Assembly: GCF_037101375.1 (NCBI RefSeq)
Contig: NZ_AP029019.1
Coordinates: forward strand, 3,944,001 to 4,008,000
Reading direction: 5' to 3'
DNA from: Acidovorax sp. DW039
GTDB taxonomy: Bacteria > Pseudomonadota > Gammaproteobacteria > Burkholderiales > Burkholderiaceae_C
DNA length: 64,000 nt
Shown: one piece after another, positions 1-64,000 of the stretch
Position numbering within the stretch: the stretch's first letter is position 1
How the letters are laid out: each line of letters begins with the position of its first letter
Program-made: the position numbers and the translations under genes
The notes under the pieces: generated by a model
Told to the model about the DNA's origin: nothing
The model's database searches: none
The model's input: the letters and a program-made list of their open reading frames with translations, nothing else

Positions 1-125
1 TTGCCAAGGTTGCAGCCTCTCGAGAAGCAGAAAGAGCCGTTGCTGCAATCTCTACACTCGCTCCCTCACCATATCGCGACAGCATGACAGTGCTGGCCAG
101 CCAGTTGATCGACAGACGTCACTGA
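1..125 (+). CDS. ispB: Polyprenyl diphosphate synthase, C-terminal end (partial)
   Basis: This is the last 40 codons of a gene that begins outside the window; the frame starts at base 3 and ends at TGA 123-125. The peptide ends in SPYRDSMTVLASQLIDRRH, which resembles the C-terminal helix of octaprenyl diphosphate synthases (pattern LPxSPYRxAL..LA...R). Those enzymes build the isoprenoid tail of ubiquinone from IPP and FPP. In related Comamonadaceae a polyprenyl synthase gene commonly precedes pilB, which supports the call. The catalytic DDxxD motifs are out of view, so the assignment rests on the tail and the context only. Confidence 0.6.
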   Translation, partial: AKVAASREAERAVAAISTLAPSPYRDSMTVLASQLIDRRH

Positions 126-311
126 TCGAAAGCATGACGTGCCCAAAAACACGAATCAGCTCAACCATCTCGCCTACTAATTGAGCTCACTCGCCCAAAG
201 AACTCAACCCAACGTTGCGGACTAACCACCGTAACAGGGGACCTGACAACCCCAAAAACACAAGGGAGTGATAGGATGATTCGCTATTCACAATAATGCA
301 CCCTTGGTTAC

Positions 312-2045
312 ATGGCCGTCGCTGACACCGCTTCGAAAGACACACCCTCAGTCGCTTTGCCAGGTTTAGGCAGAGCATTGATGTCTGCTGGCAAACTTGC
401 CCAAAAAGCAGCGGAAGAAATTTACCAAAAGTCACAAAATAATCGCACTAGTTTTATTGCAGAGCTGACTGGCTCAGGTGTGGTATCAGCGGCCGATCTG
501 GCGCATACGGTATCTGCTGTTTTCGGAGCGCCGCTACTCGATTTGGACGCCATTGATCCGCAAAGACTACCGAAGGATTTGCTGGACGCCAAGATTTGTC
601 AGTCTTACAAAGTCCTGGTGCTGAGCAAGCGCAGCAATCGCCTGATTGTTGCCACAGCAGATCCCACAGACCAGGAAGCCGCAGAAAAAATCAAATTCAC
701 CACCCAGCTGGGTGTTGATTGGATTATTGCTGAGTATGACAAACTCAACCGGCTCGTGGACTCAAGTACCAAGTCTGCTAATGAGTCTATGGAGACCATG
801 GCCGGAGGTGACTTCGAGTTTGATGAATCCGTTACTGAAGAGGTGCCAGAGGCTATTGACGCCGGCGCCAATGAAGTAGAAGACGCGCCGGTCGTTAAAT
901 TCCTGCATAAAATGCTGCTCGATGCGTTCAATATGCGCGCATCCGACTTGCATTTTGAGCCATACGAGCACCAGTACCGAGTCCGCTTTCGCATCGATGG
1001 TGAATTGCGGGAAATTGCATCCCCCCCGATAGCCATCAAAGATAAGCTCGCCTCTCGAATAAAGGTCATCTCCAGGCTAGACATTTCTGAAAAACGGATT
1101 CCGCAAGATGGCCGTATGAAGCTCAAAGTGGGGCCTGACCGAGTCATTGACTTCCGTGTCAGCACATTGCCCACTCTGTTTGGCGAAAAAATAGTTATAC
1201 GTATTCTTGACCCCAGCAGTGCCAAGCTGGGTATCGATGCCCTGGGCTATGAACCGGAGGAGAAAGAGCGCCTGCTGAACGCCATCGGCAGGCCCTACGG
1301 CATGATTTTGGTTACAGGCCCTACGGGCTCAGGCAAAACTGTTTCCCTTTACACCTGCCTGAACCTGCTGAACAAGCCTGGTGTCAATATTGCTACCGCA
1401 GAAGACCCTTCTGAAATCAATTTACCAGGAGTCAATCAGGTCAATGTCAATGAGAAAGCTGGCTTGACTTTCGCAGTCGCACTGAAGTCTTTTCTTCGCC
1501 AGGATCCAGACATTATTATGGTGGGGGAAATCCGAGATTTGGAAACCGCAGATATCTCCATCAAAGCGGCTCAGACTGGGCATTTGGTTTTATCTACACT
1601 GCACACCAACGATGCGCCCACTACTTTGACGCGGATGCGCAACATGGGCATTGCCCCATTCAATATTGCATCCAGCGTCATTCTCATTACGGCACAACGT
1701 TTGGCCAGGCGTCTTTGCCCTGCCTGCAAAGCTCCAGCAGATATTCCTCATGAAGCCTTGCTGGAGGCTGGATATAAAGAGGAAGAAATAGATGGCACAT
1801 GGGTTACCTACCGGCCGGTCGGTTGCTCAGCCTGCAACAACGGCTACAAAGGTCGCGTTGGTATTTATCAGGTAATGCCTGTTTCGGAAGAGATCCAGCG
1901 CATCATTTTGCGTGATGGCAGCGCCCTGGAAATTGCAGAGCAAGCTCGTGCGGAGGGGGTTCGCTCACTGCGGGAATCTGGCCTTTATAAAGCCAAGTTA
2001 GGCTTGACTTCACTCGAAGAAGTACTTGCCGTTACCAATGAATAA
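312..2045 (+). CDS. pilB: Type IV pilus assembly ATPase PilB
   Basis: PilB is the cytoplasmic hexameric ATPase that drives pilin polymerisation in type IV pili. The 577-residue protein has an N-terminal MshEN/T2SSE_N-type domain, then a secretion ATPase domain. Visible motifs are Walker A GPTGSGKT (residues 336-343), the Asp-box region EDPSEINLPGVNQV, Walker B DIIMVGEIRD, and a zinc-binding tetracysteine pair (CPACKAP and CSACNNGYKGRVG) near the C terminus. Length is normal for the family. It is followed after 24 bp by pilC and then pilD, the usual pilin assembly set. The ATG at 312 gives the expected N terminus; no strong ribosome binding site is seen before it. Confidence 0.97.
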   Translation: MAVADTASKDTPSVALPGLGRALMSAGKLAQKAAEEIYQKSQNNRTSFIAELTGSGVVSAADLAHTVSAVFGAPLLDLDAIDPQRLPKDLLDAKICQSYKVLVLSKRSNRLIVATADPTDQEAAEKIKFTTQLGVDWIIAEYDKLNRLVDSSTKSANESMETMAGGDFEFDESVTEEVPEAIDAGANEVEDAPVVKFLHKMLLDAFNMRASDLHFEPYEHQYRVRFRIDGELREIASPPIAIKDKLASRIKVISRLDISEKRIPQDGRMKLKVGPDRVIDFRVSTLPTLFGEKIVIRILDPSSAKLGIDALGYEPEEKERLLNAIGRPYGMILVTGPTGSGKTVSLYTCLNLLNKPGVNIATAEDPSEINLPGVNQVNVNEKAGLTFAVALKSFLRQDPDIIMVGEIRDLETADISIKAAQTGHLVLSTLHTNDAPTTLTRMRNMGIAPFNIASSVILITAQRLARRLCPACKAPADIPHEALLEAGYKEEEIDGTWVTYRPVGCSACNNGYKGRVGIYQVMPVSEEIQRIILRDGSALEIAEQARAEGVRSLRESGLYKAKLGLTSLEEVLAVTNE

Positions 2046-2069
2046 TGAATTAAACAATTAGGGAAAAGC

Positions 2070-3287
2070 ATGGCAACTGCAGCGTCAAGGGACATTAAGG
2101 AATATGTCTTTGAGTGGGAAGGCAAAGATCGTGCAGGCAAAGTCGTGCGCGGCGAAATTCGCGCGGTAGGAGAAAATCAGGTCCAAGCAACGCTTCGCCG
2201 CCAAGGGGTGCTGCCTACCAAAATCAAGAAGCGCCGTACAAAATCTGGCAAAAAGATCAAGCCTAAGGATATAGCCTTGTTTACGCGCCAGCTGGCAACA
2301 ATGATGAAGGCTGGCGTTCCCCTGCTACAGTCGTTCGATATCGTTGGCCGAGGCAACACCAATGCCAGCGTGACCAAACTTCTTAATGATATCCGTGCCG
2401 ATGTAGAGACAGGAACTTCACTGAACACAGCGTTCCGCAAGCATCCCATGTACTTCGACAGCCTGTACTGCAATTTGGTCGAAGCAGGGGAAGCTGCGGG
2501 TATCTTGGAGGCATTGCTGGACAGACTGGCAACCTACATGGAGAAAACCGAGGCGATCAAGTCCAAGATCAAATCAGCTCTGATGTATCCCATTTCCGTG
2601 ATCATCGTCGCTTTTGTGGTGGTGACTGTGATTATGATTTTTGTGATTCCTGCCTTTAAGGAGGTATTCACATCATTTGGGGCAGACTTACCTGCACCGA
2701 CACTTTTCGTGATGGGTATCAGCGAAGTTTTCGTGAAGTGGTGGTGGCTGATATTCACCATCATTGGCGGTGGATTTTATTTCTTTTTCCAAGCCTGGAA
2801 ACGCAGCGAGAAGATGCAGCAATTCATGGACAGATTTCTCCTGAAGATGCCCATCTTTGGAGCGTTGATTGATAAATCCTGTGTTGCGCGGTGGACCCGA
2901 ACCTTGGCCACGATGTTTGCGGCCGGTGTGCCCCTGGTTGAAGCGCTGGACTCTGTAGGAGGCGCCTCGGGCAACTCAGTTTACTCCACGGCCACAGAGA
3001 AAATCCAGCAGGAGGTTTCCACAGGTACGAGCCTCACCGTGGCTATGGACAACGCGAAGATTTTCCCGTCCATGGTGATTCAGATGTGCGCCATCGGTGA
3101 GGAATCGGGTTCTATTGACCACATGCTGGGCAAAGCTGCCGACTTCTATGAGGCTGAGGTGGATGAAATGGTTGCCGGGCTCTCGAGCCTGATGGAGCCC
3201 ATCATCATCGTGTTCCTGGGTACCTTGATTGGGGGGATTGTGGTTTCCATGTACCTGCCTATCTTCAAGCTGGGCCAGGTGGTTTGA
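2070..3287 (+). CDS. pilC: Type IV pilus inner-membrane platform protein PilC
   Basis: PilC is the integral membrane platform that couples the PilB ATPase to pilin assembly. The 405-residue protein carries two tandem GspF/T2SSF domains (about residues 70-195 and 270-395). Each begins with the family pattern FTRQLATMMKAGVPLLQSFD and WTRTLATMFAAGVPLVEALD, and each ends in hydrophobic membrane helices. A GGAAAAG-like ribosome binding site (agggaaaagc) lies just before ATG 2070. The stop codon overlaps the ATG of pilD (TGATG), indicating translational coupling. Length and layout are those of ordinary PilC. Confidence 0.97.
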   Translation: MATAASRDIKEYVFEWEGKDRAGKVVRGEIRAVGENQVQATLRRQGVLPTKIKKRRTKSGKKIKPKDIALFTRQLATMMKAGVPLLQSFDIVGRGNTNASVTKLLNDIRADVETGTSLNTAFRKHPMYFDSLYCNLVEAGEAAGILEALLDRLATYMEKTEAIKSKIKSALMYPISVIIVAFVVVTVIMIFVIPAFKEVFTSFGADLPAPTLFVMGISEVFVKWWWLIFTIIGGGFYFFFQAWKRSEKMQQFMDRFLLKMPIFGALIDKSCVARWTRTLATMFAAGVPLVEALDSVGGASGNSVYSTATEKIQQEVSTGTSLTVAMDNAKIFPSMVIQMCAIGEESGSIDHMLGKAADFYEAEVDEMVAGLSSLMEPIIIVFLGTLIGGIVVSMYLPIFKLGQVV

Positions 3288-4168
3288 TGGATGCGGAGTT
3301 GGCATCTGCTGTCACTTTGGCAGCAGTCATGGGGCTGCTAATCGGAAGCTTTTTGAATGTCGTGATTCACAGGCTACCCAAGATGATGGAGAGGCAGTGG
3401 GCATTGGAGGCTGCCGCCTTTCAGGCAGAGCAAAGCGGTGCAGACATTGGCATTGAAGCGGCAAAGCCCCAAGACACGTTCAATCTGATGGTGCCGCGAT
3501 CTCGATGCCCCTCCTGTGGGCATCTGATCACCTGGTATGAAAACATTCCGGTAATCAGCTATCTCTTTCTACGAGGAAAATGTGCGGGTTGCCGCACACC
3601 TATCAGCCCCCGCTATCCAGCGGTAGAGCTGGCCACAGGAGCTCTTTTTTTCTTCTGTATTCAGCACTGGGGGGCCAATCCGGCGGGTGTGGCTTGGTGC
3701 GCGTTCTCAGCGGTGCTGATTACATTGGCATTTATCGACTGGGACACCACCCTGCTACCCGACGATCTGACTCTGCCACTGCTGTGGGGAGGGCTGCTGG
3801 CATCAGCCATGCAATGGACTCAGGTTCCCCTGCAGTCTGCGGTGTTTGGGGCCATTGCGGGGTACATGTCCTTGTGGCTGGTGTACTGGGCTTTCAAGCT
3901 GGCCACAGGCAAGGAGGGCATGGGCTATGGCGACTTCAAGCTCTTTGCGGCACTCGGTGCATGGTTCGGCTGGGAAGCTTTGGTGCCCATCATTCTGATG
4001 TCCTCAGTGATCGGTGCCATCGTAGGTATTGCGCTGAAAATTTTCAGCAACCTGCGTGAAGGAGGCTACGTACCGTTTGGTCCGTTTCTCGCGGGTGCGG
4101 GGTTCACCGCCATGGTGTTTGGACCCAAGGCTATTCTTGACACCGTGCTGCGAGCCTTCGGTTTGTGA
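3287..4168 (+). CDS. pilD: Type IV prepilin peptidase/methylase PilD
   Basis: PilD cleaves the leader peptide of type IV prepilins (and pseudopilins) and N-methylates the new N-terminal phenylalanine, in the inner membrane. The 293-residue protein has an N-terminal helix, a cytoplasmic zinc-type tetracysteine loop (CPSCGH and CAGCRTP) within the DiS_P_DiS domain, and the two catalytic aspartates in AFIDWDTTLLPD and the GMGYGDFK motif (GxGD). Several membrane helices follow. ATG 3287 overlaps the pilC stop by one base; a TTG three bases upstream is less likely. The gene ends at the start of coaE, so pilB-pilC-pilD-coaE form one unit. Confidence 0.97.
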   Translation: MDAELASAVTLAAVMGLLIGSFLNVVIHRLPKMMERQWALEAAAFQAEQSGADIGIEAAKPQDTFNLMVPRSRCPSCGHLITWYENIPVISYLFLRGKCAGCRTPISPRYPAVELATGALFFFCIQHWGANPAGVAWCAFSAVLITLAFIDWDTTLLPDDLTLPLLWGGLLASAMQWTQVPLQSAVFGAIAGYMSLWLVYWAFKLATGKEGMGYGDFKLFAALGAWFGWEALVPIILMSSVIGAIVGIALKIFSNLREGGYVPFGPFLAGAGFTAMVFGPKAILDTVLRAFGL

Positions 4169-4176
4169 AGGTGTGT

Positions 4177-4791
4177 ATGTCCAGGAGCGCACAGCACATT
4201 GGGCTGACGGGTGGCATCGGTAGTGGCAAGACGACATTTGCCTCGCTACTGCAGGCGCAAGGCGCAGCCCTCATCGACTCAGACCAGATAGCCCGTGAGG
4301 TGGCGGCTCCCGGCGGGGCCGCGATTCCCGCCATCCGGCAAGCTTTTGGAGGAGCCTACATCGACAGCCAAGGCGGGCTGGACAGAGTCCGCATGCGGCA
4401 ACTGGTCTACGAACACCCCGAAGCGCGGACACGTCTGGAGTCGATCATCCACCCACTCGTCAACGCGGGCAGCCAACAGCAAGCCCTGGCAGCAGAGGCA
4501 AGCGGGCATAAAGTCATAGTCTTTGATGTACCACTGCTCGTGGAGTCCCGCAGATGGGCCCAACGCCTCAATGCAGTGATTGTTCTGGATTGCGCTCCCG
4601 AAACCCAGATACGCCGCGTCATGGCACGCAGTGGCCTCGAAAGGGCTGCGGTGGAAGCGATCATGAAGGCGCAGGCGACGCGAGAGGAGCGGCGGCAGTC
4701 CGCAGATATCGTGATTCACAATGGTGACGATTGTGAGCTGCGTACATTGGAACTTCTGGCACAGGAAACCGCCGCTCTCTTCGGGCTATGA
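4177..4791 (+). CDS. coaE: Dephospho-CoA kinase
   Basis: CoaE phosphorylates the 3'-hydroxyl of the ribose of dephospho-CoA, the last step of coenzyme A synthesis, in the cytosol. The P-loop GLTGGIGSGKTT is at the N terminus, followed by the family motifs IDSDQIAREV and VFDVPLLVES. The protein is 204 residues if it begins at ATG 4177, which has AAGG six bases upstream; a GTG at 4165, overlapping the pilD stop, would add four residues. The pilD-coaE-zapD-yacG order is conserved in many beta- and gammaproteobacteria. Confidence 0.96.
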   Translation: MSRSAQHIGLTGGIGSGKTTFASLLQAQGAALIDSDQIAREVAAPGGAAIPAIRQAFGGAYIDSQGGLDRVRMRQLVYEHPEARTRLESIIHPLVNAGSQQQALAAEASGHKVIVFDVPLLVESRRWAQRLNAVIVLDCAPETQIRRVMARSGLERAAVEAIMKAQATREERRQSADIVIHNGDDCELRTLELLAQETAALFGL

Positions 4792-4880
4792 TGTGCGGCA
4801 ATGCCTAGAAGCACCGGCCAGCCTGTTCTTCACCACCATTGGCGCATGGCCTTATTTCAAGCGCCCAGGAACCTGCCAGC

Positions 4881-5636
4881 GTGATCCTCTACGAATACCC
4901 CTTTAACGAGCGGCTCAGAACCTATCTGCGGCTGGAACAGCTGTTTAGACGGCTAGGGGAGCTGATTCCACGCTCCCACCCTCTGGACCATCACTTCGCC
5001 ATTGTCACGATCTTTGAAATCATGGACGTGGCGGCCAGAGCCGACCTCAAGTCCGACGTTCTGAAAGACATCGAGAAGCACAAGCATCAGCTGGATGGCT
5101 ATCGGGGCAATCCATCCATTTCAGAGGCTGCGCTGGATGCCGTCATCGCGCAGCTGGATCGCTGCTTTACGGCGCTGAACCAGCAATCCGGCAAGGCAGG
5201 GCATGCACTGACGGAGAACGAATGGCTGATGAGCATTCGCAGCCGCGTTGGCATACCCGGGGGCACCTGCGGCTTTGATTTGCCTGCTTACTATGCATGG
5301 CAGCACCGTGAAGCGTCGGTTCGGCAAGACGCCTTGCAGCAATGGGCATCCACCCTGGCCCCTTTGGCAGAAGCCATTTATGTGCTGCTAAAGCTGCTGC
5401 GCGATTCGGGTGTCCCGCAGAAGGTGGCCGCGACACGGGGGCAGTTCCAGCAAAACTTGCCTGCAGGTCGTACCTTCCAGCTGTTGCGCCTGCGCATTGA
5501 CCCGGCCCTGGGTCTGATTCCTGAAATCAGCGGAAACCGGTTGATTGTTTCCGTACGCCTGATGAAACAGGAAGCGGACGGAAGGCTGCACGCCTGCACG
5601 GACGACGCGGCATTTGAGCTGACACTCTGCGCCTGA
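4881..5636 (+). CDS. zapD: Cell division protein ZapD (DUF1342)
   Basis: ZapD binds FtsZ and bundles its protofilaments, helping Z-ring assembly at midcell. The protein reads [20 protein letters not shown] at its start, matching the usual [20 protein letters not shown] terminus. This sets the GTG at 4881 as start (251 residues), with AGGA nine bases upstream. An in-frame ATG at 4839 would add 14 residues not found in the family. The body is alpha-helical, then beta-rich, as in ZapD structures. It lies between coaE and yacG, the standard neighbourhood. Confidence 0.95.
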
Positions 5637-5689
5637 CAAGGGCTCGTTTCGGGTTGAAAAAGTCGACACGCGCCGCATCTCATCCCACC

Positions 5690-5893
5690 ATGCAACCAGC
5701 AAAGCCACGCACCGTTCCCTGTCCCACCTGCGGTGGGGAAAGTCTGTTCAGCCCCCAAAACCGATTTCGCCCCTTCTGCAGCGAACGCTGCAAGCAAATT
5801 GATCTGGGCGCATGGGCCAACGAAGATTTCCGCATGCCCGCCGAAGCCCCACCCATGGATGCGCAGTACGGAGATCCCAGGGTCGAGCATTGA
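5690..5893 (+). CDS. yacG: DNA gyrase inhibitor YacG (small zinc protein)
   Basis: YacG is a small zinc-finger protein that binds GyrB and inhibits gyrase in E. coli. The protein is 67 residues if it begins at ATG 5690. It contains the four zinc cysteines in CPTCGG and [14 protein letters not shown], the latter being the family signature. A TTG at 5654 could add 12 residues, but the conserved region begins after the ATG. It follows zapD by about 50 bp and is the last plus-strand gene of the cluster; repeat R1 follows it. Confidence 0.93.
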
Positions 5894-5929
5894 TGTACTG
5901 ACCGCTGACAACCCAGCGCATTGAACATA

Positions 5930-5992
5930 AAAAAAGAGCTTGCAGCGCTTATAGATAAAGCGCTGCAAGCTCTTATTTCTATAGCAAATCAG
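5930..5992. repeat. Dispersed palindromic repeat R1 with 17-bp perfect stem
   Basis: The arms 5934-5950 and 5958-5974 are perfect inverted repeats (17 bp, 7-base loop ATAGATA) flanked by A- and T-rich ends. It matches the family core AGCGCTT...AAGCGC and ends in ATAGCAAATCA, as in R3. It lies between the convergent yacG and mutT genes, and the TGA of mutT (5991-5989) falls at its edge. It could serve as a bidirectional terminator. Confidence 0.85.
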
Positions 5993-6429
5993 CTGTTTCT
6001 TTCCTGCTCCAGCCAGTCGAGCACGGGATACGCTCCGGGCAACACAGGCTCTACCGTCAGCGGAAACTGCTGCCAAGCCATCGCCTGCCCCTCGCGCATT
6101 TCAAACTCGCCCGACCATTGCCACACCTTGCACCAATGCAGGCGAACCAAGGCGTGGGGGTAGTCGTGCTCCGTCACCTTCCAGACTTCTGCAGGGCCAA
6201 TCGTGACGCCCAGTTCTTCTTCCAGCTCACGGCGCAGGGCCTGCTCCACCGTTTCGCCGGCTTCCAGCTTGCCGCCCGGAAATTCCCAATAGCCCGCATA
6301 AGGCTTGCCGGGCGGGCGGGTGGACAGAAGCATGGCCCCATCGGCACGCAGCAGGATGCCGACCGCAACCTCGGTGTGCTTGCGCGGCTCACGTTGTGCA
6401 GGTTGCACGCCAGTGGATTCAGCTGCCAT
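5989..6429 (-). CDS. mutT: NUDIX hydrolase, MutT type (8-oxo-dGTP diphosphatase)
   Basis: MutT-type enzymes hydrolyse oxidised nucleoside triphosphates such as 8-oxo-dGTP and so prevent A:T to C:G mutations. The Nudix box is complete (GGKLEAGETVEQALRRELEE, then ELGV), with the conserved REUxEE core. The protein is about 146 residues from ATG 6429; a further ATG at 6441 is possible. Either start lies inside the 3' end of the DUF815 gene, which ends at 6419, so the two overlap and are probably coupled. MutT beside the DUF815 ATPase and argJ is a common betaproteobacterial arrangement. Confidence 0.92.
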   Translation of the reverse strand: MAAESTGVQPAQREPRKHTEVAVGILLRADGAMLLSTRPPGKPYAGYWEFPGGKLEAGETVEQALRRELEEELGVTIGPAEVWKVTEHDYPHALVRLHWCKVWQWSGEFEMREGQAMAWQQFPLTVEPVLPGAYPVLDWLEQERNS

Positions 6430-7291
6430 GGCGCCCCGCATAGTCACGCGCAAACTGATAGGCCACCCGGCCGCTGCGCGAGCCCCGCTCCAGCGCCCAC
6501 ACCAACGCCTCCGGACGGGCTGCTTCCACAGCGCTGGCAGGCACGCCCAGCGATGACAGCCATTGCGCCACGATCGTGAGGTATTCATCCTGGCTGAAGG
6601 GGTAGAAGCTCACCCACAGTCCAAAACGCTCAGACAGAGAAATCTTCTCCTCCACCACCTCGCCCGGGTGCACCTCTCCATCCTCCGTATGGGTGTACGT
6701 GAGGTTCTCGGACATGTACTCCGGCAGAAGGTGGCGGCGGTTGCTGGTGGCGTAGATGAGCACATTGGGCGTGGCAGCAGCCACCGAACCATCCAGGATG
6801 GATTTCAGGGCCTTGTAGCCAGGCTCTCCGTCCTCAAAGCTCAGGTCATCGCAAAAAACGATGAATTTCTCAGGGCGGTCGGACACCACATCCACGATAT
6901 CGGGCAGATCGGTGAGGTCGGCCTTGTCTACTTCGATCAGGCGCAAGCCCTGGGCCGCGTAAGCATTCAGGCACGCCTTGATCAGGGAAGACTTGCCCGT
7001 GCCGCGGGCACCCGTCAGCAGCACGTTGTTGGCGGTCTTGCCTTCTACAAACTGCTGCGTGTTGCGCTGGATCTTTTCCTTCTGGCCATCGATTTCCTTC
7101 AGGTCTTCCAACTTCATTGCAGCCACGTGGCGCACAGGCTCCAGCGTGCCATGGCCACTGCTGCGCTTGCGGTAGCGCCATGCAATGGCCTGCGACCAGT
7201 CGGGTGCCCCCAGGGGCTGCGGCAGCACAGACTCAATGCGGCCAATGAGCTGCTCGGCTCGCTCCATCAGCCGTTCAAATTTTTCATTCAT
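6419..7291 (-). CDS. DUF815 family ATP-binding protein (AAA-like ATPase)
   Basis: This is a 290-residue P-loop ATPase of the DUF815 family, whose cellular role is not established. Walker A is GARGTGKSS at about residues 94-102, and Walker B is FIVFCDDLSFE. A sensor-like ATSNRRHLLPEYM segment follows, as in AAA ATPases. It starts at ATG 7291, which lies at the very edge of repeat R2 (CCAAAATG), and its 3' end overlaps mutT. The position between mutT and argJ is typical of Comamonadaceae and Burkholderiaceae. The family is recognisable, but function should not be inferred beyond ATP binding. Confidence 0.9.
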   Translation of the reverse strand: MNEKFERLMERAEQLIGRIESVLPQPLGAPDWSQAIAWRYRKRSSGHGTLEPVRHVAAMKLEDLKEIDGQKEKIQRNTQQFVEGKTANNVLLTGARGTGKSSLIKACLNAYAAQGLRLIEVDKADLTDLPDIVDVVSDRPEKFIVFCDDLSFEDGEPGYKALKSILDGSVAAATPNVLIYATSNRRHLLPEYMSENLTYTHTEDGEVHPGEVVEEKISLSERFGLWVSFYPFSQDEYLTIVAQWLSSLGVPASAVEAARPEALVWALERGSRSGRVAYQFARDYAGRHGS

Positions 7292-7340
7292 TTTGGCTTC
7301 CAGCGCTTACTGAATAAGCGCAAACAGCTATCAAATCAGG
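7291..7340. repeat. Dispersed palindromic repeat R2
   Basis: The copy reads TTTTGGCTTCCAGCGCTTAC, then a spacer, AAGCGC, CAGCTAT and CAAATCAGG. It fills the whole junction between the argJ stop (TGA complementary to 7336-7338, inside the repeat) and the start codon of the DUF815 gene (7289-7291). Orientation on the plus strand is the family forward sense. Confidence 0.85.
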
Positions 7341-8565
7341 AGCGATAATCCGCGTTGATGGTCACGTAGTCATGGCTGAAGTCGCAAGTCCACACTGTGT
7401 CAGCAGCTGCGCCGCGCCCCAGCACCACGCGCACGGTGATTTCGCTTTGCTTCATCACACGCTGGCCATCCTCTTCGCGATATGCCGGGTTGCGGCCGCC
7501 CTTCACTGCCACATGCACGTCGTCCAGGTACAGGTCGATCTGCGTCTGGTCCAGGTCTGCAATGCCTGCGTAGCCCACCGCCGCGAGAATGCGGCCGAGG
7601 TTTGGGTCGCTGGCGTAGAAGGCGGTTTTGACCAGGGGCGAATGTGCAATGGCGTACGCCACCTGGCGGCACTCCTCGCCCGTCTTCCCCCCTTCAACCC
7701 GGATGGTGATGAATTTGGTAGCACCTTCGCCATCGCGCACGATGGCCTGGGCCAGCTTCTGGGCTACTTGCAGCATGGCGGCGTACAAGGCCTGCCCTTC
7801 GGGCGAATCCAGCGAGGTGATGGGCGCATGGCTAGCCTTGTTGGTGGCAACCACGACAAACGAATCGTTGGTGGAGGTATCCCCATCGATCGTGACCCGG
7901 TTGAACGAACCTTCAGCCAGATTCTTCGCCAGCTGCTGCATCACCGCAGGGGCCACGCAAGCATCTGTCGCCAAAAAGCCCAGCATGGTGGCCATGTTGG
8001 GGCGGATCATGCCTGCCCCCTTGCTGATACCGGTGATGGACACTACCGCATCGCCCACCTTGGCCTGCTGACTGAAAGCCTTGGGCAGCGTATCCGTCGT
8101 CATGATGCCTTCGGCAGCACGCGCCCAGTGGGCGGGCTGGGCATCGGCAATGGCGGCTGGCAAGGCTGCTTCAATGCGTTCCGTAGGCAGGGTTTCCATG
8201 ATCACGCCGGTAGAGAACGGCAGCACTTGTTCAGGCGTGACATTCAACAGGCGCGCCAGTGCAGCGCAGGTAGAGCGCGCACGGGCCAGGCCATCCGCGC
8301 CCGTACCTGCGTTGGCGTTGCCCGTATTGATCACCATGGCGCGCACGCCTTGGCCTGCCGCCAGATGCTCGCGGCTGACTTGCACAGGAGCGGCGCAAAA
8401 ACGGTTTTGCGTGAAGACGCCCGCCACGCTGGCCCCTTCATCCAGCAAGAACACGGTCACGTCCTTGCGGTTGGCCTTGCGCACCCCCGCCTCCGTGACA
8501 CCAATACGAACGCCCGCAATCGGGTGCAGGTCAGCAGCCACGGGGGCAAGAAGATTCACTGGCAT
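7336..8565 (-). CDS. argJ: Bifunctional ornithine acetyltransferase / N-acetylglutamate synthase
   Basis: ArgJ moves the acetyl group from N-acetylornithine to glutamate and can also make N-acetylglutamate from acetyl-CoA, in the cyclic arginine pathway. The 409-residue protein has the autoproteolysis site in [14 protein letters not shown] (cleavage before the Thr that becomes the nucleophile of the beta chain). It also has ISKGAGMI and the substrate-binding GDTSTNDS segment. Length is normal. It lies between secA and the DUF815 gene on the same strand; its stop codon is inside repeat R2. Confidence 0.96.
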
Positions 8566-8626
8566 ACAAAACTCTTTCTGGGAAAAATTTGCGGACGATT
8601 ATGCGCAAAGAGAAGGCTTGCAAATG

Positions 8627-8649
8627 AAAACACGGGCCGCAGCCCGTGT
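8627..8649 (-). terminator. Rho-independent terminator downstream of secA
   Basis: On the minus strand an 8-bp stem (ACACGGGC/GCCCGTGT, arms at 8642-8649 and 8630-8637) with a 4-base loop is followed by TTTTC. It lies 17 bases after the secA stop and before argJ. The U-tract is short, so termination may be partial. Confidence 0.6.
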
Positions 8650-8665
8650 GTCGTGTCGTCTGAAA

Positions 8666-11431
8666 TCAGGCCAGCTTGCCGTGGCACTGCTTGTACTTTT
8701 TGCCACTGCCGCAGGGGCAGGGGTCGTTGCGCCCCACGCGCATGCCCTCAAAGCCCGAGTCGCCGGCCGCAGCACCAGCCACTTGGCCTTCTGCCGTAGT
8801 CTGCGCCTCGCCGGTTTCCGTGGGTGCAGTGTAGGTCACGTTGGTGATGCTCTCGGCACGGGCTTCCAGTTGCTGCGCAGCCTCGTCAAGCTGGGCTGGC
8901 GACTGAACCTGCACGGTCAGAAGGATGCGCGTCACTTCGTTCTTGACCTGATCGATCAGCTGGCGGAACAGCTCGAAAGCCTCGCGCTTGTATTCCTGCT
9001 TGGGCTGCTTCTGGGCATAACCACGCAGGTGGATGCCCTGGCGCAGATAGTCCAGCGCACTCAGGTGATCCCGCCAGTTCGAGTCAAAGCTCTGCAGCAA
9101 GACAGCGCGCTCAAACTGGGTGAAGTTCTCGCGGCCCACCAAGGCAACCTTGGCGTCGAAAGCAGCATGGGCCAGCTTGACGACACGCTCCAGAATGTCC
9201 TCGTCGGTGATGGACTCCGAGCCAGCGACCATTTCCTGCAGGGAAACGGCAATCTGCCACTCTTCGTTGAGCGCCTTCTCCAGCGCAGGCAAGTCCCACT
9301 GTTCCTCCACCGACTCTGCTGGCACATACTGGCGCACCAGATCGGTCATGCAGTCTTCGCGCATCGCGGCCAGCACATCCGACAGGTCAGTGGCATCCAG
9401 AATATCGTTGCGCTGCTGGTAGATGACCTTGCGCTGGTCATTTGCCACATCGTCGTATTCCAGCAGCTGCTTGCGGATGTCAAAGTTGCGAGCCTCCACC
9501 TTGCGCTGCGCAGATTCGATACTGCGAGTCACGATGCCAGCCTCGATCGCCTCACCGTCGGGCATCTTCAGGCGGTCCATGATGGCCTTGACCCGATCGC
9601 CCGCAAAAATGCGCATCAGCGAATCATCCAGACTCAGATAGAAGCGCGAAGAACCAGGGTCACCCTGACGACCGGAGCGACCACGCAACTGGTTGTCGAT
9701 ACGGCGTGACTCGTGGCGCTCGGTGGCAATGATGCGCAAACCACCCAGGGCCTTCACCTCTTCGTGGTCGGCCTTCCACTGGGCACGCAGTTGCTCAATC
9801 TGCGCATGGCGGGCAGCCTCGTCCAGAGACTCGTCCGCCTCGATGGCAGCCACCATCTTCTCGATATTGCCGCCCAGCACGATATCGGTACCACGACCGG
9901 CCATGTTGGTGGCGATGGTGATCATGCCCTTGCGACCCGCTTGGGCAACGATGTCGGCCTCGCGCGCATGCTGCTTGGCATTGAGCACCTGATGCGGCAA
10001 GCCTTCCTTGTTCAGGAGCTGGTCGATGATTTCAGAGTTTTCGATGGAGGTGGTCCCCACCAGCACTGGCTGACCACGCTCATGGCATTCACGGATGTCC
10101 TTGATGGCCGCCTCGTACTTTTCGCGCGTGGTCTTGTACACGCGGTCGAGCTGGTCGTCGCGCAGGCTTTGACGGTTGGGCGGAATGACCACGGTTTCGA
10201 GACCGTAGATTTCCTGAAATTCGTAGGCTTCCGTGTCTGCGGTACCCGTCATACCTGCCAGCTTGCTGTACAGGCGGAAGTAATTCTGGAACGTGATGGA
10301 GGCGAGTGTCTGGTTCTCGGCCTGGATGTTGACGCCTTCCTTGGCTTCCACAGCCTGATGCAAGCCCTCGCTCCAGCGGCGACCCGACATGAGGCGCCCC
10401 GTGAACTCGTCCACGATCACGATTTCACCGTTCTGCACCACATAGTGCTGGTCACGGTGGTAGAGATGCTGGGCACGCAAGGCTGCGTACAGGTGGTGCA
10501 TCAACGTGATGTTGGCGGGGTCGTAGAGCGATGCGCCTTCCGCTATCAACCCTTGGCTGGCCAGGATGCGCTCGGCGGACTCGTGCCCCTGCTCGGTCAG
10601 GAAGACCTGATGGCTCTTCTCGTCGAGTGTGAAATCTCCGGGCTTGATGATGCCTTCGCCTGTACGCGGATCGGCCTCGCCCTCCTGGCGCACCAGCAGG
10701 GGCACCACCTTGTTCATGGCGATGTACAGCGCGGTGTGGTCCTCAGCCTGGCCGCTGATGATCAGAGGGGTACGGGCTTCGTCGATCAGGATCGAGTCCA
10801 CCTCGTCAACGATGGCGTAGTTCAAGCCCCGCTGTACACGATCACCAGACTCGTAGACCATGTTGTCACGCAGGTAATCGAAGCCGTATTCGTTGTTCGT
10901 ACCGTAAGTGATGTCTGACTGATAGGCTGCCTGCTTTTCCTCGCGCGGCATGTTAGGCAGGTTAATACCCACCGTGAGCCCGAGGAAGTTGTACAGACGC
11001 CCCATCCATTGGGCATCGCGACTGGCAAGGTAATCGTTGACCGTCACCACGTGTACGCCCTTGCCCGAAAGGGCATTGAGGTACACAGGCAGCGTGGCTG
11101 TCAGCGTCTTACCCTCGCCCGTGCGCATCTCGGAAATCTTGCCGTAGTGCAAGGCCATCCCCCCGAGCATCTGTACATCGAAGTGGCGCATCTTCATGAT
11201 GCGCTTGGAGCCTTCGCGCACCACGGCAAAAGCCTCAGGCAGGATGGCATCCAGCGATTCGCCCTTGGCTACACGGTCTTTGAATTCCTGGGTCTTGGCA
11301 CGCAACGCATCGTCGCTGAGCTTCTCGTAGTCGGGTTCCATCGCATTGATGCGAGCAACCACTTTGCGATATTGCTTGAGAAGCCGGTCATTGCGACTGC
11401 CGAAAATTTTGGTGAGAAAGTTGGTGGCCAT
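8666..11431 (-). CDS. secA: Preprotein translocase ATPase SecA
   Basis: SecA is the motor ATPase that pushes unfolded preproteins through SecYEG. The 921-residue protein contains the N-terminal helicase-like domain with Walker [15 protein letters not shown], the DEVD-like box [16 protein letters not shown], and a preprotein cross-linking domain. The second nucleotide domain includes [15 protein letters not shown], and the C-terminal SecB/zinc-binding tail is [14 protein letters not shown]. All parts are intact. It begins at ATG 11431. Secretion context is strong: an M23 peptidase gene lies just upstream on the same strand. Confidence 0.98.
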
Positions 11432-11559
11432 GCGAACAAGACCGTTCGCTGCGCCTCATGCGCCGTCGAACGACCGAAATCCCTAATAAGAATTGAATGC
11501 ATTTGGGTCCATCGCCTGGGAATGCAAGCACTCAGGCGAAGAACACCGGACGGAAGATT

Positions 11560-12543
11560 TTACCTGCCTGCAGCTGTGCGGCTTTGCTGAGCCACCACAG
11601 CACCTGCAGGTGTTGCTGCCGCAAGAGCATCTGCCTTGGCAGCGCCCGCGCTCAGAAACTTTTGCGGGTCTTGAAACACTCCCTGCACCAGCACCTCAAA
11701 GTGCAAGTGAGGCCCCGTGGATCGTCCCGTCGTACCCACCTCTGCGATCTTTTGCCCCCGCTTGACGAGGTCACCCTGTTTGACCAGCACTCGGGAGGCA
11801 TGGGCGTAGCGAGTCACCAATTGATTGCCGTGGTCAACCTCTACCATATTGCCGTACGCGGGATGAAATTCAGATGCAATGACCACCCCCCCCGCAGCCG
11901 CAAGAATGGGGGTTCCCGTGTCGGCCTGAAAATCAAGCCCGGTATGCAATGCTGACTGGCCAGTAAAGGGGTCCAGACGCCAACCGAAGGCGGAACCCGC
12001 CGGGCGACCAGTGACAGGGGCATGGGTGGGAATCATCTTCTTTCGGATGTGCTGGTCGAACAGCCGCGACTCCATCACAGTCATCCAATCAACACGCTGT
12101 GCGGTGATCTTTTCCAGATCGTCCAGCGTGGCCTGCAACTCCTCGAGTGACAGATTGCGAGCGCCAACCAGGACTCCTCCGCGGCCATCCGATTTGGGAA
12201 GGTCCGCTGGGGACATTCCAGCAAGACCCATGACCCGATCCCCAAGCGACTCCAGCTGGACCATGCGAGCCTGCATCTCCCCCACACGCTTGGCCATGGC
12301 ATCCAGGTTGGCGCGCATGAAACGATCTCGCTCGTCGAATTCATCCTTGACCACCAATTTGACCAATGCGCCAAACACAGGCCACCCTTCTCTCGCGCCT
12401 TTCAGGAATACCCAGTGGTACAAAAGCGCGGATCCAAGGAACATCACAACCAACAGCGAGGTGATCACCCCTACCAACCGCAAGCCTGACAGTCGTATGG
12501 AATGGGTACGGGCAGAACGAGCGTCCGTGATAATCAGTTGCAC
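11560..12543 (-). CDS. M23 family metallopeptidase (LytM-type peptidoglycan hydrolase)
   Basis: LytM/M23 peptidases cut peptide cross-links in peptidoglycan or activate amidases, in the periplasm. The protein begins at GTG 12543 (VQLIITDARSARTHS) with GGAG eight bases upstream; it is 327 residues. An N-terminal membrane helix (about residues 22-45) is followed by a long coiled region and the peptidase domain. The domain has the zinc-site motifs HTGLDFQADTGTP and HLHFEVLVQG, plus a second conserved His in RYAHAS. The catalytic ligands look intact, so it may be active rather than a degenerate EnvC/NlpD type. It sits upstream of secA, as in many Burkholderiales. Confidence 0.92.
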   Translation of the reverse strand: MQLIITDARSARTHSIRLSGLRLVGVITSLLVVMFLGSALLYHWVFLKGAREGWPVFGALVKLVVKDEFDERDRFMRANLDAMAKRVGEMQARMVQLESLGDRVMGLAGMSPADLPKSDGRGGVLVGARNLSLEELQATLDDLEKITAQRVDWMTVMESRLFDQHIRKKMIPTHAPVTGRPAGSAFGWRLDPFTGQSALHTGLDFQADTGTPILAAAGGVVIASEFHPAYGNMVEVDHGNQLVTRYAHASRVLVKQGDLVKRGQKIAEVGTTGRSTGPHLHFEVLVQGVFQDPQKFLSAGAAKADALAAATPAGAVVAQQSRTAAGR

Positions 12544-12564
12544 TAGGTTATCTCCATCCCCATC

Positions 12565-12885
12565 ATGGCTTATTACTCGACCCGCAGGCACCAAGCCATC
12601 AGTTTGCAACAAGCCAGCGCCGAATCCCCCACACTGGCCAAACTTGCGGCATTGACCCAAGACTCCAGCCAAAGACTCAAGGCTATCGAGCCCCTCATCC
12701 CGCCGGGCTTGCGCGACACCATTCAAGCGGGCCCCATAGAAGGTACCAGCTGGTGCCTGCTGGTCAAAAGCAATTCCGCAGCAGCCAAGCTGCGCCAGCT
12801 TGTGCCAGCATTACTGGCACATCTACGAGTCAAGGGGTGGGAGATTAACTCGATTCGGCTGAAAGTTCAAACTAGCGTGTGTTGA
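12565..12885 (+). CDS. DUF721/DciA-like small protein
   Basis: This 106-residue protein resembles the DUF721 (DciA-related) domain, with the pattern RLKAIEPLIPPGLRDTIQAG followed by a beta-rich WCLLVKSNSAAAKLRQLVPALL segment. DciA proteins load the replicative helicase DnaB in bacteria without DnaC. Whether this short protein does so cannot be judged from sequence. It is divergent from the M23 peptidase gene, with only 21 bp between the two start codons, so their promoters must overlap or lie within the genes. The same small gene next to the M23-secA pair is common in betaproteobacteria. Confidence 0.65.
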   Translation: MAYYSTRRHQAISLQQASAESPTLAKLAALTQDSSQRLKAIEPLIPPGLRDTIQAGPIEGTSWCLLVKSNSAAAKLRQLVPALLAHLRVKGWEINSIRLKVQTSVC

Positions 12886-12905
12886 ACTACCGAATGAGAA
12901 GAATT

Positions 12906-12981
12906 TGGTGCCGGTTGTCGGAATCGAACTGACGACCTACCGCTTACAAGGCGGGTGCTCTACCAACTGAGCTAAACCGGC
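12906..12981 (-). tRNA. tRNA-Thr (anticodon UGU)
   Basis: The minus strand folds into a complete 76-base cloverleaf. The acceptor stem is GCCGGTT/AACCGGC, with D-arm GCTC...GAGC, anticodon loop CTTGTAA (anticodon TGT), T-arm GTCAG-TTCGATT-CCGAC, and an encoded 3' CCA. The overall form is like E. coli thrU. The anticodon stem CCCGC/GCGGT has a C-U mismatch at its outermost pair (27-43). Confidence 0.96.
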
Positions 12982-13028
12982 GAAGCCCGCATTCTATACC
13001 GAAAAATCGGGCCCCAGAGAAAAAACTG

Positions 13029-13553
13029 CTATTTCACGCGTTTTAGTGCCGGGCGACCGCCAGCACCAGAGGGTGGACGAGGCCCGACCCCCTCCCCGCC
13101 ATCGGCATCGCTACCTGTCGACGGCACCAATTGCACCACGCGGTCATCACCACCTGATTCTGACGATTCCGAAGCGGTGGCAGACGCGGGCAGCGTATCA
13201 GACACCAATGAGGAAGGGCTGACCAGATTATCTGCAGGCGGCGGAAACGCCATGCCCTGCCCGTTCTCACGCGCATAGATAGCGATCACGCGCCCCACAG
13301 GCACCATGATGTCGCGCGGCTTTCCACCAAAGCGGGCTTTGAATTCAATGAAATCATTGCCCAACTGCAACGCACTTGTGGCGTCGTAGCTGATGTTCAA
13401 AACGATCTCGCCGTTTGACACGAACTCACGAGGAACCTGCACAGAATCATCTACCCGCACAGCAATGTAGGGCGTAAACCCATTGTCTGTGCACCATTCG
13501 TAAAGGGCACGGATCAGATAGGGGCGCGTGGAGGTCGATTCCTGAGCATTCAT
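13029..13553 (-). CDS. sspB: ClpXP protease specificity-enhancing factor SspB
   Basis: SspB is an adaptor that delivers ssrA-tagged polypeptides to the ClpXP protease. The N-terminal substrate-binding domain has the family pattern STRPYLIRALYEWCTDNGFTPY and GEIVLNISYDAT. A long flexible Pro/Ser-rich linker (from about residue 105) leads to the short C-terminal ClpX-binding motif GRPALKRVK. ATG 13553 is chosen; an in-frame TTG two codons upstream is less likely. It lies 43 bp downstream of sspA, the usual pair. Length (174 residues) is normal for the group. Confidence 0.95.
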   Translation of the reverse strand: MNAQESTSTRPYLIRALYEWCTDNGFTPYIAVRVDDSVQVPREFVSNGEIVLNISYDATSALQLGNDFIEFKARFGGKPRDIMVPVGRVIAIYARENGQGMAFPPPADNLVSPSSLVSDTLPASATASESSESGGDDRVVQLVPSTGSDADGGEGVGPRPPSGAGGRPALKRVK

Positions 13554-13596
13554 AGGCAAGAGCAGTCTCTCTGGTGAAAAGCTTGGGGAAAGGCGC

Positions 13597-14208
13597 TTAC
13601 TTGCGCATTACCTTCTCGGACGGAGTGAGCGCCTCGATGTAAGCAGGGCGAGAGAAGATGCGCTCTGCATACTTCAGCAAGGGGGCAGCATTCTTGCTCA
13701 GTTCAATACCGTAGTAATCCAGACGCCACAGCAGCGGAGCGATGGCGACATCAAGCATGGAGAAATTGTCGCCCAACATGTACTTGTTCTTCAGGAACAC
13801 GGGGGCCAGTTGTGTCAGGCGATCGCGGATGTGGGCACGCGCCTTTTCCAGAGCTTTCTCGTTGCCTTTGGTGGCACGGGACTCCAGCGTGTTGACGTGC
13901 ACAAAGAGTTCTTTTTCAAAATTGAGCAGGAACAGACGCACGCGCGCACGATCAACCGGGTCACCGGGCATGAGCTGGGGGTGCGGGAAGCGCTCGTCAA
14001 TGTATTCATTGATGATGTTCGACTCATAGAGGATGAGATCACGCTCCACCAGGATGGGAACCTGCCCATAGGGGTTCATCACACTGATGTCTTCTGGCTT
14101 GTTGTACAGATCCACATCGCGGATTTCAAAGTCCATGCCCTTCTCGAACAAGACGAAACGGCAGCGATGAGAAAAGGGGCAGGTCGTACCCGAATAAAGC
14201 ACCATCAT
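13597..14208 (-). CDS. sspA: Stringent starvation protein A (GST fold)
   Basis: SspA is a glutathione-transferase-fold protein that binds RNA polymerase and alters promoter use under starvation and stress; it lacks GST activity in E. coli. The 203-residue protein has a thioredoxin-like N-terminal domain (MVLYSGTTCPFSHRCRFVLFEKG, split here for clarity around TCPFSHRC), the motif NPYGQVPILVERDLILYESN, and a helical C-terminal domain. It is upstream of sspB and downstream of petC, separated from petC by two hairpins. ATG 14208 or the adjacent ATG codon is the start. Confidence 0.94.
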   Translation of the reverse strand: MMVLYSGTTCPFSHRCRFVLFEKGMDFEIRDVDLYNKPEDISVMNPYGQVPILVERDLILYESNIINEYIDERFPHPQLMPGDPVDRARVRLFLLNFEKELFVHVNTLESRATKGNEKALEKARAHIRDRLTQLAPVFLKNKYMLGDNFSMLDVAIAPLLWRLDYYGIELSKNAAPLLKYAERIFSRPAYIEALTPSEKVMRK

Positions 14209-14232
14209 GGTGAGAGACTCCTAAAAATCAAA

Positions 14233-14261
14233 AGAGTGGGACACGCCAAAGCGCCCACTCT
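14233..14261. other. Hairpin in the sspA leader
   Basis: An 8-bp perfect inverted repeat, AGAGTGGG at 14233-14240 and CCCACTCT at 14254-14261, has a 13-base loop. It lies between the pet terminator and the sspA start (14208). It could act in the 5' leader of sspA or add to termination of the pet transcript. Confidence 0.45.
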
Positions 14262-14263
14262 GT

Positions 14264-14304
14264 CAAAAAAATTCCGCGAGATTCCCAGACGGGAACCCGC
14301 GGAA
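14264..14304 (-). terminator. Rho-independent terminator of the petABC operon
   Basis: On the minus strand, eleven bases after the petC stop, a long hairpin forms: outer stem TTCCGCG/CGCGGAA (14298-14304 with 14272-14278) and inner stem GGGAA/TTCCC with a 4-base loop. It is followed by a run of seven U (complement of 14265-14271). Confidence 0.85.
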
Positions 14305-14314
14305 GATCAGCGAA

Positions 14315-15073
14315 TTATTTGACGTCTTTCCAGAAAGACGCATTCAGACGCCATGCGATGACGATGAAGATGCCGAGGAAAATCAGCACCAGCACGCCAA
14401 CACGGATACGTGTGTTCTGGGCGGGCTCGGCCATCCACTGCATGTAGTTCACCAAGTCGCCCACCGCCTGATCGTACTGGACAGGAGTCAACTTGCCCGG
14501 TGTGACCTGTTCCCAACCTTTAAGGATATGGGTCTTTTGCCCGTGACTTTCATGTTCTTCAAAGATCGGGCGACGCTCGCCTTGCAGTTCCCACAGCACA
14601 TGGGGCATACCCACGTTCGGGAACACCAGGTTGTTCCAACCGGTCAGCTTGGCGTCGTCCCGATAGTAAGTGCGCAGGTAGGTGTAGAGATAGTCCGCAC
14701 CAGAACCTGCGGAGCTTGCACGCGAGCGGGCAATCACCGTCAGATCAGGAGGATTGGCACCAAACCAAGCCTTGGCCTGCTTCGGATCTATCGCAGACTT
14801 CATCGTCTCGCCCACCTTATCGGTGGTGAACAGCAGATTGTCCTTGATTTGCTGATCTGTCAGGCCAATGTCCTTCAAACGGTTGAACCGCATGAAGGCA
14901 GCCGAGTGGCAATTCAGACAGTAATTGACGAACAGCTTCGCGCCGTTTTGCAGGGAAGCCAGATCGTTGGTTTTGACAGGAGCCTTGTCCAGCGGAACAC
15001 CGCCGCCAGAAGCGAATGCAGAACCAGCCACCAAGCCCAGCGCTGCCACCATCGTGAGAATCAGTTTCTTCAT
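14315..15073 (-). CDS. petC: Cytochrome c1 of the bc1 complex
   Basis: Cytochrome c1 carries electrons from the Rieske protein to soluble cytochrome c in complex III. The 252-residue protein has a cleavable signal peptide (LILTMVAALGLVAGSAFASG), the haem c site CLNCHSAAFMRF at about residues 54-58, and a distal Met candidate in the PNVGMPHVLWE segment. A C-terminal membrane anchor (VLVLIFLGIFIVIAW) follows. It is the last gene of petA-petB-petC and ends 11 bases before a strong terminator. Confidence 0.97.
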   Translation of the reverse strand: MKKLILTMVAALGLVAGSAFASGGGVPLDKAPVKTNDLASLQNGAKLFVNYCLNCHSAAFMRFNRLKDIGLTDQQIKDNLLFTTDKVGETMKSAIDPKQAKAWFGANPPDLTVIARSRASSAGSGADYLYTYLRTYYRDDAKLTGWNNLVFPNVGMPHVLWELQGERRPIFEEHESHGQKTHILKGWEQVTPGKLTPVQYDQAVGDLVNYMQWMAEPAQNTRIRVGVLVLIFLGIFIVIAWRLNASFWKDVK

Positions 15074-15091
15074 TGTTCTTATCTCCTGGTG

Positions 15092-16504
15092 TCAGTGAGC
15101 AACGTAGGTAACGCGATCAGGAACGGGCTTGGTCTCGCCCACACGGCTCCACCAAGGCATCAGCAGGAAAAAGCCGAAGTAGAACAGCGTACCGACCTGG
15201 GACACACGCTCACCCATGGGAGAAGGTGGCTGCACACCGAGGTAACCCAGAATCAGGAAGTTGATCACGAAAGCGCCATACAGGTACTTATGCCAGTCTG
15301 GGCGATATCGAATCGATTTGACGGGGCTGAAATCCAGCCATGGCAAGAAGAACAGGATGATGACCGCGCCACCCATCACCACAACGCCCCAGAACTTGGC
15401 ATCAATCGCCAGCATGAGCGCAATGACAACCACAGCGGCACCTGCAATCACAGGCTTGAAGATCGCAGGCAGTTGAGCTTTGAAAATACCAAACAGAGCG
15501 CCCAAGCCAACGCAAGCGATCAGCGCGTACATCATTTCGCTGGTGATGGCACGCAGCATCGAATAGAAAGGCGTGAAGTACCAGACAGGGGCAATGTGCA
15601 GCGGCGTGACCAGCGGATCAGCCGGGATGAAGTTGTTGTACTCCAGGAAGTAGCCGCCAAACTCAGGCGCGAAGAACACCACTGCAGAGAACACCGTCAG
15701 GAACACCGAAACGCCAAAAATATCGTGCACGGTGTAGTAAGGATGGAAAGGAACGCCATCCAAAGGCTTGCCCTTCGCGTCGCGCGGAGCATTAGGGCCC
15801 TTGATTTCCACGCCATCTGGGTTGTTAGAGCCCACATCATGCAAGGCCAGCAAGTGAGCCACCACCAGGCCCAGCAGCACCAGCGGCACAGCAATCACGT
15901 GGAAGCTGAAAAAGCGGTTCAGCGTAGCGTCGCCCACCACAAAATCACCGCGGATCAGCAACGCCAGATCGGGACCAATGAATGGGATGGCTGCAAACAG
16001 GTTCACGATCACCTGCGCACCCCAGTACGACATCTGGCCCCAGGGAAGCAGGTAGCCCATGAAGGCTTCGGCCATCAGGCACAGGAAGATCGCGCAGCCA
16101 AAGATCCAGACCAGTTCGCGCGGTTTGCGGTACGAGCCGTAAATCAGGCCACGGAACATGTGCAGGTAAACCACCACAAAGAAGGCCGAGGCACCCGTGG
16201 AGTGCATGTAACGGATCAGCCATCCCCAAGGCACGTCGCGCATGATGTATTCCACCGAAGCGAACGCCAGGTTGGCGTCGGGCTTGTAGTGCATCACGAG
16301 GAAGATGCCGGTCACGATCTGGATCACCAGCACCAAGAGTGCCAGGGAACCGAAGATGTACCAGAAGTTGAAGTTTTTCGGAGCGTAGTACTCCGACATG
16401 TGCACGCGGTAGGCATCAAACGCCGTGGGAAACCGGTTTTCAAACCAGTTCGTCAGCTTGGCGGTGGCCGATGCGTTGGGGGAGATTTCCTTGAATTCAG
16501 CCAT
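15092..16504 (-). CDS. petB: Cytochrome b of the bc1 complex
   Basis: Cytochrome b holds two b-type haems and the quinol oxidation and quinone reduction sites of complex III. The 470-residue protein has the usual eight or more membrane helices, the haem ligand histidines in HYKPDANLAF/RYMHSTGASAFF and FSFHVIAVP/VVAHLLALHDVG, and the PEWY-like quinol site PVWYFTPFY. Length indicates a fused cytochrome b (N and C parts together), typical of proteobacteria. It lies 11 bp after petA and 18 bp before petC. Confidence 0.97.
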   Translation of the reverse strand: MAEFKEISPNASATAKLTNWFENRFPTAFDAYRVHMSEYYAPKNFNFWYIFGSLALLVLVIQIVTGIFLVMHYKPDANLAFASVEYIMRDVPWGWLIRYMHSTGASAFFVVVYLHMFRGLIYGSYRKPRELVWIFGCAIFLCLMAEAFMGYLLPWGQMSYWGAQVIVNLFAAIPFIGPDLALLIRGDFVVGDATLNRFFSFHVIAVPLVLLGLVVAHLLALHDVGSNNPDGVEIKGPNAPRDAKGKPLDGVPFHPYYTVHDIFGVSVFLTVFSAVVFFAPEFGGYFLEYNNFIPADPLVTPLHIAPVWYFTPFYSMLRAITSEMMYALIACVGLGALFGIFKAQLPAIFKPVIAGAAVVVIALMLAIDAKFWGVVVMGGAVIILFFLPWLDFSPVKSIRYRPDWHKYLYGAFVINFLILGYLGVQPPSPMGERVSQVGTLFYFGFFLLMPWWSRVGETKPVPDRVTYVAH

Positions 16505-16515
16505 GTTGTGCTACC

Positions 16516-17112
16516 TCAAGCCTTCTTGTCTTCACCGATCAGCAGCCGCGAATCGGACAGGTACATGTGGGGCGGGATTTCCAGGTTGTCTGGCGCAGGC
16601 TTGTTTTTGAACACGCGGCCAGCGACGTCGAACGTGGAGCCGTGGCAGGCGCACAGGAAGCCGCCATTCCAGTCGTCCGGCAGCGAGGGCTGAGGGCCAG
16701 TCTGGAACTTGTCGCCCGGCGAGCAACCCAAGTGGGTGCAGATACCGACGCAAACGAGAATTTCGGGCTTGATGGAGCGGTGCTGATTCTTGGCGTACTC
16801 CGGGGTCGGATACGTCTTGCGATCAGACTTGGGATCGGCCACCTGAGGATCGGTTTTGGCCAGCGATGCCACCTGCTCCGGAGTGCGACGGAGAATCCAG
16901 ACCGGCTTGCCCCGCCATTCAACGGTCAGTTTTTCACCGGGTTGCAAGGCAGAGATATCCACCTCTACCGCAGCGCCCGCTGCTTTGGCTTTTTCCGAAG
17001 GCTGAAAACTGCTGACGAAGGGCACGGCTACTGCCACCCCTCCCGCAGCACCAGCGCATCCGGACGCAATCAGCCACGTCCGTTTGCTGGTGTCGACTGG
17101 TGTGTCACTCAT
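16516..17112 (-). CDS. petA: Rieske iron-sulfur subunit of the bc1 complex
   Basis: This is the high-potential 2Fe-2S protein of complex III. The 198-residue protein has an N-terminal twin-arginine-like/membrane segment (TSKRTWLIASGCAGAAGGV) and the cluster ligands in CTHLGCSP and CACHGSTFD, with a proline-containing loop following. The export signal is of Tat type in this family, and tatABC lies 5 kb away in this window. It is the first gene of petABC. Confidence 0.97.
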   Translation of the reverse strand: MSDTPVDTSKRTWLIASGCAGAAGGVAVAVPFVSSFQPSEKAKAAGAAVEVDISALQPGEKLTVEWRGKPVWILRRTPEQVASLAKTDPQVADPKSDRKTYPTPEYAKNQHRSIKPEILVCVGICTHLGCSPGDKFQTGPQPSLPDDWNGGFLCACHGSTFDVAGRVFKNKPAPDNLEIPPHMYLSDSRLLIGEDKKA

Positions 17113-17317
17113 GGGGATCCTCGGTATACATCGCTATGTTGGGGTCAGCCGCGAATTGTAGCGGAGTGAAATCTCGTAACTACTAGGGAGAAGCGCGCGC
17201 AAAACGCCCCGATGACCGCTCTTAATGGTTAATACTGAGCCCGTGTTGCCCAGATAATGCGGTTTTCAAAGCACGCTGGACGAATTTGTCTGCCAATTCA
17301 CAAAAAGGGAAGCAAAC

Positions 17318-17752
17318 ATGACATTCATCAAAGAATTTCGAGAATTCGCCATCAAGGGTAATGTGATCGATCTCGCAGTGGGTGTGATCATCGGCGGCGC
17401 GTTCGGAAAGATTGTGGATTCCGTGGTGGCCGACCTCATCATGCCGGTCGTCGGGCTGGTATTTGGCAAGCTGGATTTCTCGAATCTTTTCCTGGTTCTC
17501 GGTAATGTGCCACCAGGGACCGCCATGACTCTGGACGGATTGCGCAAAGCAGGTGTACCGGTGTTCGCCTACGGTAATTTCCTCACCGTCGCGGTGAATT
17601 TCATTATTCTGGCGTTCATCATTTTCATGATGATCAAACAAATCAACAGGCTCAAGCGCGAAACCACGGCAGCACCAGCACCCGCTGCGCCCGCTCCCAC
17701 CCCGGAAGACATCGTGCTCCTGCGCGAGATCCGGGACAGCCTCAAGCGCTAA
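17318..17752 (+). CDS. mscL: Large-conductance mechanosensitive channel MscL
   Basis: MscL forms a homopentameric pore that opens on membrane tension to release solutes during hypo-osmotic shock. The 144-residue protein begins [20 protein letters not shown] with helix TM1 and [20 protein letters not shown]2 is [15 protein letters not shown]. The C-terminal helix, after an Ala/Pro stretch, reads [16 protein letters not shown], the family's bundle helix. An AAAGGGAAG ribosome binding site lies about nine bases before ATG 17318. Confidence 0.97.
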
Positions 17753-17773
17753 AAAAATAGTCGAGCGACAAGG

Positions 17774-17797
17774 GCCGCTGATGCCAAAATCAGCGGC
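17774..17797. terminator. Hairpin between convergent mscL and pdxA
   Basis: A 9-bp perfect inverted repeat GCCGCTGAT/ATCAGCGGC with a 6-base loop lies 22 bp after the mscL stop and 6 bp after the pdxA stop on the other strand. The U-tract is weak in both directions, so it may be a partial bidirectional terminator. Confidence 0.5.
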
Positions 17798-17802
17798 TTG
17801 GT

Positions 17803-18882
17803 TCACCCAGCCAGCTGGCGCGCCATTCGCACGGCCTCGATCAGGCTCGAAGCATCTGCAACGCCTTTCCCGGCGATATCGAACGCAGTTCCGTGGTCTG
17901 GACTGGTGCGCACCAGCGGCAATCCCAGCGTCACGTTCACCCCCTTGTCGACACCGAGATACTTGACCGGGATCAATCCCTGGTCGTGGTACATAGCCAC
18001 CACCACATCAAACTCACCGGGCCAATCCGAAGTGCTGCGGGCGCGCATGAACACCGTGTCCGGTGGCAACGGGCCATGCACATCCAGCCCTTGATCTCGC
18101 AGTTGCGCCACAGCAGGCGCAATGATTTCCAGCTCCTCGCGCCCGAACAATCCGCCCTCGCCCGCATGCGGGTTCAACCCGGCCACCGCGATGCGCGGAC
18201 TGCGGCCCAAGCTGAGCTCAAGGGCTGCATGGGTGATCTGCACCGTCTGGACCACGTTGTCGAACGTGACGGCTGCAATGGCCTCGCGCAGCGAGACGTG
18301 GATGCTCACCAGCACCGTACGCAGCTCATCGCTGGCCAGCATCATGCGCACCGGCATGGCATCCATGCCCACACCTTGGTGCGCAGCAGCCTCCGCCTGA
18401 AGCAGTTCTGTGTGACCTGGATAGGCAATGCCGGCAGCTGCCAGCGCCTCCTTGTGCAGCGGGGCCGTCACTAGCCCCGCGATTTCACCTCGCAGTGCGG
18501 CCCGCGCAGCCCACTCCACGCAATCTGCCGCAGCGCGTCCGGCCTCTGCACTGATCTGACCCCAGGGCAGCGGGCCGGGCAAGCCGGGCAGAGGAAGCAC
18601 CGGCAGGCAACGCGCAGGCATATCCAGAGCCTCAGATACAGACTCGATCACAGCGACGGGTAAATCCGGTTCGCCAGAGCGCCGGATGCACGCGGCCGCA
18701 CGACGTAACGTTGCGACGTCTCCCACTGCAATGCAGCCACGCATGAGCGCGGGCACATCACGGAAGGCTTTGGCAATGATCTCTGGCCCGATACCGGCAG
18801 GATCACCCTGCGTCACCGCAAGCACAGGAGCGACAGGAGCCGTTGCGAAGGCCGGAAAAACAGTGGGAGCAAGGGAATTCAA
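17803..18882 (-). CDS. pdxA: 4-hydroxythreonine-4-phosphate dehydrogenase
   Basis: PdxA oxidises 4-phospho-hydroxy-L-threonine in the DXP-dependent pyridoxal phosphate pathway. The 359-residue protein has the N-terminal VTQGDPAGIGPEIIAKAF pattern and metal-ligand histidines in IAYPGHTELL, ISIHVSLREAI and MYHDQGLIPVKYLG. It ends in HGTAFDIAGKG, all family signatures. Repeat R3 lies immediately upstream (18902-18953). The product depends on PdxJ to make PLP; pdxJ is not in view. Confidence 0.95.
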   Translation of the reverse strand: MNSLAPTVFPAFATAPVAPVLAVTQGDPAGIGPEIIAKAFRDVPALMRGCIAVGDVATLRRAAACIRRSGEPDLPVAVIESVSEALDMPARCLPVLPLPGLPGPLPWGQISAEAGRAAADCVEWAARAALRGEIAGLVTAPLHKEALAAAGIAYPGHTELLQAEAAAHQGVGMDAMPVRMMLASDELRTVLVSIHVSLREAIAAVTFDNVVQTVQITHAALELSLGRSPRIAVAGLNPHAGEGGLFGREELEIIAPAVAQLRDQGLDVHGPLPPDTVFMRARSTSDWPGEFDVVVAMYHDQGLIPVKYLGVDKGVNVTLGLPLVRTSPDHGTAFDIAGKGVADASSLIEAVRMARQLAG

Positions 18883-18901
18883 CTTGGCACACCTTTTATC
18901 G

Positions 18902-18953
18902 TGCAGCGCTTTAAAAATAAGCGCAATCAGCTATGTTTTTAATAGCAAATCAG
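18902..18953. repeat. Dispersed palindromic repeat R3
   Basis: The copy reads GCAGCGCTTTAAAAATAAGC, then GCAATCAGCTAT, and ends AATAGCAAATCAGG. It fills the junction between pdxA and the upstream NIF3 gene. The NIF3 stop codon (TGA complementary to 18950-18952) is part of its terminal CAAATCAGG. Confidence 0.85.
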
Positions 18954-19699
18954 GCGGGATTCTCGATCTCGATGAACTCGTGCTCCAGCTCCAGGGAATG
19001 CGCGACCTCGGAGGCCACAGCGGGAGCTCCATAACGCTCCGTAGCGTGGTGCCCCGCCGCGATGAAGGCAACCCCCATCTCGCGTGCAAGATGGGCCTGC
19101 GGTTCCGAGATTTCACCTGTCACGTACACATCCGCCCCGGCTGCGATGGCCGACTCGAAGTACCCCTGGGCACCGCCCGTGCACCAGGCCACCCGGGTCA
19201 CTGGGCGCTGCAGGTTGCCGACCGCCGTCACGGTCCGACCCAGGGAGGAAGCCACATGGTCGGCCACCCCCTGCGCATGGGGGTACACCGCACTGCCAAT
19301 GCAGCCCAGGGCCTGCTCACCAAACTGGCCGTCTGCCCGCCAGCCCAGCACGCGCCCCAACTGGGCGTTATTGCCCAGCTGCGGGTGAGCGTCCAGCGGG
19401 AGGTGGTAGGCAAAGAGGTTGATGTCGTGCGCCAGCAGCAGTTGCAGCCGCTGCTTCATCCAGCCGGTGATCCGCCCGTCCTGACCGCGCCAGAAAAGAC
19501 CATGGTGCACAAAGATTGCATCGGCGCGGGCCGCAATGGCAGCCTCGATCAGCGCCTTGCTGGCCGTCACTCCGCTGACGATACGGGACACTTGCGCCCG
19601 CCCTTCTACCTGCAGGCCGTTGGGGCCGTAGTCCTTGAAACGCTCGGGTTGCAACAGACCATCAAAAGCCTGCAAAAGTTGCTGCCTGGATATGCTCAT
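18950..19699 (-). CDS. NIF3 / GTP cyclohydrolase I type 2-like metal-binding protein
   Basis: NIF3 (DUF34) proteins bind a dinuclear metal site; GTP cyclohydrolase activity has been proposed for some members, but the physiological role is unclear. The protein is 249 residues from ATG 19699 (MSISRQQLLQ); an ATG three codons upstream (19708) has a better placed GGAG. Metal ligands are seen in IFVHHGLFWRG and AYHLPLDAHPQLGNN near the middle, and in the C-terminal AAGHHATERYG. It precedes pdxA, with repeat R3 between them. Length and motifs fit the short, single-domain bacterial type. Confidence 0.92.
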   Translation of the reverse strand: MSISRQQLLQAFDGLLQPERFKDYGPNGLQVEGRAQVSRIVSGVTASKALIEAAIAARADAIFVHHGLFWRGQDGRITGWMKQRLQLLLAHDINLFAYHLPLDAHPQLGNNAQLGRVLGWRADGQFGEQALGCIGSAVYPHAQGVADHVASSLGRTVTAVGNLQRPVTRVAWCTGGAQGYFESAIAAGADVYVTGEISEPQAHLAREMGVAFIAAGHHATERYGAPAVASEVAHSLELEHEFIEIENPA

Positions 19700-19898
19700 G
19701 GCTCCCATTGTCTCGCGGCTCCGCAGGCACCGAAGCAAAAAGCCCTCTGATTGGATTGTCTGGATTGTCCGAGCCCAAGCACCTGATCCAAGGGCTTGTA
19801 ACCACGGCCACCGCACATGACGGACAATGACGGGCTGACCACGCACAAGGTGGTCAGTGATCACACCGCATGCATCTTTGCCTCTACCTACAGACACC

Positions 19899-21044
19899 AT
19901 GAAGCGTATCTGGCTGTTGTTCTCACAAGCCGTCACCGTTTTTGTTGCAGCGTACTTTGTCGTCGCCACCCTCCAGCCAGACTGGGTGCGCCGCGGCACC
20001 ATGCGCTCGGGTGCCGGAATCTCCCTGCTGGAAGCACCACCATCACCCGCAGGCCAGCCCGCCCCCGGCAGCTTCAGCGCGGCGGCGCGCAAGGCCTCAC
20101 CCGCAGTGGTCAGCATCAACACCAGCAAGGCAGTTCGCCACCCGCGCAGCAACGATCCCTGGTTCCAGTTCTTCTTTGGCGATCAGGCACCGCAAGCCCA
20201 GACAGGCCTGGGCAGCGGGGTCATCGTGAGCCCCGAGGGCTACATCCTGACCAACAACCACGTGGTCGAGGGCGCAGACGAAATCGAAGTCACACTGACT
20301 GACAGCCGCCGCACCCGCGCCTCGGTAATCGGCACCGACCCGGACACCGATCTGGCCATCCTGAAAATCACGCTGGACAAGCTGCCTGTCATCACCCTCG
20401 GCAATTCGGACGCGCTTTCAGTGGGCGATCAGGTTCTGGCCATTGGCAACCCCTTCGGCGTGGGGCAAACCGTCACCAACGGCATCGTCAGCGCCTTGGG
20501 GCGCAGCCAGCTGGGTATCAACACCTTTGAGAACTTCATCCAGACCGATGCCGCCATCAACCCCGGCAACTCCGGCGGCGCGCTGGTGGACATTTACGGC
20601 AACCTGATGGGCATCAACACCGCCATCTATTCCCGATCGGGGGGCAGCATGGGCATTGGCTTTGCCATTCCCGTTTCCACAGCCCGTCTAGTGCTCGACG
20701 GTATCGTCAAGGACGGTCAGGTCACCCGCGGCTGGATTGGCGTTGAGCCCAACGAGTTGTCTCCGGAACTTGCAGAAACCTTCGGCGTCAAGGCCACAGA
20801 AGGGGTCATCATCACCGGCGTCCTGCAGGATGGTCCTGCAGCGCAGGCAGGCATGCGGCCGGGTGACGTGATCCTGAAAGTGGATGACAAGCCGGTGACC
20901 AATGTGTCCGAACTGCTCACGGCCGTGGCCGCCCTCAAGCCCGGCACAGCCTCCACCTTCGAGGTGCAACGCACCGATCGCAAGCTGGAACTGAGCATCA
21001 ACCCCGGTCTGCGCCCCCGCCCCCAGCGCAACGTGCGGCGGTAA
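19899..21044 (+). CDS. HtrA-family periplasmic serine protease (DegS/DegQ-like, one PDZ domain)
   Basis: HtrA proteases degrade or sense misfolded envelope proteins. The protein starts at ATG 19899 (MKRIWLLFSQAV) with a single N-terminal membrane segment. The trypsin-like triad is visible as His121 (NNHVV), Asp151 (TDLAIL) and Ser225 (GNSGGA). One PDZ domain follows (about residues 275-370: RGWIGVEPNELSPELAE and AGMRPGDVILKVDDKP). A membrane anchor and one PDZ domain resemble DegS in layout, although a RseA-cleaving role cannot be inferred. It is 381 residues, convergent with tatC across a 309-bp gap. Confidence 0.93.
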   Translation: MKRIWLLFSQAVTVFVAAYFVVATLQPDWVRRGTMRSGAGISLLEAPPSPAGQPAPGSFSAAARKASPAVVSINTSKAVRHPRSNDPWFQFFFGDQAPQAQTGLGSGVIVSPEGYILTNNHVVEGADEIEVTLTDSRRTRASVIGTDPDTDLAILKITLDKLPVITLGNSDALSVGDQVLAIGNPFGVGQTVTNGIVSALGRSQLGINTFENFIQTDAAINPGNSGGALVDIYGNLMGINTAIYSRSGGSMGIGFAIPVSTARLVLDGIVKDGQVTRGWIGVEPNELSPELAETFGVKATEGVIITGVLQDGPAAQAGMRPGDVILKVDDKPVTNVSELLTAVAALKPGTASTFEVQRTDRKLELSINPGLRPRPQRNVRR

Positions 21045-21098
21045 CGGCAAGCGCATGAGGCGTTGGTTGCTGCCGACGCACAAGTCGATCACAGGCCG

Positions 21099-21151
21099 CT
21101 ATTGATTTAATAGCTGCTTACGCTTTCCTGGTAAGCGCTAGAACGACTTTT
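21099..21151. repeat. Dispersed palindromic repeat R4 (reverse orientation)
   Basis: On the minus strand it reads AAAAGTCGTTCTAGCGCTTA, then CCAGGAAAGCG and TAAGCAGCTATTAAATC. It therefore matches the family consensus TCTAGCGCTT...AAGCGY...CAGCTAT. It lies 55 bp after the stop of the HtrA-like gene. Confidence 0.8.
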
Positions 21152-21298
21152 CGCGCATACACGAACGGCGTTAGCGGGATATGCGCAGGTAGCAGCGCTC
21201 CCCCAAGGCAACGTCAGATCGGGGCGCTGGCGGCGGCGTGCGAATCCGATACGCCACCGGCCTCCCCCACCGCCTGCACATGCGGCGCACTTCACAAA

Positions 21299-21331
21299 GA
21301 AAAAAGCGGCACAGGCCAAGCCAGTGCCGCT
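21299..21331 (-). terminator. Rho-independent terminator of tatABC
   Basis: On the minus strand, 23 bases after the tatC stop, the arms AGCGGCAC (complement of 21324-21331) and GTGCCGCT (21305-21312) form an 8-bp stem. It is followed by six U (complement of 21300-21305). Confidence 0.85.
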
Positions 21332-21353
21332 GTAACCCTTGTAAATCGCAAGG

Positions 21354-22154
21354 TCAGGATGATGAGGCAGTCTGCTCGTCCGCGCTGTCGTCTGGAGCGC
21401 GAGTGTGCTTGATAAACACTTGAGCCGCCCAGATGCCGATTTCATAGAGCAAACACATGGGAACAGCCAAGGCCAGCTGCGAAACCACGTCTGGCGGAGT
21501 GACCACCGCGGCGATCACAAAAGCGATCACGATGAAATAGCCGCGGAAGCTCTTGAGTTTTTCCACACTCACCACGCCCATGCGGGCCAGCACCACCACG
21601 GCGATAGGCACCTCAAAGGCCATGCCAAAGGCCAGGAACATGGACAGCACAAAGCTCAGATACGCCTCGATGTCGGGCGCGGCCGTGATGCTCTTGGGCG
21701 CGAAGCTCTGGATAAAGGCAAACACCTGCCCAAACACAAAGAAGTAGCAGAACGCCACCCCGATGAAAAAGAGCACCGTGCTGGAAATCACCAGCGGCAG
21801 CACCAGCTTCTTCTCATGGGAATACAAGCCCGGGGCCACAAACGCCCAAACCTGCCACAGCACAAAAGGCAAGGCCAGCAAAAATGCCGACATCAGCAAG
21901 ATCTTGAGCGGCACCATGAAGGGCGAGATCACCGAGGTCGCAATCAGCGTGGCCCCCTTGGGCAGATGGGCCACCAGGGGTGCTGCCAGAAAGTCGTACA
22001 GCGGGCCAGGCCCAGGGAAGAAGAACAGAAAGGCCGCAGCCACGGCAATCGCAATGATGGCCTTGACCAGACGGTCGCGCAGTTCCATCAAGTGCTGGAC
22101 AAACGGCTGCTCGGTGCCTGCGAGTTCGTCTTCGGGGGAAGGGGTTTCGGACAT
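21354..22154 (-). CDS. tatC: Sec-independent translocase subunit TatC
   Basis: TatC recognises twin-arginine signal peptides and recruits TatA to move folded proteins across the inner membrane. The protein is 266 residues from ATG 22154 (MSETPSPEDE). It has six membrane helices, starting with FVQHLMELRDRLVKA; conserved segments are FVAPGLYSHEKK and FGMAFEVPIAVV. It follows tatB and ends before a strong terminator. Likely Tat substrates in this window are the Rieske protein and MsrP. Confidence 0.97.
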   Translation of the reverse strand: MSETPSPEDELAGTEQPFVQHLMELRDRLVKAIIAIAVAAAFLFFFPGPGPLYDFLAAPLVAHLPKGATLIATSVISPFMVPLKILLMSAFLLALPFVLWQVWAFVAPGLYSHEKKLVLPLVISSTVLFFIGVAFCYFFVFGQVFAFIQSFAPKSITAAPDIEAYLSFVLSMFLAFGMAFEVPIAVVVLARMGVVSVEKLKSFRGYFIVIAFVIAAVVTPPDVVSQLALAVPMCLLYEIGIWAAQVFIKHTRAPDDSADEQTASSS

Positions 22155-22207
22155 GGTGGGGAGGTAAAGGGCGTCAGCGCCGCCCGTACGGCAGGCAGAG
22201 GGCCGTG

Positions 22208-22675
22208 TCAGTGGAATTTCTTGGGCCGAAAACGCGCGACCCGGGCCGCACCCGATTGGGCCTTGGTACGCACGCCAGCACGGGCCTTGTACCACTGGGG
22301 CGTGGCCCCACGCTTGAGTCGCCAGTTCTTGCCTGGGTGCTTGTAGGCAGGCACTACGGAAGACTCGGTCGCACTGGTGTAGGTATCGTCCGCAAGGCTG
22401 GTGGCCTGTGCCCAGTCTTTTTCGAATTCGCTGGCGCTGGTCTGGATGGACTGGTGGACATCGCGCGCGGCGTTCTCCACCGTGTCTTTCATCTTGCGCA
22501 GCTCATCCAGCTCCATCGACCGATTGACCTCAGCCTTCACATCCGCCACGTAACGCTGGGCCTTGCCCAGCAGGGTGCCTACGGTGCGCGCCACGCGGGG
22601 CAGCTTCTCGGGGCCGATGACGATCAACGCCACCGCCCCGATCAGCGCCATTTTGGACAGGCCAATATCAATCAT
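22208..22675 (-). CDS. tatB: Sec-independent translocase subunit TatB
   Basis: TatB forms the receptor complex with TatC. The 155-residue protein has a short N-terminal membrane helix ([20 protein letters not shown]) with the GPEKLP turn that marks TatB. An amphipathic helix ([19 protein letters not shown]) and a charged variable tail follow. It sits between tatA (22 bp before) and tatC (53 bp after) on the same strand. Confidence 0.96.
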
Positions 22676-22697
22676 GGATCAGTGTTCGCTCAAGCGC

Positions 22698-22940
22698 TCA
22701 ACTCTTTTGCTTGGCTTCCACGTCGATGGTGGTCTTGTCAGTGGCCTGGCTGTTGGCAACTTGACCAGCAGGCGGTGTGTTGGAGGCGGGAGCATCGCTG
22801 GAACCGTCTCGCATTCCGTCCTTGAAGCCCTTGACGGCGCTGCCCAGGTCAGAACCCATGTTCTTGAGCTTCTTGGTGCCGAAGACCATGACGACGATCA
22901 ACAGCACGATCAGCCAGTGCCAGATGGAAAAGGAACCCAT
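22698..22940 (-). CDS. tatA: Sec-independent translocase subunit TatA
   Basis: TatA oligomerises to form the Tat protein-conducting element. The 80-residue protein begins [20 protein letters not shown], with [20 protein letters not shown] as the typical hinge and amphipathic helix. ATG 22940 has AGGAG eight bases upstream, so this start is preferred over the in-frame ATG at 22964. It is first in the tatABC operon, downstream of hinT. Confidence 0.96.
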
Positions 22941-23017
22941 GGAATTTCTCCTAACGAATTGCAACCATTTTAGACGCCCGATGTAACCCTGATATGAAGG
23001 GCGGGCGTCAAAGCCCT

Positions 23018-23374
23018 TCAGCCTTTGAGCCAGGGCCGCGGGCCACCCATCACATGGATGTGAAGATGGTGGATTTCCTGCCCACCTTCAACCCCCGTGT
23101 TGGTCACGATGCGGAAACCACCGTCCGGATAAGGATTGCATCCTTGCTCCAGAGCCAAACGTGGCGCCAGCGCCATCATGCGCCCGAGCAGCCCGGCATG
23201 CTCAGGGGTAACCTGCGCCATCGAAGGGATATGGGCCTTGGGGACCATCAGAAAGTGCACCGGAGCCCAAGGGTTGATGTCATGAAACGCAAAGATTTCT
23301 TCGTCTTCGTACACCTTGCGGGAGGGAATCTGGCCCGCAATGATCTTGCAGAAAATGCAGTTGGGATCGTGCAT
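23018..23374 (-). CDS. hinT: Histidine triad (HIT) nucleotide-binding protein, HinT-like
   Basis: HinT proteins hydrolyse nucleoside phosphoramidates such as aminoacyl-AMP adducts. The protein is 118 residues from ATG 23374 ([18 protein letters not shown]), which is the family N terminus; the longer frame has no matching residues. The active-site triad is [10 protein letters not shown] near the C terminus. Its place before tatABC and after the his genes is conserved in betaproteobacteria. Confidence 0.95.
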
Positions 23375-23524
23375 GGTGATGAAATGAAACGGGGATAGTT
23401 GTGGGAAGGATGATTTAACGGGCTCAGACGTGCGGAAAATCAGCGCATGCCGCACAACGCAGCGTCATGCCCCACGTCAGAAAAACAAGACCGAAGAACC
23501 ACAGAACGGTCTGCCATGAACGCC

Positions 23525-24556
23525 TCAGGCATTGTCTGCGATGTGAATGGTAGGCCGCACCCCGACTGCATTGCGATGCGCTGCCAGCCACTGCGCGCCC
23601 TGCTCGCGCCCCAGAGCAAACAGCTTGCGCACGAAGGACAGATCGGCCCGCGTCTTGCTGTCTGAGCCAAAGGGAGCCAGCACGGCCCCTCCATCAATGC
23701 GGTGCATGCGCACGCTCTTGTAGCGCCGCTCATCCAGCTTGCCTTCCGCAAGAAGGCGGCGCACAAACTCAATGGCCCGCAGCTCGGCCAGCAGACTGGC
23801 GTTGAAGGTGACTTCGTTCATGCGCTCCATGATTTCAGGCACCGATTCAGGCAGCGCATGGTGTTCAATGGGGTTGATCTGCACCAACAGGATGTCAGAG
23901 GTATCGGTCTGGTAGATCAGGGGATGCAAGGCCGGGTTACCCGAGTAGCCTCCGTCCCAGTACCGCTCGCCCTCAATCTCAACTGCCTTGAACAGCAGCG
24001 GCAGGCAGGCCGAGGCCATGACCGCGTCCGCACTCAGGCGTGGGCCAGAAAAGATTTCGCCCCGCCCCGTGCGCACGTTGGTGGCGCACACGAACACCTT
24101 GGGCAGTGTGGCAGAAGGTACCGAGCGGGCCTTGCACAGCAGTTCAAAGTCCACCTCACGCTCCAGCAGGCTGCGCAGAGGGTTGATGTCCAGGGGATTG
24201 GTCTGGTAGGGAGAAAGCCACTGGCTCATCATGCCGAAAAACGGATTGGCCGCAGCCAACGGAGCCCCCCACATCAAGCTGCCCAGGGTGCCTACCCCTT
24301 CCCACAGGCGGGTAAGCGTTTCACGGGCTAAGGCGCATCCAGCGGCATGGGCGTCCAACGGGTCGTGATGCTGTTGTGCCGCCTGGGCGAACCCATGGGC
24401 CACAGCCACCGCGTTCATGGCCCCCGCGCTGGTGCCGCTGATACCTTCGAAGGCCCACTGGCCATCCTCCAGCAGAGCGTCCAGCACACCCCACGTCAAC
24501 GCGCCGTGAGAGCCACCGCCCTGCAGGGCCAGATTCAACCTCACCAGAGCCTTCAC
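23525..24556 (-). CDS. Patatin-like phospholipase
   Basis: Patatin-domain proteins are lipid acyl hydrolases with a Ser-Asp dyad. The 343-residue protein has the oxyanion motif LQGGGSHGALTWGVLD, the nucleophile elbow EGISGTSAGAMNAV (Ser in GTSAG), and the catalytic Asp in YWDGGYSGNPALHPLI. No signal peptide is evident, so a cytosolic or membrane-associated location is likely. It lies between the DUF4870-like membrane protein (hisE side) and hinT. Substrate is unknown. Confidence 0.9.
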   Translation of the reverse strand: MKALVRLNLALQGGGSHGALTWGVLDALLEDGQWAFEGISGTSAGAMNAVAVAHGFAQAAQQHHDPLDAHAAGCALARETLTRLWEGVGTLGSLMWGAPLAAANPFFGMMSQWLSPYQTNPLDINPLRSLLEREVDFELLCKARSVPSATLPKVFVCATNVRTGRGEIFSGPRLSADAVMASACLPLLFKAVEIEGERYWDGGYSGNPALHPLIYQTDTSDILLVQINPIEHHALPESVPEIMERMNEVTFNASLLAELRAIEFVRRLLAEGKLDERRYKSVRMHRIDGGAVLAPFGSDSKTRADLSFVRKLFALGREQGAQWLAAHRNAVGVRPTIHIADNA

Positions 24557-24560
24557 AGCA

Positions 24561-24947
24561 TCAGGCCTGTATGGGCTGGCTCTTGTTCATAGAAACCATG
24601 CCGCGCACGATGCGGTAAAGGAACCACAAGGAGATGAGCCCCCAGGCTATCCAGCCGGGGAGGATCAGTATCCACAACGGTGCCGTGAGCACATACAGCA
24701 CACCTGCCCAGATCACCGTGCGGATGCGCCACGAAAAATGGCTGGCTTGCCATGTTCCCTCGGCATCGCTCTTCTTGACCAGATCGATGATCAGCGCCAC
24801 GACCAGCAAAACCGCCCCAGGCTGAGCCCCGGGCATCACCGCTCCCACGGCCACGATCAGATGCAGCAGGTAGCTGACCCAGCCGATCGCCTTCAGGTCT
24901 TCGGCCTTCTGGGAGGAGGTCTCGATATCGGTGAAGTCGTCGGCCAT
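24561..24947 (-). CDS. Small integral membrane protein, DUF4870-like
   Basis: The 128-residue protein has an acidic N terminus, then two or three hydrophobic helices: VSYLLHLIVAVGAVM, PGAVLLVVALIIDLVKK and a long VIWAGVLYVLTAPLWILIL region. The pattern resembles DUF4870 or related small membrane proteins. It follows hisE by 6 bp and precedes the patatin gene by 4 bp, so it is likely part of the same transcript. This small gene next to hisE is common in Comamonadaceae. No function is known to me. Confidence 0.8.
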   Translation of the reverse strand: MADDFTDIETSSQKAEDLKAIGWVSYLLHLIVAVGAVMPGAQPGAVLLVVALIIDLVKKSDAEGTWQASHFSWRIRTVIWAGVLYVLTAPLWILILPGWIAWGLISLWFLYRIVRGMVSMNKSQPIQA

Positions 24948-24953
24948 GGGGGT

Positions 24954-25349
24954 TCAGCCTTTCTCTTCGGCAGCACGGGCTGCCACTTTGCGCAGAGCTT
25001 TTTCCTCAATGCCGCTGGTGCCTTCGCGGCGGGCCAGCTCGGCCACCACATCTGCAGGGCTCAAGCCGTAATGGGCCAAAGCGATCATGGAGTGGAACCA
25101 GAGGTCAGCCACCTCGTACACAACCTTGGAGGCATCGCCCCCGTGGTCCACGTCCTTGGCTGCCATGACAACCTCAGTGGCCTCTTCTCCAATTTTTTTC
25201 AGGAAAGCATCAGGCCCCTTGTGCAAGAGGCGTGAGACGTAGCTTTTTTCCGGATCGCCACCGTTGGCAGGCTTGCGGCTCTCAATCACCGCGGCAAGGC
25301 GGCTGAGCGCATCCTGCAAATCGGCGGCTGGGGTGGTATTGGAACTCAT
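24954..25349 (-). CDS. hisE: Phosphoribosyl-ATP pyrophosphatase
   Basis: HisE removes pyrophosphate from phosphoribosyl-ATP, step 2 of histidine synthesis. The 131-residue protein has the MazG-like pattern [20 protein letters not shown] with [12 protein letters not shown] and the acidic [15 protein letters not shown] helix, which bind Mg. It follows hisI by 4 bp. HisI and HisE are separate genes here, as is usual in betaproteobacteria. Confidence 0.97.
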
Positions 25350-25353
25350 GGGC

Positions 25354-25743
25354 TTATTTGTAGATGGATTCGGGATCTTTCAAGACCGGATCCACGGCCT
25401 TCCAGGCTCCATCCTTGAGCACACTGAAGAAGCAGCTGTGGCGGCCCGTGTGGCACGCGATACCGGGCTCATGCCCTTGCTGGGTGACCTTGAGCAGAAC
25501 CACGTCGTTGTCACAGTCCAGGCGGATCTCGTGCACGGTCTGTACATGACCGGATTCCTCGCCCTTGAACCACAGCTTCTTGCGCGAGCGGCTGAAATAC
25601 ACCGCACGCCCCAGCTCAGCAGTCTTTGCCAAGGCCTCGCGGTTCATCCAGGCAAACATCAGCACGTCGCCCGTGCCCTGCTCTTGCGCAATGACCGGCA
25701 CCAGGCCCTGGTCATCCCATTTCACTTCGTTGAGCCAATTCAT
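25354..25743 (-). CDS. hisI: Phosphoribosyl-AMP cyclohydrolase
   Basis: HisI opens the adenine ring of phosphoribosyl-AMP, step 3 of histidine synthesis. The 129-residue protein has [20 protein letters not shown] with the metal-binding LDCDND and the Cys-rich [16 protein letters not shown] motif. It lies between hisF and hisE. An intergenic stretch of about 120 bp, mostly repeat R5, separates it from hisF. Confidence 0.97.
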
Positions 25744-25800
25744 GGGCGGATTGTCGATGATTTGTGTGGGACGGCCGGAGTGGCTGCAGAGTATTTGATC

Positions 25801-25860
25801 ATTTTGGCGTCCAGCGCTTTCTATATCAGCACAGGCAGCTATTCAATTAATAGCAAATAG
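25801..25860. repeat. Dispersed palindromic repeat R5
   Basis: The copy begins ATTTTGGCGTCCAGCGCTTT, has a decayed centre (TCAGCACAGG in place of AAGCGC), then CAGCTATTCAATTAATAGCA. It lies between the hisF stop (25865) and hisI start (25743). Its left half is nearly the same as R2. Confidence 0.75.
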
Positions 25861-25864
25861 ACGA

Positions 25865-26665
25865 TTACAGCCGAACAGGAATCCCCCGCTCGGCCATGCG
25901 CTGCTTGGCCTGCCCCACGGTGTATTCACCATAGTGGAAGATGCTGGCGGCCAGCACCGCATCGGCACCGCCCTGCTGCACGCCGTCGGCCAGATGGTCA
26001 AGGTTGCCCACGCCGCCCGAGGCAATCACGGGCACGCTGACGGCGTCACTCACTGCGCGCGTCAAGGCCAGATCGAAGCCAGATTTGGTGCCGTCGCGGT
26101 CCATGCTAGTCAACAGGATTTCGCCAGCACCGCGCTGGGCCATCTCCTTGGCCCACGCCAGCGCGTCGAGCCCAGTGTTTTTGCGGCCACCGTGGCTGTA
26201 CACATCCCAGCCAGGGCCCACGGGCTGGCCACTTGCGTCCAGGCGCAGTTCGTCCTCAGCGGAGCGGCGCTTGGCGTCAATCGCCACCACGATGCACTGC
26301 GCGCCGTACTTAGCAGAAGCGGCACTGATGACCTCAGGGTTGGCAATGGCAGCCGAGTTGAAACTGGTCTTGTCCGCACCGGCATTGAGCAGACGGCGCA
26401 CGTCTTCCACCGTGCGAACACCGCCCCCCACGGTGAGCGGAATGAACACCTGACTGGCCACCGCTTCGATGATGTGCAGGATCAGGTCACGGCCGTCACT
26501 GGTCGCGGTGATGTCGAGGAACGTGAGCTCGTCCGCCCCCTGGGCGTTATAGCGGGCCGCAATTTCCACTGGGTCGCCCGCATCGCGCAGTTCAACAAAA
26601 TTGACGCCTTTGACCACACGGCCACCGGTGACGTCGAGACAGGGAATGATGCGTTTGGCGAGCAT
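25865..26665 (-). CDS. hisF: Imidazole glycerol phosphate synthase, cyclase subunit
   Basis: HisF uses ammonia from HisH to convert PRFAR into imidazole glycerol phosphate and AICAR. The protein is 266 residues from ATG 26665 ([20 protein letters not shown]), the family N terminus; a longer frame adds 20 unrelated residues. The catalytic Asp residues are in CLDV and [15 protein letters not shown], and the phosphate loops are [12 protein letters not shown] and [12 protein letters not shown]. In the canonical betaproteobacterial order hisA precedes hisF directly; here galE and the pel block lie between. Confidence 0.97.
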
Positions 26666-26860
26666 GGCGCAAAAGGGGTAACGAGTGAGAAGTGAGGGCA
26701 AAACAGCGGCACAGCCAGCACACATGCGAACCCGTCAGAACACTGCGGAGTGCACATGCCATGCTGCAATGCGGCAAGGACTCCAAGATACCACGCCCGG
26801 CAGGGTGGGCAGACACAACGCAGGGCATGACGCGCACGGCGCGTCAATTCAGAGCCGGGC

Positions 26861-27874
26861 TCAGTCTTGCAACATGCGGGCTACGCCGTCCTGCCACCGC
26901 CAGGCGTCCTGGCACATCGCGTCCAGCCCGCGGTGCGCGCGCCACCCCAGCAGTTGCGCGGCCAGTGCAGGATCGGCCCAGCACTGCGCCACATCCCCAG
27001 GGCGGCGAGCCACCACTTTGTAGGGCACCGCTCTGCCGCTGGCCCGCTCGAAGGCATGCACCATGTCCAGCACCGACAGCGGCTGCCCGGTGCCGAGGTT
27101 GACCGTCAGCAGCCCCGGGTGCTTGCGCAGATATTCCAGCGCCGCCACATGCCCCTGGGCCAGATCACACACGTGGATGTAATCGCGCACCCCCGTGCCA
27201 TCGGGCGTGGGATAGTCGCCGCCATACACGCTCAGGCACTCACGCTGCCCCACGGCCACCTGGGCCACGTAAGGCAGCAGGTTGTTGGGCACATCCTGGG
27301 GGTCTTCGCCGATCAGGCCACTTTCGTGCGCCCCCACGGGGTTGAAATAGCGCAGCCGGGCAATACGCCACAGCCCCGGCTCTGACATGTCCACATCAGC
27401 CAGCATCTGCTCCATCATGAGCTTGCTCCAGCCGTAGGGATTGGTGGCAGAGAGCGGGAAGTCCTCGCGGATGGGCACAGAAGCAGGGTCCCCATACACC
27501 GTGGCGGAGGAAGAGAACACCAGCGTGCGCACCTGCGCTGCCTGCATGGCCTGCAGCAAAGCCAAGGTGCCCGCCACGTTGTTCTGGTAGTAGTTGAGCG
27601 GTGCACGCACCGATTCGCCCACCGATTTGAGTGCCGCAAAATGAATCACGCCCTCAATAGGGTGGTCTGCAAACACCCGCTGGAGCAAGGCTGCATCGCG
27701 GACATCGCCTTCCACAAAAGGCACAGGAGCGCCCGTGATGCGAGCCATGCGGTCCAGCACCGATCGGCGGCTGTTGCAGAAATTGTCCAGCACCATGTAG
27801 GGGATACCAGCCGCTGCCAAAGCCACGCAAGTGTGTGAGCCGATGAAGCCAGCTCCGCCAGTTACAAGAATCAC
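26861..27874 (-). CDS. galE: UDP-glucose/UDP-N-acetylglucosamine 4-epimerase, GalE family
   Basis: GalE inverts C4 of UDP-hexoses. The protein starts at GTG 27874 (VILVTGGAGFIGSHT), with GAGGAG nine bases upstream; a longer in-frame ATG at 27922 lacks such a site. It has the NAD-binding GGAGFIG, FSSSATVYG and the catalytic YGWSK. At the position of E. coli Tyr299 (context RRPGDLPAYWAD) it has Cys298 (RRPGDVAQCWAD). A small residue there lets human GALE and the E. coli Y299C mutant accept N-acetylated sugars, so UDP-GalNAc synthesis is plausible. It is divergent from pelA (476 bp). Length 337 residues is normal. Confidence 0.95.
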   Translation of the reverse strand: MILVTGGAGFIGSHTCVALAAAGIPYMVLDNFCNSRRSVLDRMARITGAPVPFVEGDVRDAALLQRVFADHPIEGVIHFAALKSVGESVRAPLNYYQNNVAGTLALLQAMQAAQVRTLVFSSSATVYGDPASVPIREDFPLSATNPYGWSKLMMEQMLADVDMSEPGLWRIARLRYFNPVGAHESGLIGEDPQDVPNNLLPYVAQVAVGQRECLSVYGGDYPTPDGTGVRDYIHVCDLAQGHVAALEYLRKHPGLLTVNLGTGQPLSVLDMVHAFERASGRAVPYKVVARRPGDVAQCWADPALAAQLLGWRAHRGLDAMCQDAWRWQDGVARMLQD

Positions 27875-28350
27875 GCTATCGAACTCCTCAAAATGGGATT
27901 TCACTTCCCGGGGAAGGCTCACTTAATCGAAATCGCTTCTAAATTGTCGGGTTAAAAGCCGTGTCGCAATTTAGCGCGGGATATCTGCACGTTCTTTTTT
28001 CTTGTTCGCAAGACTCCCGGCAACGGGACTGGAGCATGAACGGATGGTTCGTAGTCCAAGCAGCATTGCAAACAATCGTTGTACGCGCCCTGCCGATCCG
28101 AACACGACGAAGTGATATTGGGAAGAACCGCGTTGGCATCGCTGATTCAATAAGGCATAAGAGAAGAGTATTCACTCACACCCCCTCTACTTTTCCATCC
28201 AAAGAGATCGACACCATCCCGAGCCGGACCTCCTAAAATCCTTGATCTGCCGATTCCCATCCGGTTGCTACCGTGCAAGCAAGTTCTGTTACACGTAGCC
28301 CATCGGACTGCATTGCGCCTCAAAAGCGTCACCCCAGTTCCTCCGCCCTC
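27875..28350. other. galE-pelA divergent intergenic region
   Basis: This 476-bp region is less GC-rich than its flanks and should hold the promoters of galE (minus) and pelA-G (plus). It contains an 8-bp inverted repeat with wide spacing at 27939-27974. I cannot place -35/-10 elements with confidence. Short open frames here lack ribosome binding sites and family features, and I regard them as non-coding. Confidence 0.6.
27939..27974. promoter_or_regulatory. Widely spaced dyad, candidate operator
   Basis: CTAAATTG (27939-27946) and CAATTTAG (27967-27974) are perfect inverted half sites, separated by 20 bases, about 65 bp upstream of the galE start. AT-rich half sites with two-turn spacing suit a dimeric regulator. 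Which protein binds is unknown. Confidence 0.4.
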
Positions 28351-31188
28351 ATGACACACCCGTTTCGCTTTCTTATCCTGTTGATGTCGGCATTGGTGCT
28401 CGTGGGCACAGCAGGCCAGGCTCAGGCAAAAAAAGCACCAGCTATTGCGCTTTACTACCAGCACAACGCTCCATTGGAGGACCTGAAAGTCTTTGATATC
28501 GTGGTGGTAGAGCCTGACCATGGCTATGACCCAGCAGATTTGCGCACAAAGGGGACGGAGCTTTATGCGTACACATCCGTCGCAGAAGTACAGCCCACGC
28601 GGGCCTATTTCAAGGACATCCCTGCGCAGTGGCAAATGGCACGCAACGGGCACTGGAACTCGGTAGTTGTCGACCAGACGCCCCCGGAATGGCCCGCTTT
28701 TTTTGCAGACCGAGTAGTAGCCCCTCTGTGGCAAAAGGGCTACCGGGGCTTCTTTCTGGACACCATGGACTCGTACCGTCTGGCCAGTCACTTTGATGAA
28801 GCTGCGCAGCAAGACGGACTGCTGCGCGTAATTGAGACGCTGCACAAACGCTTCCCCGGCATTCAGCTGATCATGAACCGGGGATTCGAAATTTCGCCAC
28901 GCCTTAAAGGCAAGATTCAAATGATTGCAGCGGAATCGCTGTATCGCAGGTGGAATAGCGTTGCCAGTCGCTATGAAGAAGTACCAGCAAATGATCGCGA
29001 TTGGCTAACTGCGCAACTCAAGACCATTCAGGATCGTGATGGCATTCCAGCACTGGTCATTGATTACGTCCCCCCGCACGATCGGGCACTCGCACGCGAC
29101 ACTGCCAGGCGTATCGAAACTGATGGTTTCATTCCTTGGGTGACCGACAGCCGCCTGAGCACCGTTGGCGTGGGATCGCTAGAACTTGTGCCCCGTCGAA
29201 TCCTCGTGATCTACAACAGCTCGGAGTCCCCCGCAATCAACTACAGCAACCCCCACCGCTATGTACAGATGCCCCTGAACCATATGGGCTATGTAGTCGA
29301 TTACGCAGACGTGCTTAGCACCTTGCCGAGCGCCATTCACCGGGACCGCTATGCAGGGGTATTGACCTATTTTTCGGGCTTTGTCCCCAAGAACCGCATG
29401 CGGGAGCTGAACCAATGGTTGCAGACCCGAAAAGCTGAAGGAATGCCAATTGCCATCATGGGTGACTTTGGGCTTCTGCCGGATAAATCATGGGCTGCTA
29501 CGTTCGGTCTACAAGTCAGCGATGTGAATATCGCCGCGCCGTTGCGCCTCAAGGACAAACATGCAGCGATGGAATTTGAAATCGCCCTTCCGCCCATCAG
29601 GCGGGATGACACTCCCGTCTTGCTGGTCGGACCGCAGGCCGCACAAGCTGAGCCTCTGGTCGAATTTGTAGACAAAAAGAGCCGCAGTTTCGTTGGCGGG
29701 GCTTTCATGCCCTGGGGGGGCTTCATTCTCGACCCCTATGTTCTCACCGAGCTACCCGGCACTGGACAAACGCGCTGGGTAGTCAACCCATTTACCTTCC
29801 TCGAAAAAGCACTGCAACTCCCCCCTTTGCCGGTGCCTGACACCACCACAGAAAATGGTTTAAGACTGCTTCTGGCGCATATTGACGGGGACGGTTTCCC
29901 CTCCAAAGCCGAATTGGCGGGTAGCCCTCTGGCTTCGCAAGTTCTGTTGCAGGAAATTTTCGAGAAGTACCGTATTCCTCAAACCATGTCGATCATTGAG
30001 GCAGAAACGGCCCCCCACGGACTCTATCCAGACCAAAGCAAGCAACTGGAAGACATCGCGCGCAAGATGTTCAAACTTCCGCACATCGAGGCAGCTAGCC
30101 ACACTTTCTCGCATCCCTTCCTGTGGGACCCTTCGGTCAAACATGGGGTGTTCTCAGAAAACGCCGAAGCCCAGCAATCATTGAATATTCCCGGTTACAA
30201 GCTGGACTTCCAGCGCGAAACGGCTGGCTCTGCTGAATACATTCGTAACCAGCTTGTACCTGCCGGCAAGGCGGTAGAAATACTCCAATGGTCAGGGGAC
30301 ACCGCTCCCAACGAAGCGGCTCTCAAGGCTTCTTATGAAGCGGGTTTGTTAAACCTCAACGGAGGAGACACGTCCATTTCAAAGGCGCAACCAACGCTGA
30401 CTGCCATTGGCGCCCTGGGCATTACCAAGGGCAGTTACTTGCAGGTCTACGCGCCTGTCACAAACGAGAACATCTATACCAACCTGTGGCAGGGCCCCTA
30501 TTACGGCTTCGAGCGAGTACTCGAAACCTTCGAGATGACCGACAAGCCCAAGCGTATCAAGCCCGTCGGCATTTATTACCACACGTACTCAGCCTCCAAG
30601 GCTGCAGGCATCAAGGCCTTGAAGAAGGTATACGACTGGGCCTTATCCCAGCCTCTGCAACCGATTCGCGCATCGGAGTTCATCCGCAAGGTGCAAGACT
30701 TCCACACGTACGCTATTGCCTGCGAAGACGGGGGTTGGCGGGTGCGTGGCGCAGGCAACTTGCGCACGTTGCGCATGCCCTACTCCGTGAGTGATCTAAT
30801 CCCTGCGCTTGCCCAAAGTACCGGCGTAGCAGGTATGAGCGAAGGAATCGAAGGCAGCTACATCCACCTCACCAGTGACCGCGCGTGGATTGCACGACCA
30901 GGAGGCGCTTCGGAGCCCGTCAACGCACCGCAAGTATGGCTGTACAACGCAAATGCCCGCTTGACGCAGTGGCAACGCTCACAACAAGGGCAACGTACGG
31001 ACTTCACCCTGCAAGGCCACGTACCACTGCAATTCAGCTTGGCGGGTATGAACCCCTCATGCAAGCTGAACGCCAATGGGCAACCTTTGGCGGCAATCAA
31101 ACCTTCCCACAACCAGCGCACCGACGTGCGTGCCTACAAGTTAGCCGATGCTTCCGCGCAAATCCAAGTTATCTGCTCCGGACGCTGA
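28351..31188 (+). CDS. pelA: Pel polysaccharide deacetylase / glycoside hydrolase PelA
   Basis: PelA is the periplasmic bifunctional enzyme of Pel synthesis: an alpha-1,4-N-acetylgalactosaminidase domain and a polysaccharide deacetylase domain. The protein is 945 residues from ATG 28351 (MTHPFRFLILLMSALV), with a cleavable signal ending AQA. The N-terminal hydrolase barrel (to about residue 280) includes MIAAESLYRRWN (Glu195, candidate acid/base). The deacetylase metal motif is Asp512 (IDGDGF), His584 and His588 (SHTFSHPF). The spacing (72 and 76 residues) equals that reported for P. aeruginosa PelA Asp528/His600/His604. PAO1 PelA is about 948 residues. First gene of pelA-G; its 3' end overlaps pelB by 41 bases. 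Confidence 0.95.
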   Translation: MTHPFRFLILLMSALVLVGTAGQAQAKKAPAIALYYQHNAPLEDLKVFDIVVVEPDHGYDPADLRTKGTELYAYTSVAEVQPTRAYFKDIPAQWQMARNGHWNSVVVDQTPPEWPAFFADRVVAPLWQKGYRGFFLDTMDSYRLASHFDEAAQQDGLLRVIETLHKRFPGIQLIMNRGFEISPRLKGKIQMIAAESLYRRWNSVASRYEEVPANDRDWLTAQLKTIQDRDGIPALVIDYVPPHDRALARDTARRIETDGFIPWVTDSRLSTVGVGSLELVPRRILVIYNSSESPAINYSNPHRYVQMPLNHMGYVVDYADVLSTLPSAIHRDRYAGVLTYFSGFVPKNRMRELNQWLQTRKAEGMPIAIMGDFGLLPDKSWAATFGLQVSDVNIAAPLRLKDKHAAMEFEIALPPIRRDDTPVLLVGPQAAQAEPLVEFVDKKSRSFVGGAFMPWGGFILDPYVLTELPGTGQTRWVVNPFTFLEKALQLPPLPVPDTTTENGLRLLLAHIDGDGFPSKAELAGSPLASQVLLQEIFEKYRIPQTMSIIEAETAPHGLYPDQSKQLEDIARKMFKLPHIEAASHTFSHPFLWDPSVKHGVFSENAEAQQSLNIPGYKLDFQRETAGSAEYIRNQLVPAGKAVEILQWSGDTAPNEAALKASYEAGLLNLNGGDTSISKAQPTLTAIGALGITKGSYLQVYAPVTNENIYTNLWQGPYYGFERVLETFEMTDKPKRIKPVGIYYHTYSASKAAGIKALKKVYDWALSQPLQPIRASEFIRKVQDFHTYAIACEDGGWRVRGAGNLRTLRMPYSVSDLIPALAQSTGVAGMSEGIEGSYIHLTSDRAWIARPGGASEPVNAPQVWLYNANARLTQWQRSQQGQRTDFTLQGHVPLQFSLAGMNPSCKLNANGQPLAAIKPSHNQRTDVRAYKLADASAQIQVICSGR

Positions 31189-34100
31189 ACGCCCCGTACT
31201 TGCCAGCTATTGGCTCACTGCGTTACTGGCAAGCTTGGTCGGCGGCGCTCTATGGCTTATGTATCCACGCCAAGATTTGGAGCGGAGGCTACTCGCGTCC
31301 AGTAGCGATTCCAGCCTCTCACTGGCGTACCTGAAGAATCTGCTGCGAAGCGATCCGAACAACCCGATGCTGCAACAGTTGCTGGCGCAGCGCGTGGCGG
31401 AAGATGAGGCTCGAAAACAAAAGGAAGCTGAGCTGGCCAACCGCCAGCCTTCGCCATGGACACGCTGGCGCGATGCAATGGATAGCTACCACGCACTCCC
31501 TATCGCGGCCACAGAACAGCGCAGCACTCTGCGTGCTGACCTGATAGTGCGCCTGCGTGAGCTGGTGACCGACGAGGTCCCTGCTGAAGTGCTTCCAGCG
31601 TTAGCGGAAGATGCCTTCCACCTGGGGGAGCCCCTGCTGGGCATTCAGATGTATCGCCGAATGGGGGATGAAGCCCGCTCCAAAGACAGCGCTGTAGCGC
31701 TCTATGAGCGCGCAGCGCGCGAAGCACTCGGGGTCTCTGCCCACCAGGAGGCAGCAAGTCTGTTTCTGAAAGCATGCCGCTCCAGTTCCCGCTCAGACCA
31801 AGCCAAGGCTTTCTATCTGAGCGCTATCGCTGCCATGCAGGCATCTGGCAAGCCGGCGGAGGCACTGGCCTTGGCGCAGCGCGAGGCGGGTGACCTCGAA
31901 ACAGATCCAGAGGTATTGCGTGTGCTGGTGGAGCTAGCACGGGCAGCTGGCAAACCCTCGATTGCCGAGCAATACATGAAGCGGTTGCTTCGTCTGGCCC
32001 TGCTTCAGCAATGGCAGCAGACCGTCATTGCCGCCGCATCGCCGCAGATGCATCCCATGTCGGGCGATGCCATGGTGACTGAGCCGGCACTGATGCGCTA
32101 TGAAGATCGCGCCTACCTGCTGGACACGAGCATGCTTCACCACCCCAGCGTAGCGGGAGTACGGAGGTTAATGACCGCGCAGGGGAGCGACCGCACTGGC
32201 ATGGAGAAGGCGGGTCCAGGCCTGCCGTTTGACGACAAGATATATGCCCTGGGGTATCAGGTTTTTCTGGAAAACCGCAACCTTGAAGACGCTTGGCTGG
32301 TAGCTAAGTCCGCCGTACAACAAGCCCCGGACAACTTGGCATGGCGTGAGCGGCTGGCCCAGGTTGCCGAGTGGACACAGCGCAGCGATGTCGCATTGCA
32401 AAACTGGCTGGTCATCGCACGGACCACTCAACAGGACCGCGCTTGGCAATCAGTCCTGAGGCTTGCGCCTGGATTGTTTGATGATGCGGCGCTCATTGAA
32501 GGTCTGCGCTACGAGTTGCGGCGTAACCCTGACAACGCAGTTCTATCCAAGGAGCTCGTCCAGGCGTATGAGCGGGTGGGCTCTCCCGCGCCAGCCATCG
32601 AATTCCTGCAACAGCAGCCACGCTTGCCCGCCAACTTGGAATTGCTGGCGGACATTGCGACCCGGGCAGGACAAATGGACATAGCCCTTCAAGCCTGGGA
32701 GCAGCTTCTGGCAGATGGCACTCAAGCCACGCCGGAGCGCGTCATGCGCGCAGCTACCTTGGCGGTCGTGCGAGGCAAGCCTGAGCTGGCAATGGCTTGG
32801 TTGGAGGCGGCGCGCAAAGCAGTCATCCCCGGAGCAGATATCACCACAGACTTTTGGCGCATGACGGGGCAACTGGCCGAACGCCAGCAGCGTGACGCAG
32901 TGGCGCTGGACGCATACCGACAACTTTTGACCACACCCGATGCCGAGCTGCCGGACTTTGATTCGGCCATCAGACTGCTGCAAGTGGACCATCCACTACA
33001 GGCAGCAGAAGTAGCCGTGCAGGCCTGGGACCGCTTCTACCAACCGCGTCACCTAATCCTCGCTTTGAATACCTACGTCAGCCGTAGCCAGTGGATGCAG
33101 GTCAAGCAACTGCTGGATAAAGCGAACCCCGAGGGCAGCGTTTTGCGGGAGGCAATCGCGCCTCTGTGGAAAGACGCTCAGTTTTTGCGCATCGCGGGCC
33201 TTTACCAGCAGAACAAGGGCAACCTTACCCGGGCAGCCAAGCTGTTTGATGCGGCCTTACGATTGGCCCCCGATTCGGCTGAAATGCGACAGGCCATCGT
33301 GTGGCTATTTATCGATAGCAACGACAACATCTCTTTGCGCAAACTGCTGGCCACCTACGAAGCGGAGTGGAGTGAGGACAAGGAGATGCATGATGCCCTG
33401 GGTTCGGCCTATCAAGCCCTATCCCTGCCCTCAGTGGCGCTGGCTCGATACTTCACCCCTCAGCTGGCTGAACGGCAAAACGACTTCCTGTGGCTGATGA
33501 ACTATGCCGATGCACTGGACCAAAACCAGGAGCCCGACAAGTCCTGGCGCTTGCGCCGACATCTCTTGTCCTCGGAATGGACGCAAGCCCAACAGGGTCT
33601 GCCCATGACACGCCCCCAAGCACGCGCGCACTGGCTTACAGAAGAAGGACTGGATGTCACCCGACGCCTGGCCCGCGCGCGTCTGCTGCTGGTGAATAAG
33701 CCTGGTGACCCCGCCTTCGAAACGCTGCGTGAACTCATGCGACTGGATCGGGATGCCGCAGGCAACTTGTCCAACGCAGCGGCCGAAACCGCCATTGGCT
33801 GGCTACAAGACGCGGGGCAGTACTCTGCCGAACGGGGCTTGCTGTGGCAGCAATACGCACGCAGCCAAAGCCTGCGCGCCAATCGACCTTTGTGGGCGGA
33901 CATCACCCTCGCTCTGGCAGAACAAGACAACGCGTCCACCGGTGCCTTGCTGGACACCTTTGGCGAACGCCTGCCTCGTTACGATCACATCAACGCCGCC
34001 GTTGCCGTGCAAGATGTGCGCTTGGCGCAGACATCGGCCTTTGAATACCAAATAGATCAGCCTGACGATGCACCGCTGCATTTGCAGCTCACCGAAAACT

Positions 34101-35047
34101 TGCTAGCTTTCAGTGACCATGCAGGCCCCCAGGTTGAAGCAAGAAAGCTCGGAGACCTGGAGGAAACAGAGGCCAATGCGCAATGGCATGTGGCGTTGAG
34201 TCCCCGCCTGTCGATGGATCTGGGCCTGACTCGCATTCACCGCACTGCAGGACTTTCCACTCAGCTGAGCAATCCCTCGCAGGAAAGGGGTGTGAAGGTC
34301 GATCTACGCTGGCAAGAGCAGGACACCACAACCACGCTACATATTGCACGGCGCGAGAGCCTGGCCAGCTACACCCCCGTACAGCTCGAACACGAATGGC
34401 GTCTGGACAGCCGTCTGACGTTGCGCATGGACATCGGCATGCAACTGCCCACCCAGGAGAGCACCGTGCTACGTATGGCGGGCATGAAAGACCGAGCCGG
34501 CATCAGCTTGCGCTACCAGATTTCCCGGCTCGACCAGATCACCATGGAACACTGGCGAGAGAATTACAAGCTACAGACTGGTGGGATGCTGGGCAATGGG
34601 CGTCACTCATCACTGACATACACCCACAGCTACCGGGTGGAAGCTCCGAGTCTGGAATTTGGAGCGTTTTGGTCTCAACACGCTTATGACAGGCGCGACC
34701 CTGGAGAGCTTTCGGGCAGAGATCTGGCCTTCACCCAGTACCTCCCGCCCGGCGTAGAGCGTGTCGGCGAAACCTATTTCCTGCCTGAGAATTTCAGCTT
34801 CTATGGTCTGCAGATATCGACCAATACCCGCTTTGAGCGCGACTACACGCGCGCACTGCAACCCTTTGGCAGCATTGCCCGAACATGGCACAGCCGCCAG
34901 GGTGCGGGCTACAGCCTGCGTCTGGGCTTGGCAGGCAGCTTGCTGGGTAGCGACCACTTGAACCTGGGTTGGAGCCTGGGCAAGGGCGGAACTCTTACAC
35001 AGGGGCTCACGCGCGAGATACAGCTGCGCTACCGCAAGCACTTCTGA
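31148..35047 (+). CDS. pelB: Pel outer-membrane export protein PelB (TPR plus beta-barrel)
   Basis: PelB is the outer-membrane porin for Pel, with a long periplasmic TPR scaffold that binds PelA. The 1299-residue protein has an N-terminal membrane helix (YWLTALLASLVGGALWLMY), many TPR-like helical pairs (about residues 45-960), and a C-terminal beta-barrel of alternating polar and hydrophobic strands. It ends REIQLRYRKHF with the terminal Phe of outer-membrane barrels. ATG 31148 lies inside pelA (41-base overlap). It is slightly longer than PAO1 PelB (about 1190 residues). Confidence 0.93.
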   Translation: MLPRKSKLSAPDAERPVLASYWLTALLASLVGGALWLMYPRQDLERRLLASSSDSSLSLAYLKNLLRSDPNNPMLQQLLAQRVAEDEARKQKEAELANRQPSPWTRWRDAMDSYHALPIAATEQRSTLRADLIVRLRELVTDEVPAEVLPALAEDAFHLGEPLLGIQMYRRMGDEARSKDSAVALYERAAREALGVSAHQEAASLFLKACRSSSRSDQAKAFYLSAIAAMQASGKPAEALALAQREAGDLETDPEVLRVLVELARAAGKPSIAEQYMKRLLRLALLQQWQQTVIAAASPQMHPMSGDAMVTEPALMRYEDRAYLLDTSMLHHPSVAGVRRLMTAQGSDRTGMEKAGPGLPFDDKIYALGYQVFLENRNLEDAWLVAKSAVQQAPDNLAWRERLAQVAEWTQRSDVALQNWLVIARTTQQDRAWQSVLRLAPGLFDDAALIEGLRYELRRNPDNAVLSKELVQAYERVGSPAPAIEFLQQQPRLPANLELLADIATRAGQMDIALQAWEQLLADGTQATPERVMRAATLAVVRGKPELAMAWLEAARKAVIPGADITTDFWRMTGQLAERQQRDAVALDAYRQLLTTPDAELPDFDSAIRLLQVDHPLQAAEVAVQAWDRFYQPRHLILALNTYVSRSQWMQVKQLLDKANPEGSVLREAIAPLWKDAQFLRIAGLYQQNKGNLTRAAKLFDAALRLAPDSAEMRQAIVWLFIDSNDNISLRKLLATYEAEWSEDKEMHDALGSAYQALSLPSVALARYFTPQLAERQNDFLWLMNYADALDQNQEPDKSWRLRRHLLSSEWTQAQQGLPMTRPQARAHWLTEEGLDVTRRLARARLLLVNKPGDPAFETLRELMRLDRDAAGNLSNAAAETAIGWLQDAGQYSAERGLLWQQYARSQSLRANRPLWADITLALAEQDNASTGALLDTFGERLPRYDHINAAVAVQDVRLAQTSAFEYQIDQPDDAPLHLQLTENLLAFSDHAGPQVEARKLGDLEETEANAQWHVALSPRLSMDLGLTRIHRTAGLSTQLSNPSQERGVKVDLRWQEQDTTTTLHIARRESLASYTPVQLEHEWRLDSRLTLRMDIGMQLPTQESTVLRMAGMKDRAGISLRYQISRLDQITMEHWRENYKLQTGGMLGNGRHSSLTYTHSYRVEAPSLEFGAFWSQHAYDRRDPGELSGRDLAFTQYLPPGVERVGETYFLPENFSFYGLQISTNTRFERDYTRALQPFGSIARTWHSRQGAGYSLRLGLAGSLLGSDHLNLGWSLGKGGTLTQGLTREIQLRYRKHF

Positions 35048-35078
35048 ACCCATCCAATATTGATAGAAAGAAAATCCG

Positions 35079-35630
35079 ATGATTTGCAACACCAGAACCC
35101 TGGGCAGACTGAAAGTCATAGCCAGCGCATGGGCGCTTTGCACACTGGTCGCCTGCTCGACGATGGACCGTGGCCGAGCTCCCACACTGCAGTCCAACGC
35201 TGATTGGACCGTACTGCCTTTTGCCAACCATACCGAGACCCCCATGGCCGGTAATCGTGCCGAAAGCGTTGCAGAGGCTCTGCTGCATGCGCAGGGCGTG
35301 GGCAAGGTCAAACGCTATACAAGCACAGCGCAGCAAGAGGCCTTGTTCGACGCGGGAGACACCAAACGCCAGGAACAAGCACTGGCCTGGGCCCGAGAGC
35401 AAGGCGTGCGTTATGCGCTGGCAGGCACGGTAGACGAGTGGCGCTACAAAGTGGGGGTGGACGGTGAACCTGCAGCCGGAGTCACGTTGCAAATCATTGA
35501 CGTGCAAAACGGGGAGGTTCTCTGGAGCGGTGCAGGGGGCAAGTCCGGCTGGAGCCGTGAAGCACTGTCGGCTGTGGCACAAAAGCTGATTCGCGAACTC
35601 CTGCAAGCTGGCCTGTCCGGCACACGTTAA
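35079..35630 (+). CDS. pelC: Pel outer-membrane lipoprotein PelC
   Basis: PelC forms a dodecameric ring on the periplasmic side of the outer membrane that guides Pel to PelB. The 183-residue protein has a signal with the lipobox LVACS (Cys at about residue 26). The mature domain has an NADWTVLPFANHTETPMAGN strand-loop pattern, typical of PelC/LptE-like folds, and a C-terminal helix EALSAVAQKLIRELL. It starts 31 bp after pelB with a GAAAGAAA leader and ends 3 bp before pelD. Confidence 0.92.
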   Translation: MICNTRTLGRLKVIASAWALCTLVACSTMDRGRAPTLQSNADWTVLPFANHTETPMAGNRAESVAEALLHAQGVGKVKRYTSTAQQEALFDAGDTKRQEQALAWAREQGVRYALAGTVDEWRYKVGVDGEPAAGVTLQIIDVQNGEVLWSGAGGKSGWSREALSAVAQKLIRELLQAGLSGTR

Positions 35631-35633
35631 GTC

Positions 35634-37025
35634 TTGGCCTCTCAGCGCATGCAAGCTCCCGATCCAGCCCCCTCAGCTCGCCCTGACGACGTTACTGCGT
35701 CTACCGCACAGCGTAAGCCAGGATTTACCGGCGCCCCCTTGGGCAAACTGGGCACGGCAGGAGACCGACCCTGGTTGGTCACGCTGGAATCACTCATGGT
35801 GCCCAGCCTCGCCATAGGGATAGGCATGGCATTTCATCCTGAGGATCCACTGGGGGTGAACGCGGCATTTCACTGGGCTTGGCTTGCACCCATCATCGTG
35901 GCCTTGCGCTACGGGCCGCTGGCAGGGCTGGGTGCTGCCGCGGTGCTGTTGTTGGCATGGGTAGCGTTGCACCAGGACCAGATGGACCAATTCCCGCAGA
36001 TTTTCTTTTTGGGTGGACTGATCACAGTAATGCTGGTGGGTGAGTTTTCCAGCTTATGGCGGGCGCGCACCCGCCGCGCGGAATCCGTGCAGTATTACCT
36101 GGACCAACGGCTGGAACACCTCATACGTCAGTACTACCTGCTGAGGCTGTCGCACGACCGGTTGGAGCAGGAACTGATTGGTCGTCCGATGTCGATGCGC
36201 GACGCACTCAAGACACTGCGCGGCCTCAGTGGTGGAGAGGACGGAGCCCAGATCCTGCTTCGGTTGCTCGCGCAGTATTGCCAGATCAGCTCTGCTGCAG
36301 TTCACCCTGTCAATGATGACAAACTGGAAATAACCGCAACAGCCACCATTGGTTCACCTGTTGCAGTTGACATCAAAGACCCCTTGCTTGCCCAGGCAAT
36401 GGAAACACGCACCTTGTGCCATGTCGTTCAGGCAACGGTGCGACAGGAAGCTACCCGCTACCTTGTAGCCGCCCCTCTGCTGGACATCGGGGGCGAGATA
36501 TACGCAATGCTTCTCATCGATGAGCTGCCGTTTTTCGCGCTGCAAGACGAGAACCTGCAAACCATCAACCTGCTGCTGGGCTACTACACTGACGGCTTGT
36601 CAACCCAGGCACTGGCGGCACCTCTACTGGAGCAAGTTCCCATCTGCCCCCCGGAATTTGCCTTTGAATTGCAGCGTCTGTGGCGCATGCACCAGAGCAC
36701 AAAAGTCCCCAGCATCGTGGTGGCGCTGGAATTCACCCAGGACGCTGCAGAAAGAGATCTACCCCAGCAATTCCTGCGGCTCAAGCGGATGATGGACGAA
36801 AGCTGGGTCATTGCCGGGTCGAAACGGCAAGTCATTGCTATCCTGATGCCGTTGGGCGATGCATCTACCGCCGAAGGGTTCATTGGTCGCCTGGAAGAGT
36901 GGATCCAACGCAAGCAGCACACGAGCCTCGCACAAGCAGGTATTTATCCGCACCCCCTGCCCTTGGCAGACTCGGATGGGCCACTGCCCATGCTGCAAAA
37001 GCTTCTGCAACTCGCCCATGCTTAA
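35634..37025 (+). CDS. pelD: c-di-GMP receptor of the Pel synthase, PelD
   Basis: PelD is the inner-membrane c-di-GMP receptor that switches on Pel polymerisation by PelF. It has four membrane helices (about residues 45-145), a charged helix (RRAESVQYYLDQRLEHLIRQ), a GAF domain (about 165-315) and a degenerate GGDEF domain (about 330-463). The latter lacks the GG[D/E]EF catalytic motif but has RMMD (about residues 380-388), an RxxD that fits the c-di-GMP I-site. The start is either TTG 35634, directly after pelC, or ATG 35649. Its 3' end overlaps pelE by 8 bases. Lack of an active cyclase site agrees with a receptor role. Confidence 0.93.
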   Translation: MASQRMQAPDPAPSARPDDVTASTAQRKPGFTGAPLGKLGTAGDRPWLVTLESLMVPSLAIGIGMAFHPEDPLGVNAAFHWAWLAPIIVALRYGPLAGLGAAAVLLLAWVALHQDQMDQFPQIFFLGGLITVMLVGEFSSLWRARTRRAESVQYYLDQRLEHLIRQYYLLRLSHDRLEQELIGRPMSMRDALKTLRGLSGGEDGAQILLRLLAQYCQISSAAVHPVNDDKLEITATATIGSPVAVDIKDPLLAQAMETRTLCHVVQATVRQEATRYLVAAPLLDIGGEIYAMLLIDELPFFALQDENLQTINLLLGYYTDGLSTQALAAPLLEQVPICPPEFAFELQRLWRMHQSTKVPSIVVALEFTQDAAERDLPQQFLRLKRMMDESWVIAGSKRQVIAILMPLGDASTAEGFIGRLEEWIQRKQHTSLAQAGIYPHPLPLADSDGPLPMLQKLLQLAHA

Positions 37026-38034
37026 CACCAAATGGGGGATTTCGGCCATTGCGATGGAGCTCACTGCGTGGGCGGGGCCAGCGCTTCTGGATGGGTATTC
37101 AGATGCTGCACTGCTGAGTTACCTGCTAGCCCACGCAGCGGCCTGTGTTTTGCTGGCAGTGTTCACACTGCCGCTGCTCAAGAACGAGCAGTCGCGCCCC
37201 AGGCTACCCATGCTCGCGCTGATGGCAGTGTGTAGCTATGCCGTGCCAATAGCGGGCTTTGTGGGCGTATTTGTAGGCACCGTGGTGCTACGACTGTACC
37301 GAGCTACCCGCCCCACAGAGGATTTTCACTCTGTGCACTTGCCAGAGTTCGACCTGCATCAGCGCATTCATGGTGGCTTCCGTCAAACTGGCCTGCGTGC
37401 AGTGCTGGGTAATAGCGAAGTCCCCGCCCGCTCCCGCATGCGGGCCATGGTCGCTCTGCAGCACATGTCTGGGCGCATTTCCTCTCCCCTGCTGCGCAAT
37501 GTACTCAACGACTCCAGTGAAGACCTTCGTTTGCTCGCATACGGCATGCTCGACGCCCTGGAGCGCAACCTGAGCCGTTCCATCGATCAGGAGCTGAGTA
37601 CCCTGCGCGAAGCAGAGGAAAAAGAGGGAACCAATCCGCTGGGCCCTACGGGCTTGCAGGCAGCAGAAAAGCTGTCGGCCCTTTACTGGGAACTGGTCTA
37701 CCAAAACCTGGCACAAGGGGACATGCGCAGCTACGCTATCAATGAGTCCCTGCGCTATTGCGAACAGGTACTGGCACAGCAACCTGAACACGCCCAGCAC
37801 ACCCTGCGCCGTGGTCTTCTGCTTCACGCACAGGGCCGTATGGACGATGCAGAGCAAGCCTATGAGCGGGCGCTGGAGTTGGGGTTGCCAGCTACACGAG
37901 TCTTGCCCTACCTGGCCGAGCTGAGGTTTGAGCAACGCGACTTCACCCACACCCGTCAGCTGATGCAGCAACTGGACGAATGGAGTGCCCTCCCCCGACT
38001 GCGCCCAGTCATCGACTATTGGAGGGCGCGATGA
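37018..38034 (+). CDS. pelE: Pel synthase membrane/TPR subunit PelE
   Basis: PelE is part of the inner-membrane Pel synthase complex with PelD, PelF and PelG. The protein starts at ATG 37018 (MLNTKWGISAIAM), overlapping pelD by 8 bases, and has 338 residues. Two hydrophobic helices occur near the N terminus (LLAHAAACVLLAVFTLPLL and SYAVPIAGFVGVFVGTVVL). A helical region with TPR-like units follows (QQPEHAQHTLRRGLLLHAQG). Its TGA overlaps the pelF start (ATGA). Length is near that of PAO1 PelE (about 329). Confidence 0.92.
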   Translation: MLNTKWGISAIAMELTAWAGPALLDGYSDAALLSYLLAHAAACVLLAVFTLPLLKNEQSRPRLPMLALMAVCSYAVPIAGFVGVFVGTVVLRLYRATRPTEDFHSVHLPEFDLHQRIHGGFRQTGLRAVLGNSEVPARSRMRAMVALQHMSGRISSPLLRNVLNDSSEDLRLLAYGMLDALERNLSRSIDQELSTLREAEEKEGTNPLGPTGLQAAEKLSALYWELVYQNLAQGDMRSYAINESLRYCEQVLAQQPEHAQHTLRRGLLLHAQGRMDDAEQAYERALELGLPATRVLPYLAELRFEQRDFTHTRQLMQQLDEWSALPRLRPVIDYWRAR

Positions 38035-39572
38035 CCCATCCCAAAGCTGCCGACGCTGATATCGCGCTGCTGCTGGAAGGCACTTTTCCCTACGTGAGTG
38101 GAGGCGTTTCCAGTTGGATCAACCAGATCATCCAGGCTTTCCCGGAGTACCGCTTCGCTTTGGTGTTTCTGGGCAGCCAGCGCTCGGACTACAAGCAGTT
38201 CAAATACAAGCTGCCCGCCAATGTGGTGCACTTTGAAGAGCATTTTCTGTACGACGACCTTTCGGCCCAAAACCTGCCCCAGGCCCGCAAGGGTGACGAA
38301 GCCACGTTCGAAGTGCTGCGCGGCATCGTGAACACCTTGCGCGAAGGCAGCACGGGTACCGAGCAAACATTGCAGATGCTGCGCGCAGTCACGCGCGAGA
38401 TGGCCCCTGGCGGCAATTTTCCCCTGGAAGACTTTCTGTACAGCGAACGCTCCTGGGAGTTGATCCGCGACACCTACCGTGAGTACTGCACAGATCCCTC
38501 TTTCGTAGATTATTTCTGGACAGTGCGCATCATGTTCAAGCCCCTGTGGACGCTGGCGAGCGTTGCACAGAATCTCATCCCGGTACGCATGCTGCACAGC
38601 GCCTCCACCGGCTACGCAGGCTTCCTGGGAGCTGTGCTGCACGACACCCGCAACATTCCGTTTGCTCTGTCCGAGCATGGCATCTACACCAAAGAGCGGC
38701 AGATCGATCTGCTCAAGAGCGAGTGGATTCGGGACAACCGCAACGTGTTCCAGCGCGACCCTACGGAGCTGTCGTACTTCCGGCAAATGTGGATCAGACT
38801 GTTTGAGTGGATGGGACGCTATTGCTATGCGGCTGCTGATCCCATCATCGCGCTGTACGAAACCAACCGCTTGCGGCAGGTGCAAGATGGAGCCGACCCG
38901 GCGCGCACGTTCAACATCCCCAACGGTATCCAGCTCGCCCGCTTTGCGCCCATGCGCGACAAGCGCCCGGCACAGGTGCCGCCCGTACTCTGCCTCATTG
39001 GCCGCGTGGTGCCCATCAAAGACGTGAAGACCTTCATTCGCGCGATGCGCCGGGTGGTGAACCAGATGCCGCAAGCCGAGGGCTGGATCGCTGGCCCCAC
39101 AGATGAAGACCCCTCTTACGCCCAAGAGTGCGAGAACCTGGTACGTAGCCTGGGGCTGGAAAACCACGTGAAGTTCCTGGGCTTCCAGAAGGTGGAAGAC
39201 CTCATGCCCAAGATCGGACTGATCGTACTATCCTCCATCAGCGAAGCCCTGCCGCTCGTGATACTGGAAGGCTATGCGGCAGGTGTTCCCACAGTTTCCA
39301 CTGATGTGGGCTCGTGCCGCCAGTTAATTGAGGGCTTGGGCGACGAAGACCGTGCACTGGGCAGCAGCGGGAGCGTCGTCGGCATTGCTGACCCGCAGGC
39401 GCTGGCCGATGCAGCGATTGCCCTGCTGAACGATCCGGCAGAGTGGACACGTGCCAGCCAGGCGGCCATTGCCCGCGTGGAGCGCTACTACACCGACAGC
39501 ATGATGTTTGGAAGCTACCGCAAGGTGTACCAACAGGCTCTGGGTGGACCTGCAACCGAAGAGGTGCACTGA
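38031..39572 (+). CDS. pelF: Pel glycosyltransferase PelF (GT4)
   Basis: PelF is the cytosolic GT4 glycosyltransferase that polymerises Pel, with UDP-GalNAc as the proposed donor. The 513-residue protein begins at ATG 38031, with GGAGG six bases upstream, overlapping pelE by four bases. The N-terminal Rossmann-like domain has EGTFPYVSGGVSSWINQII; the C-terminal domain has CLIGRVVPIKDVKTFIRAM and the EALPLVILEGYAAGVPTVST retaining motif (E-x7-E). Length matches PAO1 PelF (507). It is followed by pelG after one base. Confidence 0.96.
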   Translation: MTHPKAADADIALLLEGTFPYVSGGVSSWINQIIQAFPEYRFALVFLGSQRSDYKQFKYKLPANVVHFEEHFLYDDLSAQNLPQARKGDEATFEVLRGIVNTLREGSTGTEQTLQMLRAVTREMAPGGNFPLEDFLYSERSWELIRDTYREYCTDPSFVDYFWTVRIMFKPLWTLASVAQNLIPVRMLHSASTGYAGFLGAVLHDTRNIPFALSEHGIYTKERQIDLLKSEWIRDNRNVFQRDPTELSYFRQMWIRLFEWMGRYCYAAADPIIALYETNRLRQVQDGADPARTFNIPNGIQLARFAPMRDKRPAQVPPVLCLIGRVVPIKDVKTFIRAMRRVVNQMPQAEGWIAGPTDEDPSYAQECENLVRSLGLENHVKFLGFQKVEDLMPKIGLIVLSSISEALPLVILEGYAAGVPTVSTDVGSCRQLIEGLGDEDRALGSSGSVVGIADPQALADAAIALLNDPAEWTRASQAAIARVERYYTDSMMFGSYRKVYQQALGGPATEEVH

Positions 39573-39573
39573 C

Positions 39574-40947
39574 ATGGCCGGCATTGGTTTTGAACTGCGC
39601 CGGATGTTGCGCAAGAACACCTTGACGGGCCTCCTGCAGGCATACGCCTACGCAGGTGTGATTGGTTCAGGGCCTTGGGTATTTTCCATTATTGGCATTT
39701 TGCTGGTGGGTATCTTCAGCGCCAGCGTCGTAGTACCCAACTTTCTGGTCACCCAATTCCAGACCTCTGTGACTTACCTCGTGGCCTGCAGCCTGATCTT
39801 GACGGGTTTCGCGCAGTTAGCCTTCACCCGCTTTGTTTCCGACCGGCTGTTTGAAAAGAAGCGAGATCTGATCTTGCCCAACCTGCACGGGTTGCTGCTG
39901 GGCGTGGTTACGGTAGCCGCAATATTGGGTACGTTGGCGCTATTCGTCGTATTTCCCGGTGAGCGGGTGCTGTACCGGCTGCTCATGCTGGCAGGCTTTT
40001 GCGTCATGTGCGGCGTATGGGTACTGGCCATCTTGCTCTCAGGGATGAAGCGATACCAAGCCATCACCGTGCTGTTTGGAGGCGCTTACGCACTGATCGT
40101 AGTGGCCTCGCTGTTGATGCGCCCATGGGGACTGGAAGGGCTGCTGGGTGGCTTCGTACTGGGTAATTTTGTGTTGCTGGCCGGTATGTGGGTGATGGTG
40201 GTGCGCGACTTCAGCCCCAAGGGAACGCTGATCGCATTCGATTTTGCCGAGCGCAAGCTGCTGTATCCATCGCTTGTGCTGGTGGGTCTGCTGTACAACG
40301 TGGCCATCTGGGCAGACAAGTTCATGTTCTGGTACTTTCCGCCCACGTCTGAGCCCATCATCGGCGGCCTGCGTGCCTCCTTGATCTACGACTTGCCAGT
40401 GTTTCTGTCGTACCTGTCCATCATCCCCGGCATGGCGGTGTTTCTGGTGCGTATCGAGACTGACTTTGTGGAGTACTACGACAAGTTCTACGACGCTGTG
40501 CGCAGCGGCGGCTCGCTGGAATACATCGAATCGATGCGCGATGAAATGGTCTATGCCATCCAGCAGGGGCTCAGCGAAATAGCGAAGATCCAGACCCTGG
40601 CCGTACTGGTCACCTTCGTGGCGGGTCCGGCATTGCTGGATGCCTTGGGGATTTCCAGTCTGTACCTGCCCTTGCTGCACGTTCAGGTAGTAGGTGCAGG
40701 CTTGCAGGTCGGGTTGATGGCCATCCTCAACGTATTCTTTTACCTAGACCAACGCCGTATTGTGCTGGTGCTGTGTGCAGAGATGGTGGTACTGAACATT
40801 GTCTTCACAGCTCTGACACTGCACTTGGGGGCTGCGTTCTACGGATATGGCTTCGCCGGCGCGATGCTGATTACGCTATGCACCGGCATGGTGCTGCTGA
40901 CGCGGCAGCTCAACCGGTTGGAATACGAAACCTTCATGCTGCAATGA
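39574..40947 (+). CDS. pelG: Pel inner-membrane transporter PelG (MOP superfamily)
   Basis: PelG is the polytopic membrane subunit that moves Pel across the inner membrane. The 457-residue protein begins MAGIGFELRRMLRKNTLTGL, the family N terminus, and has about twelve membrane helices, as in MOP/Wzx-like flippases. The conserved stretch LLYNVAIWADKFMFWYFPPT and the loop FFYLDQRR are seen. It starts one base after the pelF stop and is the last of pelA-G; 115 bp later comes the GH135-like lipoprotein gene. Confidence 0.95.
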   Translation: MAGIGFELRRMLRKNTLTGLLQAYAYAGVIGSGPWVFSIIGILLVGIFSASVVVPNFLVTQFQTSVTYLVACSLILTGFAQLAFTRFVSDRLFEKKRDLILPNLHGLLLGVVTVAAILGTLALFVVFPGERVLYRLLMLAGFCVMCGVWVLAILLSGMKRYQAITVLFGGAYALIVVASLLMRPWGLEGLLGGFVLGNFVLLAGMWVMVVRDFSPKGTLIAFDFAERKLLYPSLVLVGLLYNVAIWADKFMFWYFPPTSEPIIGGLRASLIYDLPVFLSYLSIIPGMAVFLVRIETDFVEYYDKFYDAVRSGGSLEYIESMRDEMVYAIQQGLSEIAKIQTLAVLVTFVAGPALLDALGISSLYLPLLHVQVVGAGLQVGLMAILNVFFYLDQRRIVLVLCAEMVVLNIVFTALTLHLGAAFYGYGFAGAMLITLCTGMVLLTRQLNRLEYETFMLQ

Positions 40948-41021
40948 GCAGTACAGCCAAGAAGTGCCAACTGCGCTCTCACAGAAGCATCTTTACAAAA
41001 GTCTGTGGAGCGTGACCGCTT

Positions 41022-41050
41022 GGCTGAGGTAACATTTTTTTACCCCAGCC
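41022..41050 (+). promoter_or_regulatory. Hairpin upstream of the GH135-like lipoprotein gene
   Basis: GGCTGAGGTAA (41022-41032) and TTACCCCAGCC (41040-41050) form an 11-bp stem with one mismatch; the loop is T-rich. It ends 12 bases before ATG 41063, where no clear ribosome binding site is seen. It may be a leader hairpin, or a weak terminator of pelG with the U-run in the loop. Confidence 0.4.
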
Positions 41051-41062
41051 TCAAGCCATGCA

Positions 41063-42241
41063 ATGTCCCATCCTTTGAACCTCCTGCTGCGTACCTTCCG
41101 CCTATTTCCGATCACTGCGCTGGTAGCAGCCTGCGGAGGTGGTGGCGGCAGCTCAGACGCCCCTACACCACCAAGCACAGTGCAAATAGCGGTCACAGCG
41201 CCGGCTGCAGGCAGCGTGCTGACCATCCAGTCGCCAGTCACAGTCCAGGCACAGGTTTCCGTGAATGGCAGTGCTGCAGCCGATGGAACCCCGGTATCGT
41301 TCTCGATGCTTGGCGGCAGCTTCTCACCCGTCGCGCCCCAAACGCGCTCAGGGCTGGCCTCCACATCGCTCACGGGCAGCACTGCGGGAGCCCAAATTAT
41401 CACGGTGGGTAGTACCGTGAATGGATCCACCGGAACCGGCACACAGACCATCTACCTGCGGCCTCAGCCAGCAGCGCTTGAGATTTTGGTGCCTGCCTAT
41501 TTCCACCCCACAACGAACCCCGGTTGGGCCCAGATGACGGCAACAGCTAGCGTCAACCCCACCACTAGCATCACCGCGATCCTGAACCCTTCCAACGGCA
41601 TCTTCACCACAGCAGATGCCGCAACGCTGCAGGCAGCTCGAAATCTGGTCGCTGCAGGTGGCAAAGTCATCGGATATGTATACACCCGCTACGGAAGCGG
41701 CACGCGCAGCGTGACTGACATCAAGACCAACATTGACCGCTATCTGGAGTTGTACGGCACCTCAGTGATCAGTGGCATTTTTCTGGATGAAATGTCTGCC
41801 AACGAAGCGCAGATTCCTTTCTATCGCGAGATTTACGATCACATCAAAGCCCGTGGCGCCACCCTGCGCGTGGTGGGCAACCCTGGTTTGGTTCCGGCTG
41901 CATCGTATGCAGGAGTCACGGACGCCATCGTCAGCTTTGAAGGTACAGCCACTGCATTTCAGAGCTTTGACCCACGGTCCAGCACTCCCTGGCTGTACAC
42001 ACTTAGCAACAATCGCCATGCGATGCTGATGCACAACGCTGACACTTGTGCCGCTATGCAAGCCGCTATTCAGGCCGCCGGATCAGCCCGCTACAACCAA
42101 GGCTTGGTGTACGCAACCAACCTGCAGTACAACCCCACTACGCAGGTCGGCAACCCATGGGCCAGTCTGCCAAGCTACTGGAATACGCTAGTGAGCACGG
42201 TACAGGCTATCAACTCAACCACTGCACTGCCCGCCTGCTGA
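41063..42241 (+). CDS. Lipoprotein with Ig-like domain and Spherulin-4/GH135-like hydrolase domain
   Basis: The 392-residue protein has a lipoprotein signal (VAAC, Cys24, then GGGGGSS), a Big_1-like Ig fold (about residues 40-135: GSVLTIQSPVTVQAQV, PVSFSMLGGSFSP), and a spherulation-specific family 4 barrel (about 140-390: LVPAYFHPTTNPGW, NPSNGIF, GKVIGYVYTRYG). Aspergillus Sph3, the GH135 prototype, uses an Asp/Asn/Glu set in such a barrel. Here Asp242 (IFLDEM), Asn273 (VVGNPG) and Glu293 (SFEGTA) match, with 20 residues between Asn and Glu as in Sph3. Sph3 cuts galactosaminogalactan, a chemical relative of Pel. Same strand as, and next to, pelG; probably envelope-anchored. Activity is inferred only. 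Confidence 0.85.
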   Translation: MSHPLNLLLRTFRLFPITALVAACGGGGGSSDAPTPPSTVQIAVTAPAAGSVLTIQSPVTVQAQVSVNGSAAADGTPVSFSMLGGSFSPVAPQTRSGLASTSLTGSTAGAQIITVGSTVNGSTGTGTQTIYLRPQPAALEILVPAYFHPTTNPGWAQMTATASVNPTTSITAILNPSNGIFTTADAATLQAARNLVAAGGKVIGYVYTRYGSGTRSVTDIKTNIDRYLELYGTSVISGIFLDEMSANEAQIPFYREIYDHIKARGATLRVVGNPGLVPAASYAGVTDAIVSFEGTATAFQSFDPRSSTPWLYTLSNNRHAMLMHNADTCAAMQAAIQAAGSARYNQGLVYATNLQYNPTTQVGNPWASLPSYWNTLVSTVQAINSTTALPAC

Positions 42242-42252
42242 TCCGCCAACAA

Positions 42253-42287
42253 AAAGCCCGACTCGAAGCGACTCCGAGCCGGGCTTT
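42253..42287. terminator. Bidirectional terminator between GH135-like gene and hisA
   Basis: A 13-bp stem (42253-42265 with 42275-42287, one mismatch; core AAAGCCCG/CGGGCTTT) has a 9-base loop. It lies 12 bp after the stop of the lipoprotein gene and about 55 bp after the hisA stop on the other strand. A-rich and T-rich ends suit termination in both directions. Confidence 0.8.
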
Positions 42288-42341
42288 GTATTGATTGACG
42301 AAGAAGGTGGGGAGGCAGCACCAACCGCTGCCCGCAAACTC

Positions 42342-43085
42342 TCAAGCTTCGCTGAGTTCGTCTGCGCGCGCCTGTGCAGCCGCAAAGTCCAGATCACCGC
42401 TGTAGATGGCGCGACCGCAGATCACGCCCTCCACGCCTTCGTCTTCCACAGCGCACAGCTGCTCGATGTCGGCCATGCTGCCCAGGCCACCCGAGGCAAT
42501 CACCGGGATGCTCAGGGCCTGGGCCAGCTTCACGGTGGCGTCGATGTTGATGCCAGAGAGCATGCCGTCGCGGCCGATGTCGGTGTAGATGATGGATTCC
42601 ACGCCCCAGTCTTCAAACTTCTTGGCCAGGTCCACCACTTCATGGCCGGTGAGCTTGCTCCAGCCGTCCGTGGCCACCTTGCCGTCCTTGGCATCTAGGC
42701 CCACGATGATGTGGCCGCCAAAGGCACTGCAGGCATCCTTCAAAAAGCCGGGGTTCTTGACGGCTGCGGTGCCGATGATGACGTAGCGCAGACCGCCGTC
42801 GATGTACTTCTCGATGGTGTCCAGATCGCGGATACCGCCGCCCAACTGCACCGGAATGTCGTCGCCCACCTCTTTGAGGATGGACTTGATGGCGCTGTAG
42901 TTCTTGGGGGTGCCTGCAAACGCACCGTTCAGGTCCACCAGATGCAGTCGGCGGGCACCAGCATCCACCCATTTACGGGCCATCGCCGCGGGGTCTTCAC
43001 CAAAGGTGGTGGATTGGTCCATATCTCCTTGCTTGAGGCGAACGCAGTGGCCGTCTTTGAGATCGATGGCGGGGATGAGCAGCAT
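42342..43085 (-). CDS. hisA: ProFAR isomerase (HisA)
   Basis: HisA isomerises N'-ProFAR to PRFAR, step 4 of histidine synthesis. The 247-residue beta-alpha barrel begins [20 protein letters not shown] and has the catalytic Asp in IDLKDG and in [12 protein letters not shown]. Phosphate loops are [11 protein letters not shown] and [12 protein letters not shown]. It follows hisH by 53 bp. The gene that should follow, hisF, is 15.7 kb away. Confidence 0.97.
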
Positions 43086-43138
43086 GATGGGTTCAGGAAA
43101 AGGGCGAGTCAGGGCTCGGCCCGAACGGGTTGAGGGAT

Positions 43139-43807
43139 TCAGGGATTCCAGTGCAGAAAGTTGCGATACAGGGCCAAGCCATGTTCCGCGCTTTTCTCGG
43201 GGTGAAATTGCGCGGCAAAAATATTATCGCGCGCAATGGCTGCGGCGAACACTCCGCCGTAGTCTGCCTCTCCGGCACAGTGCGCCGCGCTTTGCGGGCG
43301 GGCGTAGAAGCTGTGCACGAAGTAAAAGTAACTGTTGTCAGGAATTCCAGCCCACACGGGGTGAACTGCGCCCGCATGGGGCACTTGGCGCACGCGGTTC
43401 CAGCCCATTTGCGGCACCTTGAAGCGGCTGCCATCGGGCTGGGTGCGGCCTGCCAGATCAAACTTGATGACCTCGCCAGGGATCAGGCCCAGGCCGGGGG
43501 TGTCGCCCTCGGCGCTGTGGTCCAGCAGCATCTGCATGCCCACGCACACGCCAAACAGGGGCTTGGAGGCAGCAGCCTCCAGCACGGATTCCTGCAGGCC
43601 GGATTCGCGCAGTTCGCGCATGCAGTCGGGCATGGCCCCCTGCCCTGGCAACACCACGCGCTGGGCTGAGCGGACTTCGTCGGGTTGGGATGTCACCACC
43701 ACCGTCCAGCCCGTGCCTTGCGCAGCCGCCTGCACGGCCTGCGAGACGGACCGCAGATTGCCCATGCCGTAGTCCACCACAGCCACTGTTTTTGCTTCTG
43801 TATTCAT
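43139..43807 (-). CDS. hisH: Imidazole glycerol phosphate synthase, glutaminase subunit
   Basis: HisH releases ammonia from glutamine and passes it to HisF. The 222-residue class I amidotransferase has the oxyanion [10 protein letters not shown], nucleophile Cys in [10 protein letters not shown], and the His-Glu pair in [14 protein letters not shown]. Its ATG (43807) falls in the CAGCTATGAAT end of repeat R6, so the start codon is part of the repeat. Confidence 0.97.
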
Positions 43808-43850
43808 AGCTGTCAGCGCTTGTCTGGCAAGCGCTAGAGGCCTTTTTTAC
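43801..43850. repeat. Dispersed palindromic repeat R6 (reverse orientation)
   Basis: On the minus strand it reads AAAAAAGGCCTCTAGCGCTT, then GCCAGACAAGCGC and TGACAGCTATGAATA. It lies between hisB and hisH and contains the hisH start codon (43805-43807) within CAGCTATG. The stem TAGCGCTTGCC/GGCAAGCGCTR-like halves are clear. Confidence 0.85.
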
Positions 43851-43856
43851 CAATAA

Positions 43857-44492
43857 TCAGAGACTGCCCTTGGTCGAGGGGATGACGCCCGCCGCACGAG
43901 GGTCACGGGTCAATGCGGCGCGCAGGGCGCGGGCAAAGGCCTTGAAGACGGTCTCGCACTGGTGGTGGGCGTTGATGCCCTTGAGGTTGTCAATGTGCAG
44001 CGTGACCCCTGCGTGGTTCACGAAGCCCTGGAAAAACTCGTAGGTGAGCTGGGTGTCAAAGCCACCGATGCTGCCCGCCGTGAAAGGGATGTGCAGGTGC
44101 AGGCCGGGGCGGCCCGAAAAGTCGACCACCACGCGGCTCAGGGCTTCATCGAGCGGCACATAGGCGTGGCCATAGCGGTTGATGCCCTTCTTATCGCCCA
44201 CCGCCCGGGCAAACGCCTGGCCCAGCGTGATGCCCACGTCTTCCACCGTGTGGTGGCCGTCAATGTGCAGGTCCCCCGCGCAGTCGATCTCCAGGTCGAT
44301 GAGGCCGTGGCGGGCGATCTGGTCGAGCATGTGGTCAAAAAAGCCAATGCCCGTGTGCAGCTTGGCCTGCCCGGTGCCATCCAGGTTGATACGCACGGTG
44401 ATGCGCGTCTCTGCGGTGTTGCGGCTGACTTCGGCAATGCGGTCGGCCGCGGGGTCGATGGCGGAAGAGGTGACGAGTGCGGAGGAGGTCAT
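43857..44492 (-). CDS. hisB: Imidazoleglycerol-phosphate dehydratase
   Basis: HisB dehydrates imidazole glycerol phosphate to imidazole acetol phosphate, with two Mn ions. The 211-residue protein is the single-domain type without the phosphatase part. Metal-binding histidines are in [32 protein letters not shown] and [15 protein letters not shown]. It starts within an ATGA overlap with hisC. Confidence 0.97.
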
Positions 44493-45631
44493 AAAGAAGC
44501 CTGGAGTGCTGACAGCATGGTCGCGTTGTCCTGGGCATTACCCACAGTCAGGCGCAAGCAGTTGTGCAGCAATGGATGCATTGTAGAAACGTTCTTGACG
44601 AGCACCTTGCGGTTTTTCATGCCGTCGTAGGTTTTGGAAGAGTCGGCCACGCGCACCAGCACCATGTTGGCCTCGCTGTCCCACACCTTTTCAATGCCCG
44701 GCATGGCGCGCAGGGCCTCGATGAGGACGGTGCGCTGCGAACGCAACTCGGCCGCCTGGGCGGCAAACACGTCGGCATGCTCCAGCGCAAACAGGGCGGC
44801 TTCGCAGTTGAGCACGCTCACGTTGTAGGGCGGGCGCACCTTGTCGATCTCGGCCACCAGGGCAGGCTGGCCCAGCATGTAGCCCAGGCGCACACCGGCC
44901 AGGCCAAACTTGCTGAGCGTGCGCATGAGCAGCACGTGGGCATTGCGCGCGGGCTCGGCCTGCATGCGGGTCAGCCAGGTGCGGCTGGCAAAGGGCTGGT
45001 AGGCCTCGTCCACCGCCACGATGCCGCCTTGCGCGCCCACGGCGTCGATGATGCGCTGCACCGCGCCCTCGTCCCACAGCGTGGCAGTGGGGTTGTTGGG
45101 GTAGGCGATGTAAGTGATGGCGGGCTTGTGCTGCGCAATGGCAGCCAGCATGGCGGGCTCATCCAGTTCAAAGTCAGGCGTCAGTGGCACGCCCACAAAA
45201 TCGAGCCCCTGCAGTTGCGCGCTCATGGGGTACATCACAAAGCCCGGCATAGGGGCCAGCATGGTGGCGTGGTGGCCCGTGCCGGGCTGTGCGCAGGCCA
45301 GTGCCAGCAAGTTGATGAGTTCGTCAGAGCCGTTGCCCAGCACCACGCTCAAGTCTGTGGGCGCGCCAGCGTAGGCGGCAAGAGCCGCCTTCAGATCGTT
45401 TTGCCGGGCACCGGGGTAGCGGTTGAGCGGTAGCGAACCCAGGCGTTGACCCAACGCCGACTGCAGCGCCTCCGGTAGGCCAAACGGGTTCTCCATCGCG
45501 TCCATCTTGAGCATGCCGGTGGACGGCTGCACCACGTACGAGTGCATGGCGCGCACATCGGGACGAATGCGGTTCAAGGCATTGGTGAGCACGTCAGGGA
45601 GCGTTGCTGAGGGCGTGGCGGCAGAGGTCAT
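44489..45631 (-). CDS. hisC: Histidinol-phosphate aminotransferase
   Basis: HisC is the PLP-dependent class II-type aminotransferase that makes histidinol phosphate. The 380-residue protein has the family start [20 protein letters not shown] then MDAMENPFG, and the PLP-lysine context [16 protein letters not shown]. The ATG at 45631 overlaps the vapC stop (ATGA), so hisC translation is probably coupled to the toxin gene. Its own stop overlaps hisB in the same way. hisG and hisD, which usually precede hisC, are not in this window. Confidence 0.95.
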
Positions 45632-46080
45632 TCGGCAGTGTCCAGTTCGTTGGGGGCCAAAACAAAGGGGTTGATGGCGCGCACGGCATCCAGCACCTGG
45701 TCGTGCGGTAAGGCTTCGGTCAGCAGGTAGCGGCAGCCCTGCTGGTGGGCGGACGAGACGATGAGCGCATCCCAATAGCCCAGGCCATAACGGTCTTGCA
45801 GGTCCCACGCACCATCGACGGTGTAGGCGTCCAAGTGCGGGGGCAGCCACACGCGCAGACGGCGCACCTGGGCACGCACCTGCTGCAGCACATGGGGACT
45901 GGAAAAGCGCTGGATGGCCTGGTTGTACAACTCGTTGAGCACCTGCGAGCTGATACGCCCGCTGCGCGTTTGCCAGCAAAAAGTGAGCCACTCGCGCGCA
46001 CGTGCCTGGCGCTGCGGGTCGCGCTCGTCCACGCTGGCGAGCAACACCTCGGTGTCTACAAAAATGGGAGTGGTGCTCAT
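45628..46080 (-). CDS. vapC: PIN-domain ribonuclease toxin, VapC type
   Basis: VapC toxins are PIN-fold Mg-dependent RNases, often cutting tRNA or rRNA. The 150-residue protein has acidic residues Asp9 (FVDTEVLL), Glu50 (SSQVLNELY), Asp104 (GYWDALIVSSA) and Glu122 (LLTEALPHD). The last motif usually reads TEDL; here the Asp is Ala, although Glu122 remains. It overlaps the upstream antitoxin gene by four bases (ATGA) and the downstream hisC by four bases. Target is unknown. Confidence 0.88.
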   Translation of the reverse strand: MSTTPIFVDTEVLLASVDERDPQRQARAREWLTFCWQTRSGRISSQVLNELYNQAIQRFSSPHVLQQVRAQVRRLRVWLPPHLDAYTVDGAWDLQDRYGLGYWDALIVSSAHQQGCRYLLTEALPHDQVLDAVRAINPFVLAPNELDTAE

Positions 46081-46301
46081 CGCTGAAACAGGGTTTCGCG
46101 GGGCACATAGGGGCCTGATGAAGCGCCCCAGGTCTCAAACGCCAGCGCCTCGCGCATGGCCTGCGCGTATGCGTCTTCCTGGCGCATCTTCTCAGCCAGC
46201 CATTCACCCATGAGCCGCGACACACTGCTGCCGCGCTTGGCTGCTTCGACGCGAACCCACTCGGCTACGGTGTCGTCCATCGTGATGGTGACGTTTTTCA
46301 T
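46077..46301 (-). CDS. vapB: Ribbon-helix-helix antitoxin, VapB/CopG-like
   Basis: The 74-residue protein has an N-terminal ribbon-helix-helix domain (MKNVTITMDDTVAEWVRVEA then AKRGSSVSRLMGEWLAEKM) that would bind DNA as a dimer. Its C-terminal tail (ALAFETWGASSGPYVPR) would neutralise the PIN toxin encoded next. A nested palindrome lies 14-42 bp upstream of ATG 46301, fitting autoregulation. The name vapB is used for the pairing with vapC. Confidence 0.82.
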   Translation of the reverse strand: MKNVTITMDDTVAEWVRVEAAKRGSSVSRLMGEWLAEKMRQEDAYAQAMREALAFETWGASSGPYVPRETLFQR

Positions 46302-46314
46302 GGAATTTAGTTTA

Positions 46315-46343
46315 CACGAACTTCGTGGACCACGAAGTTCGTG
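46315..46343. promoter_or_regulatory. Nested palindromic operator before vapBC
   Basis: The 29 bases are a perfect 14+1+14 inverted repeat; each arm is itself a CACGAA-N-TTCGTG palindrome (46315-46327 and 46331-46343). Two adjacent symmetric sites suit two RHH dimers. TAAACT, a possible -10, lies between it and the antitoxin ATG. Confidence 0.75.
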
Positions 46344-46406
46344 CGATTAACTTATCCCAAGCACCCATCACAAAAGGGATGCGCCATCAACGTGAGTATT
46401 CGAAAG

Positions 46407-46461
46407 AAATTAGGCTCTAGCGCTCATTCCATAAGCGCAAGCAGCTACAAAATATGTAGCA
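46407..46461. repeat. Dispersed palindromic repeat R7
   Basis: The copy reads AATTAGGCTCTAGCGCTCAT, then TCCATAAGCGCAAGCAGCTA, and ends ATGTAGCA. It lies between vapB and the end of msrQ, in family forward orientation. Confidence 0.8.
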
Positions 46462-46498
46462 CTCTCACTATTTCACAGCAATCGTCCAGATCAGCGCA

Positions 46499-47143
46499 TC
46501 ACCCCTTCAGCCTGCGCCACAGCCGCCAACCCAACAGCGCTGCGATGATGGCGGCGTACACCGCCACTTCAGCGAAGTTGTTTTTGCCAGCGCGCATCCA
46601 GAAGAAATGCAGCACTGCCAGCAAAGCGGCGGCGTACACCGTGCGGTGCAGCGCCTGCCAGTGCTTGCCCCCCAGCGCCCGAATGGCCCGCTGGAACGAA
46701 GTGGCCGCCAGCGCCAGCAACACCACAAAGGCCAGTGTGCCTACCAGGATGAAAGGCCGTTTGGCGATGTCGGCCAGGATGTCAGGCACGTCCAGCCCCA
46801 TGTCCAGCCAGCTGTAGCTGAGCACATGCAAGAAAGCGTAGAAAAACGCAAACAGCCCCAGCATGCGCCGCCACCGTGCCAGCGCAGGCACGGCCAACGT
46901 GATACGCAACGGGGTCAGGGCCAACACCACGCACAGTGCGCGCAAGGCCCAGTCACCGGTGGAGCGGATCAGTGCCTCGGCCGGGTTGGCACCGAGCTGG
47001 TTGGTGGCCGCGGCCACCACCAGCCACACCGCGGGCAGCAGCGCCGCACAAAACAAGATGGGTTTGGCGGCGGGATGCAGCAGCGCCATGCGCCAGTCGC
47101 CCGCCGTGCTGGGGGGGCGCTGTGGACTCGTACCCGTTTGCAC
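46499..47143 (-). CDS. msrQ: MsrPQ haem-binding membrane subunit MsrQ
   Basis: MsrQ is the b-haem inner-membrane protein that passes electrons to MsrP for repair of oxidised methionine in the periplasm. The 214-residue protein has about six helices, with haem-ligand histidines likely in FYAFLHVLSYSW and LGGKHWQALHRTVY and AVLHFFWMRAGK. GTG 47143, two bases after the msrP stop, is preferred; ATG 47089 is an alternative. It is the second gene after msrP. Confidence 0.93.
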   Translation of the reverse strand: MQTGTSPQRPPSTAGDWRMALLHPAAKPILFCAALLPAVWLVVAAATNQLGANPAEALIRSTGDWALRALCVVLALTPLRITLAVPALARWRRMLGLFAFFYAFLHVLSYSWLDMGLDVPDILADIAKRPFILVGTLAFVVLLALAATSFQRAIRALGGKHWQALHRTVYAAALLAVLHFFWMRAGKNNFAEVAVYAAIIAALLGWRLWRRLKG

Positions 47144-47144
47144 G

Positions 47145-48143
47145 TCAGTAGAACTTCTTGAGGTCCATGCCCGCATACAGCTGGCCGACCTGGGCTTCGT
47201 AGCCGTTGAACATCAGCGTCTTGCGCTTCTTGGCAAACAGGCCGTCTTCGCCAATGCGGCGCTCGGTGGCTTGGCTCCAGCGGGGGTGGTCCACGTTGGG
47301 GTTCACGTTGGAATAAAAGCCGTACTCCTGCTGCGCCGCTTTGTTCCAGGCGGTGCCTGGCTCTTTCTCTACAAAGCGGATTTTCACGATGCTCTTGGCG
47401 CTCTTGAAGCCGTACTTCCATGGCACCACCAGGCGCACGGGCGCGCCGTTCTGGTTGGGCAGCACCTCGCCATACATGCCAAACGCCAGCAGGGTCAGCG
47501 GGTGCATGGCCTCGTCCATGCGCAGGCCTTCCACATAGGGCCAGTCAAGCACGCGCGAGCCCACATAGGGCATGGTGGCCTTGTCGGCCAGCGTCACAAA
47601 CTCCACATACTTCGCGCTACCCATGGGCTCCACGCGCTTGATCAGCTCCGCCAGCGAATAGCCCACCCACGGAATCACCATGGACCAGCCTTCCACACAG
47701 CGCAGGCGGTAAATGCGCTCTTCCTGCGCGCTGAGTTTGATCAGATCTTCAATGCCGTACTTTCCCGGCTTCTTGACCAAGCCCTCCACTTCCACCGTCC
47801 AGGGCGTGGTTTTCAGGGTGTGCGCATTGCGCGCGGGGTCGGCCTTGTCCGTACCAAATTCGTAGAAGTTGTTGTAGGTGCTCGCGTCCTTGTAATCGGT
47901 GAGCTTCTCCATCGTGGTGGCCCCCGCCACGGCAGATTTGGCACCGGGCAGCGGAGCCAGCTTGCCCGGGCGCGCCACCTGCTGGGCCATGGCCTCGCGC
48001 CCCGCCCATGCCGCCATGGCTGCGCCTGCAGCGCCTCCGGCCATCAGCTTCAAGATCTCGCGCCGCCGCTCATACACGGCCTTGGGAGTGATTTCGCTGG
48101 AGTACGGGTGCTGAAAGCCTTGATTGCGTGGGGTGATCGGCAT
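47145..48143 (-). CDS. msrP: Periplasmic methionine sulfoxide reductase, molybdopterin subunit MsrP
   Basis: MsrP (YedY) reduces methionine sulfoxide in periplasmic proteins using Mo-molybdopterin. The protein is 332 residues from ATG 48143 (AGGAG seven bases upstream). It has a twin-arginine signal ([20 protein letters not shown]) and the Mo-ligand Cys in [17 protein letters not shown]. The oxidoreductase domain ends in [15 protein letters not shown]. Export needs the Tat system encoded at 21.3-22.9 kb. Confidence 0.95.
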
Positions 48144-48521
48144 GTGAAGTCTCCTGAGAGTCTGTGCAGAGGTTGGAGGCCCGCTTGGAGCCAAAAGCGC
48201 TTGGAGCAGATGGCATCGGAAAGATTCGCCAAATTTCGCTCAGTAGCTGCTAGTTCGTTGGCAGGGCATTTCAGGTTACACCGAAGGCAAAATTTCGGCA
48301 GCCACCGCGCCAACAACCCTCAAGCCCCCTGACCGCCGGGGCTTATGCCGTAAAACGGTCCCTCAAGATCCATCAAAAAGCTGGAACAAGACCGACGCCA
48401 ACCCGACAAAACGCCTCTACTGCAAAAAAAATGCCGCAAGCACTGTGCACAAGCAACGCAGCTTTTCGTGATTGCGATATAAACCGGGCATCGCAACCTT
48501 TTTTACTACGCATAGAGAACC
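48144..48521. other. msrP-HU divergent intergenic region
   Basis: These 378 bases hold the promoters for msrPQ (minus) and the HU gene (plus). An inverted repeat AAGCCCC/GGGGCTT occurs near 48325-48350. A 7-bp dyad followed by a T-run is found at 48472-48504. No gene is seen. Confidence 0.6.
48472..48504 (+). promoter_or_regulatory. Dyad and T-run in the HU leader or promoter
   Basis: TTGCGAT (48472-48478) and ATCGCAA (48490-48496) are perfect inverted arms enclosing TATAAA, a possible -10. CC and six T follow, 18 bases before ATG 48522. It could be an operator over the promoter or an attenuator-like hairpin. Confidence 0.4.
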
Positions 48522-48833
48522 ATGAATCGCGCAGAACTCGTTGAAATCCTGGCTTCCAAGAACGACCTGTCCAAAACAGCCGCCAACGCTGTGCTGGAAA
48601 CTCTGATTGACGCCATTCAAACCGCCGTGAAAAAAGGCGACGCCGTGCAACTCGTGGGCTTCGGCACTTTCAAGGCCGCCAAGCGCGCAGCCCGCACCGG
48701 CAAGAACCCATCCACCGGCGCAGCGCTGAAGATCCCAGCGACCACCGTGCCCAAGTTTGTGGCTGGTGCCAAGTTCAAGGCCGTGGTGGACCCCAAGGCC
48801 GCCAAGCGCAAGGCTGAAAAAGCAGGCAAGTAA
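48522..48833 (+). CDS. HU-family DNA-binding protein
   Basis: HU proteins are nucleoid proteins that bend DNA as dimers. The 103-residue protein begins MNRAELVEILASKNDLSKTA and has the family signature GFGTFKAAKRAARTGKNPST. The beta-arm region is followed by an unusually lysine/alanine-rich tail (KAAKRKAEKAGK), longer than the 90 residues of E. coli HU. A strong terminator follows 21 bases after the stop. Confidence 0.95.
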   Translation: MNRAELVEILASKNDLSKTAANAVLETLIDAIQTAVKKGDAVQLVGFGTFKAAKRAARTGKNPSTGAALKIPATTVPKFVAGAKFKAVVDPKAAKRKAEKAGK

Positions 48834-48854
48834 GCCCGCACTGCCCTCAGGCTG

Positions 48855-48894
48855 AAAAGCCGCCAGATGCTGCGAAGCCCTGGCGGCTTTTTTT
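48855..48894 (+). terminator. Rho-independent terminator after the HU gene
   Basis: A 12-bp perfect stem AAAAGCCGCCAG/CTGGCGGCTTTT (48855-48866 and 48880-48891) has a 13-base loop and a T-run to 48894. Its end touches the stop of the convergent SMP-30 gene (48893), so it may act in both directions. Confidence 0.92.
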
Positions 48895-49807
48895 ACGCCC
48901 TGTGCAGCGGCAACCCCGCCGCAGCCATTTCGGCTTTCAGCACGCGGCCATGGGTGGAATCGGTGACATACACCGTGGTGCGCCCTGCCCCGCCAAACGC
49001 CAGGTTGGTGGTGGAGCTGCCCGGCGCACCGCGCAGCACCTGCACCGGCTCGGCCCGGTGATTCAGCACCCACACATAGCCCAGGCCGGGGTTGGCCACC
49101 AGCAAGTGGCCTTCCGCATCCACCGCCAGGCCGTCGGGGCCGCTGGGGCCGTACGAGGTGAAGAACTGACTCACCTTGGCCACGCTGCCATCGGGCAGCA
49201 GCGGCACGCGCCACACGCAGTTGCCGCGCGTCACGGCCAGATACAGCACACGGCCGTCGGGCGACAGCGCCACGCCGTTGGGGCTGGGCACGTTGTGCAG
49301 CAGCAAATCGAGCTGGCCGCTGGGTCGCAGACGGTACAGGCGGCCACTCGGGTCGTGCAGGCCGCTTTGGCCCTGGTCGGTGAAGTAGAGGTTGCCTTCG
49401 GCGTCAAAGATCAGGTCGTTCACGCCCTTGAAGCGCTCGCTGTTGCGGCGCTGCAGGTACGGGGTGACGGCGCCTGTGGCCACATCGAGCTGCATCAGGC
49501 CGTTTTTGTAGTCGGTGATGAGCAGCGTGCCGGGCTTCAAAAACTTCAGTCCGTTGGGCTCGCCGTCGTACTCGGCCACCAGCGCCCATTCGCCTTGCGG
49601 ATTGATGCGAAAGACGCGACCCCAGGGGATGTCGCTGACGTAGAGGTTGCCTGCGTCGTCGAACACCGGGCCTTCCAGGAACGAATCGGTAATGGTGCCG
49701 CCCCGGTTGGCATCGGCCCAGTCGCTGCGCTCGCGGCGGCGAAAGTGCTCGGGCATGGTGGTGAAGACATCGAGGTCTCGGACCTCAGGGGCTTGCAGCA
49801 AAAACAT
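48893..49807 (-). CDS. SMP-30/gluconolactonase/LRE family protein
   Basis: These six-bladed beta-propellers often hydrolyse sugar lactones with a divalent metal. The protein is 304 residues from ATG 49807 (MFLLQAPEVRDLDVF). Metal-ligand candidates are Glu in DSFLEGPVFDDAGNLYV, Asn in FKGVNDLIFDAEGNLYF and Asp in GPDGLAVDAEGHLLV. It is the last gene of the nine-gene operon starting at 57502 and follows a LigI-like amidohydrolase by 20 bp. A lactone intermediate is the likely substrate, but its identity cannot be fixed. Confidence 0.88.
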   Translation of the reverse strand: MFLLQAPEVRDLDVFTTMPEHFRRRERSDWADANRGGTITDSFLEGPVFDDAGNLYVSDIPWGRVFRINPQGEWALVAEYDGEPNGLKFLKPGTLLITDYKNGLMQLDVATGAVTPYLQRRNSERFKGVNDLIFDAEGNLYFTDQGQSGLHDPSGRLYRLRPSGQLDLLLHNVPSPNGVALSPDGRVLYLAVTRGNCVWRVPLLPDGSVAKVSQFFTSYGPSGPDGLAVDAEGHLLVANPGLGYVWVLNHRAEPVQVLRGAPGSSTTNLAFGGAGRTTVYVTDSTHGRVLKAEMAAAGLPLHRA

Positions 49808-49827
49808 GGCGGGTCTTTCCAATTCGT

Positions 49828-50736
49828 TCAGGCGGGGGCGGCGGTATCGAAACCATACAGCCGCGCCGGGTTGTCGACCAGGATGCGATCCATGGCAGCC
49901 TCGCTGCCAGCCCAGGCCTGCAGCAGATCCACCAGATCGGCGTCGTTCACGGTGCCAGGCGTCTCGGTGGTGTGCGGCCAGTCGCTGCCCCACACCAGGC
50001 GGTCGGGCGCAGCCTGCACCAGGGCCTGGCCCAGCGGCAGCGTGTCGGCGTAGCTGGGGCCGTGCACGGTCGATCGCATGTAGGCACCCGAGAGCTTGAC
50101 CCAGGTGTTGCCTCCATCAAGCAGGCCGCGCACCACGCCATAGGCCTGCGCAGCGGGGCCTTCAGCCGGGTCGATGCGGCCCAGATGGTCGATGACCAGG
50201 GGCAGAGGCAGGGTGCGCAGCTGGGGCGCGAGCGCGATGAGCTGCTCGGGGTGCGCAAAGATCTGGACATGCCAGCCAGCGCAGGCCGGGTGCTCGGCCA
50301 CCTTGCGTGCCAGCGTGGCCAGCATGTCAGGTGTGGTGGTGCCCCACGATTGCGGCGAGACAAAGTTGACCCGTAGCCCGCGCACACGGCGTGCGGCCAG
50401 ATGGGCCAGTTCATCGGCACTCACGCCCTCGCCCACCACGGCCACGCCGCGCGCATCGTTGCCCAGTTGGTCCAGCGCATCCAGCGTGCAGGCGTTGTCG
50501 GTGCCGTAGGTGGATGGCGTGACCACCACCGTGCGGGTAGTGCCCAGGCGCGACTGCAACTGCCGGTACGCCGCCACGGGCGCCACCGGCGGCGTGCGCG
50601 GCCAGTGGGCTGACGGCGCAAAGCGCGGGTCAAAGATGTGCATGTGGCTATCGCACGCGCCGGGTGGCAACGGGCGCTGTGGGCGGTTCAGACCCACGGA
50701 GTGCGGCACGGGCGTGGTCAGCGCTGGCAGGGGCAT
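49828..50736 (-). CDS. TIM-barrel amidohydrolase, 2-pyrone-4,6-dicarboxylate lactonase-like (copy 1)
   Basis: LigI-type amidohydrolases open 2-pyrone-4,6-dicarboxylate, an intermediate of lignin-derived aromatics; other members act on other lactones. The 302-residue protein has the HxH motif in CDSHMHIFDPRF, TPSTYGTDN, LPLVIDHLGRID, WVKLSGAYM and the final Asp in VWGSDWPHT. It is paralogous to the protein at 55536-56456 (same motifs in the same order). It lies 3 bp after a Bug receptor gene. Confidence 0.85.
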   Translation of the reverse strand: MPLPALTTPVPHSVGLNRPQRPLPPGACDSHMHIFDPRFAPSAHWPRTPPVAPVAAYRQLQSRLGTTRTVVVTPSTYGTDNACTLDALDQLGNDARGVAVVGEGVSADELAHLAARRVRGLRVNFVSPQSWGTTTPDMLATLARKVAEHPACAGWHVQIFAHPEQLIALAPQLRTLPLPLVIDHLGRIDPAEGPAAQAYGVVRGLLDGGNTWVKLSGAYMRSTVHGPSYADTLPLGQALVQAAPDRLVWGSDWPHTTETPGTVNDADLVDLLQAWAGSEAAMDRILVDNPARLYGFDTAAPA

Positions 50737-50739
50737 GGG

Positions 50740-51693
50740 TCAGTCGAGTTTGATATTGCCCTTCTTCACCACCTCGCCCCACTTTGCGTCTTCCTTCTTC
50801 AAGAAGGCGGCAAAGTCTGCGGGTGTGGAGCCCACGGGCTGTGCGCCCAGGTCGGCCAGGCGCTGCTTCACTTCATCTTCCTTCAGCACGTCTTGCAGAG
50901 CCTGCTGCAGCTTGGTGGCGATGGAGGCGGGCACGCCTGCGGGCAGGAACACACCATTCCACTCATAGGCCTCGTAGCCGGGAATGGCGGCCTCGGCCAC
51001 GGTGGGCACATCAGGCAGGCGCTTGGATCGCTCAGGCGCCGACACGGCCAGTGCGCGCAGCTTGCCGCCCGCCACATGCGGGTAGGTGGCAGCCACGGTA
51101 CCGAACATGAAGTCCACCTGTCCAGCCATTACATCGGTGATGGCGGGGCCGCCGCTCTTGTAGGGCACATGCACCATATCAAGGCCCAGCTTCTGGGCCA
51201 TCAGCTCAGCGGCCAGGCGTTGCACCGTGCCGCTGCCGCCCGAGGCAAAGTTGATCTTGCCCGGCTGTGCCTTGGCCTTGGCGATCAGCTCGCCCACGTT
51301 CTTGTAGGGCGCATCGGCCTTCACGATGAGCACGTTGGGCGCCAGCAGCACCAGCGACAGCGGCTGCAGTGCGTTGGCGGCATACGGCATCTTGGGGAAC
51401 AGGTGCGGGTTGATGGAGTACGGCGTGGCGTCGTACAGCATGGTGTAGCCGTCTGCAGGGGCCTTGGCCACAAAGCTCGCGCCAATGGTGCCGCTGGCAC
51501 CGGCCTTGTTGTCCACGATCACGCTGCCGCCCAGCTTGGCACCCAGGCGGGTAGCCACCACACGGGCCACCGCATCGGCCGCGCCACCGGGGGCGTAGGG
51601 CACGACGATGGTGATGGGCCGCTCAGGAAAAGCGTGGGCCACGCCAGCAGCCAGGGCGCAGGCGGCGATCAGGGGTTTGAGGAAGCGAAGCAT
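50740..51693 (-). CDS. Bug/TctC-family tripartite tricarboxylate receptor (copy A)
   Basis: Bug proteins are periplasmic binding proteins for carboxylates and other small solutes, in TTT transport or sensing. The protein is 317 residues from ATG 51693 (GGAG six bases upstream). The signal peptide ends AGVAHAFPE. The fold marks are ITIVVPYAPGGAADAVARVV, VIVDNKAGASGTIGASFV, HVPYKSGGPAITDVMAGQVD and LPDVPTVAEAAIPGYE. No TctA/TctB genes are adjacent. It lies between another Bug gene and a LigI-like hydrolase. Confidence 0.92.
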   Translation of the reverse strand: MLRFLKPLIAACALAAGVAHAFPERPITIVVPYAPGGAADAVARVVATRLGAKLGGSVIVDNKAGASGTIGASFVAKAPADGYTMLYDATPYSINPHLFPKMPYAANALQPLSLVLLAPNVLIVKADAPYKNVGELIAKAKAQPGKINFASGGSGTVQRLAAELMAQKLGLDMVHVPYKSGGPAITDVMAGQVDFMFGTVAATYPHVAGGKLRALAVSAPERSKRLPDVPTVAEAAIPGYEAYEWNGVFLPAGVPASIATKLQQALQDVLKEDEVKQRLADLGAQPVGSTPADFAAFLKKEDAKWGEVVKKGNIKLD

Positions 51694-51733
51694 CGGTGTC
51701 TCCAATCAGTTCTGGGTTCTACAACAGGGCCGC

Positions 51734-52741
51734 TCAATCTGCTTTGAGGTCGAGCGCTTTTGCAATCTGGCTATAGGTGGTCACTTCGCGGGCCACGCGA
51801 GTGGCAAAGGCGTTGCCGCAGACCGATTCAGTCTCCATGCCCATGCCGCGCAGCTTCTCGGTAGCCGACGGACTCTTGGCAAAGTCGGCCGCCGTGCGCT
51901 CCAGCGCCTGAGCGATGGACTCGGGTAGTCCCGCCGGGGCCAGCACGCCGTACCACACGTCGGCCGCGTAGTTGCCACCGCCTGCCTCGGCAAAGGTGGG
52001 CACGTCAGGCACCAGGGCCGAGCGCTGGGGCGCGCCCACGGCCAAGGCGCGCAGCTTGCCGCTCTGTATCTGCGGCAGCACCGAGCCCAGCGTGGCGAAC
52101 GAGCTGTCGAGCTGGCCGCCCATCAGGTCCGTCACCACCGGCGCAGCGCCCTTGTAGGGCACGTGGTTGAGCTGCAGGCCCTGGGCGCGGGCAAAGATCT
52201 CAGTGGCGAAGTGGCCTGAGCTGCCCACCCCCGCCGTGCCTGCCGTCACGCGTCCGGGCTCGGCACGGGCCTTGGCCTGGTAGTCGGCCAGCGTCTTCAC
52301 CGGCAGGCCGGGGGCCACCACCAGCACCGTGGGGCTGCCCGCCACCGTGCACAGCGGGCGGAAGGACTTCACCGCATCAAACTTGACGCGGCCCTGGTAC
52401 AGCGCCGGAATCATGGTGTGGTTGGTGGCACCGAACAGCAGCGTGTAGCCATCGGCCAGGGCACTGGCCACAGCCTGCGCGGCAATGACGGTGCCCGCAC
52501 CGGGCTTGTTGTCGATGATGAAGGGCTGGCCCAGCGCCTTGCTGGCATGGTCGGCAAACGCACGTGCCACCACATCGGTAGGGCCACCAGCCGCAAAGCC
52601 CACCACCAGCTTCACGGGCTTAGTCGGATAGGCTGCTGCGCCCGTTTGCGCATGGGCAGCGCCATACGCTACCAAAAACATAGCTGCCAGCGCTTTATTC
52701 ATAAGCGCTACAGACCTATTTTTCTTAAACTTCTTGTGCAT
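51734..52741 (-). CDS. Bug/TctC-family receptor (copy B), signal peptide encoded in a repeat
   Basis: This periplasmic receptor has KLVVGFAAGGPTDVVARAFA, IIDNKPGAGTVIAAQAVA, HVPYKGAAPVVTDLMGGQ and VPDVPTFAEAGGGNY. ATG 52741 gives MHKKFKKNRSVALMNKALAA then MFLVAYGAAHAQ. A later ATG at 52702 gives MNKALAAMFLVAYGAAHAQ, a good signal peptide by itself. Bases 52671-52723, which encode this N-terminal part, are dispersed repeat R8. So the signal peptide appears to have been built from a repeat. Confidence 0.9.
   Translation of the reverse strand: MHKKFKKNRSVALMNKALAAMFLVAYGAAHAQTGAAAYPTKPVKLVVGFAAGGPTDVVARAFADHASKALGQPFIIDNKPGAGTVIAAQAVASALADGYTLLFGATNHTMIPALYQGRVKFDAVKSFRPLCTVAGSPTVLVVAPGLPVKTLADYQAKARAEPGRVTAGTAGVGSSGHFATEIFARAQGLQLNHVPYKGAAPVVTDLMGGQLDSSFATLGSVLPQIQSGKLRALAVGAPQRSALVPDVPTFAEAGGGNYAADVWYGVLAPAGLPESIAQALERTAADFAKSPSATEKLRGMGMETESVCGNAFATRVAREVTTYSQIAKALDLKAD
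52671..52723. repeat. Dispersed palindromic repeat R8 inside a signal-peptide coding region
   Basis: On the minus strand it reads AAAAATAGGTCTGTAGCGCT, then TATGAATAAAGCGC and TGGCAGCTATGTTTTTGG. This matches the family core on both halves. It lies within the 5' end of the Bug receptor gene at 51734-52741 and is translated there in frame. Confidence 0.82.
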
Positions 52742-52825
52742 GGTGCTTGTCTCCGGGAGGGCACGGGTGCCGCGCAGCACGGGGGCATGCGCGGCCCTGG
52801 GCCTTTGTTGTCCATTGAACCGTGT

Positions 52826-53767
52826 TCAGGCCGCCACAGCGCTGCGGGCCAGCACGGCCAGCAGGTTCTTGGCTGCGCCCACGCCCATGTTCACGTAGGC
52901 ATCGCTCGTCACGCCGCCGATGTGGGGGCTGAGGATGAAGTTCTTCTCGCCCTGGAAGGGGTGACCCGCCGTCATGGGCTCCACCGCAAAGCTGTCAAGC
53001 CCCGCTGCCATCACCTGGCCCGAGCGCACGGCGGCTAGCAGATCGGCTTCGTCGATCAGGCCGCCGCGAGCCGTGTTCACCACGATCACACCGCGCTTGC
53101 ATTGCGCCAGCGTGGCGGCATTCAGCATGCCCCGGTTGTCGTCGGTCAGCGGGCAGTGCAGCGAGATGGCATCCGACTCGCGCCAGATGGTTTCCAGGTC
53201 CACCGCCTGCACATAGGCGGGCAGGTTCTTGGCAAATGGATCGAAGCCGATCACGCGCATGCCCAGGGCGTCAGCCATCTTGGCAAAGCGCAGGCCAATG
53301 GCGCCCAGGCCCACCAGGCCCACGGTGCGGCCGCCCAGTTCCAGGCTCTTGTGCGTGGCTTTGTCCCAGTGGCCCGCGTGCATGCGCGCATCCAGTGCCA
53401 CCACCGATTTGGCGCAGGCCAGCAGCAGGGCCAGGGCCTGCTCGGCCACGGCAGCGGCGTTGGCGCCCACGGCGGCCACCACTTCAATGCCACGGGCTTT
53501 GGCGGCCACCTTGTCGATGGTGTCGGTGCCGCTGCCGTGCTTGGAGATGACCTTGAGCGCGGGGGCCGCGTCCATCACCGCTGCGCCCACCTTGCCGTAG
53601 CGCACGATGATGGCCACGGGGTTGTGCGCGCGGCACAAGGCCACCATGTCGTCCTCGGTGGGCGTCTTGCCTGCGTAGACGACTTCGTAGCCTGTGAGCA
53701 GATCGAGGGCTTGTTGCGCCAGATCGGCGCCGGTCACGATGATGACGGGTTGGGTAACGTTGCTCAC
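52826..53767 (-). CDS. D-2-hydroxyacid dehydrogenase (phosphoglycerate dehydrogenase family)
   Basis: This NAD-dependent oxidoreductase interconverts a 2-hydroxyacid and a 2-oxoacid. The protein begins at GTG 53767 (VSNVTQPVIIVTGADLAQQA), with AAGGGG eight bases upstream, overlapping the stop of the preceding gene (GTGA). The NAD fold is VGLVGLGAIGLRFAKMADAL. The catalytic Arg is in VNTARGGLIDE, and the His is in LSPHIGGVTSDAY. It is 313 residues. Its neighbour is an RraA-like aldolase, suggesting a shared route through oxo- and hydroxyacids. Confidence 0.9.
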   Translation of the reverse strand: MSNVTQPVIIVTGADLAQQALDLLTGYEVVYAGKTPTEDDMVALCRAHNPVAIIVRYGKVGAAVMDAAPALKVISKHGSGTDTIDKVAAKARGIEVVAAVGANAAAVAEQALALLLACAKSVVALDARMHAGHWDKATHKSLELGGRTVGLVGLGAIGLRFAKMADALGMRVIGFDPFAKNLPAYVQAVDLETIWRESDAISLHCPLTDDNRGMLNAATLAQCKRGVIVVNTARGGLIDEADLLAAVRSGQVMAAGLDSFAVEPMTAGHPFQGEKNFILSPHIGGVTSDAYVNMGVGAAKNLLAVLARSAVAA

Positions 53768-54450
53768 AGCGATTCCCCTTCCTTCAGCAGGCCCGCCGCG
53801 CGCAGGGCGGCAGGCAGCCATTTCGATGCGGTGTCGCCACGGGCAATGGCTTCGATGCGGGCGGCTTCGTCGGCCACCTTCTTGTCGGCCAGGGCCAGCA
53901 TGCCGGGGGCCTTCTCGCGCTCGATGACGACCACGCCATCGGCGTCGCCCACCACCAGGTCACCGGGGTTCACCACCGCGCCACCGGCGCTGATGGGGTG
54001 GTTGATGCGGCCGGGCACGTACTTGGTCGGGCCTGCGGGGTTGAAGCCCGCGCTGAACACGGGGAAGTCCAGCTCCAGAATTTCCAGCTTGTCGCGAATG
54101 GCGGCGTCCACGATCACGCCCGCCAGGCCGCGCTTTTTGCAGGCGCTGAGCATCAGCGTGCCCATCAGTGCGGCAGTCTGGTCGCCCTTGCCGTCGATCA
54201 CCAACACATCGCCCGGCTGGGCCAGGGCGATGGCGGCGTGGATCATGAGGTTGTCGCCGGGGCGCACTTCCACGGTGAAGGCGGGGCCAGCCACCTTCAT
54301 GTTCTGGTGCACAGGCGCCACGCGGCCATGCATGGTGCCGCGGCGGCCCGCCACGTCGGCCAGGATGGCGGCTTGGTAGGTAGAGGCTTTGGCCACGACG
54401 TCGGCGCTGACGCGGTCGATGGTGCGGATGATTTCAGGGAGTTGGCTCAT
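53764..54450 (-). CDS. RraA-like protein, 4-hydroxy-4-methyl-2-oxoglutarate aldolase family
   Basis: Members cleave 4-hydroxy-2-oxoacids (HMG/CHA aldolase) to pyruvate or oxaloacetate with a divalent metal; some only regulate RNase E. The protein is 228 residues from ATG 54450 (MSQLPEIIRTIDRVSADVV). It has PGDNLMIHAAIALAQPGDVL, the GKGDQTAALMGTLM loop and GVIVDAAIRDKLEI, with the Arg-Asp (RD) pair of catalytic members. It lies in the nine-gene operon before the hydroxyacid dehydrogenase. Confidence 0.88.
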   Translation of the reverse strand: MSQLPEIIRTIDRVSADVVAKASTYQAAILADVAGRRGTMHGRVAPVHQNMKVAGPAFTVEVRPGDNLMIHAAIALAQPGDVLVIDGKGDQTAALMGTLMLSACKKRGLAGVIVDAAIRDKLEILELDFPVFSAGFNPAGPTKYVPGRINHPISAGGAVVNPGDLVVGDADGVVVIEREKAPGMLALADKKVADEAARIEAIARGDTASKWLPAALRAAGLLKEGESL

Positions 54451-54506
54451 GGGATCGGTCCGGTTGAAGGAGTCAATGAAGAAAAAAATGGGGGTATGAA
54501 AAGTGT

Positions 54507-55523
54507 TCAGTCGGCCTTGATATTTCCGTCTTTGATGACCTTGGCCCACTTGGCGGAGTCGGCCTTTTGCAGGTCGCCCAGCTGCTGGGGCGTGCCGCCC
54601 ACCAGCGTCACACCCAGCTTGTCGGCCAGGGCCATGAGGGCGGGGTCTTTCAGCGCGGCGGCAATCTCGCGGTTCAGGCGCTGCACGATGGCGGCGGGTG
54701 TCTTGGCGGGGGCAAACACGGCCTGCCACTGCTCCACCACAAAGTCCTTGATCCCCGCCTCGCCCATGGTGGGCACGGCAGGCAGGGCCTTGAGGCGCTG
54801 GGCCGATGTGACGGCCAGGGCGCGCAACTTGCCCGACTGCACATGCGGCAGGGCAGCGGCTGCGGGGGCGAACATGAACTGCACCTGCTCGGCCAGCGTG
54901 TCTTGCAGCGCAGGGGTGTCGCCCTTGTAGGGCACATGGATGAAGCGCGCGCCGGTTTGCTGCTGCAGCAGCTCGCCCTGCATTTGCAAAATCGTGCCGT
55001 TGCCGCCCGAGGCAAACGCCAGCTTGCCTGGCTGGGCCTGGGCGGCGGTCAGCAGGTCGGCCACCGTCTTGAACGACTGGTTCGCGCCCACCACCAGAAT
55101 ATGCGGGATGGTGCCCACGGTGATCACGGGCTCAAACGCCGTGATGTGGTCGTAGGGCAGCTTGGCCATCAGGTGCGGCGCAATGGCCTGCGGGCCGATG
55201 GACGTGCCCAGCAGCGTGAGCCCGTCGGGCGCCGCCTTGGCCACATAGGCCGCGCCAATGGTGCCCGTGGCCCCGGCCTTGTTGTCCACGATGACGTTGG
55301 TGGACAGGGCCGCGCCCAGCTTGAGCGCAATGTTGCGGCCCAACACATCGGTGCTGCCGCCGGCGGGGTACGGAACCACCCAGGTGATGAGCTTGCCCGC
55401 AGGCCAGTCGCCTTGCGCCCTGGCGGGCAACCCGGCCCCCACACCAGCGCCCGCAAAGGCCAGGGTGGTCAACAGATGGCGGCGCTGCACGCCGCGCGGG
55501 GAAAGGGGAGACAAAGAGGTCAT
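54507..55523 (-). CDS. Bug/TctC-family receptor (copy C), twin-arginine-like signal
   Basis: The 338-residue periplasmic receptor has a signal with RR followed by hydrophobic residues (VQRRHLLTTLAFAGAGVGAG) ending ARAQ, which resembles a Tat signal. Receptor motifs are ITWVVPYPAGGSTDVLGRNI, VIVDNKAGATGTIGAAYVAK, FIHVPYKGDTPALQDTLAEQ and LPAVPTMGEAGIKDF. It lies 12 bp after the amidohydrolase copy 2 and 56 bp before the RraA-like gene. Confidence 0.9.
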   Translation of the reverse strand: MTSLSPLSPRGVQRRHLLTTLAFAGAGVGAGLPARAQGDWPAGKLITWVVPYPAGGSTDVLGRNIALKLGAALSTNVIVDNKAGATGTIGAAYVAKAAPDGLTLLGTSIGPQAIAPHLMAKLPYDHITAFEPVITVGTIPHILVVGANQSFKTVADLLTAAQAQPGKLAFASGGNGTILQMQGELLQQQTGARFIHVPYKGDTPALQDTLAEQVQFMFAPAAAALPHVQSGKLRALAVTSAQRLKALPAVPTMGEAGIKDFVVEQWQAVFAPAKTPAAIVQRLNREIAAALKDPALMALADKLGVTLVGGTPQQLGDLQKADSAKWAKVIKDGNIKAD

Positions 55524-55535
55524 GGTGCAAGGCCC

Positions 55536-56456
55536 TCAGACAGGGGTGGGAGATGAAGAAATCGATACCGGGGCAAAGCCGTAGAGCGCGGCGGGGTTAG
55601 CGACCAGCACGCGGTGCAGCGCATCGGCACCGGCCTGATCGCACCAGCGCGCCAGGGTGTCGATTTGCAATGCGTCGTCCGGCACGGGGTGCAGGCCCGC
55701 ACTGGCGGTGGCGTGGGGCCAGTCGCTGCCCCACAGCACGCGCTCAGGCGCCGCACGCAGGTAGCTGGTGGCCAGCGCATCGAGCGCCGGGTCGTCCACC
55801 GCATGGGTGGGGCTGACGATATAGCCGCCCGAGAGCTTGACCCAGGCCCGGCCCCCGCCCAGCAGTTGCAGCAGCAGCGCGTGGGCGGGGTGCTGCCCCG
55901 CCTGTGCGGGGGCGATGCGGCCCAGGTGGTCGAACACCAGGGGCACGGGCACGCTGCGCAGCACATCGCCAAGACTGGCCAGCACATCGGGTGCCATCAG
56001 CAGCTGCAGGTGCCAGCCCCAGGGCGCAATACGCCGGGCCAGGGGCAAGATAGAGTCCACCGAGCCGGTGACGCCCAGCGACAGGTTCAGCCGCACGCCG
56101 CGCACGCCCGCGTCGTGCAGGGCTTGCAGCTGGGCATCGCTCTCGCGGCCATCGATCACGGCCACCCCCCGGGCCTGCTCGCCCAACACAGCCAGGCCCT
56201 GCAGCATGCAGCGATTGTCCGCACCGTAGGTGGATGGTGTGACCAGCACCGTGCGCTCGGTGCCCAGGCGCTGCTGCAGCGCGCGGTAGTCGCTGGCCGA
56301 CGCATCGGGCGGCAGCAGCTTGGCACCGGGTGCCGCGGGAAAGCGTTGGTCGTACACATGCACATGGCAGTCGCAGGCCCCCGCAGGCAGTGTGGTGCGG
56401 GGCGCCGCCGTTCCCTGCGAGAACGGTACGGGCGTGGCAAGGCAATCGCGGGTCAT
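55536..56456 (-). CDS. TIM-barrel amidohydrolase, 2-pyrone-4,6-dicarboxylate lactonase-like (copy 2)
   Basis: This is the second LigI-like hydrolase of the operon. The 306-residue protein has CDCHVHVYDQRF, VTPSTYGADN, VPLVFDHLGRIAP, WVKLSGGYI and VLWGSDWPHA. The conserved positions equal those of copy 1 (49828-50736), with divergence elsewhere, so it is an old duplication rather than a recent one. It lies between two Bug receptor genes. Two paralogs in one operon may act on different lactones, or one may have drifted. Confidence 0.85.
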   Translation of the reverse strand: MTRDCLATPVPFSQGTAAPRTTLPAGACDCHVHVYDQRFPAAPGAKLLPPDASASDYRALQQRLGTERTVLVTPSTYGADNRCMLQGLAVLGEQARGVAVIDGRESDAQLQALHDAGVRGVRLNLSLGVTGSVDSILPLARRIAPWGWHLQLLMAPDVLASLGDVLRSVPVPLVFDHLGRIAPAQAGQHPAHALLLQLLGGGRAWVKLSGGYIVSPTHAVDDPALDALATSYLRAAPERVLWGSDWPHATASAGLHPVPDDALQIDTLARWCDQAGADALHRVLVANPAALYGFAPVSISSSPTPV

Positions 56457-56497
56457 GGCGATAGGCTGTCAGCGGGGATGAGCGTGGCGCGGCGCTA

Positions 56498-57502
56498 TCA
56501 GTCCAGGCTGGCGCCCGAGTCCTTCACGATCTTGGACCAGCGGGGCACTTCGGTGCGCAACAGGGCCGAGAACTGCTCGGACGTACCACCCAGGATTTCG
56601 CCGCCTTCAGAGCGCAGCTTGTCGGCCACGTCCGGCTGCTTGAGGGCCTGGTTGATGGCCTTGTTGAGCTGCGCCACGATGGCTGCGGGCGTGCCCGCCG
56701 GGGCCAGCACACCGAACCAGGTCACGGCCTCAAAGCCTTTGAAGCCCGACTCTGCCAGCGTGGGCACATCGGGCAGTTGCGCGGAACGCTGGGCCGATGT
56801 GATGGCAATGACCTTGAGCTTGCCGTTGCGCACATGCCCCAGCAGCGTGGGCACGGACGACATGTACAGGTCGATCTGCCCGCCCATCAGGTCGGTCATG
56901 GCCTGGGCCGCGCCCTTGTAGGGGATGTGACGCAGCTGGATGCCAGCAGCGTTCTCGGCCAGTTCACCGGCCAGATGGGCCACGGTGCCGTTGCCCGAGT
57001 AGCCCAGCGTCAAGGCATCAGGCTTGCCCTTGGACGCAGCCACCACATCGGCAAAGTTCTTGAAGCGCGAGTTGACCGGCACGGCCATCACGATGGGCGA
57101 GGAAGACACCAGCGCCACCGGAGCCAAGTCCTTGAGCGGGTCGTAGGGCAGCTTCTTGTACAGCGTGGGGTTGATGGCGAGGTTGCTGGTCTGCCCCATC
57201 ACCAGGGTGTAGCCGTCGGGGTCGGCCTTGGCTACGGCGTCCACCCCCAGGTTGCCACCGGCACCGGGGCGGTTGTCCACGATCACGCTCCACTTGTTCT
57301 GGTCGGCCACCTTCTGCGCCACGGCGCGGGCGATCATGTCGGTGCCGCCACCGGGTGGGAACGGAACAATCAGGCGGATGGGCTTGGCAGGGTAAGCCGG
57401 CTGGGCCTGGGCTGCGGTGACGGGAAGCCCCGCCGCGATGAGTACGGCTGCTGCAGCGGAAAGGAAGGCCGCATGTCGGCGGCCAAGCTTGAAGAAAGTC
57501 AT
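56498..57502 (-). CDS. Bug/TctC-family receptor (copy D)
   Basis: The protein is 334 residues from ATG 57502 (MTFFKLGRRHAAFLSAAAAV, with GGAG nine bases upstream); the signal peptide ends AAQAQPAYP. Receptor marks are IRLIVPFPPGGGTDMIARAV, VIVDNRPGAGGNLGVDAVAK, HIPYKGAAQAMTDLMGGQID and LPDVPTLAESGFKGFE. It is the first gene of the nine-gene operon and is divergent from the IclR regulator, so it is probably induced together with the enzymes that follow. Confidence 0.93.
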   Translation of the reverse strand: MTFFKLGRRHAAFLSAAAAVLIAAGLPVTAAQAQPAYPAKPIRLIVPFPPGGGTDMIARAVAQKVADQNKWSVIVDNRPGAGGNLGVDAVAKADPDGYTLVMGQTSNLAINPTLYKKLPYDPLKDLAPVALVSSSPIVMAVPVNSRFKNFADVVAASKGKPDALTLGYSGNGTVAHLAGELAENAAGIQLRHIPYKGAAQAMTDLMGGQIDLYMSSVPTLLGHVRNGKLKVIAITSAQRSAQLPDVPTLAESGFKGFEAVTWFGVLAPAGTPAAIVAQLNKAINQALKQPDVADKLRSEGGEILGGTSEQFSALLRTEVPRWSKIVKDSGASLD

Positions 57503-57568
57503 GGCGGTTGTCTCCGTTGTTGTGGCAAACACATGCCAGCGCGTTGGCTAGGCATGGGCGCGACTTTA

Positions 57569-57612
57569 TGAAAACGTTTCAATCCATACAATGGCGTTTC
57601 GAACAATGAAAC
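57569..57612. promoter_or_regulatory. Candidate IclR operators in the divergent promoter
   Basis: Two short inverted repeats lie between the divergent Bug copy D and iclR-like genes: TGAAAACGTTTCA (57569-57581) and GTTTC-N7-GAAAC (57596-57612). The half site GTTTC/GAAAC is shared. The second ends eight bases before the regulator ATG, fitting autoregulation. Confidence 0.5.
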
Positions 57613-57619
57613 ACATTGC

Positions 57620-58453
57620 ATGATGAGCAACCGTCGAGCGACCGCCGCCCCCCCACTGCCCACCCCGGCTGAGGACACACCCCGTGGGAGCGACTTACCG
57701 ACCACAACAGCCAGCGATGCCGCGCCCTCAGAGGCTGGGGGGGTGACGGCCGTCACCCGTGCCCTGCAGTTGCTGGATGCCTTTGCCCTGGGAGAGTCGC
57801 ATCTGTCGCTGGCCCAGCTCAGCCGCCGCTGTGGTCTGCACAAAACCACGGCACTGAGGCTGGCGCGCACCCTGGCCGCCTCGGGCTACATGGTGCAAAG
57901 GGACGATGGCGACTGGCGACTGGGCCCGTCGGCAGGCTGGCTGGGGGCGCGCTACCAGGCAGGTTTTGACGTACAGAACGTGATGGAACCTGCCTTGCGG
58001 GCCTTGACACAGGCCAGCGGCGAAAGCGCAGCGTTTTATGTGCGCGAAGGCAATGTGCGCACATGCCTGGTGCGTGTGGAAGGCCCCCAGGCCTTGCGCC
58101 ACCATGCGCGCATGGGCGAGGGCCTGCCGCTGGACAAAGGCTCTCCGGGTCGGGTCATCCTCGCCTTCTCGGGTGAACCCGGCGAGGTGTATGAACAGAT
58201 CCGCAGGCGGGGCTATCACTACTCGATTGGCGAGCGGGAACAAGGGGTGGCAACGGTGTCTGCCCCCGTTTTTGGCATGCACTGGCGCCTGCTGGGCTCC
58301 GTCTGTATCTCAGGGCCAGACTCGCGCCTTCCCCCTGAGAAGCTCGAATCCCTGGCACAAACCGTGGTGACGGCAGCCAACGCACTGTCTTACGCACTGG
58401 CAGGAACCACGGCACCGGCACCCGCTTCACGCGCCAGCCATTGGCATCCTTAG
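57620..58453 (+). CDS. IclR-family transcriptional regulator
   Basis: The 277-residue protein has a 40-residue Pro/Thr-rich extension, then the winged helix domain (VTAVTRALQLLDAFALGESH and LAQLSRRCGLHKTTALRLAR). The effector domain follows (from about residue 115), with GSPGRVILAFSGEPGEVYEQ and SVCISGPDSRLPPEKL. IclR regulators respond to small carboxylates or aromatics. It is divergent from the operon starting at 57502, which it most likely controls. Confidence 0.93.
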   Translation: MMSNRRATAAPPLPTPAEDTPRGSDLPTTTASDAAPSEAGGVTAVTRALQLLDAFALGESHLSLAQLSRRCGLHKTTALRLARTLAASGYMVQRDDGDWRLGPSAGWLGARYQAGFDVQNVMEPALRALTQASGESAAFYVREGNVRTCLVRVEGPQALRHHARMGEGLPLDKGSPGRVILAFSGEPGEVYEQIRRRGYHYSIGEREQGVATVSAPVFGMHWRLLGSVCISGPDSRLPPEKLESLAQTVVTAANALSYALAGTTAPAPASRASHWHP

Positions 58454-58706
58454 AAGCCAGTCAGAGCAAGTTGGAAGCCTGCGTTGAAACGCAGCCGAGA
58501 AGCGCTGATGTCAGGCTTGTGCATCAATCCGTCCCACCGGCAGGCTGCACAACTTGTACGCCCTGCGGGCAGGGGTAGGCTCATCGGGGCGCTGCCTTGG
58601 CCAAAGCCTGGGTCACACCAAGCAACACCCCACCAGTGGCATTGCCGTGTGATGCCCTTGGCAGCGCCCCGCTCGCCTCCCTGCAATGCTCAATGTTCCT
58701 TCATTG

Positions 58707-59669
58707 CTACGGCAAGCTGCGCAGCACCCGTTCCACCAATGCGTCGACGGTTCCGTCGTGTGCAAAGCCTGCTGCTTGCGCCCGGGGGGTGTGCAGGGCG
58801 GGCTGCTGCCCAAACAATGCCTGAATGCGGGCATCAGGCGCGTAGCGCACGGGTGACGGTCGGTTCAATTGACGGCTCAGGGTGTCTACCACCTCGCCCA
58901 CGCGGGCTTGCAGCACAGGCAGTTGCCATGTGCGTGACAAAGGCATCCGATCAGCCCCGAGCAACGCAGCATGGAGCAGGTTGTCCAGGCATCGATCCAA
59001 TGACATCCACCAGGCCGTGGCATCTGGGGCCACCGGGCACTCGTAGGGCACGCCAGAGCGCACGGAATGAAATATCTGGCTCATGAAGGCGGAACCATGG
59101 CCCGATTCCGCCGGGGGGCGCGCCACAACACCGGGCAGGCGCAGGCTGCAGGCATCCAGCTCGCCCCGGCGGCTGTAGTCCGCCAGCAGCAACTCGGTCA
59201 TCCACTTGTGTGTTCCGTAGCTCAAGCCGGGCTGTGGCAACTGGTCTTCCTGCACAGCGTCTGGGCCCACCGCTCCATACACTGCGACCGAGCTGGCAAA
59301 CACCAGCCGGGGCGCAGCGCCCCGCCCTTCACGCACAGCAAGGGTCAAGCCTTCCAGAAGCTGAATCACATCCAGCAAGTTGGCCTGAACCCCTGCCGTC
59401 GGTTGTCGCTCTGCCAAGGCCCCAGGCATGCTGGCCAGATGGAATATGTATTGCGGTGGTTGTTCCTTCAAGCGTTGCATGAGCGCTGGATCCGCAAAGC
59501 TGCCCGTATGCCAGGTTACGCCTGCCACATCGCAATCATGGCCCCCACTGCGGTCCACCAGTGTGAGCTGCAGGGGCGTGGCACCTGGCAACAAGCCGGG
59601 CTGTGTTTGCAGCCGCTGGACCAGAGCCGCGCCCACAAAACCAGCAGCACCCGTGATCAGCACATGCAT
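58707..59669 (-). CDS. NAD-dependent epimerase/dehydratase, D-erythronate dehydrogenase (DenD)-like
   Basis: The 320-residue extended SDR has MHVLITGAAGFVGAALVQRL, FASSVAVYG and the catalytic SYGTHKWMTELL (Tyr-x3-Lys). It resembles DenD, which oxidises D-erythronate, although UDP-sugar epimerases share these motifs. Its start codon overlaps the FAH-family gene stop (TGATG-type overlap at 59669). It is the last gene of the second catabolic operon. OtnK/OtnI-type partners are not seen here, so the substrate is open. Confidence 0.8.
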   Translation of the reverse strand: MHVLITGAAGFVGAALVQRLQTQPGLLPGATPLQLTLVDRSGGHDCDVAGVTWHTGSFADPALMQRLKEQPPQYIFHLASMPGALAERQPTAGVQANLLDVIQLLEGLTLAVREGRGAAPRLVFASSVAVYGAVGPDAVQEDQLPQPGLSYGTHKWMTELLLADYSRRGELDACSLRLPGVVARPPAESGHGSAFMSQIFHSVRSGVPYECPVAPDATAWWMSLDRCLDNLLHAALLGADRMPLSRTWQLPVLQARVGEVVDTLSRQLNRPSPVRYAPDARIQALFGQQPALHTPRAQAAGFAHDGTVDALVERVLRSLP

Positions 59670-60664
59670 CAGCGCACCTCAGGAATCGCTGCGACCACGC
59701 GCTGGTCCACCACGCCGAATGGACCACTGCGGCCATCGGGCCAGCGTGCCTGCATGCGCACGCGGTCGCCGAAGCGCATGAAGGGCGTCTTGGGTGCGCC
59801 TTCATCCAGGATTTCGATCACACGGCGCTCGGCCAGACAGGCTGAACCAGCGTCGCGCGCCTGGTTGGAGACCGTGCCAGACCCCACGATGGTGCCGGCC
59901 GAAAGCCGCCGGGTACGCGCCGCGTGGGCAATGAGCTGCCCAAAATCAAAGTTCATTTCTCCGCCATGGGGATGCCCGAACCATTGGCCATTGGACTCCA
60001 CATGCAGACGCATCTGCACGCGACCATCGCGCCATGCGTCGCCCAGCTCATCCGGCGTTACAGCGAGTGGTGCAAAGCTGGTGGAAGGCTTGGCCTGCAG
60101 GAAGCCAAAGCCGGTCTTCATCTCGTGCGGGCCGAGGGCTCGCAGGCTCCAGTCGTTGATCTGCACGATGAGGCGCACGCACCCCAACGCGGCCTGCGGC
60201 GTGACCGCCATGGGAACAGGCCCGCAGATGACACCAAACTCACCTTCAAAGTCGATGCCGTCCCCCTCGGCAGGCAAAGGTACATCCTCATGGGGGCCTA
60301 GAAAGTCATCGCTGGCCCCTTGGTACATCACGGGAATGGTGTCGAAATGCGGGATGGGCGGCGTGTTGAACGCACGCTCCATGAGGCGACCGTGGTTGAG
60401 GAAGGCAGAGGCATCCAGCCACTGGGGACTCCTTGGCAGAGGTGCCGAGCAGGCGGTGGGATCGAACGCAAAGATGCCCGGCGCAGAGCCCGATTCCAGC
60501 GCATCGGCCAGTCTGCGCAAGTGCGGCTCGACGGTATCCCAGTCTTGCAGTGCGGTCAGGAGGTTGGGGGCAATCGGCTGGGCATCTACGGCGTGGAGAC
60601 CCGTCGAGGAGACGATCACGAGACGTCCATCCAAAGTGCCGTTTTTCAAGGTAGCAAAACGCAT
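59669..60664 (-). CDS. Fumarylacetoacetate hydrolase (FAH) family protein
   Basis: FAH-fold enzymes cleave C-C bonds or hydrate/decarboxylate oxoacids with Mg or Mn. The 331-residue protein begins MRFATLKNGTLDGRLVIVSS. Metal ligands are likely in GIDFEGEFGVICG and LIVQINDWSLRALGPHEMKT; GTIVGSGTVSNQ resembles the FAH GTIxxGT motif. It follows the SDR gene after 84 bp. The long N-terminal part resembles true fumarylacetoacetases and related bacterial FAH proteins. Substrate unknown. Confidence 0.88.
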   Translation of the reverse strand: MRFATLKNGTLDGRLVIVSSTGLHAVDAQPIAPNLLTALQDWDTVEPHLRRLADALESGSAPGIFAFDPTACSAPLPRSPQWLDASAFLNHGRLMERAFNTPPIPHFDTIPVMYQGASDDFLGPHEDVPLPAEGDGIDFEGEFGVICGPVPMAVTPQAALGCVRLIVQINDWSLRALGPHEMKTGFGFLQAKPSTSFAPLAVTPDELGDAWRDGRVQMRLHVESNGQWFGHPHGGEMNFDFGQLIAHAARTRRLSAGTIVGSGTVSNQARDAGSACLAERRVIEILDEGAPKTPFMRFGDRVRMQARWPDGRSGPFGVVDQRVVAAIPEVR

Positions 60665-60748
60665 AAAAATCCGATCTCAAAACGCGAGCTTTCCGCTCTT
60701 CAGACATGAACAAAAAGGCGTTGGCAACGCCACGCACCCTGTGCCGTT

Positions 60749-61495
60749 TCAGCTTCCATCACTGATCGTGGTGCCGCCATCCACCACCAGGTTGTGCCCC
60801 GTCACAAAGGCACCAGCGGGGCTTGCGAGCATGGCGACCACGCCCGCCACCTCGTCGGGCTCCCCCACCCTGCGCAGCGGAGTCGCCTGCAGACGACGCT
60901 CCATGAAAGTCGTGTCCGCCATCAATGCCGCAGACAGCGGCGACCGCACGAGCCCCGGTGACACGGCATTCACCCGAATCCCTGACGGCCCCCACTCCAC
61001 CGCAAGGTTGCGGGCCAGTTGTGCCAACGCTGCTTTGCTCATGCCATACAGCCCGATGGACCGGTTGCCCCGCAGCCCGGCAATGCTGGACAGGAGAACC
61101 ACGCTGCCACCACCGCGCGCAGCCATACGGGGCAGTACGGCAGCACATAGCTGCACGGTGGCGCGCAGGTTGATGTTCCACACCTGCTGCCAGTCAGCGT
61201 CGGTAGCATCCGTCAACGGGCAAGCAGGGCCTTGCACACCCGCGTTGCAGACCAGAATGTCCAGGGCACCTGACTGCGCCGCCAGCGCATCCACCGCCGC
61301 AGGCTGAGCCAAATCCGCCGCAACACCCACCGCTAGGGGCAACGAAGCCGCCACCTGATTGCAGGCCAGGGCATCGCGGTCTGACACCACCACACAAGCC
61401 CCCTGCTCCGCCAGAGTGCGCGCGATAGCCAGGCCAATGCCCTGCGTGGCCCCAGTGACCAGGGCTTTGCGGCCCGAAAGGTCAAACAGGCTCAT
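60749..61495 (-). CDS. Short-chain dehydrogenase/reductase (SDR)
   Basis: The 248-residue classical SDR has the cofactor motif VTGATQGIGLAIARTLAEQG, CNAGVQGP, and the catalytic Ser (VVLLSSIAGLRG) with YGMSK (Tyr-x3-Lys). IRVNAVSPGLVRSPLS and the C-terminal GHNLVVDGGTTISDGS follow. Its ATG overlaps the Bug copy E stop by four bases (ATGA). Such enzymes oxidise secondary alcohols of sugar acids or similar compounds; the substrate is not apparent. Confidence 0.9.
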   Translation of the reverse strand: MSLFDLSGRKALVTGATQGIGLAIARTLAEQGACVVVSDRDALACNQVAASLPLAVGVAADLAQPAAVDALAAQSGALDILVCNAGVQGPACPLTDATDADWQQVWNINLRATVQLCAAVLPRMAARGGGSVVLLSSIAGLRGNRSIGLYGMSKAALAQLARNLAVEWGPSGIRVNAVSPGLVRSPLSAALMADTTFMERRLQATPLRRVGEPDEVAGVVAMLASPAGAFVTGHNLVVDGGTTISDGS

Positions 61496-62469
61496 TCCAG
61501 CTGAATCCCGGCATTGCGGATGGCAGTGCCCCAGCGCTGCGTCTCACTGCGGATGAAATCACCGAATGCAGCAGGCTCCAGGGGCGCGGGCTCCAGCCCG
61601 AGCGGCACATACCGCCCCAGCATTTCAGACGACTGCAGAGCCGCCACCACCGCCTTGTGCAAGACTTGCACGACAGGCGCGGGGGTGGATGCACGCACCA
61701 TGACGCCGTTCCAGCCCGGGGTGTCCAGATCGGTGTGACCAGCCTCTGTCAGGGTGGGCACCTGAGGCAACACCTGCAAGCGCTGCTCGCTGCCGATGCT
61801 GACAAGCGCACGCAGCTTGCCTTCGCGCACCATGGGCAGGCTGGAGGCCACCACATCGCACATGAAGTCGAGCCGCCCGGCCATGAGATCTTGCAGGGCG
61901 GGGGCTGCGCCCTGGTAAGGCACATGGGTCATGCGAGTGCGAGTCTTCAGCCGAAGCTGCTCCGTCCAGATATGGGGCTGGCTGCCCTGGCCGTAGGAGC
62001 CGTAGTTGAGCCCCTCACCATTGCTGGCGGCGCGCAACAGGTCGGCCAGCGACTGAAAGCGGCTGTCCTGCGGAACCACCAGCACCAGAGGGGACTTGAA
62101 CAGCCGCGTCAACGGAGCAAAGTCCTTGAGGGGGCTGAAGCTCAGGCGCGGATAGAGCGCCGGGTACATGGCCAGCGGGCCGATATCGGCGTACAGCAGG
62201 GTGTGGCCATCGGCAGTCTGCTGCTTGACGTACTGCGCGGCGATCTGGGCCGCTCCACCTGGTTTGTTCTCCACAATGACGGATTGCTGCAGTTGCTGGC
62301 CGAGCTTCTGGGCCATGACGCGCGACATGGCATCCCCAAAGCCCCCTGCAGGGTACGGAACCACCCAGCTCACCGGCTTTGCCGGAAATGCAGTTTGCGC
62401 CCAGGCAGGATGAGCAGCAGCCGCGGCTGCCGCGGCACCCCAGCCGAGCCATTGGCGGCGCGTGGTCAT
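61492..62469 (-). CDS. Bug/TctC-family receptor (copy E), twin-arginine-like signal
   Basis: The 325-residue receptor begins MTTRRQWLGWGAAAAAAAAH and ends its signal at AWAQ; RRQWLGW resembles a Tat motif. Receptor marks are VSWVVPYPAGGFGDAMSRVM, VIVENKPGGAAQIAAQYV, HVPYQGAAPALQDLMAGRLD and LPQVPTLTEAGHTDLD. It overlaps the cupin gene (4 bases) and the SDR gene (4 bases), and so is tightly coupled to the enzymes. Confidence 0.9.
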   Translation of the reverse strand: MTTRRQWLGWGAAAAAAAAHPAWAQTAFPAKPVSWVVPYPAGGFGDAMSRVMAQKLGQQLQQSVIVENKPGGAAQIAAQYVKQQTADGHTLLYADIGPLAMYPALYPRLSFSPLKDFAPLTRLFKSPLVLVVPQDSRFQSLADLLRAASNGEGLNYGSYGQGSQPHIWTEQLRLKTRTRMTHVPYQGAAPALQDLMAGRLDFMCDVVASSLPMVREGKLRALVSIGSEQRLQVLPQVPTLTEAGHTDLDTPGWNGVMVRASTPAPVVQVLHKAVVAALQSSEMLGRYVPLGLEPAPLEPAAFGDFIRSETQRWGTAIRNAGIQLE

Positions 62470-63044
62470 GCGTGGTCCTTCGCTTTCGCAATACTTGCGT
62501 CGTACGCGCCGTCAATGAGGACAAAAAGCATGCGGCACAGTGCGCCCGAGCGGTTGGCCCAGGCATGGTTGGTCCCTCGCTGAACCACCACGCTGCCGGG
62601 ACGCAAAAGCACTTCAACGTCATCCAGCACCAACGTCATCTCGCCCTCTATCACCACGCCGTAGTCCACAGACTCGGTGCGGTGCATCAGCGGATGGGGC
62701 GAATCATCACGCACCGTGGACACCGATGCGTCCCCCGTCTGGCTGAAGGCGGCATGCATGCGCTGTGCGCCATGGGCCAGAAACTCGGGTGTATCGGGTG
62801 GGATATCCACAAAGCGCAGCCGCGTTCCGCCCGCTGGCGGTGGCAACACCAGCGGCCCGGTCGTCGGATCGGGGCCGTTGTCTACAGGAGCTGGCGTGGC
62901 CAAAGTGCTCCAGACCTCATGGAACACGGTACCTGGAATCGCTGTGATGGGAACCACTGTTGGCAGGGGGCCATCGCTGGCAATGATGGAGCGCCCCTGG
63001 GCGTTGTGCCCGGTGACCACACGATGGATGGGTGGGAATGGCAT
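62466..63044 (-). CDS. Cupin-domain protein
   Basis: The 192-residue protein has one clear cupin barrel in the C-terminal half: MHRTESVDYGVVIEGEMTLV with LRPGSVVVQRGTNHAWANRS. This gives the His, Glu and second His positions of a metal site. The N-terminal half may be a degenerate second barrel. Cupins of this type bind small ligands or act on aromatic acids. It is 12 bp downstream of the cyclase gene and overlaps the Bug receptor gene. Confidence 0.85.
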   Translation of the reverse strand: MPFPPIHRVVTGHNAQGRSIIASDGPLPTVVPITAIPGTVFHEVWSTLATPAPVDNGPDPTTGPLVLPPPAGGTRLRFVDIPPDTPEFLAHGAQRMHAAFSQTGDASVSTVRDDSPHPLMHRTESVDYGVVIEGEMTLVLDDVEVLLRPGSVVVQRGTNHAWANRSGALCRMLFVLIDGAYDASIAKAKDHA

Positions 63045-63056
63045 GGAGGAACCTCT

Positions 63057-63854
63057 TCAATCTTCAAAGATGGCAACCGCGCGCGTCCACCCTGCCGAGG
63101 CGCCGCGGATTTTGTGAGGGAAGCAGCTGATGGTGAAACCCGTGGGTGGCAGAGCTTCCAGGTTGTGGAGCTTTTCCAGGTGGCAGTACCCGATGTCCCG
63201 ACCCGCTTTGTGGCCCTCCCAGATCAATGCCTTGTTGCCCGTTTCGGCAACGCGCTGGGCGGTGTACGAAAACGGTGCATCCCAGCTCCAGGCATCCGTG
63301 CCCGTGAGGCGCACACCGCGTTCCAGCAGGTACATGGTGGCTTCGTAGCCCATGCCGCAGCCCGCGCCCAGATAGTCCTTGTGCCCGTAGCGTGACCCGG
63401 CCCGCGTGTTGACCACCACAATGTCCAGCGGCTGCAGGGTGTGACCGATGCGGGAGAGCTCCGCCTCCACATCGGCCGCTGTTGCCACGTAGCCATCGGG
63501 CAGATGGCGAAAGTCCAGCTTGACGCCTGGCTGGAAGCACCACTCCAGAGGTACCTCGTCAATGGTGATGGAGGGGCATGCCCCCCCATTCTTCGCATCC
63601 TGCGTGGAATGGAAATGCCAGGGCGCATCAAGGTGAGTCCCGTTGTGCGTGGTGAGCGTGACCCATTCGGCAGCGGCTGCTTCGCCATCGGGATAGTCCT
63701 CAGGACGGGTACCCGGAATCATTGCCATGAACTCTGGCAGGGTGTCCGCATGCTTCTGGTACGTGATCTTCGGGGCCAGCGGGGGCGGATCGGAGAGCAC
63801 ATCGTTCTCCAGATAGATGGACAGGTCGACAAAGCGGCGTCGTGGTTTGGTCAT
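63057..63854 (-). CDS. Cyclase family protein (kynurenine formamidase-like)
   Basis: These metal hydrolases include kynurenine formamidase and isatin hydrolase. The protein is 265 residues from ATG 63854 (MTKPRRRFVDLSIYLEND); no ribosome binding site is clear, and a TTG nine codons upstream is possible. The signature is TTHNGTHLDAPWHFHSTQDA, which holds the metal His and Asp residues. A second conserved segment is LTGTDAWSWDAPF. It is the first complete gene of the second operon in view. The substrate is probably an amide or a cyclic compound. Confidence 0.88.
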   Translation of the reverse strand: MTKPRRRFVDLSIYLENDVLSDPPPLAPKITYQKHADTLPEFMAMIPGTRPEDYPDGEAAAAEWVTLTTHNGTHLDAPWHFHSTQDAKNGGACPSITIDEVPLEWCFQPGVKLDFRHLPDGYVATAADVEAELSRIGHTLQPLDIVVVNTRAGSRYGHKDYLGAGCGMGYEATMYLLERGVRLTGTDAWSWDAPFSYTAQRVAETGNKALIWEGHKAGRDIGYCHLEKLHNLEALPPTGFTISCFPHKIRGASAGWTRAVAIFED

Positions 63855-63908
63855 GACAGGAAGGGAGCGAAAGGTGAGCAAGGGGCGAAAAGACGCAGGG
63901 CAAAGGCC

Positions 63909-64000
63909 TTACGCCGCACCATGGGCAGGCCGTGGAGAAGGCCCGGCGCGGTAGATGCGCGCAAAGGCAAAGATGGCGAGTCCGTCAATCAGCAAAGCCG
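63909..64000 (-). CDS. C-terminal end of a membrane protein (partial)
   Basis: Thirty codons end at TAA (63909-63911) and run off the right edge. The peptide has a hydrophobic segment, LLIDGLAIFAFARIYRAG, then a short Pro-rich tail. It looks like the last helix of a transporter, but the family cannot be told. It is 55 bp upstream of the cyclase gene on the same strand. Confidence 0.5.
   Translation of the reverse strand, partial: ALLIDGLAIFAFARIYRAGPSPRPAHGAA

Follow-up and report, generated by a model that had tools for sequence, protein, structure and literature searches.

The biofilm polymer Pel consists of alpha-1,4-GalNAc and is partly deacetylated. To our knowledge, the P. aeruginosa pel operon carries no gene for a GH135 lipoprotein, and we know of no lipoprotein anchor or Ig-like domain in the Aspergillus enzyme Sph3. 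The locus analysed here shares with P. aeruginosa the gene order pelABCDEFG and a PelA with GH166 hydrolase and deacetylase residues, whereas it differs in the presence of galE and in its location inside a his operon, no precursor enzyme being part of the P. aeruginosa operon in the accessible portion of its description (PMC9135694; the papers cited here and below are likewise represented by partial texts). In the B. cereus cluster pelDEADAFG (PMC7112168), a separate hydrolase gene and galE also flank the synthase genes, but the divergent PelAH described there resembles the PelA hydrolase domain that is missing from its PelA, whereas the hydrolase of the present locus is of GH135 type and additional. 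The S. intermedius pel cluster contains an extra anchored hydrolase gene as well, and its polymer is cut by Sph3; however, this hydrolase (SIR_1591) is described as beta-amylase/beta-galactosidase-like with a DUF4832 domain (PMC12345266). The Aspergillus galactosaminogalactan cluster brings together an epimerase, a synthase, a deacetylase and hydrolases, but is fungal (PMC7229062), and bacterial agd3 operons include Spherulin-4 genes in some actinobacteria and Pel outer-membrane parts in Gram-negative species, but are not described in the accessible text of the same paper as pelABCDEFG with a GH135 lipoprotein.

A literature search joining the pel operon with spherulin returned only the Agd3 paper, while the titles found for spherulation-specific family 4/PF12138 included none on bacterial pel. 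The words 'spherulin' and 'Acidovorax' are absent from the main text of PMC7112194, and the arrangement of pel with a GH135 lipoprotein was not found among the matches listed in a wider search, which left most subscription papers outside. The pel kit itself is of a known kind, in a new form with an extra GH135-type hydrolase and an unusual home in the his operon.

The window, i.e. the whole stretch of 64,000 nucleotides analysed from Acidovorax sp. DW039, contains recognisable hisC, hisB, hisH, hisA, hisF, hisI and hisE, and the Pel block is located between hisA and hisF of this one his operon, with the seven pel genes in order on a single strand:

about 25865..26665, minus strand: hisF, left flank (TIGR00735, 375 bits), followed by hisI and hisE
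26861..27922, minus strand: galE, predicted UDP-Glc/GlcNAc 4-epimerase (TIGR01179, 435.6 bits, over cut-off)
28351..31188, plus strand: pelA, GH166 hydrolase and deacetylase (PDB 9cgy, E 1.6e-184, query residues 56-939)
31148..35047, plus strand: pelB, TPR and outer-membrane barrel (PF24604, 322 bits)
35079..35630, plus strand: pelC, lipoprotein (weak LpoB match, position and synteny)
35634..37025, plus strand: pelD, c-di-GMP receptor (PelD GGDEF domain PF16963, 112 bits; aligns to PDB 4dmz)
37054..38034, plus strand: pelE, TPR membrane protein (weak TPR matches, position and synteny; start uncertain, open frame from 36859)
38031..39572, plus strand: pelF, glycosyltransferase (NCBIfam equivalog NF038011, 805 bits, cut-off 100)
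39574..40947, plus strand: pelG, exporter (PF16933, 524 bits)
40948..41062, plus strand: 115-bp gap between pelG and sph4, able to fold into hairpins (z -2.4)
41063..42241, plus strand: sph4, Spherulin-4/GH135-type lipoprotein (PF12138, 147 bits, cut-off 30.2)
about 42255..42287, both strands: two-way terminator hairpin between sph4 and hisA (fold z -6.6 on minus, -2.4 on plus)
42342..43085, minus strand: hisA, right flank (TIGR00007, 258.6 bits)

The starts of pelA, pelF and pelG are those chosen among candidate starts, that of pelE is likewise a candidate, and for galE a GTG at about 27874 suits the homologues better than 27922. The initial annotation had proposed these nine genes (galE, pelABCDEFG and the lipoprotein) at the same positions, and family models, solved structures or synteny agree with it; its view that genes for an epimerase making the precursor, for synthesis and export of the polymer and for an additional hydrolase form one block is supported. 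Its term "self-contained" overlooks the nature of the block as an exchangeable island inside a his operon. The bidirectional terminator that it placed at the block end corresponds to the hairpin above, which folds on both strands, though it is absent from the list of a consensus terminator scanner. A promoter scan of the window gave 2 matches against 5.6 expected and is uninformative. The closest named locus belongs to Acidovorax temperans DSM 7270 (L195), with 96% identity in PelG and 83% in the lipoprotein, and has in common with the window a CTTTACAAAA stretch and a ACATTTTTTTAC hairpin with a T-rich loop in the pelG-sph4 gap (L195, 9888-10000), which are possibly regulatory.

GalE of the window contains Cys314 in the alignment column of Tyr299 in E. 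coli GalE (1udc, 1lrj), in agreement with the divergent galE with a Cys gatekeeper reported earlier. Cysteine at the gatekeeper position opens the GalE pocket, a small residue here being the feature of dual-specificity enzymes, and the protein is predicted to act on UDP-GlcNAc/UDP-GalNAc. Every one of the 25 galE copies read at the his site has the gatekeeper Cys, as do 4 of the 5 other epimerase matches neighbouring pel; it is not special to pel, as galE copies at pel-less his sites carry it too. PelD retains R385-x-x-D388 and R398 as compared with P. aeruginosa PelD (PDB 4dmz), where the R-x-x-D and the later arginine bind c-di-GMP. PelA keeps the equivalents of D160, E218, D528, D530, H600 and H604 (alignment to PDB 9cgy), whose roles in hydrolysis and deacetylation are assigned in PMC12022489. 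The hydrolase residues are kept in 33/33 pel loci read, which rules out sph4 as a replacement for a lost PelA hydrolase and means that a second hydrolase is not needed, while the deacetylase residues could be read in 32 of the 33, L070 not aligning over that part.

The lipoprotein comprises a lipobox (Cys24), an Ig-like domain (residues about 40-133) and a barrel (about 139-392), and matches PF12138 with E 8e-43 over residues 140-380. The barrel is predicted to adopt the Sph3 fold, Aspergillus Sph3 (GH135) being the closest solved structure. Its candidate catalytic residues D242, E243 and E293, the counterparts of which are reportedly D166, E167 and E222 in Sph3, are invariant in 46/46 aligned proteins (alignment A2: the window protein plus 45 others, taken from 120 listed among 150 found; a further alignment, A3, held 34 of the 61 proteins of one relatives search). 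The match, the fold and the kept residues rule out a hydrolase call by chance or mis-annotation, and the window copy is not a pseudo-enzyme, an assignment supported for the unlinked genus copies described below. By its sequence, the protein may be classed as an endo-alpha-1,4-N-acetylgalactosaminidase of the GH135 kind. Across 128 tblastn stretches, some of them genes seen twice in overlapping loci, the triad reads DEE in 119, DGA in 7, DQE in 1 (L095) and DAE in 1 (L270), and the exceptions do not all come from the Acidovorax group.

Lipoproteins are sorted by the residue at position +2, those with no Asp there going to the outer membrane. The window protein has the lipobox Cys and no Asp at +2, and among the aligned proteins the Cys is present in 43/46, with Gly at +2 in 43/43 of those. 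The protein is thus predicted to sit in the outer membrane, on either face, the lipobox predicting the membrane only. The Spherulin-4/GH135-like barrel of the initial annotation is borne out by the PF12138 score, well over cut-off, and by the predicted Sph3 fold; its "second, surface-anchored Pel hydrolase" stands as an extra predicted hydrolase, but surface exposure goes beyond what the lipobox predicts, and the cutting of mature Pel is put in doubt by Sph3 releasing nothing from native Pel.

The reading that we favour, and hold to be fairly probable, is that the linked GH135-type lipoprotein of this his-operon island trims the cell's own still-acetylated Pel at the outer membrane. GalE would supply UDP-GalNAc, which PelF would polymerise under c-di-GMP control via PelD; PelG would carry the polymer across the inner membrane, PelA would partly deacetylate and cut it, and PelB and PelC would export it. 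The lipoprotein, tethered to the outer membrane by its lipid and usually with an Ig-like spacer, would most likely cut still-acetylated stretches of the polymer on exit, so that under-deacetylated Pel would be trimmed or released, PelA presumably tolerating a partly deacetylated chain. Re-N-acetylated Pel is cut by both Sph3 and PelAh, while products are released from native Pel by PelAh only (PMC9135694); Sph3 leaves Pel biofilms of P. aeruginosa undisrupted but disrupts the GalNAc-rich aggregates of S. intermedius (PMC12345266), and a secreted, short form of Pel is made by PelA hydrolysis (PMC9894940). If the window enzyme shares the preference of Sph3, it would add an activity that PelA lacks, namely cutting only where the chain has escaped deacetylation by PelA. 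Against trimming of own Pel, by analogy, stands the sparing of native P. aeruginosa Pel by Sph3 itself, and deletion of the S. intermedius pel-operon hydrolase, for which PMC12345266 reports no phenotype, also counts against a trimmer.

The same acetylated-chain specificity would suit nascent polymer, and the enzyme could instead be an anti-clogging periplasmic one, anchored in the inner leaflet, which clears GalNAc chains jammed before deacetylation and never meets the biofilm. Such a role has been proposed for Sph3 beside Gtb3 (PMC12054363), and the outer-membrane lipobox fits it as well. We consider it improbable, as PelA is already a periplasmic hydrolase with its residues kept, and the Ig-like spacer suggests a reach away from the membrane.

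Trimming of own Pel at the outer membrane is consistent with the distribution of the gene. In the genus sample (47 genomes), PelG is found in 10 genomes, and sph4 is located directly after pelG in all 10; Spherulin-4 matches occur in 23, or 22 when G212 (residues 14-114 only) is not counted, and a second, unlinked copy is present in 12 pel-free and 3 pel-positive genomes. The family sample (200 genomes) contains Spherulin-4 in 23 genomes, PelG in 25 (a 26th match, in G108, fell below cut-off and was dropped) and both in 15, with a Fisher p of 7e-11; such values overstate the association because of relatedness among the genomes and overlap between the samples. The corresponding numbers are 10, 30 and 9 in the order sample (260 genomes) and 7, 23 (a 24th below cut-off) and 6 in the phylum sample (259 genomes). 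Nine of the 25 family pel loci have at least one his neighbour (G000, G004, G020, G088, G120, G128, G141, G142 and G190), and sph4 is at the pelG end in eight of them, the G141 copy being on a separate contig beside hisA, while the exception, G128, lacks both sph4 and galE there. In the roughly 18-20 kb read for each of the 16 pel loci away from the his site, no sph4 was seen, and that 16 of the 25 do without an adjacent sph4 counts against a need for it. Outside the family, both genes are present in G465, 846 kb apart, and in G361, G362, G436 and G697, where linkage is still possible because they lie on different contigs, while G281 and G646 have Spherulin-4 and PelG was not found.

Named loci were collected as relatives of 17 pel-linked copies (best 80 of 95 taken, 77 distinct loci), and the pel-linked share among them is not a rate because the query favours linked copies. 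Pel genes lie within the flank read in 33 of the 77 loci, 32 from Comamonadaceae or unplaced relatives and one from a Zoogloea MAG; hisA is found just past sph4 in 27 of these 33 (with an aldose-epimerase gene between in 5) and a contig edge in 5. In 7 further loci, sph4 is near hisA with pel absent in the stretch read, and in 37 neither pel nor his genes were seen in the stretch read, where distant pel genes could be missed because they were sought with the window's proteins. The co-occurrence check in relatives suggested by the initial annotation has a positive outcome, limited to a defined subset of the pel loci, and the absence of co-occurrence that it had named as evidence against its proposal is not what was found, because the hydrolase gene co-occurs with pel. 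A Delftia that keeps sph4 after loss of pel was considered and rejected for D. tsuruhatensis (L282, L283), one of these 7, where hisF-galE-pelABCDEFG is on the contig of sph4, with pelG about 16.5 kb from it. The order of the genes points to an inverted his segment between pelG and sph4, so that the island is in two pieces and part of the his operon runs the other way, yet sph4 and pel are both retained. L214, L222, L223 and L227 (Delftia or Delftia-like) and L235 (Comamonas composti) are judged on the stretch read only.

The copies away from pel bear on the possibility that the hydrolase faces outward and digests the polymers of others (fungal galactosaminogalactan or neighbours' Pel), for invasion or food, sparing its owner because native Pel is deacetylated. 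It is in line with the cutting of poly-GalNAc and sparing of native P. aeruginosa Pel by Sph3 (PMC9135694, PMC12345266), with the lack of PelG in 8 of the 23 family-sample genomes that have Spherulin-4, and with the 37 of 77 named loci without pel or his in the stretch read, as sought with the window's proteins. We regard it as unlikely, since sph4 is linked to pel, PelG accompanies it even where unlinked (outside the family, 4 of 5 order-sample genomes with Spherulin-4 have PelG), and the copies with lost catalytic residues are the unlinked ones of the genus sample. These copies (L118-L129, L131-L133) have two of the three catalytic residues replaced, reading D-G-A in 15/15, as opposed to D-E-E in 10/10 pel-linked copies, so that a conserved, predicted inactive relative coexists with a predicted active pel-linked one. 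The unlinked relative is likely a pseudo-hydrolase; the 8 of 15 copies that entered a quick Spherulin-4 tree group together within the Comamonadaceae clade, and the genome of the window itself (5.2 Mb) has a single Spherulin-4 match and no D-G-A copy.

The trees were built from 28 loci, out of 34 selected, in which pelF, pelG, sph4, hisH, hisB and hisA are all present. Of 25 splits, pelFG and sph4 share 16, pelFG and his 7, and his and sph4 6. Approximately unbiased (AU) tests, with groups picked after the trees were seen, reject two pel groupings on the his data (p 2e-12 and 1e-7), the larger being supported in the sph4 tree at only 82/87. Both pel and sph4 pair Acidovorax defluvii with Simplicispira lacusdiani, a sister relationship that the his data reject (p 1e-7), and the his grouping of A. 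defluvii with four other Acidovorax-like loci is rejected by pel (p 3e-10) and sph4 (p 9e-6). These tests, with their post hoc groups, reject a purely vertical inheritance of the island along with the his genes beside it. Most simply read, pel and sph4 travel together, probably through recombination between the conserved his sequences on either side. A distance comparison pointed the same way, but the trees are relied on because hisH and hisB agree poorly (Spearman 0.44) and sph4 reaches 0.42 with hisH.

One ancestral insertion could have placed sph4 beside pel as a hitch-hiker, in which case the linkage would be silent on function, and 45 of the 46 pel-linked tree rows do fall in one Comamonadaceae clade at one site. 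This is very improbable in our view, given catalytic residues that are invariant at 42-91% identity, co-occurrence without linkage, joint transfer against the his flanks, tandem sph4 copies and a separate Zoogloea linkage. Tandem pairs are found behind pelG in 10 of the 33 loci (L203, L204, L205, L208, L212, L216, L218, L221, L226 and L229), from Paracidovorax, Xylophilus and relatives. In the Zoogloea MAG (L271), sph4 immediately precedes pelA, no his gene is seen in the stretch read, and the sph4 branch is long and outside the Comamonadaceae clade, marking a separate, second sph4-pel linkage.

Trimming of the cell's own acetylated Pel would bear on the question why exopolysaccharide loci often carry hydrolases for their own product. 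The locus offers a natural set-up, a second-family hydrolase beside an intact PelA, with a characterised relative of contrasting specificity and a dead sister in the genus as control, owing to which it can be tested directly whether the two enzymes share the work, with PelA acting on partly deacetylated and GH135 on acetylated chain. Bacterial GH135 enzymes are also candidate biofilm-dispersal tools.

The site between hisA and hisF was tallied in the 41 of 47 genus-sample genomes with both genes on one contig, hisF being taken as the weaker match (26-35% identical); the other six comprise G221 and G241, which are pel-positive but contig-split, two split without pel and two without a hisA match. 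The site is empty in 24 of the 41, because the genes are only 29-226 bp apart (4 read: L184-L187). It holds pel in 6, pel and another cassette in 2, the other cassette alone in 4, galE with an aldose-epimerase gene in 4, and an aldose-epimerase gene without galE in 1. The other cassette, a second exopolysaccharide one beside galE (L173-L176, L182 and L284, from G215, G214, G211, G202, G229 and G010), encodes a TackOD1 protein (with a GGDEF match near cut-off), a GT2 synthase, a TolC-like protein and an HlyD protein. The best NCBIfam model of the synthase is PgaC/IcaA, at 140.6 bits far below the cut-off of 422.3. The predicted structure of P0121, a database protein 97% identical to the cassette's TolC-like protein, joins a TolC channel to an eight-stranded barrel, and the structure chains nearest to this barrel are GH18 chitinase-like and Cwp19; the absence of Sph3 and PelA chains from the match list of this model is no evidence. 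TackOD1 is over cut-off in 1 of 200 family genomes, again at the his site, and the one paper found on it concerns archaeal signalling.

We tentatively propose, as a joint reading about which we remain rather doubtful, that the hisA-hisF junction in these Comamonadaceae is a place where exopolysaccharide machines are exchanged, with a resident galE, a hydrolase per cassette and a dead relative that binds poly-GalNAc. The resident galE, often with an aldose epimerase gene, would feed whichever cassette is present: pel, the other machine or both. The pel cassette would bring its acetylation-selective GH135 lipoprotein, and the other a TackOD1-GGDEF protein, a PgaC-like synthase, HlyD and the TolC-GH18-like fusion, while the catalytically dead Acidovorax relative would act as the poly-GalNAc-binding protein. 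Each cassette would bring its own hydrolase fixed to the outer membrane, which would suggest a shared rule of polymer trimming at the exit. Common to a second, unrelated polymer machine, the his-operon site may serve as a natural system for matrix-polymer swapping with one precursor enzyme kept.

An aldose-1-epimerase family gene is located beside hisA in L177, L178, L180, L181, L170, L172, L060 and L097, while the window has no room for one because its his-flank gaps are short. The second cassette adjoins pel in G229 and G225. The pelA of G225 (L166, 3782-6566) matches in three overlapping pieces and therefore may be frameshifted, while that of G229 (L165) matches in one piece.
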